Assembly: GCA_947561585.1 (NCBI GenBank)
Contig: CANNZV010001469.1
Coordinates: 173,663 to 237,662 of the forward strand
Source of the DNA: Caprella mutica
Lineage: Eukaryota; Arthropoda; Malacostraca; Amphipoda; Caprellidae
DNA length: 64,000 bases
Direction: 5' to 3'
Shown here: one piece after another, positions 1 to 64,000 of the stretch
How positions within the stretch are numbered: the stretch's first letter is position 1
Layout of the letters: each line of letters opens with the position of its first letter
Notes under the pieces: generated by a model
The model's input: the letters and a program-made list of their open reading frames with translations, nothing else
What the model was told of the DNA's origin: nothing
Database searches by the model: none
Program-made: the position numbers and the translations under genes

Positions 1-522
1 AGTGGCTATGTAAACTTGAGCCACTGGTCGTACGTTATTAGGTGGCTCATTTGATGAATTTTCAATACGTCGAATGGGAGAAGCAGAAGTAGCTATTTTG
101 GAGCTAAGAATCTCGCTATTTGTAGAATTATTAGGAATTTTCACATTTGATTTTTTGTGATTCTTCCTATGAAATCTATATTTTCGTACAGGTTTTTGTT
201 TTATGATCGTTGTTTCTGATTTACGTACATCTTGTAATCTAGAGTCAACCTCTATTCCAGAGGTATTTGGATATACGTTATCTCTACAGTTTACATGTCC
301 AGATTTAGAATCAACGCTACTTCTTACAACTCTATTCAAATATAGTTTAGAATTAGCGATAATTTCCTTATAATAACTAACAGAGTTCGGTTTTTGACGC
401 AAGCCATCGTCTTTTCTCTTCTTCTTCTTCAGGGCGATCTTGAAATCCCTTTTCGGTGTCGGAATTTGCGTTATTGCCTCATCTGAATCCGGGTATTTTG
501 CACTCACTATTTTCATTTTCAT
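1..522 (-). CDS. 5' part of an unrecognised basic protein, cut by the left window edge
   Basis: An open frame of 174 codons runs from ATG at 522-520 to the window edge with no stop. The start is well set: the codons just upstream in the same frame include TAG and TGA, and a second Met follows two codons later (MKMKIV...). The visible part is hydrophilic with no signal peptide or membrane segment. It has a basic cluster KIALKKKKRK near residue 30, a second basic stretch (KYRFHRKNHKKSNVK) near residues 115-130, and a Ser/Asn/Pro-rich region after that. This composition fits a nuclear or otherwise disordered protein, but I recognise no domain and assign no function. It could be a single-exon gene or a long first coding exon. 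The frame is less AT-biased than the flanking DNA, which supports coding. Confidence 0.6.
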   Translation of the reverse strand, partial: MKMKIVSAKYPDSDEAITQIPTPKRDFKIALKKKKRKDDGLRQKPNSVSYYKEIIANSKLYLNRVVRSSVDSKSGHVNCRDNVYPNTSGIEVDSRLQDVRKSETTIIKQKPVRKYRFHRKNHKKSNVKIPNNSTNSEILSSKIATSASPIRRIENSSNEPPNNVRPVAQVYIAT

Positions 523-1120
523 TTCAGCTCACTAAATGCAACCTACAGAATTTCATTTCACCACATCTTTCAAATAAATGAATACAATCAATTAAATGTC
601 ATCAGGGACACTAGCGACTGTCAATATTAACTTTTCATGTCAATAAGTTGAGAAGTCTGCTTGATTAGATTAGTTTGATCTTACTGAGGAAAGTTTACCA
701 ATCATTGATCGGACACTGTATAACACGGACGATAATGTCAATACAGTAATATCAAAACTTGTATATAATTTAAATTGATATCATATCCTAATATAATACC
801 AATTCACCTTTTACACTTTATATAACATTCTTCAACTAAATCACTATCAACATATCTATAACAAATACCACAACGATCTTATTAGAGGGAATTGAACTAA
901 TTTCATGATTTTCTATGATCTCTTTTAGTTTGAGCAATGGTGGATCTAGTTAGTAGCTTGGAGCGCATTGAGCCACACCCGTCCTGTACGATGATGAGAG
1001 ACAGACTGCGTTCACCTTGCTCTACCTTGTATGTCCACACCTGTGGAACACCTTCTACGCAAGCAGGGACTTGTTGAGCTGGGGAAAATCAGCTGAAATT
1101 GAGAACTCGAGAGAAGCCTA

Positions 1121-1310
1121 AGGAGAAATTTATGGTGGGGCCATAGAAGATTATTTGGTCCTATCGCTACTATGAGGAAAACTTAAGAGGAAAACTTATG
1201 GTGGGCTCATAGAAGATTGAGTTGAGCTATCCCAACACAAACTTAAGTTATGGTGGGGCTATATTATTTTAATTGGAGCTATATCTAACCGGGTAGAACT
1301 TACTATGAGG
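1121..1310. repeat. imperfect tandem repeat, about 60 bp, three units
   Basis: The core TTATGGTGGGG(C)CATAGAAGATT recurs with the flanking AGGAAAACTTA at about 60-65 bp spacing, and the last unit is degraded. There is no coding potential. Confidence 0.55.
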
Positions 1311-1449
1311 CCTTTTATGATAAATAAAAAAAAACGAGAATAAAAAGAAGATTGAGAACATAATCGCAGCCCAGGTGAAAATATTTGTTGGTGCCATAGA
1401 AGACTAAGAGGTATCATCTTTAAGCATACATATATAGCTATGATGAATG

Positions 1450-1623
1450 CTATGACAATATGCTTTTAAAATCATAGATCTTAGGAATTTCATATACGAA
1501 ATGAAATGAAATGGTATCGAATACTATATACCGCTGGTGTAGAACCATTCAATTCTCTTCATTTCTCTCCGTCTATAATAGTTTCAGGATCTATGATTCT
1601 GAAGGCATATTGTCACAACCCTA
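1450..1623. mobile_element. hairpin MITE, TAGGGTTGTGAC family, copy A
   Basis: The element starts with a truncated left end (TATGACAATATGC) and closes with GCATATTGTCACAACCC followed by TA. The interior holds the family's core (ATACTATATACCGCTGGTGTAGAACC), which pairs with flanking sequence to form a hairpin. Other copies are at 8266-8567, 35712-36032 and 60022-60195. The TA borders and absence of an ORF fit a non-autonomous Tc1/mariner-type MITE; this class call is inference. Confidence 0.75.
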
Positions 1624-2330
1624 GTCATTACTACCCATAGCCATCATAAGAAATTTCTATGTATTATGCTCCCATCTTCTGATCGATAACGTATTTTTAA
1701 AATTAATTATTTATTTTAAACTTAGAAGAATCCTGAAAAAGGAAAATAAAAATGATCATTATTAACATTATTTGATTTACACTCGATATTTATAATTAAT
1801 TGATAATGAAATAACGATAATTAATCATGATTAAAATTTTAAAAATTGTGAATTTTAAATAATAGAATTACAATAAAACATGATTTATTTAATATTTCGA
1901 TGTGAACGTCTAAATATGAAATAATATAAATATACTTGTATACTACATGGTAATATAAAATTAAATAACATACTAAGCTTTGTAATAAAAGTTAATCATT
2001 AATTATTATCTACAATAATCATAGGTACGTCTGCTTAATCATATACGTTATTTTAATCCCGTTAGTCATTTTTTTAAATGCAATTAACTAATTAGAAATG
2101 GAAGTCAGTACTGAATGGCATGATTATAATACGAAATAAAAATGAATTTGCAAACACGTATAATCGACTGAAATGTACGCTTTTGATCTTTTGGTAATTA
2201 ACATTAATTTACTGGGAGGTCACTAGAAATAGCAATGGATTAAAATATGTATAGCTGTAGTCTGATAATTACAATTACTAAAGGCTGAAATAGTCTTAAT
2301 TTAAAACTTTATGTTCTCTAGTTTTATCTT

Positions 2331-3540
2331 ATGGAAAATATATGGAAAATTTAAGATTCTATGGAAAATATATGGAAAATTTAACATTCTATTGAAAATA
2401 TATGGAAAATTAATCATTCTATGGAAAATATATGGAAAATTTAACATTCTATGGAAAATATATGGAAAATTTAACATTCTATGGAAAATATATGGAAAAT
2501 TTAACATTCTATGGAAAATATATGGAAAATTAATCATTCTATCGAAAATATATGGAAAATTTAACATTCTATGGTAAATATATGGAAAATTTAACATTCT
2601 ATGGAAAATATATTGAAAATTTAACATTCTATAGAAAATATATGGAAAATTTAACATTCTATGAAAAATATATGGAAAATTAATCATTCTATGGAAAATA
2701 TATGGAAAATTTAACATCTATGGAAAATATATGGAAAATTTAACATTCTATGGAAAATATATGGAAAATTTAACATTCTATGGAAAATATATGGAAAATT
2801 TAACATTCTATGGAAAATATATGGAAATTTAACATTCTATGGAAAATATATGGAAAATTTAACATTCTATGGAAATATATGGAAAATTAACATTCTATGG
2901 AAAATATATGGAAATTAATCATTCTATCGAAAATATATGGAAAATTTAACATTCTATGGTAAATATATGGAAATTTAACATTCTATGGAAAATATATTGA
3001 AAATTTAACATTCTATAGAAAATATATGGAAAATTTAACATTCTATGAAAAATATATGGAAAATTAATCATTCTATGGAAAATATATGGAAAATTTAACA
3101 TTCTATGGAAAATATATGGAAAATTAATCATTCTATGGAAAATATATGGAAAATTCAACATTCTATGAAAAATATATGGAAAATTAATCATTCTATGGAA
3201 AATATATGGAAAATTTAACATTCTATGGAAAATATATGGAAAATTTAACATTCTATGGAAAATATATGGAAAATTTAACATTCTAGGGAAAATATATGAA
3301 AAATTTAACATTCTAGGGAACATATATGGAAAATTTAACATTCTATGGAAAATTTATGGAAACTATGGAAAATATATGGAAAATTTAACATTCTATGGAA
3401 AATATATGGAAAATTTAACATTCTATCGAAAATATATGGAAAATTTAACATTCTATGGAAAATATATGGAAAATTTACCATTCTATGGAAAATATATGGA
3501 AAATTTAACATTCTATCGAAAATATATGGAAATTTAACAT
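2331..3540. repeat. minisatellite, 30-bp unit, about 40 copies
   Basis: The 30-bp unit is itself two related halves, each with TATGGAAAAT. Variants include TTAATC instead of TTTAAC, TATCGA instead of TATGGA, and one-base deletions at about 2820-2930. The same short series of variants (one beginning at 2521, another at 2911) recurs, suggesting block duplication within the array. Because 30 is divisible by 3, long open frames appear on both strands (2301-2717, 2946-3341 and others). They are by-products, not genes. Confidence 0.95.
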
Positions 3541-5488
3541 TTATGTTGCATCAAATAACATTTTTCAACATTCTGCGAGACCAAAGCAGACTCAATACAT
3601 TTATCTAGACGATCAACCATTTTTCATCACATTCTCTAGAGTAATAATGGACGCAATTATTTCTCGACCTTCACTTTTTCAATTCGGTAATAAGTTGGAT
3701 GATGCACTCAGAATTATATTTCTTTTAGTAAACTCCGATAGAGAAATGTCCTAAGAAATGATCAGGTGATCTAACTGATCAAGAAATTCCAAACTTGAGT
3801 GAAATTAGCCGTTGACGAAATAGAGTCTCTCCAACTGGTAAGATTTAAAATATTTCTTTTCTAGGATTAAATAATAAGCAGTTTTCATTATTTTTCATAT
3901 TTTCATATTCATCGGTACTGAAAATGCTTACCATGTTATTGATGTTTCTGTCCTTGTTGCTTGTTGACGGCCTGAATTGACTTTATTTAAATTATGCAGT
4001 GTACCAATGAAATTCCGCTTACAGTAATTCGTTTGAACTGTTTTTCAAATAATCATGTTCCATATAGAGCTTGAGATCAACAAATTACAGAGATAACAGG
4101 TTTAGTTTTCTCTGTTTCACTGTTGGTTGTGCCATTCTTGGGATGATTAACTATGATTGAAATTGAAATTAGCATTCTATTGATCTGCCTATATAGTATA
4201 TATTCACTATATTGATGTAATATATCAATGTGAGATCTGGGATAGTAAACTGCTAATGAAATTGTTGCTATACATATCTGCCTGTATAGTAATATAATTA
4301 ATCACTATTGTTATGTATAATATCAAATTTAATTAGATGCCTTATCAATTTCATGCGTCTTGGAATAGTAATTAAGAACCTACAGCAAATTAAAATCGTC
4401 TCATTAGGCAGACAATCTGCGCAAACTACATACAGTTATGATTATATTTTGAATTGATTATTCGTATGTTTGACACAAATTTATTTCATTCAATTTCATC
4501 AAAATAAATTTTGATGAAATTCATAAATTTCTGAGATGAAATGAATTATTATCTCGAACTAGGTCGACTGTTACATAAAAAGGTTTTTGAAATTTTATTG
4601 ATATTTCAATTAATATGATAGATTTAGGACTACATTCAAATGGAAATATGTAAGCCGTATCCTTGAAGACACGGCTTGATACTCAAAATAATTATAGTTA
4701 TTTTAAGATAAGGAAGATTCTTGTACCTCAATCGATATATGAGATTATAAGTTGCAAGTATAACTATCTGCAACTTTAATTTATAAGTAACTCCAATCAA
4801 TTTAGTGATTTAACCAAAATATTTTTTTACACTCAAAAGTCAAAAATAGGATTTTATCTAAACTATTAATTTAGAACCCGTAGATATATTATTTTGTTGT
4901 TTCCTCTATGATCTCATCGTATGGTTACCGACAGATTAATTAGGTATAAACCCTACCTCTTTATTTCATCTAAAATTACATTGTATGCTATTACGCGTAA
5001 AAAAAACATGATTAAAAACATAATTTTTAACTAATCTTTATTGATGATTGTTTTATGGATAGCGAGGGACATCATTAAAATTCTTTAAAATATGGAGTGA
5101 ATAGTTCCATTAAAATATATTTGTTTAAAAAAATGCTAATAGTTTGTTCAGAATTCAAAAAATCTACAAAAATATAAAAGATAATGAATCTTGGATATTA
5201 TTCCTGTCAGATTTTTTTTATTTTTATTTTTCATATTAATGAATTTTGACAGTTTTTATATCAGAAAAAAAATAATATTATTTATTTAAATATTAATTAA
5301 TAACTTTTAGACAACTTTCATAACTTTTTTCAATGGAGAACTAAAAGAGCATATTCTTTTCATTGTTACAATTACTGTCTCTTTTTCCTCTAACGAGGCA
5401 GAACAGACGCCATTAATAGTTGTAGAGTTAAAATAAAAGTTCATTTAACAATCTCTGAACTGTGGACTTCTTCACGAAGTTTATTTAG
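3541..5488. other. intergenic AT-rich DNA, nothing supported
   Basis: Stops are frequent in all frames and there is no RNA gene or transposon that I can recognise. A 30-bp perfect palindrome centred near 4507 (AATTTCATCAAAAT and its complement) is the only structured sequence noted. Confidence 0.5.
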
Positions 5489-6449
5489 AAGAACCTGCAA
5501 CACATAGAGGGAACCTGCAACATATAAAGGGAACCTGCAACACATAAAGGGAACCTGCAACACATTAAGGGAACCTGCAACACATTAAGGGAACCTGCAA
5601 CACATAAAGGGAACCTGCAACACATAAAAGGAACCTGCAGAGAACCTGCAACACATAAAGGGAACCTGCAACACATAAAGGGAACCTGCAACACATAAAG
5701 GGAACCTGCAACACATAAAGAGAACTGCAACACATAAAGGGAACCTGTAACACATAAAAGGAACCTGCAACATATAAAGGGAACCTGCAACACATAAAGG
5801 GAACCTGCAACACATGATGGGAACCTGCAACACATAAAGGGAACCTGCAATACAAAGAGAGAACCTGCAATACAAAGAGAGAACCTGCAATACAAAGAGA
5901 GAACCTGCAATACAAAGAGAGAACCTGCAATACAAAGAGAGAACCTGCAAGCCACAAAGGGAACCTGCAATACAAAAAGAGAACCTGCAAGCCATAAAGG
6001 GAACCTGCAATACAAAGAGAGAACCTGCAAGCCATAAAGGGAGCCTGCAATACAAAGAGAGAACCTGCAACACATAAAGGGAACCTGCAATACAAAGAGA
6101 GAACCTGCAATACAAAGAGAGAACCTGCAATACAAAGAGAGAACCTGCAAGCTATAAAGGGAACCTGCAATACAAAGAGAGAACCTGCAAGCCATAAAGG
6201 GAACCTGCAATACAAAGAGAGAACCTGCAAGCCATAAAGGGAACCTGCAATACAAAGAGAGAACCTGCAAGCCATAAAGGGAACCTGCAATACAAAGAGA
6301 GAACCTGCAAGCCATAAAGGGAACCTGCAATACAAAGAGAGAACCTGCAAGCCATAAAGGGAACCTGCAATACAAAGAGAGAACCTGCAAGCCATAAAGG
6401 GAACCTGCAATACAAAGAGAGAACCTGCAACACATAAAGGGAACCTGTA
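5489..6449. repeat. minisatellite, 20-bp unit with a 40-bp higher-order zone
   Basis: The basic unit is GAACCTGCAACACATAAAGG. The left part (about 5490-5850) is mostly that unit. The centre runs the variant GAACCTGCAATACAAAGAGA in tandem. The right part (about 5940-6420) alternates that variant with GAACCTGCAAGCCATAAAGG, making a 40-bp dimeric repeat. Minus-strand open frames of up to 316 codons here are repeat artefacts. Confidence 0.95.
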
Positions 6450-6489
6450 TTTAATTAGTATTTAATTAGATAAACATACAATATTTTAA

Positions 6490-6715
6490 AGGCCTCCCGC
6501 GTGAAAACCCAACCCATAAATAGATGTTTCTGACAGAAGTTTTACACCAGTTAATTAGCACAATTGTTTCTTATAGCCCGAAGATTCATGTCAATTCCCC
6601 GATAATTAGAGAAAAAAAAGCGTTTTCTGAATTTGAATCAGTGAAATTATCGCTGTACCATTTTGGCACTTGCGCATTTTTTTGCCTATGTCATCGGATG
6701 GGTCGGTTTTTTAAG
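6490..6715 (+). repeat. dispersed repeat family, copy 1 (pair of 16195-16425)
   Basis: This segment aligns by eye with 16195-16425 in the same orientation. Shared landmarks are CTGACAGAA, TAATTAGAGAAAA, AAAGCGTTTTC, and TATTTTGGCACTTG or its close variant. It is interspersed, diverged and non-coding. The small open frame at 6524-6721 is not preserved in the second copy, so I do not call it a gene. Confidence 0.65.
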
Positions 6716-8265
6716 TTATAATCAATTTTTTCAAATTAAATGAACCTACGCTAAATGAACCCAAGTAAAAGGAGAATTTCAGCATTATTGATATTTATAA
6801 TGAATTATTTATACTACACCATTATTTCAATTTAAGTTACTAATTAAATTAATTCTTAGCATGTAATTCCTGAAGAATAATGATTTATTAGTAATAATAG
6901 TAATAATTCTCTGTAAGGAAACAATAGAAATCATTTGCATTAATTAATATTATTCATTGTTCAATTTCATATTAATTCAGTTTCCATGCAATAGCTAGAA
7001 TATAAAATAGTTATAACATTTACAAATGATACGATTATCAAAAGCACTTGTGAACATGAATATATTAGAAGTATTTTCAGTATTGCAAGCGGAAATATAA
7101 TATATGAATATTATTGAATTAGTATAATAAATTCAATAGAACTTATCACTGATTTCATAAAAAAAATTGTTATTGTTATTTTTTTTCATAAAAAAATTGC
7201 TGTTGTCATTTTTTTTTCATAAAATAATTGTTATTGTCATTATTTTTCATAAAATAATTGTTAATCTTTTGAATTTAATGTATAATATTAGTAAATCTGA
7301 CCTAATAATTTAGTTATAATAAGTATATTGAGACTAATTAACAAGCTGCAGATGGTAAATATTAAAAAGGGTCGAGAATTACGAATAGGTTCCCACAAAG
7401 ACCAATAATAGGCTTTGGTCATCATAATCAGCTTTAAGTAGCAACTTCCTTTACAGAAATTAAAGGTAAATTATCTTTGTATATATTGAAGCAGTGCAAT
7501 ATTATTTCTATTTGCACCAATATGTCCACAAGGTATGTTTGGTATTTGTGGGTATTTGTTTGATATTGTTATGTGTGTAACACTGTGATTTTGTATTAAA
7601 AAAAATGAAATATTTAAATGTTTTGAAAACCTTAAAGAAAATATTTGAATATTTCGAGAAACCTAAATATTTGAATATTATGAAAATCAAAATTACCGAA
7701 ATATTTCTAAAATACCTACTGTATAAACCTTTTTGAAGAACACGTTCTACATTCTGTAAAACCTCCTATTTATATACTCCCCTTCTAATGTACGATAATT
7801 ATACATCCCGCGCAGTAAGTGACTTTGCACGAATGATTCGTGGTTATTCGTGGTTAAATCGGGAAGATATATTAATAAAAAAATATTAAATAATCTTTGG
7901 TTACAAACAGAGGTTTCCACTGACAAACTGGACAAAAGTGAAACTAAGGCCAAATAGCATTCATAATTCGTGAACATTCTAGATAATTCGTGGTACGGCA
8001 TAATTCTAATAAATGAATGTATATTTATTTGACCACTTATGGGCTAAATGAAACAATATTTGTTTTTCATAGTGTATATATATTTCCTATTAACTATATC
8101 TTTGCAATAACCAAATAAATTCCTTTCATAAGATCAACTCATTTTTACGCCAGTCAGCTAATTTGTAATAGATAAATCTTCCATTATTGTCTATAACGAT
8201 AAATAATTAGGGGACATAAAATATCAATATTCCGATCAAAGACAATAGACTTAGTGTTTTATGAT
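6716..8265. other. intergenic AT-rich DNA
   Basis: No gene is supported. A short imperfect tandem repeat (TTTTTTTCATAAAA plus AATTGTTATTGTCAT, about 35 bp, 3-4 copies) lies at 7155-7262. The minus-strand open frames at 7508-7690 and 7747-8001 have AT-driven composition and no recognisable motif. Confidence 0.45.
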
Positions 8266-8567
8266 TAGGGTTGTGACGATATGCTTTGAAAATCTTATAT
8301 ATTGGAGAGAATTAAAGAGTATCGAATGGTTCTACACCAGCGGTATATAGTATTCGATACCATTTCATTTCGTATTCTAAAGATCTATGATTTATAAAGC
8401 ATATTGTCACAACCCTAGTGACAATATGCTTTATGAATCATAGAGAATATTATAGACACAGAGAATTAAAGAGTATTGAATGGTTCTACACCAGCGGTAT
8501 ATAGTATTCGATACCATTTCAGGTCGTATGTCTATCTATGATTTTGAACGCATATTATCACAACCCC
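8266..8567. mobile_element. hairpin MITE, TAGGGTTGTGAC family, two units head to tail
   Basis: The first unit runs from TAGGGTTGTGACGATATGC (8266) to GCATATTGTCACAACCCTA (ends 8417). A second unit follows with no spacer, starting TAGTGACAATATGC and ending CATATTATCACAACCCC (8567). Each unit carries the core GGTTCTACACCAGCGGTATATAG. The same fused two-unit form occurs at 35712-36032, so the dimer itself seems to be a replicating or jointly inherited form. Confidence 0.8.
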
Positions 8568-8927
8568 ATTTATTATATTTACCGATTCAATTTTATTTAT
8601 CATTGAAGATGGAAGAAAATTTTGATATCGATCATAATCATAAAGCAGAAACCGATGATTTGCGTCTGTAAATTCCTAACTGGGTTGTTCATTTATAACA
8701 TCAAAACAAGAGTTTTACGATCTTTCTCTCATGAATAAAATAAACCATTCGCTCATTTCTCGGCAGTTTTATTCATCTCATATTTACGTATTTGCAATAA
8801 ATTATATTACAGGAAAAATGTTGTTAGGGAGATTTCAGAGAGAGACGTGAAATTGCACGCTCCTGTTTTTGATCTTTTCGAAAAACACAAAATAATATAA
8901 CACAGATAGGATATTCGTGTTTTTATA

Positions 8928-8958
8928 TTTATTATGCTGTGAAGAACATTGATTTATT
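8928..8958 (-). terminator. candidate poly(A) signals of Ir25a
   Basis: Two AATAAA hexamers on the minus strand (plus-strand TTTATT at 8928-8933 and 8953-8958) lie about 170-200 bases past the Ir25a stop codon, a sensible 3' UTR length. In DNA this AT-rich the hexamer is common, so the choice is tentative. Confidence 0.4.
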
Positions 8959-9130
8959 ATATTCTCTGAGTAACATATGAAGATAAACATTCTAGAACGC
9001 TAAGAAAGTGTCAATAAATATATTCATTATACATCATGTGATATTCGGACATTGAGTTTCAGAATTCAACGTCACTGATTAAGAGTTTCCAATTGGAACG
9101 AGACGGCGAGTTGTTCCTTTTTGAAATCTT

Positions 9131-9342
9131 TTAATAGACCGGAGCAACATTGATTCTCGATATCTGCTCCTTGTCGAGAGGCAGTGCCATCTTTTCGCTC
9201 TCCCCGAATTTTCTGAGTTTATTCGGTGTGAGGTCCTCCACTTGGCTGGTGTTGTTGCCCCCTTTACGGTAGAAGAGGACTTCACCGGCCAAAGCAATCA
9301 GTGCGAGTAGCAGACCAATCAGAGTGGCAATGAACACGCCTC
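9131..9342 (-). CDS. Ir25a: Ir25a exon 20 (M4, cytoplasmic tail, stop)
   Basis: Acceptor AATGAACAG, 212 nt including the stop codon at 9133-9131. It encodes GGVFIATLIGLLLALIALAG then EVLFYRK (M4), followed by a 43-residue polar tail ending ISRINVAPVY. The family usually has such a short intracellular tail. Confidence 0.95.
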
Positions 9343-12300
9343 CTGTTCATTGGGAAATGAAAAAAATGAATTCAATGTGGAAGAGGTGATAGAACTTAAT
9401 TGGAAGTCAGAAATGGGTACATGGACTATCCTGTATTGGTCAGTAGAGGGTTTGATATACAGATCCTTCACTGATATAGAAATAGGGCTTGAGTAAGCGA
9501 TACTAATGGTTGTGAATGATAAATCCTTTACCAGATATAACCTCTGGAAAAGGTTCAAATTGTAGGATAGGCCTTTATAATTTTCTCGAGTTGTCATGAA
9601 TTGAAAAGTATTTGGCTTCTAAATAGGCTTGAAAATTAGCTTTATTAATGCAGTTCACTTGTACAATTATGTATAGTGCAGTTATAAGTCTATAGTTATT
9701 GTTATTCATATCAATGACCTAATAATAAAATAACCATCCTAAAACAAGCTAAACATAAAAAAAAATCAATTAGAATTAGAATTCGATAATTAAATGTCCA
9801 AATTATCTAATTGTCCAAATTACTTTGAGTAGACATTGTAAAGAATATGAAACATCTTCTGTATATTCCAATTCCATAATTAGGCTTATTTATTTCAATA
9901 CCATTTATTTATTTCAATGAAACACTCGAGCCACAGTTCAATTAAATTGTTCATGAAAACCTAGAGGTCACATATTATGTTCAAAGTGAACTATAAATAC
10001 TTTGAACTGTGGGACCAATTTGAGCCAATTGAAGTCCAAATATATTCGGAACTATACTAAATAAATACTAAATAGGTAACCAGAATTTTTTTAAAACAAT
10101 AGTTAACTAGATTACGTGCACTAGGTAGAGCGCATACCTTCGCCATTGCTTATAAATGACCTTGACAATCGAATAATACTTGAATTATTAATGACCTTGA
10201 CCAATCGTTCCAACAAGTTTCAGGCAATTTGGTTTTATACTTTTTTAGTTATTGAGTTATAAATGACCTTGACCTTGATATTCGACCCAGTCGTTCCCAA
10301 AATTACACCAGATGGCTCCTGGACAGCGACCAATCCTCCCACCAAAATTTAGACAATTTGATTGAATACTTTTTGAGTTATGCGAATAACAAGATTATAA
10401 ATAAATAAATATAGTCTAAATAAATGTAGTCTAAAAGCAGCCAAGGAAATAAGTCTAACCTGTAAATCATTTAACCCTATCTGCAGTAAAAAAAAGAGTT
10501 TAGATTCCCACATATATATCACTTGTAATATGAACAGAAAAACAAATAGCGACAAGACATCAAACATTGCAGCACATGTCGCAAATCCAATTAGGAATCA
10601 GCTAAAGGATTTCTTCCTCAGTAACTAACCGAGAGACTGCAGAGTTATTCCCTCGGAGTCGTCGTTATTGGGACAGTCTCCTTTCGCCGAGGAGTTCCAG
10701 AACTTTGCAAGCAGGGATTCGAAGTACCGTTCCTTCTGAAGTTCTAAAATCCTGTAAAACAATAAACGGGGTTGATTTGTTGCTAGGAACTGATGAATAA
10801 ATAAATAAAATCTGTAAATACGTTATGGAAGCGTAAATTATTTTTAATAATATTTTTTAATTATCCTAAAATACATTTATTTAACAAGTTTAGTTTTACT
10901 ATGTTGTTCTAGTGAGTATATATAAGGGAAAATATCAGATTTGTTTATTATCATTGTTTATAGTGTCTTAGTACTACATTGTTACACTGTAATTATTTTT
11001 ATTTTAGAAAAATGATCAATTATATGACTGATAAATTTTTTTTTTTTTTTTTTTAATTTAATTTTTTTTTTTTTAATTTAATTTTTTTTTTTTCAATGTG
11101 AATAGTAAACTGCCCTATTATCTATTTTTTATTAATTTTGATGTATTCGTTTACATTATGTAAAATGGGAACCTTTTACAACGTCTTCGCTTATTAATTC
11201 AAATAAGTTGATATCACATGATATCCAATACGAAGCCTAAGAACGTTAATGACTTAGTCTAGCTTAGTCTAGCTTAGTCTAGCTTAGTCTAACTTAGTCT
11301 AGCTTACTCAATAAATACAACATGAAAATTTAGATCGTTATGAAAAGAATGAAATGGTTTTATAAAAAAGTTTTTAAAATTATCCTATAATATATTTATT
11401 AAACAAATATCGTTTCATAGTGATATTTTATTATGTATATATGATTCAGATTAGTTCATGATATTTGTTTATAACAATTTTTCGAGTACTTAGAGTGTCT
11501 TAGTACCACAATGTTCAAATGTAATTATTTTTTCAAATATTAAAATTACTGATATCAAAATTATACAATTTTAAATTGACTCATTTTTCAATATGAATAG
11601 TGAACCGCACTATTAGCTATATTTTTTTTTATTTTGATGTATTCCTTCACATTACGTAAAATGTAAACCTTTTAAGAGGCTTTTGCTTATTAATTTAAAG
11701 AAGTTGATCTTACATAATATCCAATATACGAAGCCTCAGGACAGTAAAGACTAAGTGTATTACAAGTTATGTAACTTCTAAAATGATGTATTAAGTAGTC
11801 TCTTCAATCATTTCCTTCAGTGTATTTACGTTGTCTTGACTTGAAAAATTGTCCATTCATCTTATTCTTCATAATTTGAAATACAAAGAGTTAAAGAATT
11901 TGTAATAATGTATTCGCATGTAATCTGACTAGATGAAAAAATAACATTATATTGATTATTTTAGTTTATCTTTTTCTTTCACTAACGATGTAATTTGTTG
12001 TTGAATATTAGATTTCTAAAACTGTTTAATTAAATACAATGTAAATATACTTTAATAATATTATTAATTTATATATATATTTTTTGTAGGAAATATTTAT
12101 TTGATAACTAAAAAATGAACTAAATGTATGATAGGAAATAGGTGGACATTATTTATTCAAAATTATTAATGGTACGGATATAAATATATCGAATACTTAG
12201 CAATAGACAAAATTAATTAATTACATTAAATTGATATTTAATTCAATTTAAACGTTTCATTTTACTAATTTCTAAAAATGAATTACAGCGTTGACGAAAG

Positions 12301-15300
12301 AATAATAATTAACAGGATTAATAAATCAATGTATCATTATTTAGTCATGTAGTCAGACATCACGCGGCTAAATTCATCTCCTTGATAAAGTATTAACACT
12401 TTGTAATCTCATTCTATTGATTCTTATTTTCTTTTTAAATTGCCGAACGAATTTTCGATACACGAAATTTCCACCGATGAATTGTGATGAAACGAATTTT
12501 CCTTACGCGAATTGTCCGTAGGCAAATAATAACGGAACGAATTTTCCAAGGATAATTCTGCCAGCACCTTTTATTGTATAATTGAATAATAAAATGGAAT
12601 AAGACAATACCGAAAAAAAACGATGTAAATTAAATATAGTGTTTTAATCTCTAGAGGCTTTATCGTATATAATTGCCATCCCTTTAGATTTATGCTATGA
12701 CATTCACAATGTCCTTTGCAGCGAAATGATGCAATAGACATTTCCAAACAACCATCAACAGTCTCTGTGTTCGTGAAAGCCATAAACTATTTCAATTTGC
12801 TTAATGTCCATAATCAGTCAAAGCTGTTCTGGAAATACGTCTTCAAGGCACTCAAAGGGCCCCTCAATCAAATTAATGCTGGAATAACGAAAGGAAAGTA
12901 CAGGTTGAACTTCATACTTTAGTGTTCATTACTGTTCATCACTGGAACACCTCAATTTAAGGAAATATTTCATAATATCAATTTTGAAAAGTTACTAGAG
13001 CTTATCACTTGATAAAAATAGAGATAATTTCAATAATGTAATTGTAACTTCTAATTTATATATAAGGAAAATTCTATATAGTGAATGCAGTGACCTGAGT
13101 AAGTAAGTAGCCTCTATAGTAAACAAATTTTATTTAGTCTGTCATATCTGGCTATTAGTTTTAGAAAACTGATGGCCATTTCAGGGCAGACTAAAAAAAG
13201 TTCGATCACTATAAAGGCTACTTCCTTACTCATGACACTACATTCACTATACAGGACATCATTATAGAGGAGTTTATTCTACTCTATTCTGACTCGATTC
13301 GAATGAATTAACCTGCATTTATAATACTATTGATAAGAGTTCATACCAGGTATGAGTATAATAAGGTTCATGAAGGAGCTATACGAGTCGATGATTCATT
13401 ATAATCAGGGCTTAACATTATTATCCGATTATATTCATTAATGCAGATTGGGTGGATGGAGATTCTATTATACTTGATAGAATCTAGTTACCAATGATGA
13501 TAAACATTATTCAGTCCTTTATTTATAGCAGCAAATAACTGACGTCTATATTATGGTCATAGAAAATAAGAATTATTGTGGTACAGAATTTCGATTCAAA
13601 TTTGGAACATGATTTACAATTTCTATCCAAGGTTGATGAATGGATGGTCATTTTTCTCTATAAATTACCTGGTGGAAAATTTCAACCTAGCATTATTAAA
13701 AAATAGGTTGCTTTATGTGTAGAATAAACTGATATCTACTTAATCATTCTATTTCGATATTCATAAAATATCATAGTTTAAAATAATGCTCTTTAGAATA
13801 TTTCCATCCGGTTAATAGTGAAGAAAAAGAAACTTCTGATAATTCAGATACCTGGTTAATTACCGGACAAAATCAATCAATAAATTAATCATACATTAAT
13901 ATGCTCTATATTGCTAAAAGTTAATTACATTACCTAAGAATAAATGCCTTATAATTATGAGCTGCAGTAACTGATACATTATACGCATGTGGTCTATTCT
14001 GCTTCAACTTACGCCCCCGTAAACTTCGAAGGAATTATTTAAACTGATCCCTTACTCAACGGCAAGAGCATGGGAGGCCGTTCTATAACAGTGTATAATA
14101 GTGTTCAGAACACATCCACTAAGTACTAAGATTATACTACTCACGCCCTGCTGATCTCTTCTTGCAAGTAGCTTCCCTGTTGCACTGCAATAGCGTAAGG
14201 TTGCTCGGCGAAAGGCTCCCCAACTTCCAGAAGGAAGCAATCCTGGTAGATTTCATACCTGGAAGAAAACTATCATAATTAGGGGAAACTTGAACTGGTT
14301 ATTGAGAAAAGGTGAGGCTACCCAAATGGCTTATGTTTTTAGGAGAATTTAACTAAAGGGTGATTAAAAAATAAAGAAGGACAATTCAGCAAAAAAGTGC
14401 TTTCATTTTTGATTATATCACCAGTGGGAATTGCAGGAAAAGCTTAACTGACAAATATAAACGAGCTATATAGGCATTATCAAATTATTTGAATTAAAAG
14501 TAATTCAAAATTTTAACTTCATTATTTTATTTAAATATAAAGTTTCTAGAATAATATAGAAAAAAAATCATTTACATTTAATATAAGGAAATAAGATTTT
14601 TCTTTTTTGTAATCATGAGCACGAGCAATCGGTCAATTGATCGTAAGAACATGTAGGGTAAATGATAAATATCCATCAAGCAGAACAACCAAATTAACGA
14701 ATACCTCGTATATTGTCATTAATATCTGCCTACATCAGAGACTGATAGCCTCTGTTATTGATAATGCTATCCTGTATATAATATCTATAGTTATATCGTG
14801 TATTAACTAGTATTGGTATAGGGAATATAGATTCACCCAAACATGTAGAGAAATATAGTGTATTGCTTGATAAAAAAGAAATTGGTTTCGATTTGAATTA
14901 TTTATAAATTTTATATTAAATTTAGGAGAATTTTCTTGTTTATAATTGAAAAAAGTTGTCATTGAAAAAAATGGAGAAAAACGTTTAAAAATGTGATTAT
15001 TACCGTATTTCTGCGGCGTCATGAATAAAGGCAAGTTCTCCATCTGTGTTTTCCAGGACCTGAAATTATTATTCATTGAAATTATGTTTGTAAAATACAA
15101 ACTAAAAGTGATACAAATGTAAATTAGAAATAGTCTGATTGTATAAAACTCATAAAGTTGTGGAAACAAAAGTAAAACTCTACCCAAGTTACTTCAGTTT
15201 TACTCAAATTTTACTGAAATCAATTGATACAAAGTAAAAAAAATTAACAATATAAATTTAAAAAATGAATAAAAATAATTCTTAAAATAATTTTACAAAA

Positions 15301-18300
15301 TGTAAGGAAGAAAATATCAAATACAAATACGAAATATTTCAAAATATTACCAAATTTGATCATTTATTTTGAAATATTTATTTAGATAATCTATTTTAGA
15401 TAATTTATTTTGAATTATTTGATAATTGAAATTACTCTTAAAATAGTTGTAAGAAAGTAAATATTAAATACATATAAGAACTATTTCAAAATAATACCAA
15501 ATTTGATAATTTTTTTTTAATGGAATGATATCGATAAATTACACAACTATGAAAATAATTGATATGTTAATGAATTAGTGTTACAAAAAGATTATTGTTT
15601 GATTTAATAGGGAAGTCCATGATATTTATACATTTAAACTCTAATTCACTAATAATAATATTAATTTTATTCAAAAATTTATTCTATAAATAAAATTTAT
15701 ATTTCAAAATAAATTATAGTTTAGAGTTCAAATTTTCATATACCGATATTAAGAAAAAAGGAGAAATCAGTCTTCATCAAGTTATATGCAATGATTCATT
15801 AACATAGTTATGATGTTGTTGAGCTATATAATCATGCTAATTTAATAATGTCAGTATATTAATGATTCAACTTTGATTCAAAAACTAACAAGGTACACAT
15901 TGAATTAAGTGCAAACTTTAGTTATTCTGCCTAAGAGTTTTAATGAAGAGAGATGTGTCTCTAAATCCATGGAAATTATACCCCAGGACATGTTATCTTC
16001 AGTACTAGCTTATCAAAGGAAGTTTTAAACATTTAAACTGATGTGAATGAAAGAGTTTTCTTTTCTTAATTTTTGAACATCTCGCTTCCAGATGGTACAT
16101 AGACATACAAATTTTAATCCGATTATGAAGTATTTCAAGAATTAAAACGTATAAATAATTTGTTTAACGCTTATTTCATCTAAAGAATTTTAATACCCTG
16201 AAGCGCGAAAAAAAGACCATAAAATAGATTTTACTGACAGAAAATGTACACAAATTAAATAGCGCAATTGCTTCATATAGCCTGATAATTCACACCTCTC
16301 CTATAATTAGAGAAAACAACAAAAGCGTTTTCCGACTCTGAATCTGTCCAATTATTGCCTTTACCGGCGGACTATTTTGGCACTTGTGCTATTTTCAGCC
16401 TCTTTTCGATTTTTCACCCTCGAGGGTCTTAAAAAATTCTACGACTTTCAATAAGAAATCACATTGATCTTACACCCAATTTTAGTTTAATTATTTTAAA
16501 TCTATTAAAGAGTAATGAAAAATATAACAAAGCCATGAAAAAATAAAATCATATACTACCATGCAAATGTTAATTCATTATTGTAAATACTATTAAATGT
16601 AAAGACCAATATATATTAGTAATTACATTAAATATTAGGAATAAGAATTAATTTATTTTACTCACTAATAGATAATTTATATTATTCAGTTCTCCATACA
16701 TGCAATAATCTTCTTATCCGTACCATTTTGAAAGCGTCGGCTGAGTTATCTACTGGTCCTGTTGAATCGATAATCTGCAGAATGTGCGTGTACTGCTCTT
16801 TGATGGGGTAGTCCCAGACACGGTATTTACTCTGGTCAGTCGTACTGTTCAGAGTCAACTCCTTCCACACTCTACAAAATGTTTGAGAAATGGATACGAT
16901 ATATAGTAATTCATCATTGAAAAACAACCAATATGAATTAATACAAAAACTGACTTTATTTTCTGACAAAAAGGCATTATACCTGGGAAATTTTATGAAT
17001 ATCCCAGGGAAGAAAGATTCATTCCTGGGATATTAAGGGAATAACCCAGGATAAATCCTTCTTGCCAGGGCTGAAACAGTATTCTAAACTGTGTACACTC
17101 TGTAGCCTTGACTCATCGCTTGAGTCAACGCTGGCAAAATTGCAATAATTGAATCTTTTTCTTGATTGACTCTACCTGAGTCAATCTGACTATGAATTAT
17201 GAGTCAATATGACTCTTGTTTTTGAGTAAAATATTAGGATGAGTCAAATTGACTCACATTTTTGAGTCAGTGTTGGGTCAAACTGGAAACTTAAATTTTG
17301 AGTCAATTTGACTTTTTTTTTTATTAGAATAATTTTTATTAGAATAATTTTTATTAGAATAATTTTTATTAGAATAATTTTTATTAGAATAATTTTTATT
17401 AGAATAATTTTTATTAGAATAATTTTTATTAGAATAATTTTTATTAGAATAATTTTTATTAGAATAATTTTTATTAGAATATTTCAACATTAATAAGCAA
17501 AAAAATCTTAGTACAACTTCTCAAATTTCAATAACAGTCAGGTGTATTTCAAGTAAGAATGCTTGCTTTTATGGTAACGAAGATATTCAGTTAAAGTTAG
17601 TCAGTAAACAAGAATGTTTAAGCAACAACACGGACATTTTCTTGCAAATTCGGGTGATAAAAAAGGCTTTCACTTTTGCCTTGTCGGGTTATTACTTCAG
17701 TTTGAATTTATTTGATGAAAATTTGAATTAAAACCGATTTTATTCCTATTTTAGCAACAAGAATAGAAAAAAATTGAAAACTAATTGAAACATCGAATTA
17801 AAACCATAATTATTTTTCAATGCATGCTAAATATGTTAGGCAAGAACATAAATACATGCAATAATTAAGAATGAAATTATGAATACAAGTATTTAGGAAA
17901 ACATATCAATGTGAGGAAATCTTGCAAAAGATCAAAGAATAAAAACACAAATTTTCCATAATCAGATGCAGTGTTAAGGATATAAAATATAACAGTGATA
18001 ATATTTGCATTTCTACAATTCAAATCTAATAAATGAAGGGTCAAATGAGTAGTGTGTGTTGGGTGCAATTTTGCATTATATCATTTATAACAAAATAATT
18101 ATTCATTCATGGTAAAAAGACAATTATGTAATAATTTTCAAGAATAAGTTTAATACAATAAGTTTGCCATCAGTATAAGAGATTTTATACCCCAATATAA
18201 AATTTATGATTCTTATATGGATAGAAATTATTTTTTAAACCATTTTCACCCTTCAAATATACATATATTGAATGTTCAATAAAACATGCGATGAATTGTA

Positions 18301-21300
18301 AAATAGAAAATTAAACTAATCTGGAAGTGATATAGATATTTAATTCAATGTTGGTGGATCAAAAGCACAATCACAGTAACCATCCATTGTACCTGAAAAG
18401 TTCGTCCTCAGCCGTAGCCATATTAAAGAAATACTCGTAAATGGACGAGTCTTTTGTCGTTGTGAACTTGATTTTAGCCTGCCTTGCCAGAGCCTCTAGG
18501 GACTGCACTGGAGACTTGGTATTGAAAACGTCGCAATTACTAACAATTCATTTAGTCGGGGTCTAACGTCTGTTTCGGAACCAAAGGCCATCTCACAGAT
18601 GTCATATGGGAATTAAATACAAGGGGAAAGGAGAAGCAGTCACAAATGAAAGCGGATCGATGAACAAAGTCATCTACCGGTCGGTGACAATGTTCACTGA
18701 TGTAGAAAAGCTACTCCGTGAATGCAGTCACTTACCAAGGAATGTGACGTAATGGGACACAAGCACTGGTGACTGCACTCACGGATGGAAGAGGAAAATG
18801 AAGAGTTGATACTAAATGAAACCAAGGAGAAAAATTTATAGCAAAAACTTGATTAAAATGAAGGGCTTATTAAGTATCCAAATCCAGCTAGAAATGTTTG
18901 TTCACATATCGATTTGATGATTGAAATAGTTCGTGTTTTGGCTTACATAGATACACATTAAAAATGCATTAGCGTTGTGGCCTTGAACTTGAAAGTTCAC
19001 TCACTAACCTTAGGCTGGGTCGTGCAAACCTGCTCACACTAAAACCCTTCAACAAAATCTTTACGAAACAATTTAATGATATTTTTTCATAAAAATCTTT
19101 ATTTAATATTTACACATCTATTCGTATACCTATCAGATCAATGATTGTCAAAATAAACAACAAGAAATAAATGTTCCATATAGGTATTACTGTTATATGA
19201 ACTGCATGGGATGGTTTTCGGTACGAAGCGAAATGTGTGCACTTTAGCACACTCTGTGCATCTCATGCTGGAGAGACCCCTGATACACGCCTAATATATT
19301 TAAATAAACAACTCATAATATGAGTTTCTAACCATTTATCACCTTCGTTTTTGTCTATAGTCATTGTTAATAATCATATTGATGGGGCCTTTTTAAAAAA
19401 AAAAAAATTGAAAAATGATGCGTCATGAAAGGAGGGCATCAAAATCGAATTAGAATTACATGTATTAGTATTTTTTAATGAAAGCTGGTACGCACGAACC
19501 AGTTCCTAGGTTGTTAGGGTTAAGTAAAAAATGAAATATAGAATCAGAAATTCATGAGATTCAAGAGATGTTGAAACAAAATATGTAAAAATCAGTTATT
19601 TACAGTTTAGATGAAACAGTATAGGTAAATTACAAGGATAGGTGATCATAAAAATATTTACATGGAACTTCATAAGGGATACTATAAAATGGATAATATT
19701 ACCAGGTTTCACAATAGATGGTGAAATGTATTTATATACATGTTCTTCTTATAAATATGTATAGTGCTTTAATGTGATATAGCAAATATGTACACAAGAT
19801 TTCACTACTAAACTCGATGCACAACACATTCCCTCTAATTTGGTAGACTATACACTCAGAATTAAAAAGAAGAAGTTTTCAAAAATAGAGTATATACATT
19901 CTACAAAAAGTGCATGTATGTATATACCGATAAAGCTCTTCCTCGGCCCCTGCCATATTTTTGAAGTAATTGAGGATAGCGGAAGATTTCACAACAGTAT
20001 AGTTGATTTTACTTTGGCCAGCTAGTTCCTCGAGGCTGCTTACAGGTGTCTAATTCATCCGCAACAACAACAAAAATCAAAAAATTCAAAAATTCAAAAA
20101 AGAGAAAATCATCAAAAAATATAAATTTAACTGATCCATCAAAAAGTAGATTGATTTTACTATAAAATATATCTCAAAATTCAGGTCTAATGTTATGAAA
20201 AATGATTTCAAATTGTAATTGTAGGAGATAGAAAAATCCTTCAATAACTTTAGACAAAATAAATAGAGTTCTCATCAACCATTCTCCCAAGTATCTCTTT
20301 TTGAGAGTTGGGAGACATAAAATGTTACCTGCATCCTTTCCACAGTGAGAAAAGCAGCTAAATTGGCAGTGAATGTAGCAAGCATCAGGACCACAAAAAG
20401 CCAATAGGCAGCCACTAGAATTCGACCGGAGAGAGCCTTCCGAAAAGACCATAAAGAAACATTACCATGGGAATACGTCAGCTCTATAAATAGGATGGTA
20501 ATGGCAGAGATGTCATGGAAGGCTTAGAATGGAAATATAGACTCACTTTAGGAGCTTCACCGCCACCCTGAGGAGTGAATGATGTCAAAGCGAACCAGAA
20601 GCTTTCCTTCAGGGTGAATTTCCTACAAGCCTCGGCATATTTCTCAGAGTTGTTTTGGGCAGAATAAGGAGAATATCTGTCCAATAGCCACAGCATGATG
20701 CCTGCGAATGATGGAGAAGTTCAGAAGCCATTTACATAGTTTAAGGAAAACCTTTTTAATATTGTATATTGAACCATGGATGAAAAACTAAAAAATCAAA
20801 TAGGTGTTTACATATGGAAGGATATTATTTATAATATAAAAGAAATTGGTTTATAATATTTTAGATTAAACCGTGTACGATAGATTGAAATAGGTATATG
20901 AAATAGAGAACAATATTTCTTATTGTTTTCATTTCATAATTAAAAGAGATTAGGAATATACAGTTTATAATCCCAGCTCACACATGATATTACACACACT
21001 GACATTGAGTTCGAATGCAGCATCTGTAGCTATAGGTAACTCTATTCATCCATTCACGTGCTCGATAATGAGAGCTTGTTTGTCAAACTGAATGTGTAAT
21101 GAGCAATAATTCACGCTGCTAATGAGCATTCGTTGCAGAGAAGCTCGATGTTCAGCACTACTTAAAATCTAATATCAGATCTTCATAACAAGGGAGAGAT
21201 ACTGTACTATTCATTTTACGTGAGAGCTAAAGTGAATCCTAAAAAACTTAAAATTTACAGCTAGTTTCAAATCATAATGAATCAACCTTTTATAACCTAT

Positions 21301-24300
21301 AATTTTTTGAGTGTGGAAAAACGACAATTATTGGGATATCATTGTAATTTACGGTTAAAGAAAACATATTGAACAATAAAAAAATTCCCTAAAAATATTA
21401 TAATTGTGCATAACAACCGTAAGCGTACTCATGTGCTCAAATAAATTAAAGAGTTCACATGTGTTTAACAGGAAATTTAAGGAAAATAGCTAAAAATACA
21501 ATATTCGAAAAGGGACATACCAAAACTAATCTGTATTTGAATTCATGAAGCTTATAAGATTTTCATTATAGGATGTTGGCGCCGTTGTAAGACATGAATG
21601 GATAGTTTATCAAGTTTCCAAAAACAGCACTACTAGTTTGAATAAGCAATGTGAGGATTAATGAAGGCAAGGCGAATAGCATTACTCTGCTGCAAGACAA
21701 GTCAATCTTCATGAAGCCAGACTTTAGTAATACCAACCACAGAATTCGTAAATCTAATATAAAAACTGATGAAGAATAATTTGCTTCGACCCAGTGAACC
21801 TGTCTACGCTGAGATAATCAGTAATGTTCATTAATCATGAAGTAGAGATGCTTCGTACGTAGGATGTTTGTGTGGAAATTATACGCTTTAGAGATCTAAG
21901 AAAGGAATATGAGCATCTTAATTTAGGAGAAGTGTTGTAAATATTGAAAAACTTCCTTTTTGGTGATGCTAGGTCGTAGGTATATATGTATAGATATTTA
22001 GATAAATTAATACTATAATAAGGCAACTACATGTCTTCCCATCAATTATAATTGAAAAGCTAATTAAAATTGTATTTCATTCTAACAAAAACAAATACAA
22101 AATTTATCAATGTCACTAATTAAATATGTTGAAAAATATTATCATTTTTACGGTGAGCATAACCTAGTATATAATTTTTTACTTCCATTGCAGCATTGGA
22201 ATAAATTAAACTTTAGTAAAAATCGATAAATGAGAATTATCTTCTGCCACAGGAATATTGACAATTCGATCCAAAGAGAGAATGGAGAGTACATAATATT
22301 ATATATTGGAGGATTTTAGAGGAGAACGTAAATATCGAGAAAACTGACGCTCATCCATTATTACGCACATCACTTATTATTGTGAATAATTTGATCTCAC
22401 TTGGGTAGGTTCGGTCGGTGTTATCGAATAGTTCCACATTTTAGGACACATAAAAAAAATAGTATTAAAATAAAAATTGAATAATTAATCATAATATATA
22501 ATATCATGTGTCCAAAAATGTGAATCTGTCAGATAGCTCGGAACTTACTCTATCTTGGATTGGATTGTTTGAAATCTGTCATTTGAGCACCAATGATTAG
22601 GTTAATTATGCTTAATTTCAATTAATTTTATACATTAATTTAATATTAGAAATTAGAATTACAGCAATCCTCAGGAGTCAGAGGTAATATTATTATATAT
22701 TATTCATTAATTTTAAATATGAAATTTAGTATTCTTATATGAATTAGAAAATATAAATGAGACTAGATAATGTAAAACATTATTGTATTTTTTTTTTGGT
22801 TGTTTGGAAATTTGAAAAAGATTAGTAAAAATGTTATATGAAACCCGTTGTGAAGGATGATCAATAATTATCTAGAATGTATTCCGTTTGAATTTTATCA
22901 TACATTTAATGTATGCCATCTTTGTTTAATTTATTATTTATGTATATTAATTACCTGTAATAACTAAAGCAGCAATGATTGAAAACCAGACCTCCACCTT
23001 CAGAACCTTCAAAAATTTAAACAGATGCTCCTTTCGTTCCCTTTTTCGAATAACTGAAATAAATTATAAATATCATTTTCAACATTTAGGCGATATATTC
23101 ATCTGTGATGTCCTGTAGACTAAAGCTAAATTATCTGCATATAATAAGTCTTATAGAATTAGATATTTTTCCAAAACATTATTGAACAATAATTTCAAAA
23201 GCTAGAATAATAACTGAAGTTACTTTTTGAAAAATTACAAAACAATATTTAATACGATTTTGAAATTAAAACAATCATGTCAATATACAAATAGTTTTAT
23301 AATTGACTCAAATAAAGCAGACCTCCTCTTTTTGATTTTTAGAGAGAGAATTTAATGTTTGCATAGCGTTTTTATTTTGTATAGTGATTTATTTTAAACG
23401 ATAGAAATGGTTTCTACATACGATAATAGGATACTATTTAAATTTTAAAAGAGGAAATTTATTACCATTTCGTTTCTGAAGCTCTTATACAAAGTAAACT
23501 TTTCGGGATATCAATATCACTCGAAAACTGTCTCACCAATAGATATGCCAGACTGGTCGAAGTAAGGGGCCACGAAGTCGATCACTTCCTCTCGTTCAGA
23601 TGTCATCGTCAGAGGAGCTACCACCAGGTCAGTCATCTGTAAAAGTTATTATTGGTGAAATAAATGTCGATGAAAGGGATGTCATTTTCATAAAGGATAT
23701 TCAGGGATATAATGGTATAGCTAATTCAAAATAAATATTATAAATTATCAGGACGTACGACAGATTTATATCCTCTTGAGACAGATATCTTGTTATTATT
23801 CTGAGACTAATATGATTTTATTTAATAAAAATAAAAGAAAATAATAATGCTATTTCATTAAATAGTCCTTCATCAATCTTACTTTCATAACTGATGAAAA
23901 AAATTCGAAAATTTAAAAAAAAAATTAAAAAAATTAAAAAATATTTTTTTCGAAAATTTGAAAAATAATTATATCATGAAATCAGTAAAAAAACGTACCC
24001 AAATTATAATATTTCTTGGGGTAGTAACAATATTGTTACAACACTATCAACATTATTACCATATCAAGACAAATATTGATACCTGGGAATTAAACCAAAT
24101 ATCAAAGGATATTGTAAATAAGCAATAAATATTTCTTTAGATATGTTCATTCAGAAAATATCGTTGCTATCAATATATTTAAACTAATATATAAAACACG
24201 GACGCTTAATTTTAATTATCAATTTCAACATCGAATAACCCATTAATTTTGCGAGGGAAACAGATTCAGCACTATAGATATATATTCATGTCTTTTATTG

Positions 24301-27300
24301 TCGAAAACTGGGAGGGAATATTTTGAACACAGTGACGGTCTGATCCCTCTTTTAGGATTAAAATAGATCAACGAATTAAATGATCGATATTAAGGAAAGT
24401 AGATGAATATAATAATTTATATTTTAGAGCAAGGTTGTACTTTATTAGCACTATATATATATTATATATCACCGCAAGTCTAAAATTCTCTTAACTTTAA
24501 AAGTTATTCAAAATTTGTTTACAGATTTCCATTTTGAATAGGAAAATTCTTCTTTGAAAATCTCTAGCCATAAACATTATAAATGACCTCGTATAGCGAT
24601 TTATTTTGAAGTGTAAAGGGGTTACAAATCAGGGTTTTTTTGGAATTATAAAAGAACTATTTATGAACAGCACAAGATAATTTGTCATTTCTTAAAAGTA
24701 TTTATGAATACGAGTCAATTTTCTTTAATTTAAATTTACTAATTTTTCTATTTACGACGATAATTATTAATATAAATATAGATTTTGGATTTATAATAAA
24801 ATTAAAATAACATTTGTCTCATAACATTTTCGACAATGAATTCCAAGAACACCATTTACAATAGAAGATGTTACTACTGATTTCACCTACCTTATAATTG
24901 TTATCTTTCATTAAATTCTGATTTATGTTAAATTAACTTTTTTCCAATACGCACCCCATTTGCTAGATCAGCAACTAAACCATTCCAAGTTCCGTTTTTC
25001 ATCTTCCCACCAAATTTCCCATCTTCGGGCGTATGGAAGCTGAATTCGAACTCCATCATTTGTGAGAGTCGCAAAGCAAGCTCTACGCAATAGCCGCTGT
25101 ACCCTTCGAACGATAAATCACCAGGATTGGGATCCTTATAGAACCAGGGGCGAGACTGCGGAGGGTGTAATCTATTAGCCACACAAAGAACACCAATGAC
25201 AGAAGAAGTAAAAAGAAATAAAGCTGCGAATAGAAACAGTATCAAACTTAGTGCCATTTTTGAGGTAAAGACATCACAAAATGATTGTTGATTTTTGCGA
25301 GTCAGCATTCTATTCATTTACCATTTGATAAACATAGAATCGACTATCAATTGTCCCTACACTTTTGTATTAATTTCAGTAACAAAACCACGCTTTTGTA
25401 TTAATTTCAGTAACAAAAAACACGATACAAACATTGATTCCATGGAGTTATTTTAATATTTGATGAAATGTAATTGCAATAATCTTATAAAATATATCTA
25501 CCTGAATGCTTCCTATTTTAAAGAATCGTTTAATTGGAGTATTCTTGAAAGATGGATCAAGTTGAATCCCTCTCTGTGTCGTCCAGTCTCCAATATTCTT
25601 GCTTCCTTTTGAAGTTAGTGTTGCGAATTCAAACTCATATGAAGGCATCATCTGCATCTTCTCTTCGTTCCAACCCATCTTGGGCCACTTTGCTACTTCC
25701 TGAATTTGGAATTACGAATATTTAAAGAAGTGAAAGGTTAGATTCCTTCTCTTGAAGAATTTCTTGATCTTGTATAAACAATAATGATTCTGAGTGACAC
25801 TTTGGTAGAAACAATAATTTTCGCTAGAGTGACAAAATGAATGATAAAAGTACTTATATGATAAAACTAGGAAAAACATTGAAAAAACAGGTAAAAAATG
25901 ATAAAAATATTGATAAAATACTAATTACTAAGATGTTTCTCTTTAAATTGATTTTGTATTTTTTTTTCTACCCAAATAATACATATATACTATACATATA
26001 TTTTTTGAAAAGTCAATATTTTCTCTTCAAAACCAGGAAAAACATAAAATTTACAACAAATAGAACATGTAAATTCAGAACAATTTCCACTAGTGAAATT
26101 GGAAATCGACTTTTATGAGCCAGAATAATATTTCAGGTTACCGATTGCAGAGCGGTGATGAAAGGAGCCACGTTGGCTGGCTCAGCAGTCTCAATATTTT
26201 TGCAATCCGCTGCAATATTTTGTTGCGAACTGCTTTTCAGAGCGGCGGCGACGGTCTTCACGCTATTGATAATCAAATCCCTCGGTATCTATTGTCAGGA
26301 AATAAATCTATGCATGAGTTCAACTTATTATCTTATGCATATAATATAACTTGTAATTATTATGCGTATAATCTCAGGTAATTTAATAATCGGGCCTTCA
26401 GGGTTTGGATTGTAGTTGGTTCATTAAAGATTGTAACGGAATTAAATTCCTATTGAATGTCACTAAGAGGATTTTTTTATTATTTCAACTTTGACTTCGA
26501 ATTACCTTTTGAGGTTTTGGATATACCGATGAATATAAATTTTTAACTCAAAATATCGAATAACAATTCTTATCAAAATCTGTTGAATCGAAATCTGTTC
26601 AAAATCTGTTGATTAGAAATCAGTTCAAAATCTGTTGATTAGAAATCAGTTCAAAATCTGTTGATTTAAAATCAGTTCAAAATCTGTTGAATCGAAATCA
26701 GTTCAAAATCTGTTAATTTGAAATCACTTCAAAATCATTTGAATCTGTTCAAAATCTTAAAATTTCTTCAATAATATTCCATAATCGAAACTTGTTCCAA
26801 AGCTATTCGAAATCTGTTCCAATACTCACCACGACTCCACTACATTCGCAGTCATCAGTTTTCGCCATGACAGTGCAGCAGACTTGGTTGGCAGGCGACA
26901 TGAGAGTGACTGTAGTGGCCGCTGGAATGGCGTCACCCCTGCAACAAGATATAAATAACAGATAATTATCTCTATGAACATTCAGACATTTAAAGATGAA
27001 TAACAAGCGAGGTGGTCCCCAGGAGCTAACGGCAATAGATGAGGATAATGAATGGAATGAAAGTGGGAGAGGGAATCTTTGAAGAGAGAAAAGAAGAGGG
27101 AAAGAAGAGGGAAAGAACCTGTCAAACCACGATTTTATCCTTCATCTTTTCACCAAACCTTTAAGCATTATCTTCTGCTCCTATAGTTGAGTACTTGCTG
27201 TACAAAGATCCTTATTGATTACAAGAAGATTCAGAATATGTTAATAATTGTTTACACATAATATTGATTTCAATTTCCAAAAAAAAAATTAATTAGGCTT

Positions 27301-30300
27301 TAGATCGTAGCTCTCAGCGAAATTTTGGTTTCGAATAATCCTAATTAATAACTATGAGAAAGCTTTTGGCCTATGAAATTCCCTCTTTTTTATTGATATT
27401 TCCACAAAAACTTATATTATGAATTGGTCTACTATGAATATAAACAATAACGCAAGTTGCACCCATGATATAGTAAGCATCAAAGATAATTATTCAAAGA
27501 GGTTGTCTCAGAATATAGAGTAGGAAACAAACACCAATCCTAAGAGTATTGGCAGATATTTCTAATGCCATGTCAGCATTGGGGGAAATAAATTACACTG
27601 AATGAATTTTGTGACACGCTATACTGACGGAAAAGAATGTCATTAAAATATTCTAATGTGTATTATTTCTGTGTCTTAGTTACTCATTTTATAATTAACA
27701 TATTTATTTAACCCCTAATATTATAAATTGAGTTATAATCGAGGAACCCATATAAAATAAACAGATCAATTATGTATTCATCTGCTATGGAGCCACTAAA
27801 ACGTTTTCTCTGATTAGCTTTCAATTATCCATATAAGTAAATATCATTTAAATCACACATTTCAGATAAAACAGTATGTAATATAATACGCAAAACCGCA
27901 CATCTCAAATAAAAAACTAAGCTAATAATACCCAATAAAATAACAGACAATATTGCGACAGAAAATCTATTATCAAAACTTCCTCTGAAGACTCAAAGAA
28001 CCTCGTGAATGCATCTGACACCACTCAAACAGAAAGGAAAGTTCTATCCATAAGTTAAAATTTGATCGGCAGCAACCCCCAAAGGAGGTGAAGGAGAGTA
28101 TGTCGCGACAGAACCATTCACTCTGACGAATTGTTTGTCGTCCATCCAGGTCAAGATAAAGATTGTAACAGTATATCTGTTCTACTTTACTATTAGTACT
28201 TTGTGATAAAAAATTGAAATACGGATGATGATGTGCACTTTTATTCTCGTTAATTAGGTGATAGAAAAGAAATATAATAATATGCAAAAATCAAAAATGT
28301 AACAGAATAGAGAAAATTCAAAATAGATGGGATACAAAAACCCGGTACACTGAAAAGATTCTTCCTAGTCACTACACGGTACATTGAAGAGATTTTTCCT
28401 AGCCACTACACGGTACACTGAAAAGATTCTTCCTAGCCACAACATGGTACACTGAAGAGATTTTTCCTAGCCACTACACGGTACACTGAAGAGATTCTTC
28501 CTAGTCACAACACGGTACACTGAAAAGATTCATCCTAGTCACTACACGGTACACTGAAAGATTCTTCCTAGTCACCACACGGTACACTGAAGAGATTCTT
28601 CCTAGTCACAACACGGTACACTGAAAAGATTCTTCCTAGTCACTACACGGTACACTGAAAAGATTCTTCCTAGCCACTACATGGTACACTGAAAAGATTC
28701 TTCCTAGCCACTACACGGTACACTGAAGAGATTCTTCCAAGCCACTACATGGTACACTGAAAAGATTCTTCCTAGCCACTACATGGTACACTGAAAAAAA
28801 TCCTTCCTAGCCACTACACGGTACACTGAAAGGATTCTTCCTAGCCACTACACGGTACACTGAAAGATTATTTCCTACGTGTTTATGGAAAATTTAATAT
28901 CATATATTACTCTATAGACAATTTGCAAATATATCTTGAAAAAATTATTAAAATATAATCATACATACGAAAATATCATATCAAGATTTTTATGTAATCA
29001 AAATAGTAACTGATAATAACTTTTACCATGATTTAAAAACACATCATTTAACTTTAATTATAATATGTACGATACCAGTTTAATAATTTCATACAATTAA
29101 TTATTAATCATGTGACCTAATATAATATCGTATATAAAGATTTTTATAATTATATATAAAGTGATTCAGAATATATTAAACAGAGCAATCATATAAAACC
29201 AAAAATAGAATTTAAAAAAAATAAAATGGATATCAACAAATTTACGTTCGATCCATTATATTAGTTTGAAAAAATAATTCTAATAATAGGTCCTACTAAT
29301 ATTTATAATATCCTTTTTCATGTTGAATGACACTTTTAGAACAGTATCACAATAATTATTTAGACTCTTCGGCATCTAAAGAAAAAAAGAACCCATAGAA
29401 AACGATTTAGAGGAGTAACTTAATTATATAATATTGAACATACATTATATTATATTTCAATGCATATCAAATAAATTATAAACAGCAAGAAGAAGGTTTC
29501 ATTTATAGAAAAAAATAATAGGATATTGTTATCAAATATATCTGGTTACAGTTTATAAATTAAATCTATTTAAAATATTTCAATCTGTACGCAGGGTCAC
29601 GCAGGATTGTTCGAAATATTTCATTATTTGTATAACTACATATTCCACTACTGGTGATGATTCTTTCATATAATCTTAAAATCATACTCTAAAACGATAA
29701 TATGATAAAATATTCAAAGAACGTTTTGTTAAATACGGCGGAATTATCTCAACGAATTACCATTTGTGAGTTGAAACCTATTAGGAACTCTCCTTCAGAC
29801 TTTATTAACAGTACTGGCTACTCAAAGACGGCAGTCTATCAAGTCATGGCCAAGTTTGATGCGGAGGGAAAAATTGAAAGAATTCGACAGAGTCTCCGGA
29901 AATTTCGATGGCGAACCAAAACTTTTCTACCGAGAGTGAAAATGTCGTTGAAGGCTGAACCACATCAGTCGATGTCACAACTGACCAAATGACGCAATGT
30001 TAGCCAGAGTACCACCATCATCAGAGCAGTCAAAGAAGCTCTTGGGATGAAGTCTTACGTTAAAATACGACGAAACATTTTCACTTACTCTCAATAGCCA
30101 TCAGGGTGACCTAAGCCTTTCAATGATTTCAAGAATAAAGGATATGTTCCTATCATGGCTTCCGAGGTTCCGAATCGTCAACCATAACGAGGATCCCCTG
30201 CCTGCGACACAACACTAACTTCTCTTGTGATTTCTCTGAAAAAATTTGCAGCCATGGCAAGATGATGTCTCCACATTTCATCAAAGCAGGACATAAGATC

Positions 30301-33300
30301 GAAACAGCAGACTATGATTCAGAATGATGACAGAATCAATTGCATAATAGGTTTCATTTGAAATTAAGAGAAAATGTACCTACTAAATGATTGATTCAGT
30401 AAGAACACTCTTTTCAAAATTAATTGTTCGATTCAAATTTAATTTTTAGAATAACATTTAAGCGGCTAAAGCAGAAAATTCGGTCATCGACCAAATTTCA
30501 GACATCTTGAATTCAACCCTTCATCAGAATTGAAACATGGCTTTTGTATATTAGCATTATATAAATAATTTACAAAGGAAACCTACATAAGAAATGGGCT
30601 TGTAGTTTAATTTTAATTAATAATTCATATTAAATAAAGTGAAAGACCGATACCGAAGAGCTGCATAGCCCCCTTTCTTTTCATGTGTATATAGCACCAC
30701 CTCGCAGTGTTTCTTTGTTAAGCCGTCAAGTATTCATAGTGCCTCATACTTCTTTATTAATGGCATACTATATTAGATTTGACGTGAAATTATAACTGTT
30801 AGCATTAGGTAGATCGATATCTATTTGCACTCACGCAACATCGCAACTCTTTACTTTTAATTCAGGAACAGGCAAATTCCGTTAAACATATTTGACACAG
30901 GAAGTTTCTAATTCACATTGCCCTGATTTCAATGAATTTATAATTATTGTATAAATAATATTATACTTAGTTAAAATATGGTGAATTCCTTTCATAATTT
31001 CAACGTGATTGAGTTAAATTCGTCTATCCAATGTTGAAATTAATCCTATAGGCAGATATTTAAAAAAAAGTAACAATAGAATGATAGAATTTTTTTTAAA
31101 AACCACTGAAGAGGTTCGTTACCGATACGAAATAATATATATTGTATCGGTATCGTTTCATATTGATAGATTTTAGGTTTTAAATCAACTGATAGGTCAT
31201 AATTTATAATCCGTATAACTTACCTGAAAAATTCCGGATCTGTTCCTGTGATTACGACAGTCCATCTTGAATCTCGGGTGACGAAACCCGAAGTGACAGC
31301 CTGGAATAGAGATTCGAGAAAACAATCTAAATATTGGGGAAATGATCTTTTTTATATTAATGCATAAATACTGATATATTAAATCAAGCTGAAGCTATAA
31401 AAGTCATATAAATATAGGTTGAATAAATATTAGGTGGAACATACAGGTACAACTTTAACTACGGGCTGTACTTAGGCCTAGTACATATAATTAGGTGATT
31501 CTTTGCGCAAAAAAGTGACTAATGGGATACTATTATGCTAATATATCAGTTCATTTATAATTCCTCTATATTTCATAACTGGACAAAATCATATATATCA
31601 CAAGGAACTTTAATTTTGTATTTTACTGAGGCTGTATTCCTTGAAAACTTCCCTTTTTATTCCAAAATTCAATAAATTTGTAATTCACATATACAGAAAT
31701 TCAATAAAGGTTTTGGGTCCATCAAATAAAAGATAAATTTCAAATAGTTCCCTTTAAATGTTACAGCATAATATAGTAATAAAGTTACAGTTCCTACCTT
31801 ATTGAACAGGTCGTTTGTCTCTCTACCACTGCCAAATAAGACATAGTGGGCGGGAGATGGTCTCATGTTCTTCAAAACTGCAGAACTGTTCTTTCCAAAC
31901 CCGACCAGAACTATAACTCGGACAGACGATCCCTCGACAAGATAATATAACGCTTGGTCCAGTTCTGATACAACCGGGAAAAACGGTGGGAAAATGGTCA
32001 ACATATTATTAGGTATATTGTAATATAATTTTTAATTTTCAAATCACATAGTAGGATAACTTACGAATTATAGGATAAGTTACGAATTATAGGATAAGTT
32101 ACGAATTATAGGATAAGTTACGAATTATATAGGATAAGTTACGAATTATAGGATAAGTTACGAATTATAGGATAAGTTACGAATTATATGATAAGTTACG
32201 AATTATAGGATAAGTTACGAATTATAGGATAAGTTACGAATTATAGGATAAGTTACGAATTATAGGATAAGTTACGAATTATAGGATAAGTTACGAATTA
32301 TAGGATAAGTTACGAATTATAGGATAAGTTACGAATTATAGGATAAGTTACGAATTATAGGATAGTTTTTCATTTTTTGGTCAATCAAGAAAGTATATAA
32401 TTCAATAGGGTGCTTGTTATTTTAATTGGTATCCATGATACTCGTAAGTATCAAGGATACCAATTAAAATTACCAGCTAAAATATAGAAAATAATTCTTA
32501 TATGACCGAAAATTTGGAAATGTCCGATAATTTGTAATTAAAATTCAGCTGAAATATTTTAAGAATATTCTTATATAACAATTAGTTATTTCGAGCTGTT
32601 TTGAAATTAGAGTCTTTTAGATTTGGTCTCACCATCTTCTTCCGAAAATACCAGAGCAGCGTCAGTGGCATTTCTATTTTGCATCAATTCGTCTACCGCA
32701 GCCATGTGTTGGTATATGGAGACCTTCAAGAGGGGAAGCAACATTATTTATAGTTACGTAGTTAAAATGAATTAAAAACATTATGTTGCTCCAATTATAA
32801 TTAGTATTCCGATCTTAGCTATGAAAACGAGTGAAATCAGGTAAATTCTAAAAGGAAATAAAATCACCAAATTTTATTTTTGTATATCATTTCAATAATT
32901 CTTCGCTGGCTGTTATGTACCATAGAAATTAATTTTTTTAATCATAATGCTTCACAAATTTTCGTGTTCCTCTCTAAACTATATTTGGCTTATATGTCAT
33001 TACAAAGATGGAAATATGAATTTTCCAAAATTTATTGGAAATAATCATTTAAATTTTTTATCAATACAAACCTGGCTATGAACGTATGGGATTCCAAAAA
33101 TCTTTGCAGTTTTCATTCCGTAGTTCCATCCACCAGCTGTGATATCGAGAACCAAACTTGTCCCAGTGGCCATTGATGCGCACACTGTTTGAAAAAATAT
33201 TATAATGAAAGAGTAACTTAGGTACAATGAATTATTGGTTACTTCATAACTCATGGCCACTTCATAACTCAGGGACACTGATAGTTTTCTATGATTAAAA

Positions 33301-34781
33301 TCTTGGAGAAAACTACGGTGTTTGAGGGAAAACTAGGATGACATTTTTGAGGTATATCGTTTTCTGTAATTTAAACATAGAAAATACTTCATAACTCAGG
33401 TCCTTCATTACTCGAGTGCTTCATAAGGAAGAACTTCATAACTCAGGAGTTTTATTGTATTCCCTACTGTAAAAATTGAAAACCTATCCCTTAAGCGGAT
33501 ACCATTATTTGGAGGACACTAGATAAACTTTTTTATAAATCTGATAGGATTCAAGTTGTTTCTATGTACTTTAAAATACATTAAATAATAATATTCTAGC
33601 AGAAAGAATCATTCAAAGTAATGTATGCCACATAACGAATTTATATTTTGTAGCTAACAATATAAAATTCTTCGCAAAGGATATTTGACTATGTAGGAAG
33701 CATTAATTAAGGAACAGTGATTCTTGTACAATGTGCATACATATTTTTAAAATAGTTCACCAAACTAATATTGATTAATAAAAAAATTGTCCAACATATG
33801 TCTTGGTCGTTATATGATTAATACTAGGCAATTATTGTCGTTCGATATCTGAAATCTCACATTTATTTTCAGCTGTCGTTTCGTCTTCAATGGATATCAT
33901 CGCCACCTCCAATTCGATGGTCATATCGAGAGCTGCTTGCGCCTCCGTGACTCCATTAGCCAACCAAGTGCCAGCTTCAGCCAGACTTTCATCCACGATA
34001 CCAACTGAAATGAACATTTTGAATGAGAAAAAAAATTAGCATTTTCACAAAAAGATTAGCATTTTCACAAAAAGATTAGCATTTTCAGGAAAAGATTAGC
34101 ATTTTCAGTAAAAGATTAGCATTTTCAGTAAAAGATTAGCATTTTCAGAAAAAGATTAGCATTTTCAGTAAAAGATTAGCATTTTCAGTAAAAGATTAGC
34201 ATTTTCAGTAAAAGATTAGCATTTTCAGAAAAAGATTAGCATTTTTAGTAAAAGATTAGCATTTTCAGTAAAAGATTAGCATTTTCACAAAAAGATTAGC
34301 ATTTTCAGTAAAAGATTAGCATTTTCAGAAAAAGATTAGCATTTTCAGAAAAAGATTAGCATTTTCAGAAAAAGATTAGCATTTTCAGTAAAAGATTAGC
34401 ATTTTCAGTAAAAGATTAGCATTTTCAGTAAAAGATTAGCATTTTCAGAAAAAGATTAGCATTTTCAGTAAAAGATTAGCATTTTCAGTAAAAGATTAGC
34501 ATTTTCACAATAAGATTAGCATTTTCAGTAAAAGATTAGCATTTTCAGAAAAAGATTAACATTTTCAGAAAAAGATTAGCATTTTCAGAAAAAGATTAGA
34601 ATTTTCATAAAAGATTAGCATTTTCAGAAAAAGATTAGCATTTTCAGTAAAAGATTAGAATTTTCATAAAAGATTAGCATTTATGACTTTCATTTTATCT
34701 TTATGTCAAATACTCACCTATTTTAAGCTGGGCGACCGCTCGAGCAATGAAGACGAATAGTAGCAGAAACCGAAACTTCAT
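9131..34781 (-). CDS. Ir25a: Ionotropic receptor 25a (IR25a), complete split gene, 20 coding exon positions
   Basis: IR25a is the most conserved ionotropic receptor of protostomes. It is a plasma-membrane cation-channel subunit of the iGluR superfamily that acts as co-receptor with tuning IRs in chemo-, thermo- and hygrosensory neurons. Twenty coding exons join without any phase conflict into 848 residues. Features in order: signal peptide 1-17, amino-terminal domain to about 360, S1 (about 363-470) with APLTMTSEREEVIDF and the glutamate-type Arg452, M1 (about 491-510), pore loop FWFALTSFTPQGGG (Gln548), M3 with TANLAAFLTVERM, S2 with Asp695 in AFIHD and a Cys707/Cys764 pair, and M4 (about 781-803). 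LDRYSPYSAQNN and FAEQPYA are IR25a signatures as I know the family. Length is somewhat below the insect proteins (about 900-950, from memory). Position 15 has two alternative exons. Exon parts are listed separately. Confidence 0.95.
10148..10395. repeat. diverged tandem repeat with ATGACCTTGACC motif (Ir25a intron 19)
   Basis: Three imperfect units begin TAAATGACCTTGACC or close variants. At least two end with CAATTTGxTTxxATACTTTTTxxAGTTAT, at about 70-110 bp spacing. Units of this type occur widely in invertebrate genomes as I recall. There is no open frame of note. Confidence 0.6.
10630..10751 (-). CDS. Ir25a: Ir25a exon 19 (S2 end, second disulfide Cys)
   Basis: Acceptor GTTTTACAG, 122 nt, phase 2 in, phase 1 out, donor GTTAGT. 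It encodes ILELQKERYFESLLAKFWNS, then SAKGDCPNNDDSEGITLQSL. Cys764 in 'GDCP' is the partner of Cys707. Confidence 0.95.
10855..11745. repeat. diverged direct duplication inside Ir25a intron 18
   Basis: Segment 10855-11250 matches 11375-11745 in order and orientation. Shared blocks include AATTATCCTA, GTGTCTTAGTAC, GAATAGTxAACxGC, TTTTGATGTATTC, TTACxTAAAATG and ATATCCAATA..CGAAGCCT. Between the copies lies a CTTAGTCTAG 10-bp repeat (11253-11307, about five units), and a T-rich run at 11038-11093 interrupts the first copy. Confidence 0.75.
11253..11307. repeat. 10-bp tandem repeat CTTAGTCTAG
   Basis: Five to six near-perfect units (one CTTAGTCTAA variant) lie exactly between the two copies of the larger duplication. 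Confidence 0.85.
11746..13054. other. intronic AT-rich DNA (Ir25a intron 18)
   Basis: No exon or element is recognised. The opposing small open frames at 12571-12783 and 12716-12922 have no family motif and no convincing splice borders. Confidence 0.4.
13055..13275. repeat. dispersed repeat 'CACTATAGAGG' family, copy 1
   Basis: It has inverted blocks (TATAGTGAATGCAGTG...AGTAAGTAGCCTCTATAG and CACTATAAAGGCTACTTCCT...CATTCACTATACAGGA) around AGAAAACTGATGGCCATTT. The same blocks recur at 46105-46495 and 51685-51880. The hairpin layout suggests a non-autonomous element. Confidence 0.6.
14145..14258 (-). CDS. Ir25a: Ir25a exon 18 (S2 lobe, first disulfide Cys)
   Basis: Acceptor TCTTCCAG, 114 nt, phase 2 in and out, donor GTGAGT. 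It encodes YEIYQDCFLLEVGEPFAEQP then YAIAVQQGSYLQEEISR. Cys707 pairs in the family with a cysteine in the next exon. Confidence 0.95.
15004..15059 (-). CDS. Ir25a: Ir25a exon 17 (micro-exon with the ligand-binding acid)
   Basis: 56 nt, phase 0 in, phase 2 out, acceptor AATTTCAG, donor GTAATA. It encodes VLENTDGELAFIHDAAEI. Asp695 in 'FIHD' corresponds to the acidic residue of S2 that binds the ligand amino group in iGluRs. It is too short for ordinary frame searches. Confidence 0.93.
16195..16425 (+). repeat. dispersed repeat family, copy 2 (pair of 6490-6715)
   Basis: Same orientation and landmark order as 6490-6715. Here it lies within the intron between exons 16 and 17 of Ir25a, the other copy lies outside the gene. 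Confidence 0.65.
16724..16871 (-). CDS. Ir25a: Ir25a exon 16 (S2 lobe)
   Basis: Acceptor TTTTGTAG, 148 nt, phase 2 in (completing Arg after either 15a or 15b), phase 0 out, donor GTACGG. It encodes VWKELTLNSTTDQSKYRVWD, YPIKEQYTHILQIIDSTGPV and ends ADAFKM. 'WDYPIKEQY' is a strong IR25a match. Confidence 0.95.
17318..17485. repeat. minisatellite, 15-bp unit, about 11 copies
   Basis: A perfect array of TTATTAGAATAATTT in the intron between exons 15b and 16. On the transcribed strand each unit has CTAAT and no AG dinucleotide. Uninterrupted open frames on both strands (17278-17493) result from the unit length being a multiple of 3. Confidence 0.95.
18393..18514 (-). CDS. Ir25a: Ir25a exon 15b (alternative S2 exon)
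   Basis: Acceptor CAATACCAAG, 122 nt, phase 0 in, phase 2 out, donor GTACAA. It encodes SPVQSLEALARQAKIKFTTT, then KDSSIYEYFFNMATAEDELF and a split Arg codon (AG plus A from exon 16). It has the same length and phases as 15a, 24 of 41 residues are identical, and there is no stop or frameshift. Including both exons would shift the frame, so each mature mRNA should carry one. Confidence 0.92.
18572..18832 (+). repeat. dispersed repeat, inverted partner of 52168-52410
   Basis: It begins TTTCGGAACCAAAGGCCAT and includes TAGAAAAGCTACTCCGTGAATGCAGTCACTTACC (written here in short: GAAAAGCTACT, GTGAATGCAGTCACTTAC) and GACACAAGCACTGGTG. The minus strand of 52168-52410 carries the same blocks. It is less AT-rich than its surroundings and looks like the relic of a once-coding mobile element, but stops interrupt all frames and no protein family is recognised. 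Confidence 0.65.
19928..20049 (-). CDS. Ir25a: Ir25a exon 15a (alternative S2 exon)
   Basis: Acceptor GATGAATTAG, 122 nt, phase 0 in, phase 2 out, donor GTATAT. It encodes TPVSSLEELAGQSKINYTVV, then KSSAILNYFKNMAGAEEELY and a split Arg codon (CG plus A from exon 16). It matches the IR25a segment just after M3, aligned with 'YGTLDSGSTKEFF' of GluA2, which contacts the ligand. It duplicates exon 15b. Both donor and acceptor are weak, as often seen for regulated exons. Confidence 0.92.
20329..20436 (-). CDS. Ir25a: Ir25a exon 14 (M3 gate helix)
   Basis: 108 nt, phase 0 in and out, acceptor TTTTCGGAAG, donor GTAACA. It encodes SGRILVAAYWLFVVLMLATF then TANLAAFLTVERMQ. The SYTANLAAF gating motif of iGluRs reads TFTANLAAF here. 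Confidence 0.97.
20547..20701 (-). CDS. Ir25a: Ir25a exon 13 (M1 end and pore loop)
   Basis: Acceptor CATTCGCAG, 155 nt, phase 1 in, phase 0 out, donor GTGAGT. It encodes GIMLWLLDRYSPYSAQNNSE, a stretch with Cys529, and the pore loop SFWFALTSFTPQGGGEAPK. This is the most diagnostic IR25a exon. The following intron is only 110 bp. Confidence 0.97.
20702..22954. other. Ir25a intron 12, no internal feature recognised
   Basis: AT-rich intron without a repeat array or a recognisable element. The minus-strand open frame at 21835-22026 has no flanking splice sites that would keep phase 1 of the gene. Confidence 0.5.
22955..23053 (-). CDS. Ir25a: Ir25a exon 12 (S1-M1 linker and start of M1)
   Basis: Acceptor TTTATTTCAG, 99 nt, phase 1 in and out, donor GTAATT. 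It encodes a charged linker VIRKRERKEHLFKFLKVLKV, then EVWFSIIAALVIT, the first half of M1. Confidence 0.94.
23537..23636 (-). CDS. Ir25a: Ir25a exon 11 (S1 ligand-binding Arg)
   Basis: Acceptor TTTTACAG, 100 nt, phase 0 in, phase 1 out, donor GTGAGA. It encodes MTDLVVAPLTMTSEREEVID then FVAPYFDQSGISI. Arg452 in 'TSERE' is the position that binds the ligand alpha-carboxylate in iGluRs, and it is kept here. Confidence 0.95.
23637..24954. other. Ir25a intron 10, no internal feature recognised
   Basis: A low-complexity A/T-rich intron. I saw no second copy of exon 10 or 11 in it. Confidence 0.5.
24955..25155 (-). CDS. Ir25a: Ir25a exon 10 (S1 lobe)
   Basis: 201 nt, phase 0 in and out. The acceptor is CCGCAG and the donor GTGCGT. 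It starts SRPWFYKDPNPGD, continuing the strand of exon 9 (compare 'EPPFVM' in other iGluRs), then has GYSGYCVELALRLSQMMEF and KNGTWNGLVADLANG. The frame stays open upstream to 25317, but only this AG keeps phase and alignment. Confidence 0.93.
25502..25699 (-). CDS. Ir25a: Ir25a exon 9 (linker into S1)
   Basis: Acceptor AAATTCAG, 198 nt, phase 0 in and out, donor GTAGAT. Residues 305-370: EVAKWPKMGWNEEKMQMMPS opens it, 'IGDWTTQRGIQL' is the family's 'G.W....GL' block, and 'KRFFKIGSIQ' is the first strand of S1. Confidence 0.93.
26142..26288 (-). CDS. Ir25a: Ir25a exon 8 (amino-terminal domain)
   Basis: 147 nt, phase 0 in and out. It encodes IPRDLIINSVKTVAAALKSS, then QQNIAADCKNIETAEPANVA and ends PFITALQS. 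The acceptor is GACAATAG. The donor is GTAACC, weaker than most in this gene, but phase and codon use support it. A plus-strand open frame over the same bases is a shadow. Confidence 0.88.
26575..26755. repeat. short minisatellite, about 26-bp unit, about 7 copies (Ir25a intron 7)
   Basis: Imperfect units of AAAATCTGTTGATTAGAAAT plus CAGTTC. Read on the transcribed strand, each unit contains CTAAT and AACAG, resembling a branch point and acceptor. Confidence 0.85.
26830..26938 (-). CDS. Ir25a: Ir25a exon 7 (amino-terminal domain)
   Basis: Acceptor TTGTTGCAG, 109 nt, phase 2 in, phase 0 out, donor GTGAGT. It encodes GDAIPAATTVTLMSPANQVC then CTVMAKTDDCECSGVV, with a cysteine-rich C-C...C-x-C pattern. 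The intron before it (26939-31223, 4.3 kb) is the longest in the gene and carries a minisatellite and a transposase relic. Confidence 0.92.
27007..28342. other. first part of Ir25a intron 6 next to exon 7, no gene supported
   Basis: Mostly AT-rich. A less AT-rich patch at 28044-28185 has an open minus-strand frame but does not fit the phases of the gene (see rejected items). Confidence 0.4.
28343..28876. repeat. minisatellite, 34-bp unit, about 16 copies (Ir25a intron 6)
   Basis: Units contain GGTACACTGAAAAGATTCTT followed by CCTAGCCACTACAC, with AAGA/GAGA and CTACA/CAACA variants. On the transcribed strand each unit reads AATCTTTTCAGTG, close to a 3' splice site. Confidence 0.95.
29702..30345 (+). 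pseudogene. Tc1/mariner-like transposase relic (in Ir25a intron 6, opposite strand)
   Basis: The frame from 29702 to a TGA at 29987-29989 encodes a homeodomain-like helix-turn-helix: 'LSQRITICELKPIRNSPSDF', 'GYSKTAVYQVMAKFDAEGKI' and a basic stretch. After the TGA the same frame continues 'NVSQSTTIIRAVKEALGMKS' and 'YVKIRRNIF', typical of the second DNA-binding motif, to a TAG near 30096. A later segment (about 30240-30330) reads 'GKMMSPHFIKAGHKIETADY', the 'MPPHFF..G' block of the catalytic domain. In-frame stops and the loss of most catalytic sequence between these blocks show a dead copy. I saw no clear terminal inverted repeats. Confidence 0.75.
31224..31300 (-). CDS. Ir25a: Ir25a exon 6 (amino-terminal domain)
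   Basis: Acceptor TATTCCAG, 77 nt, phase 0 in, phase 2 out, donor GTAAGT. It encodes AVTSGFVTRDSRWTVVITGT then DPEFF. 'SRWTVVITG' corresponds to the 'RW.LVFTD' strand found in IR25a proteins as I know them. Confidence 0.92.
31798..31964 (-). CDS. Ir25a: Ir25a exon 5 (amino-terminal domain)
   Basis: Acceptor TTGTATCAG, 167 nt, phase 1 in, phase 0 out, donor GTAGGA. It encodes LDQALYYLVEGSSVRVIVLV, then GFGKNSSAVLKNMRPSPAHY and ends NDLFNK. The pattern 'RVIVLVG' followed by 'HYVLFG' matches two core strands of the domain. Confidence 0.92.
32053..32362. repeat. minisatellite, 19-bp unit, about 16 copies (Ir25a intron 4)
   Basis: A nearly perfect array of GGATAAGTTACGAATTATA. Just beside it (32413-32470) is a hairpin with arms TTTTAATTGGTATCC and its complement. 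Confidence 0.95.
32633..32723 (-). CDS. Ir25a: Ir25a exon 4 (amino-terminal domain)
   Basis: 91 nt, phase 0 in, phase 1 out, donor GTGAGA. It encodes VSIYQHMAAVDELMQNRNAT then DAALVFSEED. The acceptor (TGAAG) has a weak pyrimidine tract but phase and sequence continuity fit. Confidence 0.88.
33072..33184 (-). CDS. Ir25a: Ir25a exon 3 (amino-terminal domain)
   Basis: Acceptor TTTTTTCAAACAG, 113 nt, phase 1 in, phase 0 out, donor GTTTGT. It encodes CASMATGTSLVLDITAGGWN and then a segment ending GIPYVHSQ, typical of the domain's 'LDITAG...IPYV' strand-helix-strand. Confidence 0.9.
33861..34004 (-). CDS. Ir25a: Ir25a exon 2 (amino-terminal domain)
   Basis: Acceptor TTTCAG, 144 nt, phase 1 in and phase 1 out, donor GTGAGA. 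It encodes residues 22-69, beginning VGIVDESLAEAGTWLANGV, the first strand and helix of the periplasmic-binding-protein-like amino-terminal domain. Reading past the donor reaches a stop 10 codons later, which supports the splice. Confidence 0.9.
34031..34680. repeat. minisatellite, 20-bp unit, about 32 copies (fills Ir25a intron 1)
   Basis: Unit AAAAGATTAGCATTTTCAGT with GAAAAA, ACAAAA and GTAAAA variants. It covers about 650 of the 713 bases of intron 1, leaving some 26 bases at the acceptor and 37 at the donor. The transcribed strand contains CTAAT in every unit and no AG. Confidence 0.95.
34718..34781 (-). CDS. Ir25a: Ir25a exon 1 (start codon and signal peptide)
   Basis: ATG at 34781-34779 opens MKFRFLLLFVFIARAVAQLK, a compact secretory signal with a hydrophobic core and an A-V-A site before Gln18. 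The exon ends in ...AAAATAG followed by the strong donor GTGAGTA, phase 1. Any 5' UTR upstream is not resolved. Confidence 0.9.
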
Positions 34782-35711
34782 ACTGGTTTATAATTTAATT
34801 TTAGGAATAAATTACGACGTGTTTGCACCCATATAAATTAATACAAAATATAAACTAATACCTTGAGAAAAGAATTATTTGGTTACCTACTTGCTAAAAT
34901 TCAATTCTAATCATTTCAATATCCCAGATGTCAATTTTTTTGTGGGATTTTGTTGGATATCTCTCCGAACCTACTAAAAATAATTCATCTAATTTGAAAA
35001 AGGCAATAATTGATACTTTTAACAAGCTATGGGTTAATACTACGCCTAGTAATTTGTTGAAGACTGCCACTGTCGACATACAGCACAACAATGCCGTTAC
35101 GTTCTTTACACATCAAACAACCAGGCAAATCGATGTTAACCTGCACTGAGGCGTGAATTAGGAGAGCCTCCCTGATAAAATATTTATATAACTGCTTATC
35201 AGACCATTCAGGGCACTAGGTAATAATTCATTGCGCACTTTGTTCACTAGTATGCACTGCGCACTCGCACTTTTTATCGATGCGATGCTTGAATAAATGA
35301 AAAAGCGACGCTGAAGTGTTACGTGACAGTACAGCAGCTATCAAAATTAATACACTTGAGGTCATGATTAACGTTGGTACAGGTCTATCTAACATTTTGA
35401 AAAAGGTTCTGAATGGTAGATAGATCTTTTACGCAATGTGCATGAGGAGAAATTACAATTTATTTAATAGAATTTGCCCTCAATTAAGTACATATCCTAT
35501 ATGTCACATATAGACGTGTATTTCCTTACTTAAAGTTCATTTTTTGATCAGGACACTTAATTCTTTATCTTCAAAATATGTTGTTTGCAACCGGATTTTC
35601 CATTCATGCTATTAAGTGTATTCATTTTTTTCATTTATATAATGACATTATATTACGAATAGCATTAACTAGCTCAATAGTAATATTTCTACAAGAACCG
35701 ACAGTTATGAC
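34782..35711. other. region upstream of Ir25a (5' UTR and promoter expected)
   Basis: The 5' UTR and promoter of Ir25a should lie here. Apart from a candidate TATA box nothing is decisive. An open plus-strand frame (34928-35149) was considered and rejected. Confidence 0.4.
35181..35190 (-). promoter_or_regulatory. candidate TATA box upstream of Ir25a
   Basis: TATATAAATA on the minus strand lies about 400 bases before the Ir25a start codon. A TCAGT initiator-like motif (35149-35145) follows 40 or so bases later, and CAG/GTTAAC after it could be a donor of a non-coding first exon. AT-richness makes chance occurrence likely. Confidence 0.25.
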
Positions 35712-36032
35712 TAGGGTTGTGATAATATGCTTATAAAATCATAAATACCGAAAATATTTTAGACAGAGAGAATTAAAGAGTATTGAATGGTTCTACACCA
35801 GCGGTATATAGTATTCAATACCATTTCATTTCGTCTGTGATATTCTTAAGATCTATGATTTATAAAGCATATTGTCACAACCCTAGTAACAATATGCTTT
35901 ATAAATCATAGAGAATATTATAGATGGAGAGAATTAAAGAGTATTGAATGGTTCTACACCAGTGCTACCATTTCATTTCGTCTGTGATATTCTTAAGATC
36001 TATGATTTTAAAAGCATATAGTCACGACTCTA
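35712..36032. mobile_element. hairpin MITE, TAGGGTTGTGAC family, two units head to tail
   Basis: Same arrangement as 8266-8567: unit one from TAGGGTTGTGATAATATGC to GCATATTGTCACAACCC, then directly TAGTAACAATATGC and a shorter second unit ending AGTCACGACTCTA. The second unit lacks part of the core. Confidence 0.8.
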
Positions 36033-37907
36033 TAGCTTATTACTTTTCTAAAAACTCTCATCACATTAGAAGATGAATGATTTCGATTCATTTTCTAAAT
36101 GGAAGCAATTATCACAATGCATCTGTAAACAAGAGTGGGTACGTCAACTGCAAACGTTAAAGTAACACTAAGTCTGCACTCTCGGCTAACAGTTTGATAC
36201 TCTCAATGATAGATGATTGATCCATACCAATTACAGTCACATTAATGCTATGTCTATCAATGCTCATCTATCTATTATTTAGTGAATCAATAGGTCTCTT
36301 CCTAGAAAGATAATGTCTCATACTGAAATATTTAGACCTTGAAAACGATTTTGATTTTTTTAACATCATATCATGAATAAAATTATAATTTTTTGAAATT
36401 CAAAAATTATGTGAAATAAAAAAAAACGTATCCTAGATCGATAGTATAATTCTAAATAAAATTTTTAAGATCCTAACCAATATTTTAATGCACCATATTA
36501 AATTTCTCCCAGGGAAATCGGTATCTTCAAAAATTGCAGAGGACGTTGAAAAAAGGGAAAAAGGTAAAGATGATGATTCTTTCCAGTTCACTTTAACTTG
36601 AATCTATATATCACCAGGTGATCGGAATCCAATTGATTATTTTCTGGCCAGTTATATTTAAAAGATACATATTTCACGATGTCCTTCTTACATGCTCCTA
36701 ATATCACAGTTTTTTTAATTTCCTATTATTTTTTACAAATTTTACAAATTTGTACCCTAACAAATTTTAAAATATTTACAACCATCACAATTAGTTAAAA
36801 AGATGAAATTGTGGAATTAGTTAAATGTGAAAAAATCATAACAGATACACTTTACAATAACTGTACCTTATCCTAAGCTCTTCCTTCTGGATATGGACGA
36901 ATAGCTACCCAACTAGTCACAATCCACATCTAATTGGAAAAAAAAATCGTGAACAAAGTCCAACTATTGGCTGCCTAGATTCTCCAATAGTAATTAATGT
37001 CACGGAGTGAATAAGTTATCGACAAAAAATAATTCCAGATAGATCCGAGAAACTTATAATTAAAATTTCATTTAATATTAGGTATTCTCCGATAAAAATA
37101 GTAACATTAAGATTATTTTGTTAAAACTTAGAAATGTCACATGGTTCTTATACTTATAACAGCAAAGTATATCGGTATTCGATGAACCAAGACGTGAAGG
37201 ACTAAAACTCAATAGGTTAGATAATTAATAAAAGCTGTAAAAGTGACACCAAGAACAAAAACTAGATGATTAAGAATTAAAATTGAAAATGTACAAATTT
37301 AATGTTCCAATAACCTTGATATTTTTACTGGTAAAATCACAGAGAAACATTATTGAAGAGTATTTTTCAGGGAATTTGTATTGAGAATTTTCTTAAGAAG
37401 TTTTTGCTGCAGAAAAGTTTTAATCGGTTTTGATATAAGAGTAATGTATAGAAAAACCGGTTCTGTTAAGAATTATTTGATAGGCTAAGATTCGTAATTA
37501 AGTGCAGTCGTGCAGAACAATTACTTTGTTATCTTTTACATAGATTCTTCCAAAAAAAATTGTCTATTGCTCTAAGAAATTTTGCTAAATGCAGAGCAAC
37601 CTTTGACACATTCTCTAGGTTTTATACATGGTATTTCTTTGGACGAAAACATTGAAATAAAAAAAAAATCATGGAAAACAATTTAATTCGCCAGCTATTC
37701 TTATACAGGGTACCTAACACTTTTTTCAAGAATAACGAGATGTCCAATAATGCTCCGTTATCCATATACAAATATCCTGATTCTATTTAACTTATGTCAT
37801 AAATAGGGAATTTCACAGAAACATTGTTCACGAAGACCTTTTTATCGTAACTGCTAAAACAATCAAAAGAATTAAAAAAAACTACCTAGATACTCACAAG
37901 TACTTAC
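36033..37907. other. intergenic AT-rich DNA, nothing supported
   Basis: No open frame of coding character, no array and no recognised element. Confidence 0.5.
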
Positions 37908-38036
37908 GTTCCTAACAGATGGTTAGTAGTGGAATATATACATAGCAGATAATTACTATACATTTCTTGATATTATTGTAAGTTCTATTAGGTCGGTTTT
38001 GTTTAATTCTCCACTATAATAACCATCTGTTAGTAA
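37908..38036. mobile_element. short inverted-repeat element
   Basis: Ends CTAACAGATGGTTAGTAGTGGA and TCCACTATAATAACCATCTGTTAG (arms of about 25 bp) enclose about 80 bp. The size and layout fit a small MITE. Confidence 0.55.
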
Positions 38037-38220
38037 CTTAATTATGAACTTAATTGTGGAAAAAGGTAGGACCTTTTTAAAACTTAAAAAGACAGAATCT
38101 TGAAAACAATTAACTGTTTTGATAAAGTTTTAAACTTCTTGTTTGTATGGAAAACGAGTTCATTTCGGGTTTTTATGCAAATTGGTAAATTTTAGAAATG
38201 AAATAGACTGTATACGCCAT

Positions 38221-38544
38221 AGTAAATAAATAGAGAAGTATACCAAGTACAATATTGGAACATCCGAAAATATTATGAGTGACGTCACACAGAATGTTTT
38301 CCATTTGTTTTTAAATAAAAAATGTGCTATTATTCAGTTAAATGTGCATTTTCATGGAAATTAACTTACTTAAAATTGTTGTTATCACTTTTTACACTCT
38401 ATTCACTTACAATATTCATCTAACAATACTTATAATATTTGACAGTACTCTGTGTGACGTCATTTGTTTACATCGTTTCTGAAGAACGGATCAAGTTCAC
38501 CGTCAATGAATTTGAAACTTAGCATACTTCTCTATTTATTTACT
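38221..38544. mobile_element. MITE-like element with 21-bp terminal inverted repeats
   Basis: Ends AGTAAATAAATAGAGAAGTA and its complement ACTTCTCTATTTATTTACT. Internal GTGACGTCACACAGA and TCTGTGTGACGTCA also pair, so the whole 324 bp can fold. The small open frames at 38464-38751 lie inside and are not genes. Confidence 0.7.
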
Positions 38545-38884
38545 ACTGTGTATGTAACAATATTCATCAAAAGGTACATATGTATCATTTTGTTTCTTCA
38601 ATATAATTTTAAAAAATTCTATCGCTCTGAATTGAAGTTTAATTAATTCGATAGAACTAATCTTGTGAATACTATTGGTAACCAGAGAATTACGATTTAT
38701 TTTGTTTTCGACATTTCTGTAGATGTTTAATTGCCATATTTCAGAAAACATAAATTACATTTATTGATAAAACGATTAAAATGAGATGAACTTAGAGCTG
38801 ATCTAAAACTGTATATTCTTTAATGGATGAACTTTTTAATAATAATTCAAATTACCCTAAGGTACAACAAATCACTTTGGTATG

Positions 38885-39865
38885 TACAACTTTTTTCACA
38901 CACAGACACCGCATTCACTGGGAGCAAAATAATAAATGGTAACAAAAAGAATTTGAACTAAAATCTATCCAATATAGGAACGTACATGGAGGAGTGGCCT
39001 ACATATGTAGGTATTAATTAAAATTCAAGTGGGTACCTATATACATAATAGCATTATTTGTACAGTCAAAGTAAAGTAATGACTTTTCCAATGACTTTTC
39101 CAAAAATAAAATTTAATATTGAAATGTTTGTAGATATTCTAAAATTATTGGTCTTGGTACACGATAACAAATTTGTGCAATTTGTGAGATTTAAAATATT
39201 ATGAAAAAAGAAAAATGTGATTTGTAAAATAATTATTTACAAATATTGAATAAAATTTAAGTTTACAAAATTCAAGGATTAGCTTCAAGAAATCTACACA
39301 ATATATTCATCAAACACAATTCCAAAAATCATGAAAAGGGACAGCATTCACATGTAGTCTGTCTGTACGCAAATGTTCCAAAGAAGAGTATCAACGTACA
39401 AAGGCTACACATAGTGCACTCTCACCGATAGGCTAAGAAACCACATACATAATTGCTCCGTAATTACAATTCTTCTACAGACGACAAAATCTTAGCTTAA
39501 AAAATAAAAACTCTTTAAATTCTAGGAAACACTGAAATAGTAAAACAATTCAACTCCAAAGAATCTCATTATTGCAGAAGAAGAAGAAAAAGAATCTAAT
39601 TAACCATAAATGAAGGCAATCAATCCATCAACACATGAGAGTTAAAACAATTTTGCAATAGAAAAGAAAATAATACATATCAGCTCAAATTAAAAAATAT
39701 TGTATGTACACAACACGTACACGTCACTTAAATTTTAATAGATACCTACTTATGTAAGCCACTCCTCCATGCACGCTGTCATACTTGGTAGGTAACTGTT
39801 CAGAAAAAAATTGGTTACCATTTGTTATTTTGCCTCCAGTGAATACGATTGATGTGAAAAGTGTC
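38885..39865. mobile_element. foldback-like element, about 1 kb, with about 165-bp inverted arms
   Basis: The left arm (38885-39055) and the reverse complement of the right arm (39700-39865) share ATTCACTGGxxGCAAAATAA, AATGGTAAC, CATGGAGGAGTGGC and GTAGGTATxxATTAAAATT. The middle 650 bp is AT-rich and non-coding. Confidence 0.75.
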
Positions 39866-40380
39866 TTTTAACTTTGTATAATTTTAATTTTGATTTTCAT
39901 TCTCTGATATAAAAGAGTTAATCAATTAAAGTATCGTGTTTAGGAGGTTTACAGGTTCATCTCATTTTTAAATTTATATTAATAAATTCATCAATAGATG
40001 TTATAATTCTGTATTTTGAAAGCCACAAAAAAATGCCTGACGTTGCTTAAAGTTTTATAACAAATTATTGCCATTAAAATAAAGAACAAACTTTATCTTT
40101 TAATGAATGTTGTTATATATTTATACACATATAATTATTATTTATTGGTAGATGTGTAGGTTTATTAATTTATTTTTGAGTAGAAATTAAAAAAAAAATT
40201 CTTAGATAATCATAAGTACTTTTTTCACCTACAAACTATGAGCATGAAAATGCTTACAGATTATGCCGTAATTTACCTGCTTTACCCTAGTCCCAGTCAT
40301 AACTATCATACAATATATATTAGGAAAGAGAATATTATTAACATTTTTCTATTTTCAACTTTGGTAGCAAAGTAACTAAC

Positions 40381-40509
40381 TTTTAGGGGTTATTTAAACT
40401 CTGCGTTGAAGATTTTTTCTTTCTCCTGATGATGAATAGAAATCTTTCCATTCGAAAGCTTGATATCTGAAAAAAAATCTTCAACGCAGAGTTTAAATAA
40501 CCTCTAAAA
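40381..40509. mobile_element. perfect-arm hairpin element, 129 bp
   Basis: Arms of about 38 bp: GGTTATTTAAACTCTGCGTT continuing GAAGATTTTTTC on the left, and its complement on the right with one or two changes. The loop is about 50 bp. Confidence 0.75.
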
Positions 40510-42956
40510 TTATGGATTCCCCGTTGAGTTTCAATCTTTTCAATCAAAAAGTAATTAACTCAATGACAAAATGAGTTCACAACTTACAATGGTGAGTTAC
40601 TAATTCTATGTAGAATTGTATTAATTATAAAAAATTGGTGATAACGGTGTTCAAAGAAAGGTTATATTCATGCCGTCTTTTAATTGATAAAAAATGGTAA
40701 ACAGCGCATAAGGTTTTTGAGATGTCTTTACCGCATAAGTTTCTATCGGTACAGTGCTATGTCATGTTTCTACGGATGATTTTTTATGATAACTCTTCAG
40801 TGATTGGTTGGATGAATCAACTGCTGGCGGAACACTAAACCTTAGTGCTCCGCCCCCTTTTTGTCTGAGTTAGCAACCTTTAAAACATAATCTTTAAAAG
40901 TTATCCACAAGGAACAATAATTTTAAAATTATATTCTTAGTAGTAGTAACCTTTTAAATTGTAACCTTTATAGATGCCACCCGCTAATAATTCTATTAGC
41001 CAAAAATTGTGTTGCAAAGAATTATCACTCATACTTTAAAATATTGAAAAGTATTAGTATTCAAATTAAAAGGAAACAGTTTTGATTTTTAAATAACAAC
41101 GAGGAATTGACAAGGTTCCTAACGTGACTTTTGTTCATTGAATTATGACGAGTCCGTCTTGTAATGCAGAATTTTAGAAAAAAAAATAAAAAATGAATGC
41201 AGAAACAATTAATTATTAATGTAAAATATCCTCACCAAATGTTAGAATTAGATCTATTTGTCGGGAAATTATTTTTGATTGAAGAAGGTTCAAATATACT
41301 GTTTGTGATTTATTAATAATTGTAGTTTAATTATTATTTTTCGGTGTAATTAATCTGTTAGTCCTATAACCTTTCTTTTTAAATTGTCCCAAAGTATGAT
41401 AATTCCAGTAGTCAAAACAGAGCGTACGAGACTTATATACCAGCTATTTACGTATGAATTATAATTTTTTTATGATTAGGTATTATTCTCAATAATTTTA
41501 AAACAGAAAGTTATACTTATTTTTGTAAAAAAAAATCACTAGATATAACTCCCAGCCCGAATAATAAAATAACTTGATTTTTAAGATACATACAACGTCA
41601 AAAGTTTTACATTTCGCTTGTTTGCAACAACAACGTCGTAAACACAAAAACACGTATTTTAGAGTTATCTATTTAGACTTATAAATCATAAAATGCTGAT
41701 TATTTTGGTAAAAAATTTATCATTGTAACTCAAAAATATACCGCTAGAGAGGCTAAATGTCCTAACGATATACCATTAAATGTACGTACATTGCAACTAC
41801 TAAAATGCCTCTCCTGAAAAATAGTTTTTTTTTTAAGTTATGACAGTGTTCTCGCAAACAAGTGATTTATCATAGAAAGCTTTGGAATTACGCTTCCGTT
41901 AATTTTACTGGAGTGTGCCCTCAAATAAGCGAACTCTTCATAGAAAATTGCTGAATTTTCCATTCGTAAAGCACATCACCTACTACATTATATGGTAAAC
42001 TGAGATAGATATATATTATTCATTAAACATTTTATCATTATGCTTATTTACATTATTTAATATTAAATTGTTTTTAAATTAACTTTTATTTCTTTTGTAT
42101 TCGGTGTAGTGATGGCAGTTGTTGTTTCCATAGTATCAAAAGTTGGCCTATTGTTTTCAATTATTTCGATCCACAATTATGTTCCAGCTCTTTCTTTCCT
42201 TTAAATTTCTAAAAGATGTATTACTGATAAAATTATTTATTATAATTTGCTTTCATCTTGAAAATTCAGAATACATTTTCAGATTATAAAAAAAGGGAAA
42301 TTTTCTAAGGTGTCCACAATATTCATAATTGTAGAGAATCATATATTATCACAAAAAAGTTATTACTGCAGTATACCCTTTAACATGTTTCGTCCACATA
42401 GAAAACTACAATGCTTGGTATCATAGAAAATTGTAATACATTATATGGTAAACTAATCTAAATTATATTCTTGAAAATATGATATTTAATTAATTTGAGA
42501 ATTTGTTAAATACTTTTTGAGGATATGTTGCAATAAATTAAATGGAACTGTATTGAAATCAGCCTATTAATTTTATTCAGCGTCCTGGGTAGATTTGTTG
42601 TATAAGTTTTAATATAAAAATTAATATGAAATCCCTCTTTTGCTAAATTTTAAGGATTCATAACAATTGTATAATTATTAAAACCAATGCTGTACAAATA
42701 ATTCTTAGTAGTTATGTATGTTTATTTAGGTATGTTTGGTATGTTCATTTCTGTAAAGGTATAGAATAAAGTTATAGAAATAAAAAGTAGATTTACAAAT
42801 TATGCGAAATAATTTATATTAACGATATTCTAATTAGGTACCATCTAGTATATGATAATCAGCCTTTCAATTTTATCCGATGAAATATATCTAAATAGAA
42901 TAACAGCTTACTTAGGTAATTCGTAAAACCAGCATATCTCAGTTTTCACCAATTCA
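40510..42956. other. intergenic AT-rich DNA, nothing supported
   Basis: Stops in every frame, no array and no recognised element. Confidence 0.5.
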
Positions 42957-44090
42957 CCAATCGAATTTACCACTTGAAATCACCAATTTACCACTTGAAT
43001 TCACCAATTTACCACTTGAAATCACCAATTTACCACTTGAATTCACCAATTTACCACTTGAATTCACCAATTCACCACTTAAATTCACCAATTCACCACT
43101 TAAATTCACCAATTCACCACTTAAATTCACCAATTCACCACTTAAATTCACCAATTCACCACTTAAATTCACCAATTCACCACTTAAATTCACCAATTCA
43201 CCACTTAAATTCACCAATTCACCACTTAAATTCACCAATTCACCACTTAAATTCACCAATTCACCACTTAAATTCACCAATTCACCACTTAAATTCACCA
43301 ATTCACCACTTAAATTCACCAATTTACCACTTAAATTCACCAATTTACCACTTAAATTCACCAATTCACCACTTAAATTCACCAATTTACCACTTAAATT
43401 CACCAATTCACCACTTAAATTCACCAATTCACCACTTAAATTCACCAATTCACCACTTAAATTCACCAATTCACCACTTAAATTCACCAATTTACCACTT
43501 AAATTCACCAATTTACCACTTAAATTCACCAATTTACCACTTAAATTCACCAATTTACCACTTAAATTCACCAATTTACCACTTAAATTCACCAATTCAC
43601 CACTTAAATTCACCAATTCACCACTTAAATTCACCAATTCACCACTTAAATTCACCAATTCACCACTTAAATTCACCAATTCACCACTTAAATTCACCAA
43701 TTCACCACTTAAATTCACCAATTCACCACTTAAATTCACCAATTCACCACTTAAATTCACCAATTCACCACTTAAATTCACCAATTCACCACTTAAATTC
43801 ACCAATTCACCACTTAAATTCACCAATTCACCACTTAAATTCACCAATTCACCACTTAAATTCACCAATTCACCACTTAAATTCACCAATTCACCACTTA
43901 AATTCACCAATTCACCACTTAAATTCACCAATTTACCACTTAAATTCACCAATTCACCACTTAAATTCACCAATTTACCACTTAAATTCACCAATTTACC
44001 ACTTAAATTCACCAATTCACCACTTAAATTCACCAATTCACCACTTAAATTCACCAATTTACCACTTAAATTCACCAATTTACCAGTCAT
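42957..44090. repeat. minisatellite, 21-bp unit, about 54 copies
   Basis: The unit is CACCACTTAAATTCACCAAT plus T. A C/T variant (AATTCACCAC or AATTTACCAC) is distributed in blocks, and the left edge carries CTTGAATTC and CTTGAAATC forms. Since 21 is seven codons, both strands are open for about 385 codons (heptad-like LVNLSGE/NSPIHHL). I judge this an artefact of the array. Confidence 0.95.
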
Positions 44091-45790
44091 TTCCGAAAAT
44101 AATAACAAAAATTATGGAAATTTTTATATAAAACTAAATATTATATTGCAAAAGGAACTACCTGGATAATTTATTCGTGTGATTCGAAACTCTTTTTGAG
44201 ATTCATATTATATAAGTGGTGCCCGAGCTTTCATTGCTCGATCTAATTTCAATTTCCATGTCATTTTTTTGTATATTGAATAATGTAAGGGAAAAAATTG
44301 AATAACAGTCAATATGATGTTACCTACCTAAGAGTTTGTTCATCCTTTTCACAATTTCATTATAATCGAAAAATTAGTTGACATCATTAAATAAATTAAA
44401 ATCTCAAGGCAGCATATACGTAAATCAATAATTCATATTTTTTTTCCCATCGAACAAACTTATAGAATGGTAAATATTATCTTGCTGAAAACAACTGTAG
44501 ATGAACCATTTGTGATATCGTTAAAGAACGAAATTGTTTAATCCCTTGCAATCCTATTGCAAAATAGAAATGATGAAAACCGAATGCAATAAATACCAGA
44601 ATAGGCAACAAACACAAATCTAGTTAGTATTTTTGCTTATAGATTTGCGGAATATTTTATATACCCCGGGGATTTGTTCGTATTTCCGCTGGTGCGTATA
44701 TATCCAGCAGGTCATTTGTGAGTAACAGTTTTAGGTAGAATTCTCTGAATTGATCCTATCACAGCAAATATCTCTTACTCAAAATGTAAATAGAAGATAA
44801 AACACAATGGGGAATAACGGCCAACCAGCTTTAGACTCAATTGTTCTATCATTTATAAACGGAATCCAATTCATTTTTCTGTATTTCACATCCTGGCTTC
44901 ATTTCGCAGTTGTGGAATTTATAATTTTGGATGCAGGAATATAGGAAAAGGTTGTATTTTTATATGTCTTATCTATTTGTTACAGTGAATACTGTTCTGA
45001 TCAATTATCTACAGTTTGCACCTGTTCATAATTATTTTTTTTGGATATATAGGTAGTAAAAATTTCTGTTGGAAACTTTTTTTTTTTTCTGACTGAGTAG
45101 CGTAAATTTCAATTTCATTGGAAATGATAGTGTTTATTGGAGTGCAATTCCCTACAATTAAAACATATTTTAAAACGCATATACTGATTAAATACTACAA
45201 GGATTCATTTTCACCTGATCCCAATTAATATTGATTCCATAAATTAACTTTTAATTATCTCAAATCTTGAGAAAATTTTAATCCTCCAACAATGTAATAA
45301 TAGGCTCCATCATTGGCAACCAACAAATAATAGTGTGTACGCAAGATGTGTTTTTTTTTTCAAATCACAGTTTTCTATAAATTTTCTATTATTTTCAAAT
45401 CTTACAGATTCGTCATCGTTTACTCAAACTAATTATAAATTATCTTCAATCACTGAAATTAGTATATTTTATATCTTTGAATGTGAAAATTGTTAACTGT
45501 CACAAATAATAAAAGATACAATTAATTCTTCACTAAACATAACTATCAAATTTCATAAATGCTACGTGCAAAATAGTATTATATTGTTGCATATACAATC
45601 TACGATCATACCAGTGGAAGACAAGAAAATCTTATGAATTTTACCAGTGTCTTAATTGCTATACCAAAAAGAAAGAATGATTGTATACCATAGAAAGTAA
45701 CAAAAATACTTCGCTTACTTCTCTATCTATTTGCAATATAGGTATATACAATCTACTATGATCGCCAATTTTATCCTTTTTCTTGTTACA
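44091..45790. other. intergenic AT-rich DNA, nothing supported
   Basis: No gene or repeat array is recognised. Confidence 0.5.
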
Positions 45791-45794
45791 TCGT

Positions 45795-46060
45795 TGATCA
45801 AAATTTCGATTATTGCGATCATCGTCCAGCGATTATCGCAATGCGCTATTTGAATGCTATTCATATGGATGGGCGATCATTCCTTTGCGATTGTTGTGAA
45901 CATCGATCGGCGATAATCGCCCAGCGATTATTACTGAGCACATAGTTCAATGTATTCCTACTGATGGGCGATCATTCCTGAGCGATGATCGCAACAATCC
46001 CTGCATGAAAAACGTACCTTTGGTCATTGATCAAAATTTCGCTTATTAAACTGATCGGGA
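45795..46060. repeat. GCGAT/ATCGC-rich palindromic repeat
   Basis: Two related halves each contain GATGGGCGATCATTCCT, and TTGATCAAAATTTCG flanks both sides (45795 and about 46025). Inside are palindromes such as GCGATAATCGC. It stands out from the AT-rich surroundings. It may be an inverted-repeat element, class unknown. Confidence 0.6.
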
Positions 46061-46104
46061 CATGTGGGTAATTTGTAGAACATTATCATAGGTAGCCAAC
46101 ATAT

Positions 46105-46495
46105 GTGCAATGGATGACGATAGTGAACTCCTCTATATAGTGAACTTCAACAAGTTCACTATACAGGATTTACTTCACTATAGACGATTGAGTTGAACAC
46201 AACACTGGCTTTTTCATTAAATCAATTCATTATACAGTGTATTTCATTTCTTAGAACTCTAAAAATCAAGATGGTTCACTACACATGACTTCACTATAGA
46301 GGAGTTGCACTGGTAGAACTCTTCTCTTTCATTAAATTTAATTAATTTACTATATAGAGATGCATAGAAAACTGATGGCAATTTGTGGCAGACTGAACTA
46401 AATATGTTCACTCCAGATGTTAGTTCATTATACAGGAGTCTAATAATCATGATGATTAACTACAAAGGAGTTCATTATAAAGGAGTTTCACTGTA
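46105..46495. repeat. dispersed repeat 'CACTATAGAGG' family, copy 2 (longest)
   Basis: Multiple TTCACTATAGAGGAGTT or TTCACTATACAGGA blocks occur in both orientations, with AGAAAACTGATGGCAATTT as in 13055-13275. It appears to be several fused hairpin units. Confidence 0.6.
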
Positions 46496-46512
46496 CTCAT
46501 GAATCTTCTAAA

Positions 46513-46784
46513 GGGCCGTACACACGTAGGGTTTTTTACGTCTTTCCACCTGACTTTTTACTAAGCTCCTCCTACTTTTTATAATTATAAACGATATAAT
46601 TATTATTTATTTTAGTTGGCATCCATTATACCTACAGGTATCATTGATACCAACTAAATCATGGATACCAACTGAAATAAATAATAATTATATCGTTTTT
46701 TCTTATATTCTCGTGGAAAAAGTAGGAGGAGCTTAGCAGAAAGTCAGGTGGAAAGACTTAAAAAACCCTACGTGTGTACGGCCC
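46513..46784. mobile_element. foldback MITE with GGGCCGTACACACGTAGGG ends, 272 bp
   Basis: The left half (GGGCCGTACACACGTAGGGT, GTCTTTCCACCTGACTTT, AGCTCCTCCTACTTTTT, ACGATATAATTATTATTTAT) is mirrored by the right half in complement order. The centre is itself a palindrome around GGTATCATTGATACC. There is no ORF. Confidence 0.85.
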
Positions 46785-47589
46785 GGCCCTTAAGGCCAAT
46801 TTAGCTTCTCTTCCCTCATTGCTCTCATCTTCTATTTCTCTAGGTTCTGCAAACATTCACACTTTATCTTTCTAAATCTGATTCATGTAAAGCTCTTGGA
46901 ATTTCAATCCGTTGACTAAATGAAAACGTTTTTCTGATCTTTTTACTCTAATTCCGCTATTCGTTTTCTGCTGAACTGATTTTCAACATCAGGTTTTTTT
47001 AACATGAAGTTTGTTATTGGTACGTACGTACGCAGTTGATTGGATCTGCCCCATCAGTTTCAGAAATTTTCTTTTTTCTTGTACATACATTTATGTATAC
47101 GAGATGCAAATGAAAAAGAGGAAACATTTGAAAAAAAGTAGAAGTCGGATATAAGATCTGGTCGAATATTATTTGTACGCACATATTTTTTTTATCGTAA
47201 AAAGTGAATATCAAGATAGGTACGCATTCTCTTTTTAAAATACATCGATATTGCACTCTGGTGATTAAATCAAATGCAATACAAAATAATAAGTAAAAGT
47301 TTATTTCCACTTATAATTATGCTGTTGCTGGATGAATTAGGATTTCTTTCGAAAAATATAATTTTATCATATACATTTTCCATGATAGAATTTATTTTTA
47401 AGTATTTCACTATCTACTAAGAAACCAGAACTGAAATCGGGTAGTGGTGTTCTAAATTCGATCTACCGTACATGACTATTCGAATGAATGTCAATTAATA
47501 TCCTAATAATGCAGAGCAATAACGAGATCTCATTCTGCACACTCACTCAAAGGACAACATCATCTCATCACTATTCAAAATTGTTTAGC

Positions 47590-48540
47590 TTGCCAGTTGA
47601 TTGATCATTTCGAAATAACTTCATTTACATTCCATCTAGTGTCTATGAGTGAAACAAATGCATTGCCGCTGCAGTGTTATATCCTGGACCTTTCTTATTG
47701 CTCATGGAACCATTATCTTACTGTGAGTAGAAGCGCCGCCGTTCTTATTCATTCACCCCCCCCCCCACCCACCCACCACCACCAACCCGAATCCCCAATC
47801 CTTAATTCCTTCCTGCGCTGCTTCTGACCACCACTCCATCCCCAGCCCACCTCATCTGAAGACCAGCTTCCAAGTTATCTGAACGTTAGTTAGGGTTTGC
47901 TTAGTTTAAGGAGAGAGTGGACACACCTAAAAAGTCGTAACCAGCACTGGGATTCTTCGCAGAGACGCCATTAGGTCCAATGTTCCTTGTTGTGATCATT
48001 AATGATGCACACTTCGCATGGCCTCACTCCTATTGACATCAGGCGTAGAGATGCATAGAGGATAAATTTGCTTGAAAATAGCACTCTGAGGCGCTTGGCT
48101 GCTATGGAGAACTTAGTCCTTATGTGGTCCTAAAATAAGGACGAAAGTGAGTGATACGACCGTTCTTGAATGTCTTCGGAATGGTCAAATTTAACCAGTT
48201 GCATTTGACTATCGGCTCTTGGAGCAGTAGCTGAAGGCATGAATCTGATTCTGGGGCACTTTCGGTTAATGTTGAAGGGGGTGTACGCGATAATTAATAT
48301 GCAAAGTCCCTCGGACAATATTATTGATTCTGTATGGTGGCCGTCGTTGAATGCAGCTGCAGCATCGTATGAGGAGTAGTTCTATAATACACTCCTCTTA
48401 TTCTTCTCCTCCTCCTCCTCCTTGTCCTCCATCATCTCCTTTTCCAAAACTAATTACCTCCGAAATAATGGAACAACTTCGGTCATTGCTGCTTCGTGAC
48501 AGCTAGCACTACAGTCTGCATGAATGAGTAAGTTGTAACA
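47590..48540. other. less AT-rich island with C-run and CCT microsatellites
   Basis: A C11 run and CCCACCACC repeats sit at 47756-47790, and a CTC/CCT microsatellite at about 48405-48430. Base composition is clearly less AT-rich than the flanks. The open frames 47597-47827 (+) and 48130-48318 (-) have no recognised motif. It could be a promoter or regulatory region or non-coding exons; I cannot decide. Confidence 0.35.
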
Positions 48541-51500
48541 AAAGTACTTAATTGGTTATTATCTTATTTACGAAGTTAGATACATGTTGGTACAATATAA
48601 TTAATGATTATATAAATGGAACTTTATGAAGACATCTAATTTAAAATTGCATTACATGCTAACCAAATACTAATGAGGATGATAAACAAATTATCTAATT
48701 AAAATTTTTATTACATGCTTACTAAATACTAATGATGATGATTATCAAATTATCTAATTAAAAATTGTATTACATGCTAACTAAATACTTTAAAAATAAT
48801 AATCAAATGAAATAAATTAACACTGACGCTCTCAATTCATTACATTTCACTTTGTCTTAAAGTACAACACCTCCAACATTCTAAAATTCATGATTGCGCG
48901 CGTTTGATCAAGGAGGGCCTCTTGTAGTAATTTGTAAGACCCTTATATCCCCGTTTCTCCTTTAGTAATTTGTATTACCCTGCATCATTCGAGTCCCTCC
49001 CCCGGTCATTTGTCCCAATGCAGCTCCTTTCAAAGGCCTCCAGCATTTGCATTAATTGAGCTGGCATAATTGGAGCCGCCGGACAATTGCTGACCACTTC
49101 GCCTAGATACACTGTCTTGCAGGCAGTCCAATTTCTTGTTCTCGCTAGATTTTAATGGCATTTTGCACTTCAATATACTCTCGATTAATGAGTTGGCAGG
49201 AAATATATTAGGTTTCACCATAGCCAAATACACGCATGTGGTTTGCTTTTCTTATAATTATTGTACTATATTCATGTCAGAAGTTGAATGTTCGTGTATG
49301 TTCGTAGAAATTCGGAAACCTCAGAAATGTTTTTTTACTCTTTGTAAAAGTGTAGGCGATAAATTTGACAAACATATAAATCATATGATTTTGAAATAAT
49401 AGATCAATTTTGACCGAATATGTAAAAGGTACGTAATTCACAATTGAGGACTTTATGTCATTTTACAAAATAGTTAATTCGTTTAATGATTAATTAAGAA
49501 TAGTAGGAATGATTTTAGTGTTTACAATATAATTATAATCGAAAATATTATATGTAAATTTGTATACACTATTATACTTTTGAAGACTACCACAATATTT
49601 CGCAAATTGTTATTAGTTTTTCCAGTCATACGATCAAGTATCGCTCAAATTGTAGTAATTTCAAAAATAGTAAAAGAAAATTGTCGCAACTTTAATTGTA
49701 TTAAGTAGATATATCTAATTCATATGGTATTCCAAATCATATTTAATTTTTGATGTTTCTATTAAACTGATAATAAAATCGTACAATAATTGAGACTTTA
49801 TGAATATATTTAGGACTAACTGATGGTAAATATCAGGAAATTCCTTTATGGAAACCAATTCAAAACCAATTTTACGTAAAGAAGAGTGAATTGGGTGATG
49901 CAGGCGTATGTGATAGGAGCCTATTTACACATTTGTTGGTTCCTTTTATTCCCTTCTTGGGGCTGAAAGTATCTTCCTAACAACAACAAGTGGCGGCACT
50001 CGAGCAATTTTCCAATTTATCGAACACAAAGCAATGATATTGCTGGAGGAGACGACATTGAGGTCCCAGATTTGCCACTCTTCCAAATTATGGGGTGAAC
50101 TAGAGTCAATATATATAATGTATTCCTCGGACTGGATAAATAAACAGTCTCTAGCCAACGGAAGAATTATTCTCCGTGAAAGAATACGAGGGCGGATATT
50201 CGCAAACTTTAGATTTTTTAAATCCTAAGCTCAAATTGCTGTCGATGATTCAAAAATATATTATTTTCAGAAAATTTCAGGAAAATACGAAAGAGGAACA
50301 TCGATAATTGTTCATTAAAATAATGATATCAATAAAGAAATATAACTGGTATTCATTATAATAGATGCGATCATATAATAAAAAATTTTGTTCAGTAACT
50401 AACAATTTCAATGAGACTGTTTGTTTTCGTTACTAGGTAGGATATGAGGAAGATCAAAATCTCCTGATCGAAAGTTGGGATTTAGTAAGCTGAAAAAAAT
50501 GTCCAGTGACCACCAAGAAAATGTACTCATAAATTATTCAACATTACGCAGCCAATTTCAAACTCATTTGCGGGCTGGTGCTGGTCAGCCAAAATATTGT
50601 GGAACACCCTGAAGATGTCCAATTTGGCTTCAAATTGAATATTCAGGAAATGATTATATTTATGGACACTACATCAATTTTCTATTATAGGAAATTCTGA
50701 ATAAACACTATAGAAAGTTATTCTAGTTTTTATCTTATTTATAATTATAAATTAGATATTTAGCGTAAGAAATTAGATGATGTTGTACTTATGGTTTGTA
50801 TTTGAATTTAAACAATCATTACCTCCTAATATTAAAAAAAAATGTCCATTTCACTATACACTACATTAAGATGCAAAATATATATACCAATAAATATACT
50901 GTATATTTATGTGATGATTTATATATGTAGTGATGATAGGATAGCTAGGGTTTTACATGTATGAGAAATTCATATTTGTTTATGATATTTACAATAAAAT
51001 GAGAACCAATTTTCAAGGAATACAAAATTATCAAAATCCTATTAAATATTATTTAATATTGAAAACGATATGGTGAAATTATTGTTTTATCTTCCTTCAT
51101 TCTTGAAGATCCACTACAATTTTTAATAAAAAGAATATTAGGAGAGCCAACGTGATCCAATGAAATGAGAAACATTGAGTCGAATCGGAGCAAGGCACTT
51201 AGGCTTCCTCATTCGAAAAGGCAATGCAAATGCAATAAAATAAGCCTGATCTCGTGTTGACTCAGATTTCAAGTTTCCAGGCTTCGATTTTTATTCGAAT
51301 AGAAAAGAGGGGGACAATTTTCCATCAGCTGGACAGTTGAGAGGGAATAAATGCATTTGAATAGTATAAGAAGGGTCTCCAAGACGCGCAATGTCTATAA
51401 ACATTTTATAGGCTTCTTTGGACTTACAGAATAAATGAATAGTAATACCGGACTCAATTGCACGCTCCGGCCGGGTAAATCGCCATAAATTCGATTTGAA

Positions 51501-51684
51501 CATTAGCTTGTGGATGGATATATTTCAGCTCACTGCCGTAATAAATACTACGAAAAAACTTTATACAAATTGATGTAATTTGAGGAATAATTGTGTTACC
51601 TGAAAATGGCATTTGAAGGAAATATTTTGCTTGTATGAAATGATTTTCAAAAAATGGAATGAAAGCTTAAATAAATTATTTATA
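48541..51684. other. intergenic region with scattered less AT-rich islands
   Basis: Islands near 48890-49140, 49960-50210 and 51190-51500 contrast with AT-rich spacers. Two of them contain the octamer-like ATGCAAAT (about 49044-49054 in complement, and near 51224). No gene is supported. Confidence 0.4.
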
Positions 51685-51880
51685 TAACAAATCCTGTATA
51701 GTGAATCTTGACTCGTAGAGTCCCGAGTAATGAACTAATCTTTATAATGATCAATTTTCCTTTAGTGTGGAATGAATGGCCCTCAGTTTATAAATATATT
51801 TTGTTCACTATAGAGGCTACTTCCTTACTCAGGACACTAGATTCACTATACTGTATTTTATTAGAGGAGTTATGTACTAT
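51685..51880. repeat. dispersed repeat 'CACTATAGAGG' family, copy 3
   Basis: It contains TCCTGTATAGTGAATC at the left and TTCACTATAGAGGCTACTTCCTTACTCAGGACACTA at the right (key blocks CACTATAGAGG and CTACTTCCTTACTCA), matching 13200-13260. Confidence 0.6.
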
Positions 51881-52167
51881 GAAAGAAGTGTTTGAGATGT
51901 TACAGCACATTAGGTGAATCTAAAGATATCTCTTACAGTAACAATGCCAATTAGCCCCAGGGGCTCTATCCTGAAGCTGTCTGTGGTGATTGGAAATAAC
52001 GGGGGTGACGCTCGTTGGGCTCCGAACTGTTGTAATTTTAATTATGGATTGTCTTTTTTTTACCATTTTTGTAACGCTACTTGCAGTTTTAGAGGATAGC
52101 GCTAGGGTTATGCTCATCAACTACGAGGTCTTAGATTTTGTGTTAGGTAGACTCGTAGGCTTCTTTT

Positions 52168-52410
52168 ACTATCACCTCTTCATTTTCCTCTTCATCCATG
52201 AGTGCAGCCACTGGTGCTTGTGTCCCTTTTCGTCACATTCCTTTGTAAGTGACTGCATTCACGCAGTAGCTTTTCTGCATTAATGAGCTTCATCCCCGTC
52301 AGTGGTAGGTGAATTTGCTCATGGAGCCACTTTCCTCTCTGACTGCTTCTTCCAGTCTCTTTTACTTAATTTCCTTATAACGTCGGCAATGTGGTCTTTG
52401 GTTCCGAAAG
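52168..52410 (-). repeat. dispersed repeat, inverted partner of 18572-18832
   Basis: On the minus strand it reads TTTCGGAACCAAAGACCA, then GAAAAGCTACTGCGTGAATG, CAGTCACTTAC, GACACAAGCACCAGTGG and ATGAAGAGGAAAATGAAGAG. All frames are interrupted. Confidence 0.65.
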
Positions 52411-52633
52411 GTTTACTGCCCCTTTAAAATGGCTAATTTTATGTCAGATACAACTGGTATATACCTTCTTGTTCAGAAAATAAATAAGTCATATTGAATT
52501 AATATTGTTTGCTTACCATTATTACACCAAAAAAGTGAATTTAAGCACAAAATGTTAAATAATCTTAATTTAAACAGATTACAAATATTATTAAAGTCTA
52601 TCATTAAAATATCAACATTTGTGAGATAGGCCG

Positions 52634-52862
52634 ATACTGAAATTTATTAGAGATATGAATATTTATATATGCCGTTATTTAAATTAATGAGCGATATGAA
52701 CATTATTCATATATCCAGTTACTAAATTTAATGAGTGATATTGACATTATTCATATATCCTGTTACTGAAATCAATGAGCGATATCCCATTGCTGAAATT
52801 AGTGAGCAATATGAACATTATTCGTATATACCGTTACTGAAATCAATGAGCGATATGACGCA
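52634..52862. repeat. tandem repeat, 44-bp unit, about five copies
   Basis: Units carry AATGAGCGATATGAAC, ATTATTCATATATCC and GTTACTGAAAT. One unit is shortened to about half length. Confidence 0.85.
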
Positions 52863-53635
52863 TGATGCTCCTCAATACAGTCTGGCCAGATGCATCCCCT
52901 GTCTTTATTGCTCTCCTGAGTGGAGTAATGAATGACCTGCTAAGTTTCTATCGCTTATGAGTAGTGATAGTACGGTGCTAATTGGGCCGACGGTCTTGTT
53001 ACCAGACTCACAATATCCTCAATATCATCAGCTTAAGTCTGAATTTGTCCTGATTTCGGGGTATTTGGCATATCAGAATAGTATATGCGACATCAAGAGT
53101 AAATTCAAGAGGGGCGAAATGGATAAATAATCTTCTAGATTTTCATTAATTTGGCAGATTGAAGATATTATTCATATAAATGAATAATCTCAGACCATCA
53201 TGTGTCAACAATATAAATTGAAGTGATGTTTATCCAGCATTGAAAATTAACCTGTTAATTCCGACGATTTGGTTTAGATCGTAACAACATAAATTATACC
53301 AAAAAAAAATGATTATAAATTTTCTCAAAAATAAAAAATATAAATGACGGATCCATCAACATTTTCATAATTTGGTCCATTTGGATATTCATAAGCAATA
53401 CCATATTCTTCTTCACAAGGTACAATTAATTAATATTATGATGCAAATCTAACAAACTTGATATTATTATTTTTAATTTGACAACATTGAAGTTTACATT
53501 CTTTCTTTTCCTTCTATTGTGCACTTTACTAATTACAACGATCTTTTTACTAGTAGATGCATTTTAAAAATCAATGAGATATATAACCAATGTACGAATG
53601 TGAATTCACACTAGATAGTTTTATCACCCAATATA

Positions 53636-53692
53636 AAATAAAATAAAAATAAACAAATAAAATAAAAAATAAAATAAAATAAATAAAATCAG
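53636..53692. repeat. AAAAT-type microsatellite
   Basis: Imperfect AAAAT/AAATA repeats over about 57 bp. Confidence 0.8.
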
Positions 53693-54294
53693 AATAATTT
53701 TATATGGTGCAGAGAAAATAAAAAAAAATCTTATATATTAGTTTGTGAAATAGCATGCAAAAAAGTGCTGAAAAAAATTCTAACCAATCAGCTTATAATG
53801 CATTATTAGATGCATTTCGTGTTTATTTTTTGTTGAGATGAAAATATGTGGAAAATTATTCTGCAAGCAGGGGCTCCCATGCTTTCTTGTATCATGTACC
53901 CCTCCACCGTTTTAGTACATAACTGTAACCCCTAAATTTTTAAAAACGATTAAACCAAGAAAAATAACATCTTTCCATTCAATTCTTATAATTCCTTGGT
54001 GAATACATTCTATTCATGCCTTCATTTTGATGAGGCATGATGCATATCTGTACCAACCAGACCAAATGCATGGCACTCGTTAGATCGACTCTTTTTTAAA
54101 TATTTCACCCTGACAGATCATAGGGTGTTCGGCATTGCACAAATTTGTCTTGTGAAATCAATACTTGAAAATATTTTATGAATTTAAATTAAAATTTTTG
54201 TTTCTTCGAAAAAATTAAGATTATGAACTTATGTTTCGCTTTCTTTTACGGTAACCTCAAAATAATGTACCCCCTTGTTGTAGGCCGTGGACCG

Positions 54295-55342
54295 ACAGTT
54301 GGGCCCAAGACAATTGGGCCCAGGTCAATTGGGCCCAGGACAATTGGGCCCAGGACAATTGGCCCACGGCAATTGGGTCTCGACACAACTATAATATTTT
54401 AATATTTGCAATTTTTTCCAGAGTTTACTGTATTAACTTATTCAAAAGACCCTTTCTACAGTAATAACTGGGTTTGTGACAATATGCGTTTTGTATAAAA
54501 ATATAGTCTTGATCATATTTAAAATGTAGAATTTTCCTAACGTCAAAAAATTATTCTCGTTATAAAAAAAAAATATATTTTAATAGAACATATTCTTTTC
54601 ATGAATAAATACTATTATTCTTTTAAATTGCAATAATTTTCTGTTCCAAGATAGGTCATGTAAGCAACAAATTTCCTAGTTACAGTACAGAGCTACTGTA
54701 CTGTACAGGGAACTACTGTGAAGTAAATGAGTTAGGATGTAGCCAATAGAAAATAAGAATGTAGCTATTTTAGATGAAGAAATAATAGAAAATATGGATG
54801 TAGGTATTTTAGACATGCCGGAATTATTGGAACATACAAATTGAATTAAAGTTAATGTGAATATTGAAGAGGTTTATAAATTATTATTACAAAATATATT
54901 CTCATAATCTCATTTTATCCCAATAACTGTTCAATGTAACGTATAATCTTTAAAATTTACCCATCATTTACTAAATATTTATCTTTGTCAGACGATGTAC
55001 ACTACACATTGGATCCATATGACATGATTCAAAATAATACGACTTATTCAAGTAGTTCAAAGATTTTCACTACATTGCAACATGAGATTAGCATCCAAAT
55101 TTGATTTAAGGGACTTGTTAATATACACCTTATCAAGTATATCAATCGAATTAAAAAAATAGAAACATATTTTTAGAGACTATAAAGCATATTTCAAAGA
55201 TAATATTGTCACTTCTCTAGTAAAAATAAGGTAACATTTCTTTATTGTGTCTTCTGCCCAATTTTTTCTTGGCTTAATTGTTTTTGGGCCAAATTGTCGT
55301 GGGCCCAATTGTCTTGGGCTCAATTGTTGGGCCCAAGGCAAA
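54295..55342. mobile_element. non-autonomous element with inverted arrays of 15-bp CAATTGGGCCCA repeats
   Basis: The left end has about six 15-bp units ACAATTGGGCCCAGG (54295-54375). The right end (55262-55342) has about five units of the complement, degenerating inward. The 0.88-kb middle is AT-rich with no ORF. Repeated terminal or subterminal motifs in inverted arrangement fit a DNA transposon derivative. I cannot name its family. Confidence 0.75.
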
Positions 55343-56444
55343 TGCACCTCAAGTTGGAAAGCCCTGTGCCAGGAGATTGCACTACAATCACCTTAAAAAC
55401 AAAAAGATATTAACTACATTATGTTTATTTTGGTTGGTGTAAAATGCATTCATATAAATTTGATTGAATTCATATAAAATTTATTTGAGATTACTAATGT
55501 ACGGGGATCTTTCTTACTTATGACTGTATTCATTTCTTACCGTGTAATCAACTCAGATAAACGGAACCTAACGAAGTGACTCAAACGGTCGTTGGCTGCA
55601 ACACTATTCGAAGAAAATAAAGTGGTCTGTCTGTCTGTCTTTAGCATCTAGAAAATTGGCTTCTAATTAGTATACAATCCGTTAATTATTTTGTATGGTA
55701 GGTAGACGATAATTCACTCCAAACTGCAGATATTTGAGAATGAAGAGGTTTGAGAAATAATATTTAATTCGGCTTATTTGAATCCATTTTAAGCTGTAAT
55801 TAATAGAGCTATAATATAGTTTTATGCTATAAACGCTATTTTAACCATAGAATTATAGTTTAATAGCGCTTATTATATTAACGCTATTTTCACTAAAAAG
55901 CTATTTTTCTTTAAATGAAGAGATTAAACTAGTAACTATAGTATAAACGACTATACAAACTATAATAATTCATCATTTGGTGGTGAAATATACCTGTAAC
56001 AGAATAGTATAATATTGATATAATTAATGTATATGACATTTAAATTAATATGACTTATCTTTAACAATTTATACGAACAAGGATTATTATTGATAATTTT
56101 AACTTAATTAATTATTAAATTAATGATTTTGTAAAACAAAAATCCAAGTGTGACAACCGAGAAATTCAATAGGATGATTTTCATTTCCTGTAATATTGTT
56201 TAATTGTCTAATTGCAAAATAACATGTATATTAATTGAAAGTTATAGTCATTGTTTTTGCATAGAGTTGGTGTAATTCTGAATGAAGTTTGTTGTTGTAT
56301 TTTCTTATTTGGCTGTGATCTTGGGTAATTTTTGTTATTGGTCTTTTCATGATGTTACATAATCGTAAAATAAAAAGTGCGAAATATAGTTCAATTTATT
56401 ATTCATTATATACACACATCAGTCAAACTCATTCACACAATTAA
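55343..56444. other. intergenic AT-rich DNA
   Basis: Only a short GTCT microsatellite (55626-55642) is noted. No gene. Confidence 0.5.
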
Positions 56445-56445
56445 C

Positions 56446-56826
56446 CCAAGCAACACAGATCAATGGTGCCCATGTTGGCACTAGGTGTACAAATCGTATT
56501 GGTACTGTGTGGTTATTTGTAAAGTGGGCCAACATGGTGACAGCATGGGCTGTTATGTTGAAACCATATTGCCCAAGTTGTTGCCAATATGTTAATCAGT
56601 TTCAGCCATTTAATGTTGATATGTTATATATTAATCAGGTTGGGCCAATATGACAATTCCGTGGGACGGATTCGCCGCATTGAACCAACCTTCTCCCAAG
56701 GTAACATTCCATGAGAATTGAAAACCACATTATCCCATGTAATTTCTAGGTTACTTTTCAGTCTGCCATCTCTTGCCCATCTAACCATCTAGTGCCCATG
56801 TTGGCACAATGTGTCCTGGTTGCTTG
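56446..56826. mobile_element. MITE-like element with CCAAGCAAC ends, 381 bp
   Basis: It starts CCAAGCAACACAGATCAATG and ends with the complement GTCCTGGTTGCTTGG. Both ends also share GTGCCCATGTTGGCACxA in inverted orientation. The interior repeats GTTGGCCCA-like motifs. There is no ORF. Confidence 0.75.
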
Positions 56827-57148
56827 GAAGTTGCCTAAAAGTTATGTAAGTTCTAAGATTAGTGATCAAATAGTATCTGTTACCATTTAAAAATGTAATA
56901 TCAAAATGCTATGTTCACTATGGAACAGTAATTACCAAATGTTATTTAATGTGGTGTAAAAGAGAATGACTGTCTTTTTGGTCTACTAGTACAGTACCAG
57001 TTGTTCATTCATTGAGTGTTCAATTGATATAATGTTTTTAAGATTATATTCAAATGCACACATATGTATATATATATTAATAATAGTATATTAAATTTAT
57101 CAAAAATTATATTTTTTACTCTTCAGAATCAAAACTTTTATATTTTAA

Positions 57149-57340
57149 ATTAATAATTTTCGTGTGACCCCCCGTATCAATGATACTGCAGCAAATTATT
57201 AGTTTTCCTTTTCTATTACTGTTTCTTTGATTTTTCTCTTATTTACACCAACTTTATGAGGCGCTGTTGATAGAATGACTGTTTAACACATTTTGTGACA
57301 CACAGACAGACAGACGCGGCTCTTATTTATAGTATAGATT
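57149..57340 (+). repeat. dispersed repeat, inverted partner of 61869-61995
   Basis: Landmarks are TGTGACCC, AATTATTAGTTTTC, TTTAACACATTTTGTGACA, CAGACAGACAGACGC and GGCTCTTATTTATAGTATAG. The complement of 61869-61995 carries the same order with an internal deletion of about 70 bp. Confidence 0.7.
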
Positions 57341-60021
57341 AGAACTATTTTCTAGACCCGTTTCGACTACTTTCTTTAGAACTATAATTCATGGCTCTAC
57401 TCTTTACTGTTCCTGTACAATCCCTAATACGAATACCATTCCATTTGACTTTTCTCTGTAAGATTCTTTCAAGATTATATATTCAATACAGAATTAATCT
57501 AGCGAAATCTACTCATTTTCTGTAGTAACTATACTCATAATCAAAATTAATAAATGCCGTCTAAAATAAAACCTTCTGCATTCTGCGGTGGTATAATAAC
57601 TATAGTACTTGGCCATGAAGAGATTTATAAATATCCAGCAATTATATGAATGAATTCCTATAAACCACTTAATCCTGTATAATCCCACCAAAACTATTCA
57701 TCTGGGATTCACTCAAAGATTACCAACAAAGTTTTTAATTATTTGATTATTGCAATTTTAACCAGCAATGAGTCTAGAACCTGTTTTAGGGAGCACCGTA
57801 ATGTCCTAGTCTGCATCTTCTATTTCCCTTAAACAGTGAAATTTTGTTTAAAAAAAATGTTTTAGAAACAATCAAATCTTCAAATATAGATTTTTTTCAA
57901 TCATTTTTAGTGTTTTTTTTTTAATTTCAATGAAGTAGACGATGTTTTCAGTTACATTTGAATTCGAAGCTCATGACATTCGAATGAGCCACGTAGTGAC
58001 TCTTCCCCTCTGCAATATAAATACGTGAAACATAAGAAGCTCAAGAAAATGGTGGATGGTGATTGGCGAAGGAAAATAAATGAATAAACAGGAATGAAAG
58101 AGGTATGTGGTGCGCATGGAAATATTCTATCGGAAGGAGAGACGAAGAGGAGGGTTGGTGCGATTGTACCAGCAGAGAAGAAACTATCGTTATTGAATAG
58201 TTTATATCATTAATAAAGGTTCAATATGCATGGAATATATTTCTTAATATGACTGTAATATTTATTAACTTGATAGTTTCTCAATCAACTAAAAGAAAGA
58301 TCGTTGAAGATATTTTCAAAGGCATGTACCTACATCTTCCCAATGCAATAAAGAAAAGAGAACGCCAATGTACTGATAAATGAAAGAAAGAAGCGAAGTA
58401 AAAGAAGAGATAATAATAAAGACGATGAGAAAAGAACGAAGCACTGGAGGAGCGAATGGAGTTCGAGCATTCGGAACTCATATTAGAGAGCCAATGCAAA
58501 ATGGAAATGAAATTATAGAGAATAAAAATGGATTGCATGAAGGGGAGCACATGCGTCATGGAATAGCAAAAATGAAACAGAAAATGGAGAACATTGCAGA
58601 GAAACAGGGCAAAAAGATACATTCCAATATAACTAAGAACGCTGAGTGGCTGTCCAATTGCTTTTTGATGTTTTATCAAAGAAAAAAGAATTAATCATTA
58701 AATGTGCTATGACTGAGAGGGTGCAAAACTGGTGAGGTATCCTTTGAAAATTGTAATTTAGAAACGACTGATCTTTCAATGCTATTATGACATCATTTCA
58801 ATGGGAATACTTTTATTTCTTCCATATTTAGATGGCTAGACGTTCTTTTACAAATTCCACCAATTGTAATTTGGGGAGTGTATGAACTCTTCAGCATTAA
58901 TTTAGATATCAGAACTGGTAATAATTATCAGTATGGTTACACTGAGAGAAAATTTGAATCTTTAGGATTTCGGAAACTATTAAATTAATATGATTTTATT
59001 AATCATATCCTCTAATAATATTTATATCGATTGACCGAAAATCGTTAAGTTCATATTTAATACAGTCGTATATTTTTAATATACATGTACTATTACCTAG
59101 TCGTGATTTTCAGGTGTTTTTAGGGCTATGAACGAGAGCTGGTCCTTTTAACCGTAGAAAAGACAGTCTAAAATGGGTGAGAAATGTATGATTATTTCCA
59201 AATAAGTAAAAATTAAAACAGTGCTGAACGTAAAACATCACTTTCCACAATTTGCAAAGGTAATGAAATACCTTCAGATGCCAAGGGTTACCATTACTTG
59301 CTCAGTTTTGGATTTCCAAATAGTTCTAATTGGAAAATCGTAATTTTAAACAAAATAATAATTTTTAAATGTTTATTTCCAAAATTAAGTGATGAGTATT
59401 CAAAATAATTTATTATTATTTATCAATTACAATTGGTGAAACTTGCACATATATAGACAGTTCATATGAAATTAATCACAAAATGGTAAAATTTAAGAAA
59501 AAATTGGTAAAATGTTATCATTTGTTCATATAGGGTGAGGAGAGTAAATCGCGTTAGGGTTGGGTATATTTTCGCTAACCTAATATGTTGCCATATATTT
59601 TCTTTCAGTACACTTTGCACATGTTCTGAAATAACTGAACCAATACCTAGTTCTTTATCTTGATGATTGAAACATAATGCACTCTATAGCATTAAATATT
59701 TAGTATGACCGCAGTTACCTGCCGCAATACACTTTCATCACCCTATAGCTAGGTATGTGATTGTTCATTACACTGAAAGTACGTTATCATACATGATTAA
59801 TAATTTTGTGTTATTTTGTGTTATTCTGCATAATTTTTTGAGGGATATATACGCATAGAGCACTTTACAACTCTAGCATAGATCACGAATCAAAGTTACT
59901 CGTCATATGTAGATGTTTAGATTTAAAAAAAAACTATATTTCTTAATGAATGTTCCTTTTTTTCAACAGTTGCTAATATTATAATTTCCACTCCAGAAGA
60001 AGTTCAAGAGTGAATCATGAT
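57341..60021. other. intergenic DNA; purine-rich stretch on + strand at about 58060-58700
   Basis: Stretch 58060-58700 is strikingly A/G-rich on the plus strand and gives long opposing open frames (58281-58679 and 58380-58694) through lack of stops. I recognise no protein in either. The rest is AT-rich. Confidence 0.45.
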
Positions 60022-60195
60022 TAGGGTTGTGACAATATGCAATTAGAATCATAGATCTTAAGATATCAAAGACGAAATATAATGGTATCGAAGACTACAA
60101 TACCGCTGACTTAGAACGATCGAATAGTATTTAGTTCAATCCGTCTATAAAATTTTCAGGATCTATGATTTTCAATACATATTGTCACAACCCTA
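60022..60195. mobile_element. hairpin MITE, TAGGGTTGTGAC family, single copy with both ends
   Basis: TA, then GGGTTGTGACAATATGC at the left and ATATTGTCACAACCC then TA at the right. The 12-bp ends are perfect complements, and the flanks ATCATGAT...ATCATGAT extend the palindrome. It is the cleanest single unit of the family here. Confidence 0.8.
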
Positions 60196-60964
60196 ATCAT
60201 GATGTAGAGCAGCTATGTAGCCTCAATTTTGACACTATAATAATATCATTACGAGTATACTTCAGCAGGATAACATTTAAATAGAAAATTACTTTAGATA
60301 TACCTATTTCAAGCTAAAGGTATACACATTGTAAGTGAAGCCTTCAAGTGGTACATTTAAACAACCAATATTCAATGAATAATGTAAATTATACATATAA
60401 CTAATAAACTTTTAAGTTAAACTATTAAAATTCAAAGGAAATATAAAGTTTGTGGATTTTTGTAAGGATTGGGAACACTGTTTTAATTATGAAATGTTGA
60501 AGAAAAAAAAAGTGGAATTTAAAACAAATCTGTAAATTGTTTGGGTTAATATATCTGTAATGATTAATTTTTAAGGAAATTTAATAGTGTAAATATTTTT
60601 TTTATGTATTACTGTTATTATGTGTTAGTTAAATAGTTTGAATTGTGTACCAGTTATGGGTAGTATTAAGACATTAAATGATCAAATCTCAAATATTTAG
60701 TGCATTTCGAACATCTTTTCAAAAATTCATATTAATAACTTCCCACGTTACTGAACCCAAACGAAAAATTGTATGTCACTCATAAGAACTTTGCGAAGTT
60801 TATTACTAAATATCGCATCCATGTTGTAGATTAAAGTATTGTAGATTTCTTTATCCCTTATTTAAATTTTATTATTAGTGAAGTTTATTTTGTGTGTCCC
60901 TAATATTGTCATTTATTTAAAAAACTATTGGTCCCAACCAATATTGTGAATAGGACAAAATGTT
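60196..60964. other. intergenic AT-rich DNA, nothing supported
   Basis: No gene, array or element is recognised. Confidence 0.5.
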
Positions 60965-61108
60965 ACTGATATTGTGAAAATATTGGGAATGTTGTAACAA
61001 TATTGGGTTCATTTTACAACAATATTAGCAATGTTGTAACAATATTGGCAATGTTGTAACAATATTGGGAATGTTGTAACAATATTGGGAATGTTGTAAC
61101 AATACTTG
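60965..61108. repeat. 20-bp tandem repeat, about 6 copies
   Basis: Units of AATATTGGGAATGTTGTAAC, with GGCAATG variants, are regular from about 61013 and degenerate to the left. Confidence 0.9.
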
Positions 61109-61868
61109 TAACCGTACTTGTACAAAGTTACACCAAGAAACAACGATACAGGAGTAAATATTAGGTGTCATAATTTTTATATATTAGAAATCTATAAAAA
61201 AATCGTAATTCTGATATCATTGTTGTGATAAATTATATAATTTATTGACTATAGTTTATTTATCGTTGTGAATCATTAAAAAAAGCAGATTTCCTTGCGT
61301 AATATCAATATCATTAATTGAACAAAATCAATTATATCAGTAAATGCTGACTGCATATTTTATGTAGGTATAATACATTCATGTATGAATTTTTGTATAT
61401 TAAACATTTATTTTATATATATATTTTACATAATCAGGATGATTTTAACGTAAATTGAATTCATTTTTGTTATCTTTGAAAGAATTAAACAAGTAAAACG
61501 TTTGTGATAAACTTATGTAATTAATAATTATGTATATATGCCATAGCAATTTAAATATCTATACTCTTTTTATCTAATTCATAATGATTTTAGTTAATTG
61601 ATAATTAGCATTTATTTTAGGAATATATTTTGTATTTTATAAACATACATATATCTTCTTTATGTATACAAATATATCATACCAATTGTTTATTTTTTTC
61701 ATTCTTTATTCAATTTTCCCTTTCTCTTCCTCTACCAAATTTAAAAAAATTCATCAGTTGAAATTTTTTGTTTTCTAATCATATTAGGAAAATTTTAGTT
61801 ACTTAAAAAAAAGTCAAAATTCGAAATAATTTTTCTTCAATGTATGCAGGTAGCATATTACAATTAGA

Positions 61869-61995
61869 TAATCTATGCTATAATAAGAGCTGCGTCTGTC
61901 TGTCAGTCACACTATTATTAAACAACAAATATTAAAATGAAAAACTAATTATTTGTGGCCAATGGCTACGGGTCACATTATTAATAATTTATAAT
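61869..61995 (-). repeat. dispersed repeat, inverted partner of 57149-57340
   Basis: Reads on the minus strand TGTGACCCGTAGCC, AATAATTAGTTTTTC, GTGTGACTGACAGACAGACG, CAGCTCTTATTATAGCATAG. One boundary coincides in both copies at ATAGATT. Confidence 0.7.
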
Positions 61996-62207
61996 TAAAT
62001 TGTTATAACTTTTGAAAGTGAGAACAATATTATTTAAATCAGAATATATGTATTGATAAACATGAACCAAGAGAAAATGTGTGATTACCTAACTTTTCTA
62101 AAAACAATCTTAAATGTACGATACACAATTCAACAACTCTATAATGATTATAAGATAATAATACTAGTGTATTTGATTGATAACCAACCATAAGCACTTC
62201 TGCTAAT

Positions 62208-62425
62208 TAGGGTAAGTTCCGAGTTATCGGTCAGAACTACATTTTCGGTCAAATAAGTAAAAACAATGTAGTAATAATTATTTCACTAGGATTGGTTGAG
62301 TAAAAACAACAACCCGGGTTGGTTGTTTTTACTCAACCAATCCTAGTGAAATAATTATTATTACATTTTTTTTTTCTAATTTGACCGAAGATGTGGAACT
62401 GATCGATAATTCGGAACTTACCCTA
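62208..62425. mobile_element. near-perfect palindromic MITE, 218 bp, TAGGGTAAGTTCCGA ends
   Basis: Two arms of about 108 bp mirror each other around CCCGGG (62313-62318). Matching blocks are TAGGGTAAGTTCCGA, TTATCGxTCAG, TTTCACTAGGATTGGTTGAG and TAAAAACAAC. TA at both ends suggests a Tc1/mariner-type target site, as in the other hairpin family (inference). Confidence 0.9.
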
Positions 62426-63343
62426 CACAGTGATCAAAGACATAATATTAGCACGACGGTATACATACTTAATTATATTATAAAATATTTTTTATAACTT
62501 GATTTCGAATATCATGGATAAGTTGAATTATTCGCAAAATTCCTGAAGTTTATATTTTTATATTTTATTCTTTAATTTATTGTTTCATATGGTTAAGAAT
62601 GTTGGTGACAAGTTAATAATGTAATTGTTACTTAATTGCGTTTCTCTTAATTTATTTTATAATTAAATTGTATGTTCACTGACAAAAGGTATTTGAAAAT
62701 AGTTTTACCTAGCACTATGTTTATCATATTTTAGAACAAAAACTTATTTTTAAAACCTATTCTGTACTTGCAACATAATTTTTCAACTCTTAAAAAATAT
62801 TGAAACATATAAATTACTATATTCGAAATTAGACAAATATAATTTCTGATTGATATTATTTTGATGATAATAGTTATTGTAATTAAACATAAGGTGTTGG
62901 GTTATTTTAGATAATTTTCTTATATATTTTTTAAATCGTTTAAGTTGTCCAATTATGATATAGATGCATCTTTCATTAAAATTAATTTTAATCACTTATT
63001 TGGCAATTGGAAAATAATGAAACCGAAATTGATGACTCAAAATTAGATCTTTTTTGGTTTATACCAATAGATAATAATTTATTTCATACACAATACCTAT
63101 AATATAAGTCACTATACCTATTGAATGATAAAACTTATTTCATTTCGAGAATATGTTTCAAATTGCACTAACCAGAACATGTAAACTATAATCATATTTC
63201 TTGAATTTCCTTCCCCATTCGAACCATCTTCAAACTACCATTATTCAATTTACCGTCCCTATATTTAGGAGTTAGTACATTTCTTCTTTACGTGAGAATC
63301 ACTATTTAATTAAACTTTTCCATTGTTCTATGACAACCAACAG
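62426..63343. other. AT-rich DNA, possibly intron of the next gene
   Basis: No exon or repeat is recognised. If 63344-63517 is a last exon this would be its preceding intron. Confidence 0.4.
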
Positions 63344-63517
63344 CAAATTTCAGTGAATAAAATAAACGTGTCTCAAGGAAATGGCAAACAGAAGATGCTA
63401 ATCCACGGGAAGGTTCAAGTGCCTGTAACAGAGAATGGTGGACATTTTGTACGAGTTCCAAGTCATCATGTTGTGATAAGAATTAATTTGAGATCTCCTG
63501 TAAAATATTCAAACTAA
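63344..63517 (+). CDS. putative 3'-terminal coding exon of an unrecognised gene
   Basis: An open frame starts after a plausible acceptor (CTTTTCCATTGTTC... CCAACAG) and ends at TAA (63515-63517). It reads QISVNKINVSQGNGKQKMLI, then HGKVQVPVTENGGHFVRVPS and HHVVIRINLRSPVKYSN. Codon use is less AT-biased than the flanks, and a poly(A) signal follows after about 205 bases. No methionine opens the segment in frame, and I found no upstream exon in the window, so the rest of the gene is unknown. The residues do not match a family that I can name. Confidence 0.4.
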   Translation, partial: QISVNKINVSQGNGKQKMLIHGKVQVPVTENGGHFVRVPSHHVVIRINLRSPVKYSN

Positions 63518-63722
63518 AAACTGAGTGCCATGTAACTAAGGAGATTGTCAGGATTTCGTCCTTGTGAAAACTTGTAAAAGTTCTTTCCTCCTCAACGGAA
63601 GGATACGCGTCAGGAGTATATCTACATACTGCTGTTTGCAAAAGTAGTTTGTCTTACTAACTCTATCCATATTCAACTTGTTAGCAGATCATATCTAAAC
63701 CTTCTGTTCACATTTTGTAATC

Positions 63723-63728
63723 AATAAA
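63723..63728 (+). terminator. candidate poly(A) signal AATAAA
   Basis: AATAAA lies about 205 bases after the stop of the putative terminal exon, a suitable position for its 3' end. Such hexamers are frequent in AT-rich DNA. Confidence 0.35.
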
Positions 63729-64000
63729 TATTTTTGGAAATGGACGGAGATAAAAGAGCTGTTGAATACGGTTCTGGAGCATGCGCGCTTGATGCCCGGT
63801 CGTCTTCGTATACTTGGAAGAATTCGGTTCGCTTCACCGCCCACTTTACTTCATGATTCGAATACATAATTTTACACTGAATGTTTATGGTATTGAATTG
63901 AAATAAGAGAGACTTATGGTAGATTTCATATAATTGAAAAATTATGGAGCATTAATGACGAATCATAGAGTTATGTCAATTCCCTATCAAGGAAATCAGT

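Follow-up and report, generated by a model that had tools for sequence, protein, structure and literature searches.

The window analyzed here is a stretch of 64,000 nucleotides of DNA from Caprella mutica (contig CANNZV010001469.1, positions 173,663 to 237,662 of the forward strand), and a single gene of interest runs from start to stop codon on its minus strand at positions 9131-34781 of the window. This gene has 20 coding-exon positions with GT-AG intron borders throughout, and its open frame encodes 848 residues in 848 codons with either version of exon 15 described below. The original prediction that the gene is IR25a is borne out by its closest sequence relatives, which among the matches listed are crustacean and insect IR25a proteins, and by the Pfam domains Lig_chan and Lig_chan-Glu_bd in its translation. 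The N-terminal domain of the translation gave no Pfam match at 1e-3; exons 1-9 align to decapod IR25a with an identity of 31-60%. In a quick tree the protein without exon 15 is placed within Malacostraca (SH-aLRT 98), a placement that speaks against the salmon louse as its source. Specifically, over the C-terminal part the nearest relative is that of the amphipod Hyalella (243 of 301 residues identical, or 81%), and eight decapod, krill and stomatopod rows show 74-78% identity over 289-292 columns. Note that Hyalella and Penaeus japonicus likewise share 81% over this part. Judged by its sequence, the gene is a malacostracan IR25a with a slight lean towards the peracarids. Several IR25a-like proteins (P0006, P0017, P0022, P0123 and others) carry the name 'Ionotropic receptor 8a' in public records.

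The window also contains many long and clean minisatellite arrays with units of 15-34 nt and up to 53 copies of a 21-nt unit. These are located at positions 2330-3545, 5491-6447, 17318-17481, 28343-28877, 32052-32364, 34030-34682 and 42964-44085. Four of the arrays fall in IR25a introns, and the 21-nt array at 42964-44085 is the site of a GC skew of -0.56 (positions 42001-44000). No Rfam family and no tRNA was detected when the window was scanned for them.

The region that concerns us lies between exons 14 and 16, with all features on the minus strand. Exon 14 (20329-20436) codes for M3 and the gate, ends in TVERMQ and is a common exon upstream of the choice. It is followed by an intron of 279 nt (20050-20328), exon 15a (19928-20049), an intron of 1413 nt (18515-19927), exon 15b (18393-18514), an intron of 1521 nt (16872-18392) and then exon 16 (16724-16871), a common exon downstream of the choice. 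Exon 15a, whose translation begins TPVSSLEELAGQSKINYTVV, codes for the start of the S2 lobe and groups with 10 other a-type segments; exon 15b, whose translation begins SPVQSLEALARQAKIKFTTT, codes for the same segment and groups with seven other b-type segments. Both exons are 122 nt long with open frames, are entered in phase 0 and left in phase 2, and encode identical residues in 23 of 40 full codons, which becomes 24 of 41 residues when the shared split-codon arginine is added. This arginine codon is completed by the first base of exon 16, with A joining CG after 15a and AG after 15b. The coordinates, strand, length, phases and intact frames that had been predicted for the pair agree exactly with the gene model, and a recount also returned the predicted 24 identical residues. 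The GC content of exons 14, 15a, 15b and 16 is 44-48% and that of the three introns between them is 25-33%.

A chance likeness of 15a and 15b is excluded by a six-frame scan of the 64-kb window, where 15a as the query scored 112 (BLOSUM62) with 15b and 28 with the next match. With 15b as the query, the next match after 15a scored 22, and when the other 19 coding exons were scanned in the same way there was no second match above 31 in the window and no duplicate of any of them. The claim that the 122-nt length forces a choice also holds. Specifically, a transcript with both exons spliced in meets a stop five codons into 15b, a transcript with both skipped meets a stop 11 codons into exon 16, and in both cases the protein would lack S2 and its last membrane helix. 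As in mutually exclusive pairs, the two are neighbouring homologous exons that match in length and phase, and the transcripts that include both or neither cannot encode the protein. That 15a and 15b are alternatives is supported by this reading-frame arithmetic.

Splice-site strength was ranked with a leave-one-out weight matrix for which the gene's 18 other sites served as the training set, each site being placed among 20. Among acceptors, that of 15b is the weakest of 20 and that of 15a the fourth weakest; among donors, that of 15a is the second weakest of 20 and that of 15b the ninth weakest. The weak donors and acceptors originally ascribed to both exons are therefore seen for both acceptors and for the 15a donor, but not for the 15b donor.

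Regarding how double inclusion would be avoided, steric exclusion of 15a-15b splicing was ruled out because the intron between the two, which has GT-AG borders, is too long at 1413 nt. With regard to exclusion by docking/selector RNA pairing, as in Dscam, there are 19 inverted repeat pairs between positions 16700 and 20450, counted within this one genome. RNA folding also predicts a stable hairpin (z -6.5) at 18715-18785 on the minus strand, in the intron upstream of 15b, which sits inside a dispersed repeat of ~259 nt (18573-18829) with a 79% identical copy on the opposite strand at 52152-52409. Because of its location inside this repeat, the hairpin is probably not a conserved switch, and RNA docking via the hairpin is improbable on the same grounds. 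The 150-nt stretches around 15a and 15b exhibited no unusual folding (z -0.2 and 0.5, respectively), and there was no sign in the window of a specific exclusion device. The reading frame together with nonsense-mediated decay would be enough to enforce the choice at the protein level, with decay expected because the early stops have junctions downstream.

We looked for a- and b-type segments in a set of 239 proteins (window translations apart) drawn from the best 120 of 928 matches, 4 matches, and the best 120 of 202 matches, from a protein database clustered at 90% in which a species normally shows one form and second isoforms are hidden. At least 18 of the 239 listed proteins, from 15 species, are malacostracan by name, and among the matches listed all 18 of these carry an a-type segment (10 proteins), a b-type segment (six proteins) or both (two proteins). 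Of the 239 proteins listed, eight have a strict b signature and 12 have a strict a signature, all of them among the 18 malacostracans. Also among the matches listed, the b-type is found in decapods and in the amphipod Hyalella, where the segment is identical to 15b at 38 of 41 residues, and the a-type is found in decapods, a krill and a mantis shrimp. Neither the stomatopod nor the krill, each with one representative among the matches listed, showed the b-type. Named peracarid relatives in these matches show the b-type in Hyalella and the a-type in none, 15a of the window being a possible exception. Searching relatives for the pair, which had been put forward as a check of the original prediction, has in this way turned up both types in decapods and the b-type in an amphipod.

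Several of the malacostracan models bear on how the pair is annotated. Homarus P0003 and Portunus P0190, both automatic predictions, contain the two types in one model, a then b, with a filler between them that reads like intron. For Penaeus vannamei, the a-type protein P0224 ends just past a and the b-type protein P0156 begins within b, and their contigs have an identical listed size (744053). Automatic annotation can in other words merge the two exons into one model, as in Homarus and Portunus, or break the gene in two at this place, as in Penaeus vannamei. Among the matches listed, the models that bear an isoform X1 or X2 label contain the b segment in Cherax, Eriocheir and Portunus and the a segment in Homarus, Penaeus japonicus, Macrobrachium, Palaemon and Oratosquilla; these labels hint at further isoforms, the names leaving the nature of the difference unstated. 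Taken at face value, the Homarus and Portunus models would mean that a cryptic intronic splice site joins both exons into a longer receptor that has the segment twice, a reading to which we assign a negligible probability. Their joining stretches (28 and 57 residues) are mutually unlike and read as translated intron, and an extra copy plus filler should break the fold of the compact D2 lobe. Moreover, the segment motif is present twice in only three of the 239 proteins among the matches listed, namely P0003, P0190 and Papilio machaon P0028. The Papilio protein, whose copies are identical over the repeated part, was read as a model or assembly artefact.

No copepod-like segment among the matches listed has a strict a or b signature. 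The copepod-like proteins P0191, P0194 and P0209 have T at position 19 with the rest of the b signature absent, and P0191 and P0194 have TT at positions 19-20 as in the b-type. P0191 and P0194 were considered as a second copepod exon and rejected; they are read as coming from other species, their flanks being different from those of the VV segment P0198.

The history of the two types was analyzed with an unrooted tree of the 41-residue segment with 40 rows (11 a, 8 b and 21 other). The a-type rows fall on one side of a branch (96/88) and the b-type rows fall on one side of another (99/96), so that each type has a common ancestry across Malacostraca. A tree that forces 15a and 15b of the window to pair is worse by 36 log units (p-AU 0.0006), which rejects the idea that the duplication took place recently in the lineage of the window. 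Forcing a and b together is also rejected for Homarus (p-AU 3e-5) and for Portunus (p-AU 0.004). These tests likewise speak against independent recent duplications in several crustaceans with a cross-species likeness that stems from convergence. Tandem exon duplication is common, and the moth Plutella too has the S at position 4 that characterizes a; however, besides the rejection of sister copies in all three cases, the a rows and b rows have no common residue at nine of the 41 positions, and we regard convergence as extremely unlikely.

Relative to the other rows, a looks derived at positions 4, 11, 22 and 27, with R retained at 11 in the a segment of Portunus. The b-type looks derived at positions 8, 13, 17, 19 and 40 (barnacles too have F at 40). 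The order inside the a and b groups is weak and unsure, the segment being only 41 residues long. As judged from these alignments, one duplication before the decapod-peracarid split would explain the data. It may even go back further, insects having retained a copy that is b-like and barnacles and copepods one that is a-like, a direction in which the unrooted tree leans with a support of only 76/78.

Both copies are also conserved. Exon 15a has 78% identity to a-types from eight species, and 15b has 83% identity to b-types from five species (80% without Hyalella), which is about the same as the 72-81% identity to relatives of exons 16-19. Exons 13 and 14 are above either exon 15 copy with 85% and 97% identity, respectively (exon 14 in comparison with 13 malacostracan relatives). 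The original prediction had named absence of the second copy from relatives together with relaxed evolution as the outcome that would count against it; what we find is that both types are present among the relatives and that the two copies are conserved roughly like the S2 exons downstream. Judged by protein-level conservation, both copies are kept by selection. This bears on the possibility that one exon only is used and that the other survives as a remnant duplicate undergoing decay within an intron. Such a view could draw on the 15b acceptor and 15a donor being among the weakest sites of the gene, yet both exons group with segments of their own type from other Malacostraca, both are conserved to the level of exons 16-19, and the model contains a in some species and b in others. 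We consider use of a single exon very unlikely.

The differences between the types are also long-standing. Across the 11 a rows and eight b rows, S/A at position 13, Y/F at position 17 and Y/F at position 40 are fixed, and residues are never shared at position 19 (V or I in a, T in b) or at position 27 (Q or N in a, E in b). The persistence of these type-specific residues argues against the choice being mainly a switch for IR25a level via decay products with only a minor protein difference. That double inclusion and skipping both give early stops fits such a switch, as does the observation that flop-flip double-inclusion junctions of human AMPA receptors reach up to 12% in the available portion of PMC8257547; overall, we view a mere level switch as highly improbable. 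Taking these lines of evidence together, 15a and 15b very probably constitute an old, functional mutually exclusive pair in IR25a, from which we infer that both are used in RNA, that they exclude each other in vivo and that their exchange has a functional effect. The higher identity of exons 13 and 14 and the weakness of the 15b acceptor count against this reading.

As to where this exchange falls in the receptor, the first 32 residues of the segment give a gapless alignment to GluA2 directly after M3. By the GluA2 numbering that we assume here, the alignment starts at what we take to be S631, position 19 presumably corresponds to T649 and position 20 to L650, and positions 24-25 presumably correspond to S654-T655 at the start of the agonist-binding helix. 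Position 19 is T in all eight b-type rows and V or I in all 11 a-type rows, and position 20 is T in six of eight b-type rows and L in 10 of 11 a-type rows, with V in 15a of the window. Position 25 varies within both types and gives no separation of a from b. Because positions 19-20 differ by type in the GluA2 alignment, part of the swap would appear to lie where the lower lobe faces the agonist.

We propose that each mature mRNA would be either 14-15a-16 or 14-15b-16, giving rise to two full-length IR25a proteins. These would have different residues at 17 of the 41 positions with which the S2 (lower, D2) lobe begins, directly after M3. The exchanged segment would cover the strand and helix start involved in holding the agonist. 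An mRNA with both exons or neither would stop before the last membrane helix and be directed to decay. A cell that chooses one form could thereby have an IR complex with altered closure on ligand and altered coupling to the gate, or with an altered partner preference. The likeliest consequence is a change in ligand response or in gate coupling, and partner choice or trafficking may be affected. Malacostracan IR25a could further be a two-state co-receptor, where a splice switch that predates the separation of decapods and peracarids determines, cell by cell, the D2 lobe carried by all IR complexes of a neuron, a proposal that we hold tentatively and rate at slightly below an even chance. If true, a single exon choice would retune gating, or the range of ligands, across the entire IR repertoire of a neuron at the same time.

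IR25a is usually treated as one subunit. If it has two ligand-lobe forms, then studies of crustacean smell by expression, knock-down and reconstitution have averaged two receptors. By analogy with flip/flop, the 15a/15b pair would provide a simple and directly testable handle on the co-receptor's own ligand domain. In the spiny lobster, IR25a is reported in every single olfactory-neuron transcriptome in the portion of PMC7510291 that was available.

In the literature on IR25a, ionotropic receptors and flip/flop, we found no description of the 15a/15b pair in the accessible portions of open-licence papers, supplements aside. Specifically, the splicing and isoform passages in the available portions of PMC5459451, PMC9692914, PMC7510291, PMC6497305, PMC7067487, PMC6150509, PMC10390513, PMC12082890, PMC11939437, PMC13372173, PMC11302349, PMC6720082 and PMC4074156 contain none on IR25a splice forms. 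The original statement that IR25a isoforms of this kind are undescribed needs qualification with regard to the copepod Eurytemora affinis, for which 'an alternative-splicing arrangement in IR25a' is mentioned, its place and kind being absent from the main text (Robertson 2017, PMC5714493). This is an alternative arrangement noted in the same gene and also in a crustacean (PMC5714493). The Eurytemora IR25a record P0158 is labelled 'isoform X2'. Mutually exclusive exons in the ligand lobe of a receptor are a kind of arrangement that has been described before. Within the literature searched, what appears new is that they occur in this gene and at this place in the lobe, and that they are conserved across Malacostraca.

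Among known systems, mutually exclusive exons occur in the ligand-binding part of arthropod cys-loop channels, namely Rdl exons 3 and 6, nAChR alpha6 and GluCl exon 3. There the exon choice likewise retunes a ligand-gated channel, although the receptor fold and gene family are unrelated. A closer likeness is to flip/flop of the AMPA receptors (GRIA1-4), which like 15a/15b is an exon pair in the S2 part of the ligand-binding domain of an ionotropic glutamate receptor. In both systems the exon length is not a multiple of three, being 115 nt for flip/flop and 122 nt for 15a/15b, and in the available portion of PMC8257547 double inclusion or skipping of flip/flop shifts the frame with removal by nonsense-mediated decay expected and no further exclusion mechanism described. 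Frame and decay would suffice for 15a/15b in the same way as that portion of the paper proposes for flip/flop (PMC8257547). However, although 15a/15b would work in a similar way, it was rejected as a homologue of the flip/flop pair, given that the GluA2 alignment places it directly after M3 and not before M4. Flip/flop precedes M4 at the end of S2 and alters 8-10 of 38 residues, whereas 15a/15b follows immediately on M3 where S2 starts, alters 17 of 41 residues and belongs to IR25a, a chemosensory co-receptor.
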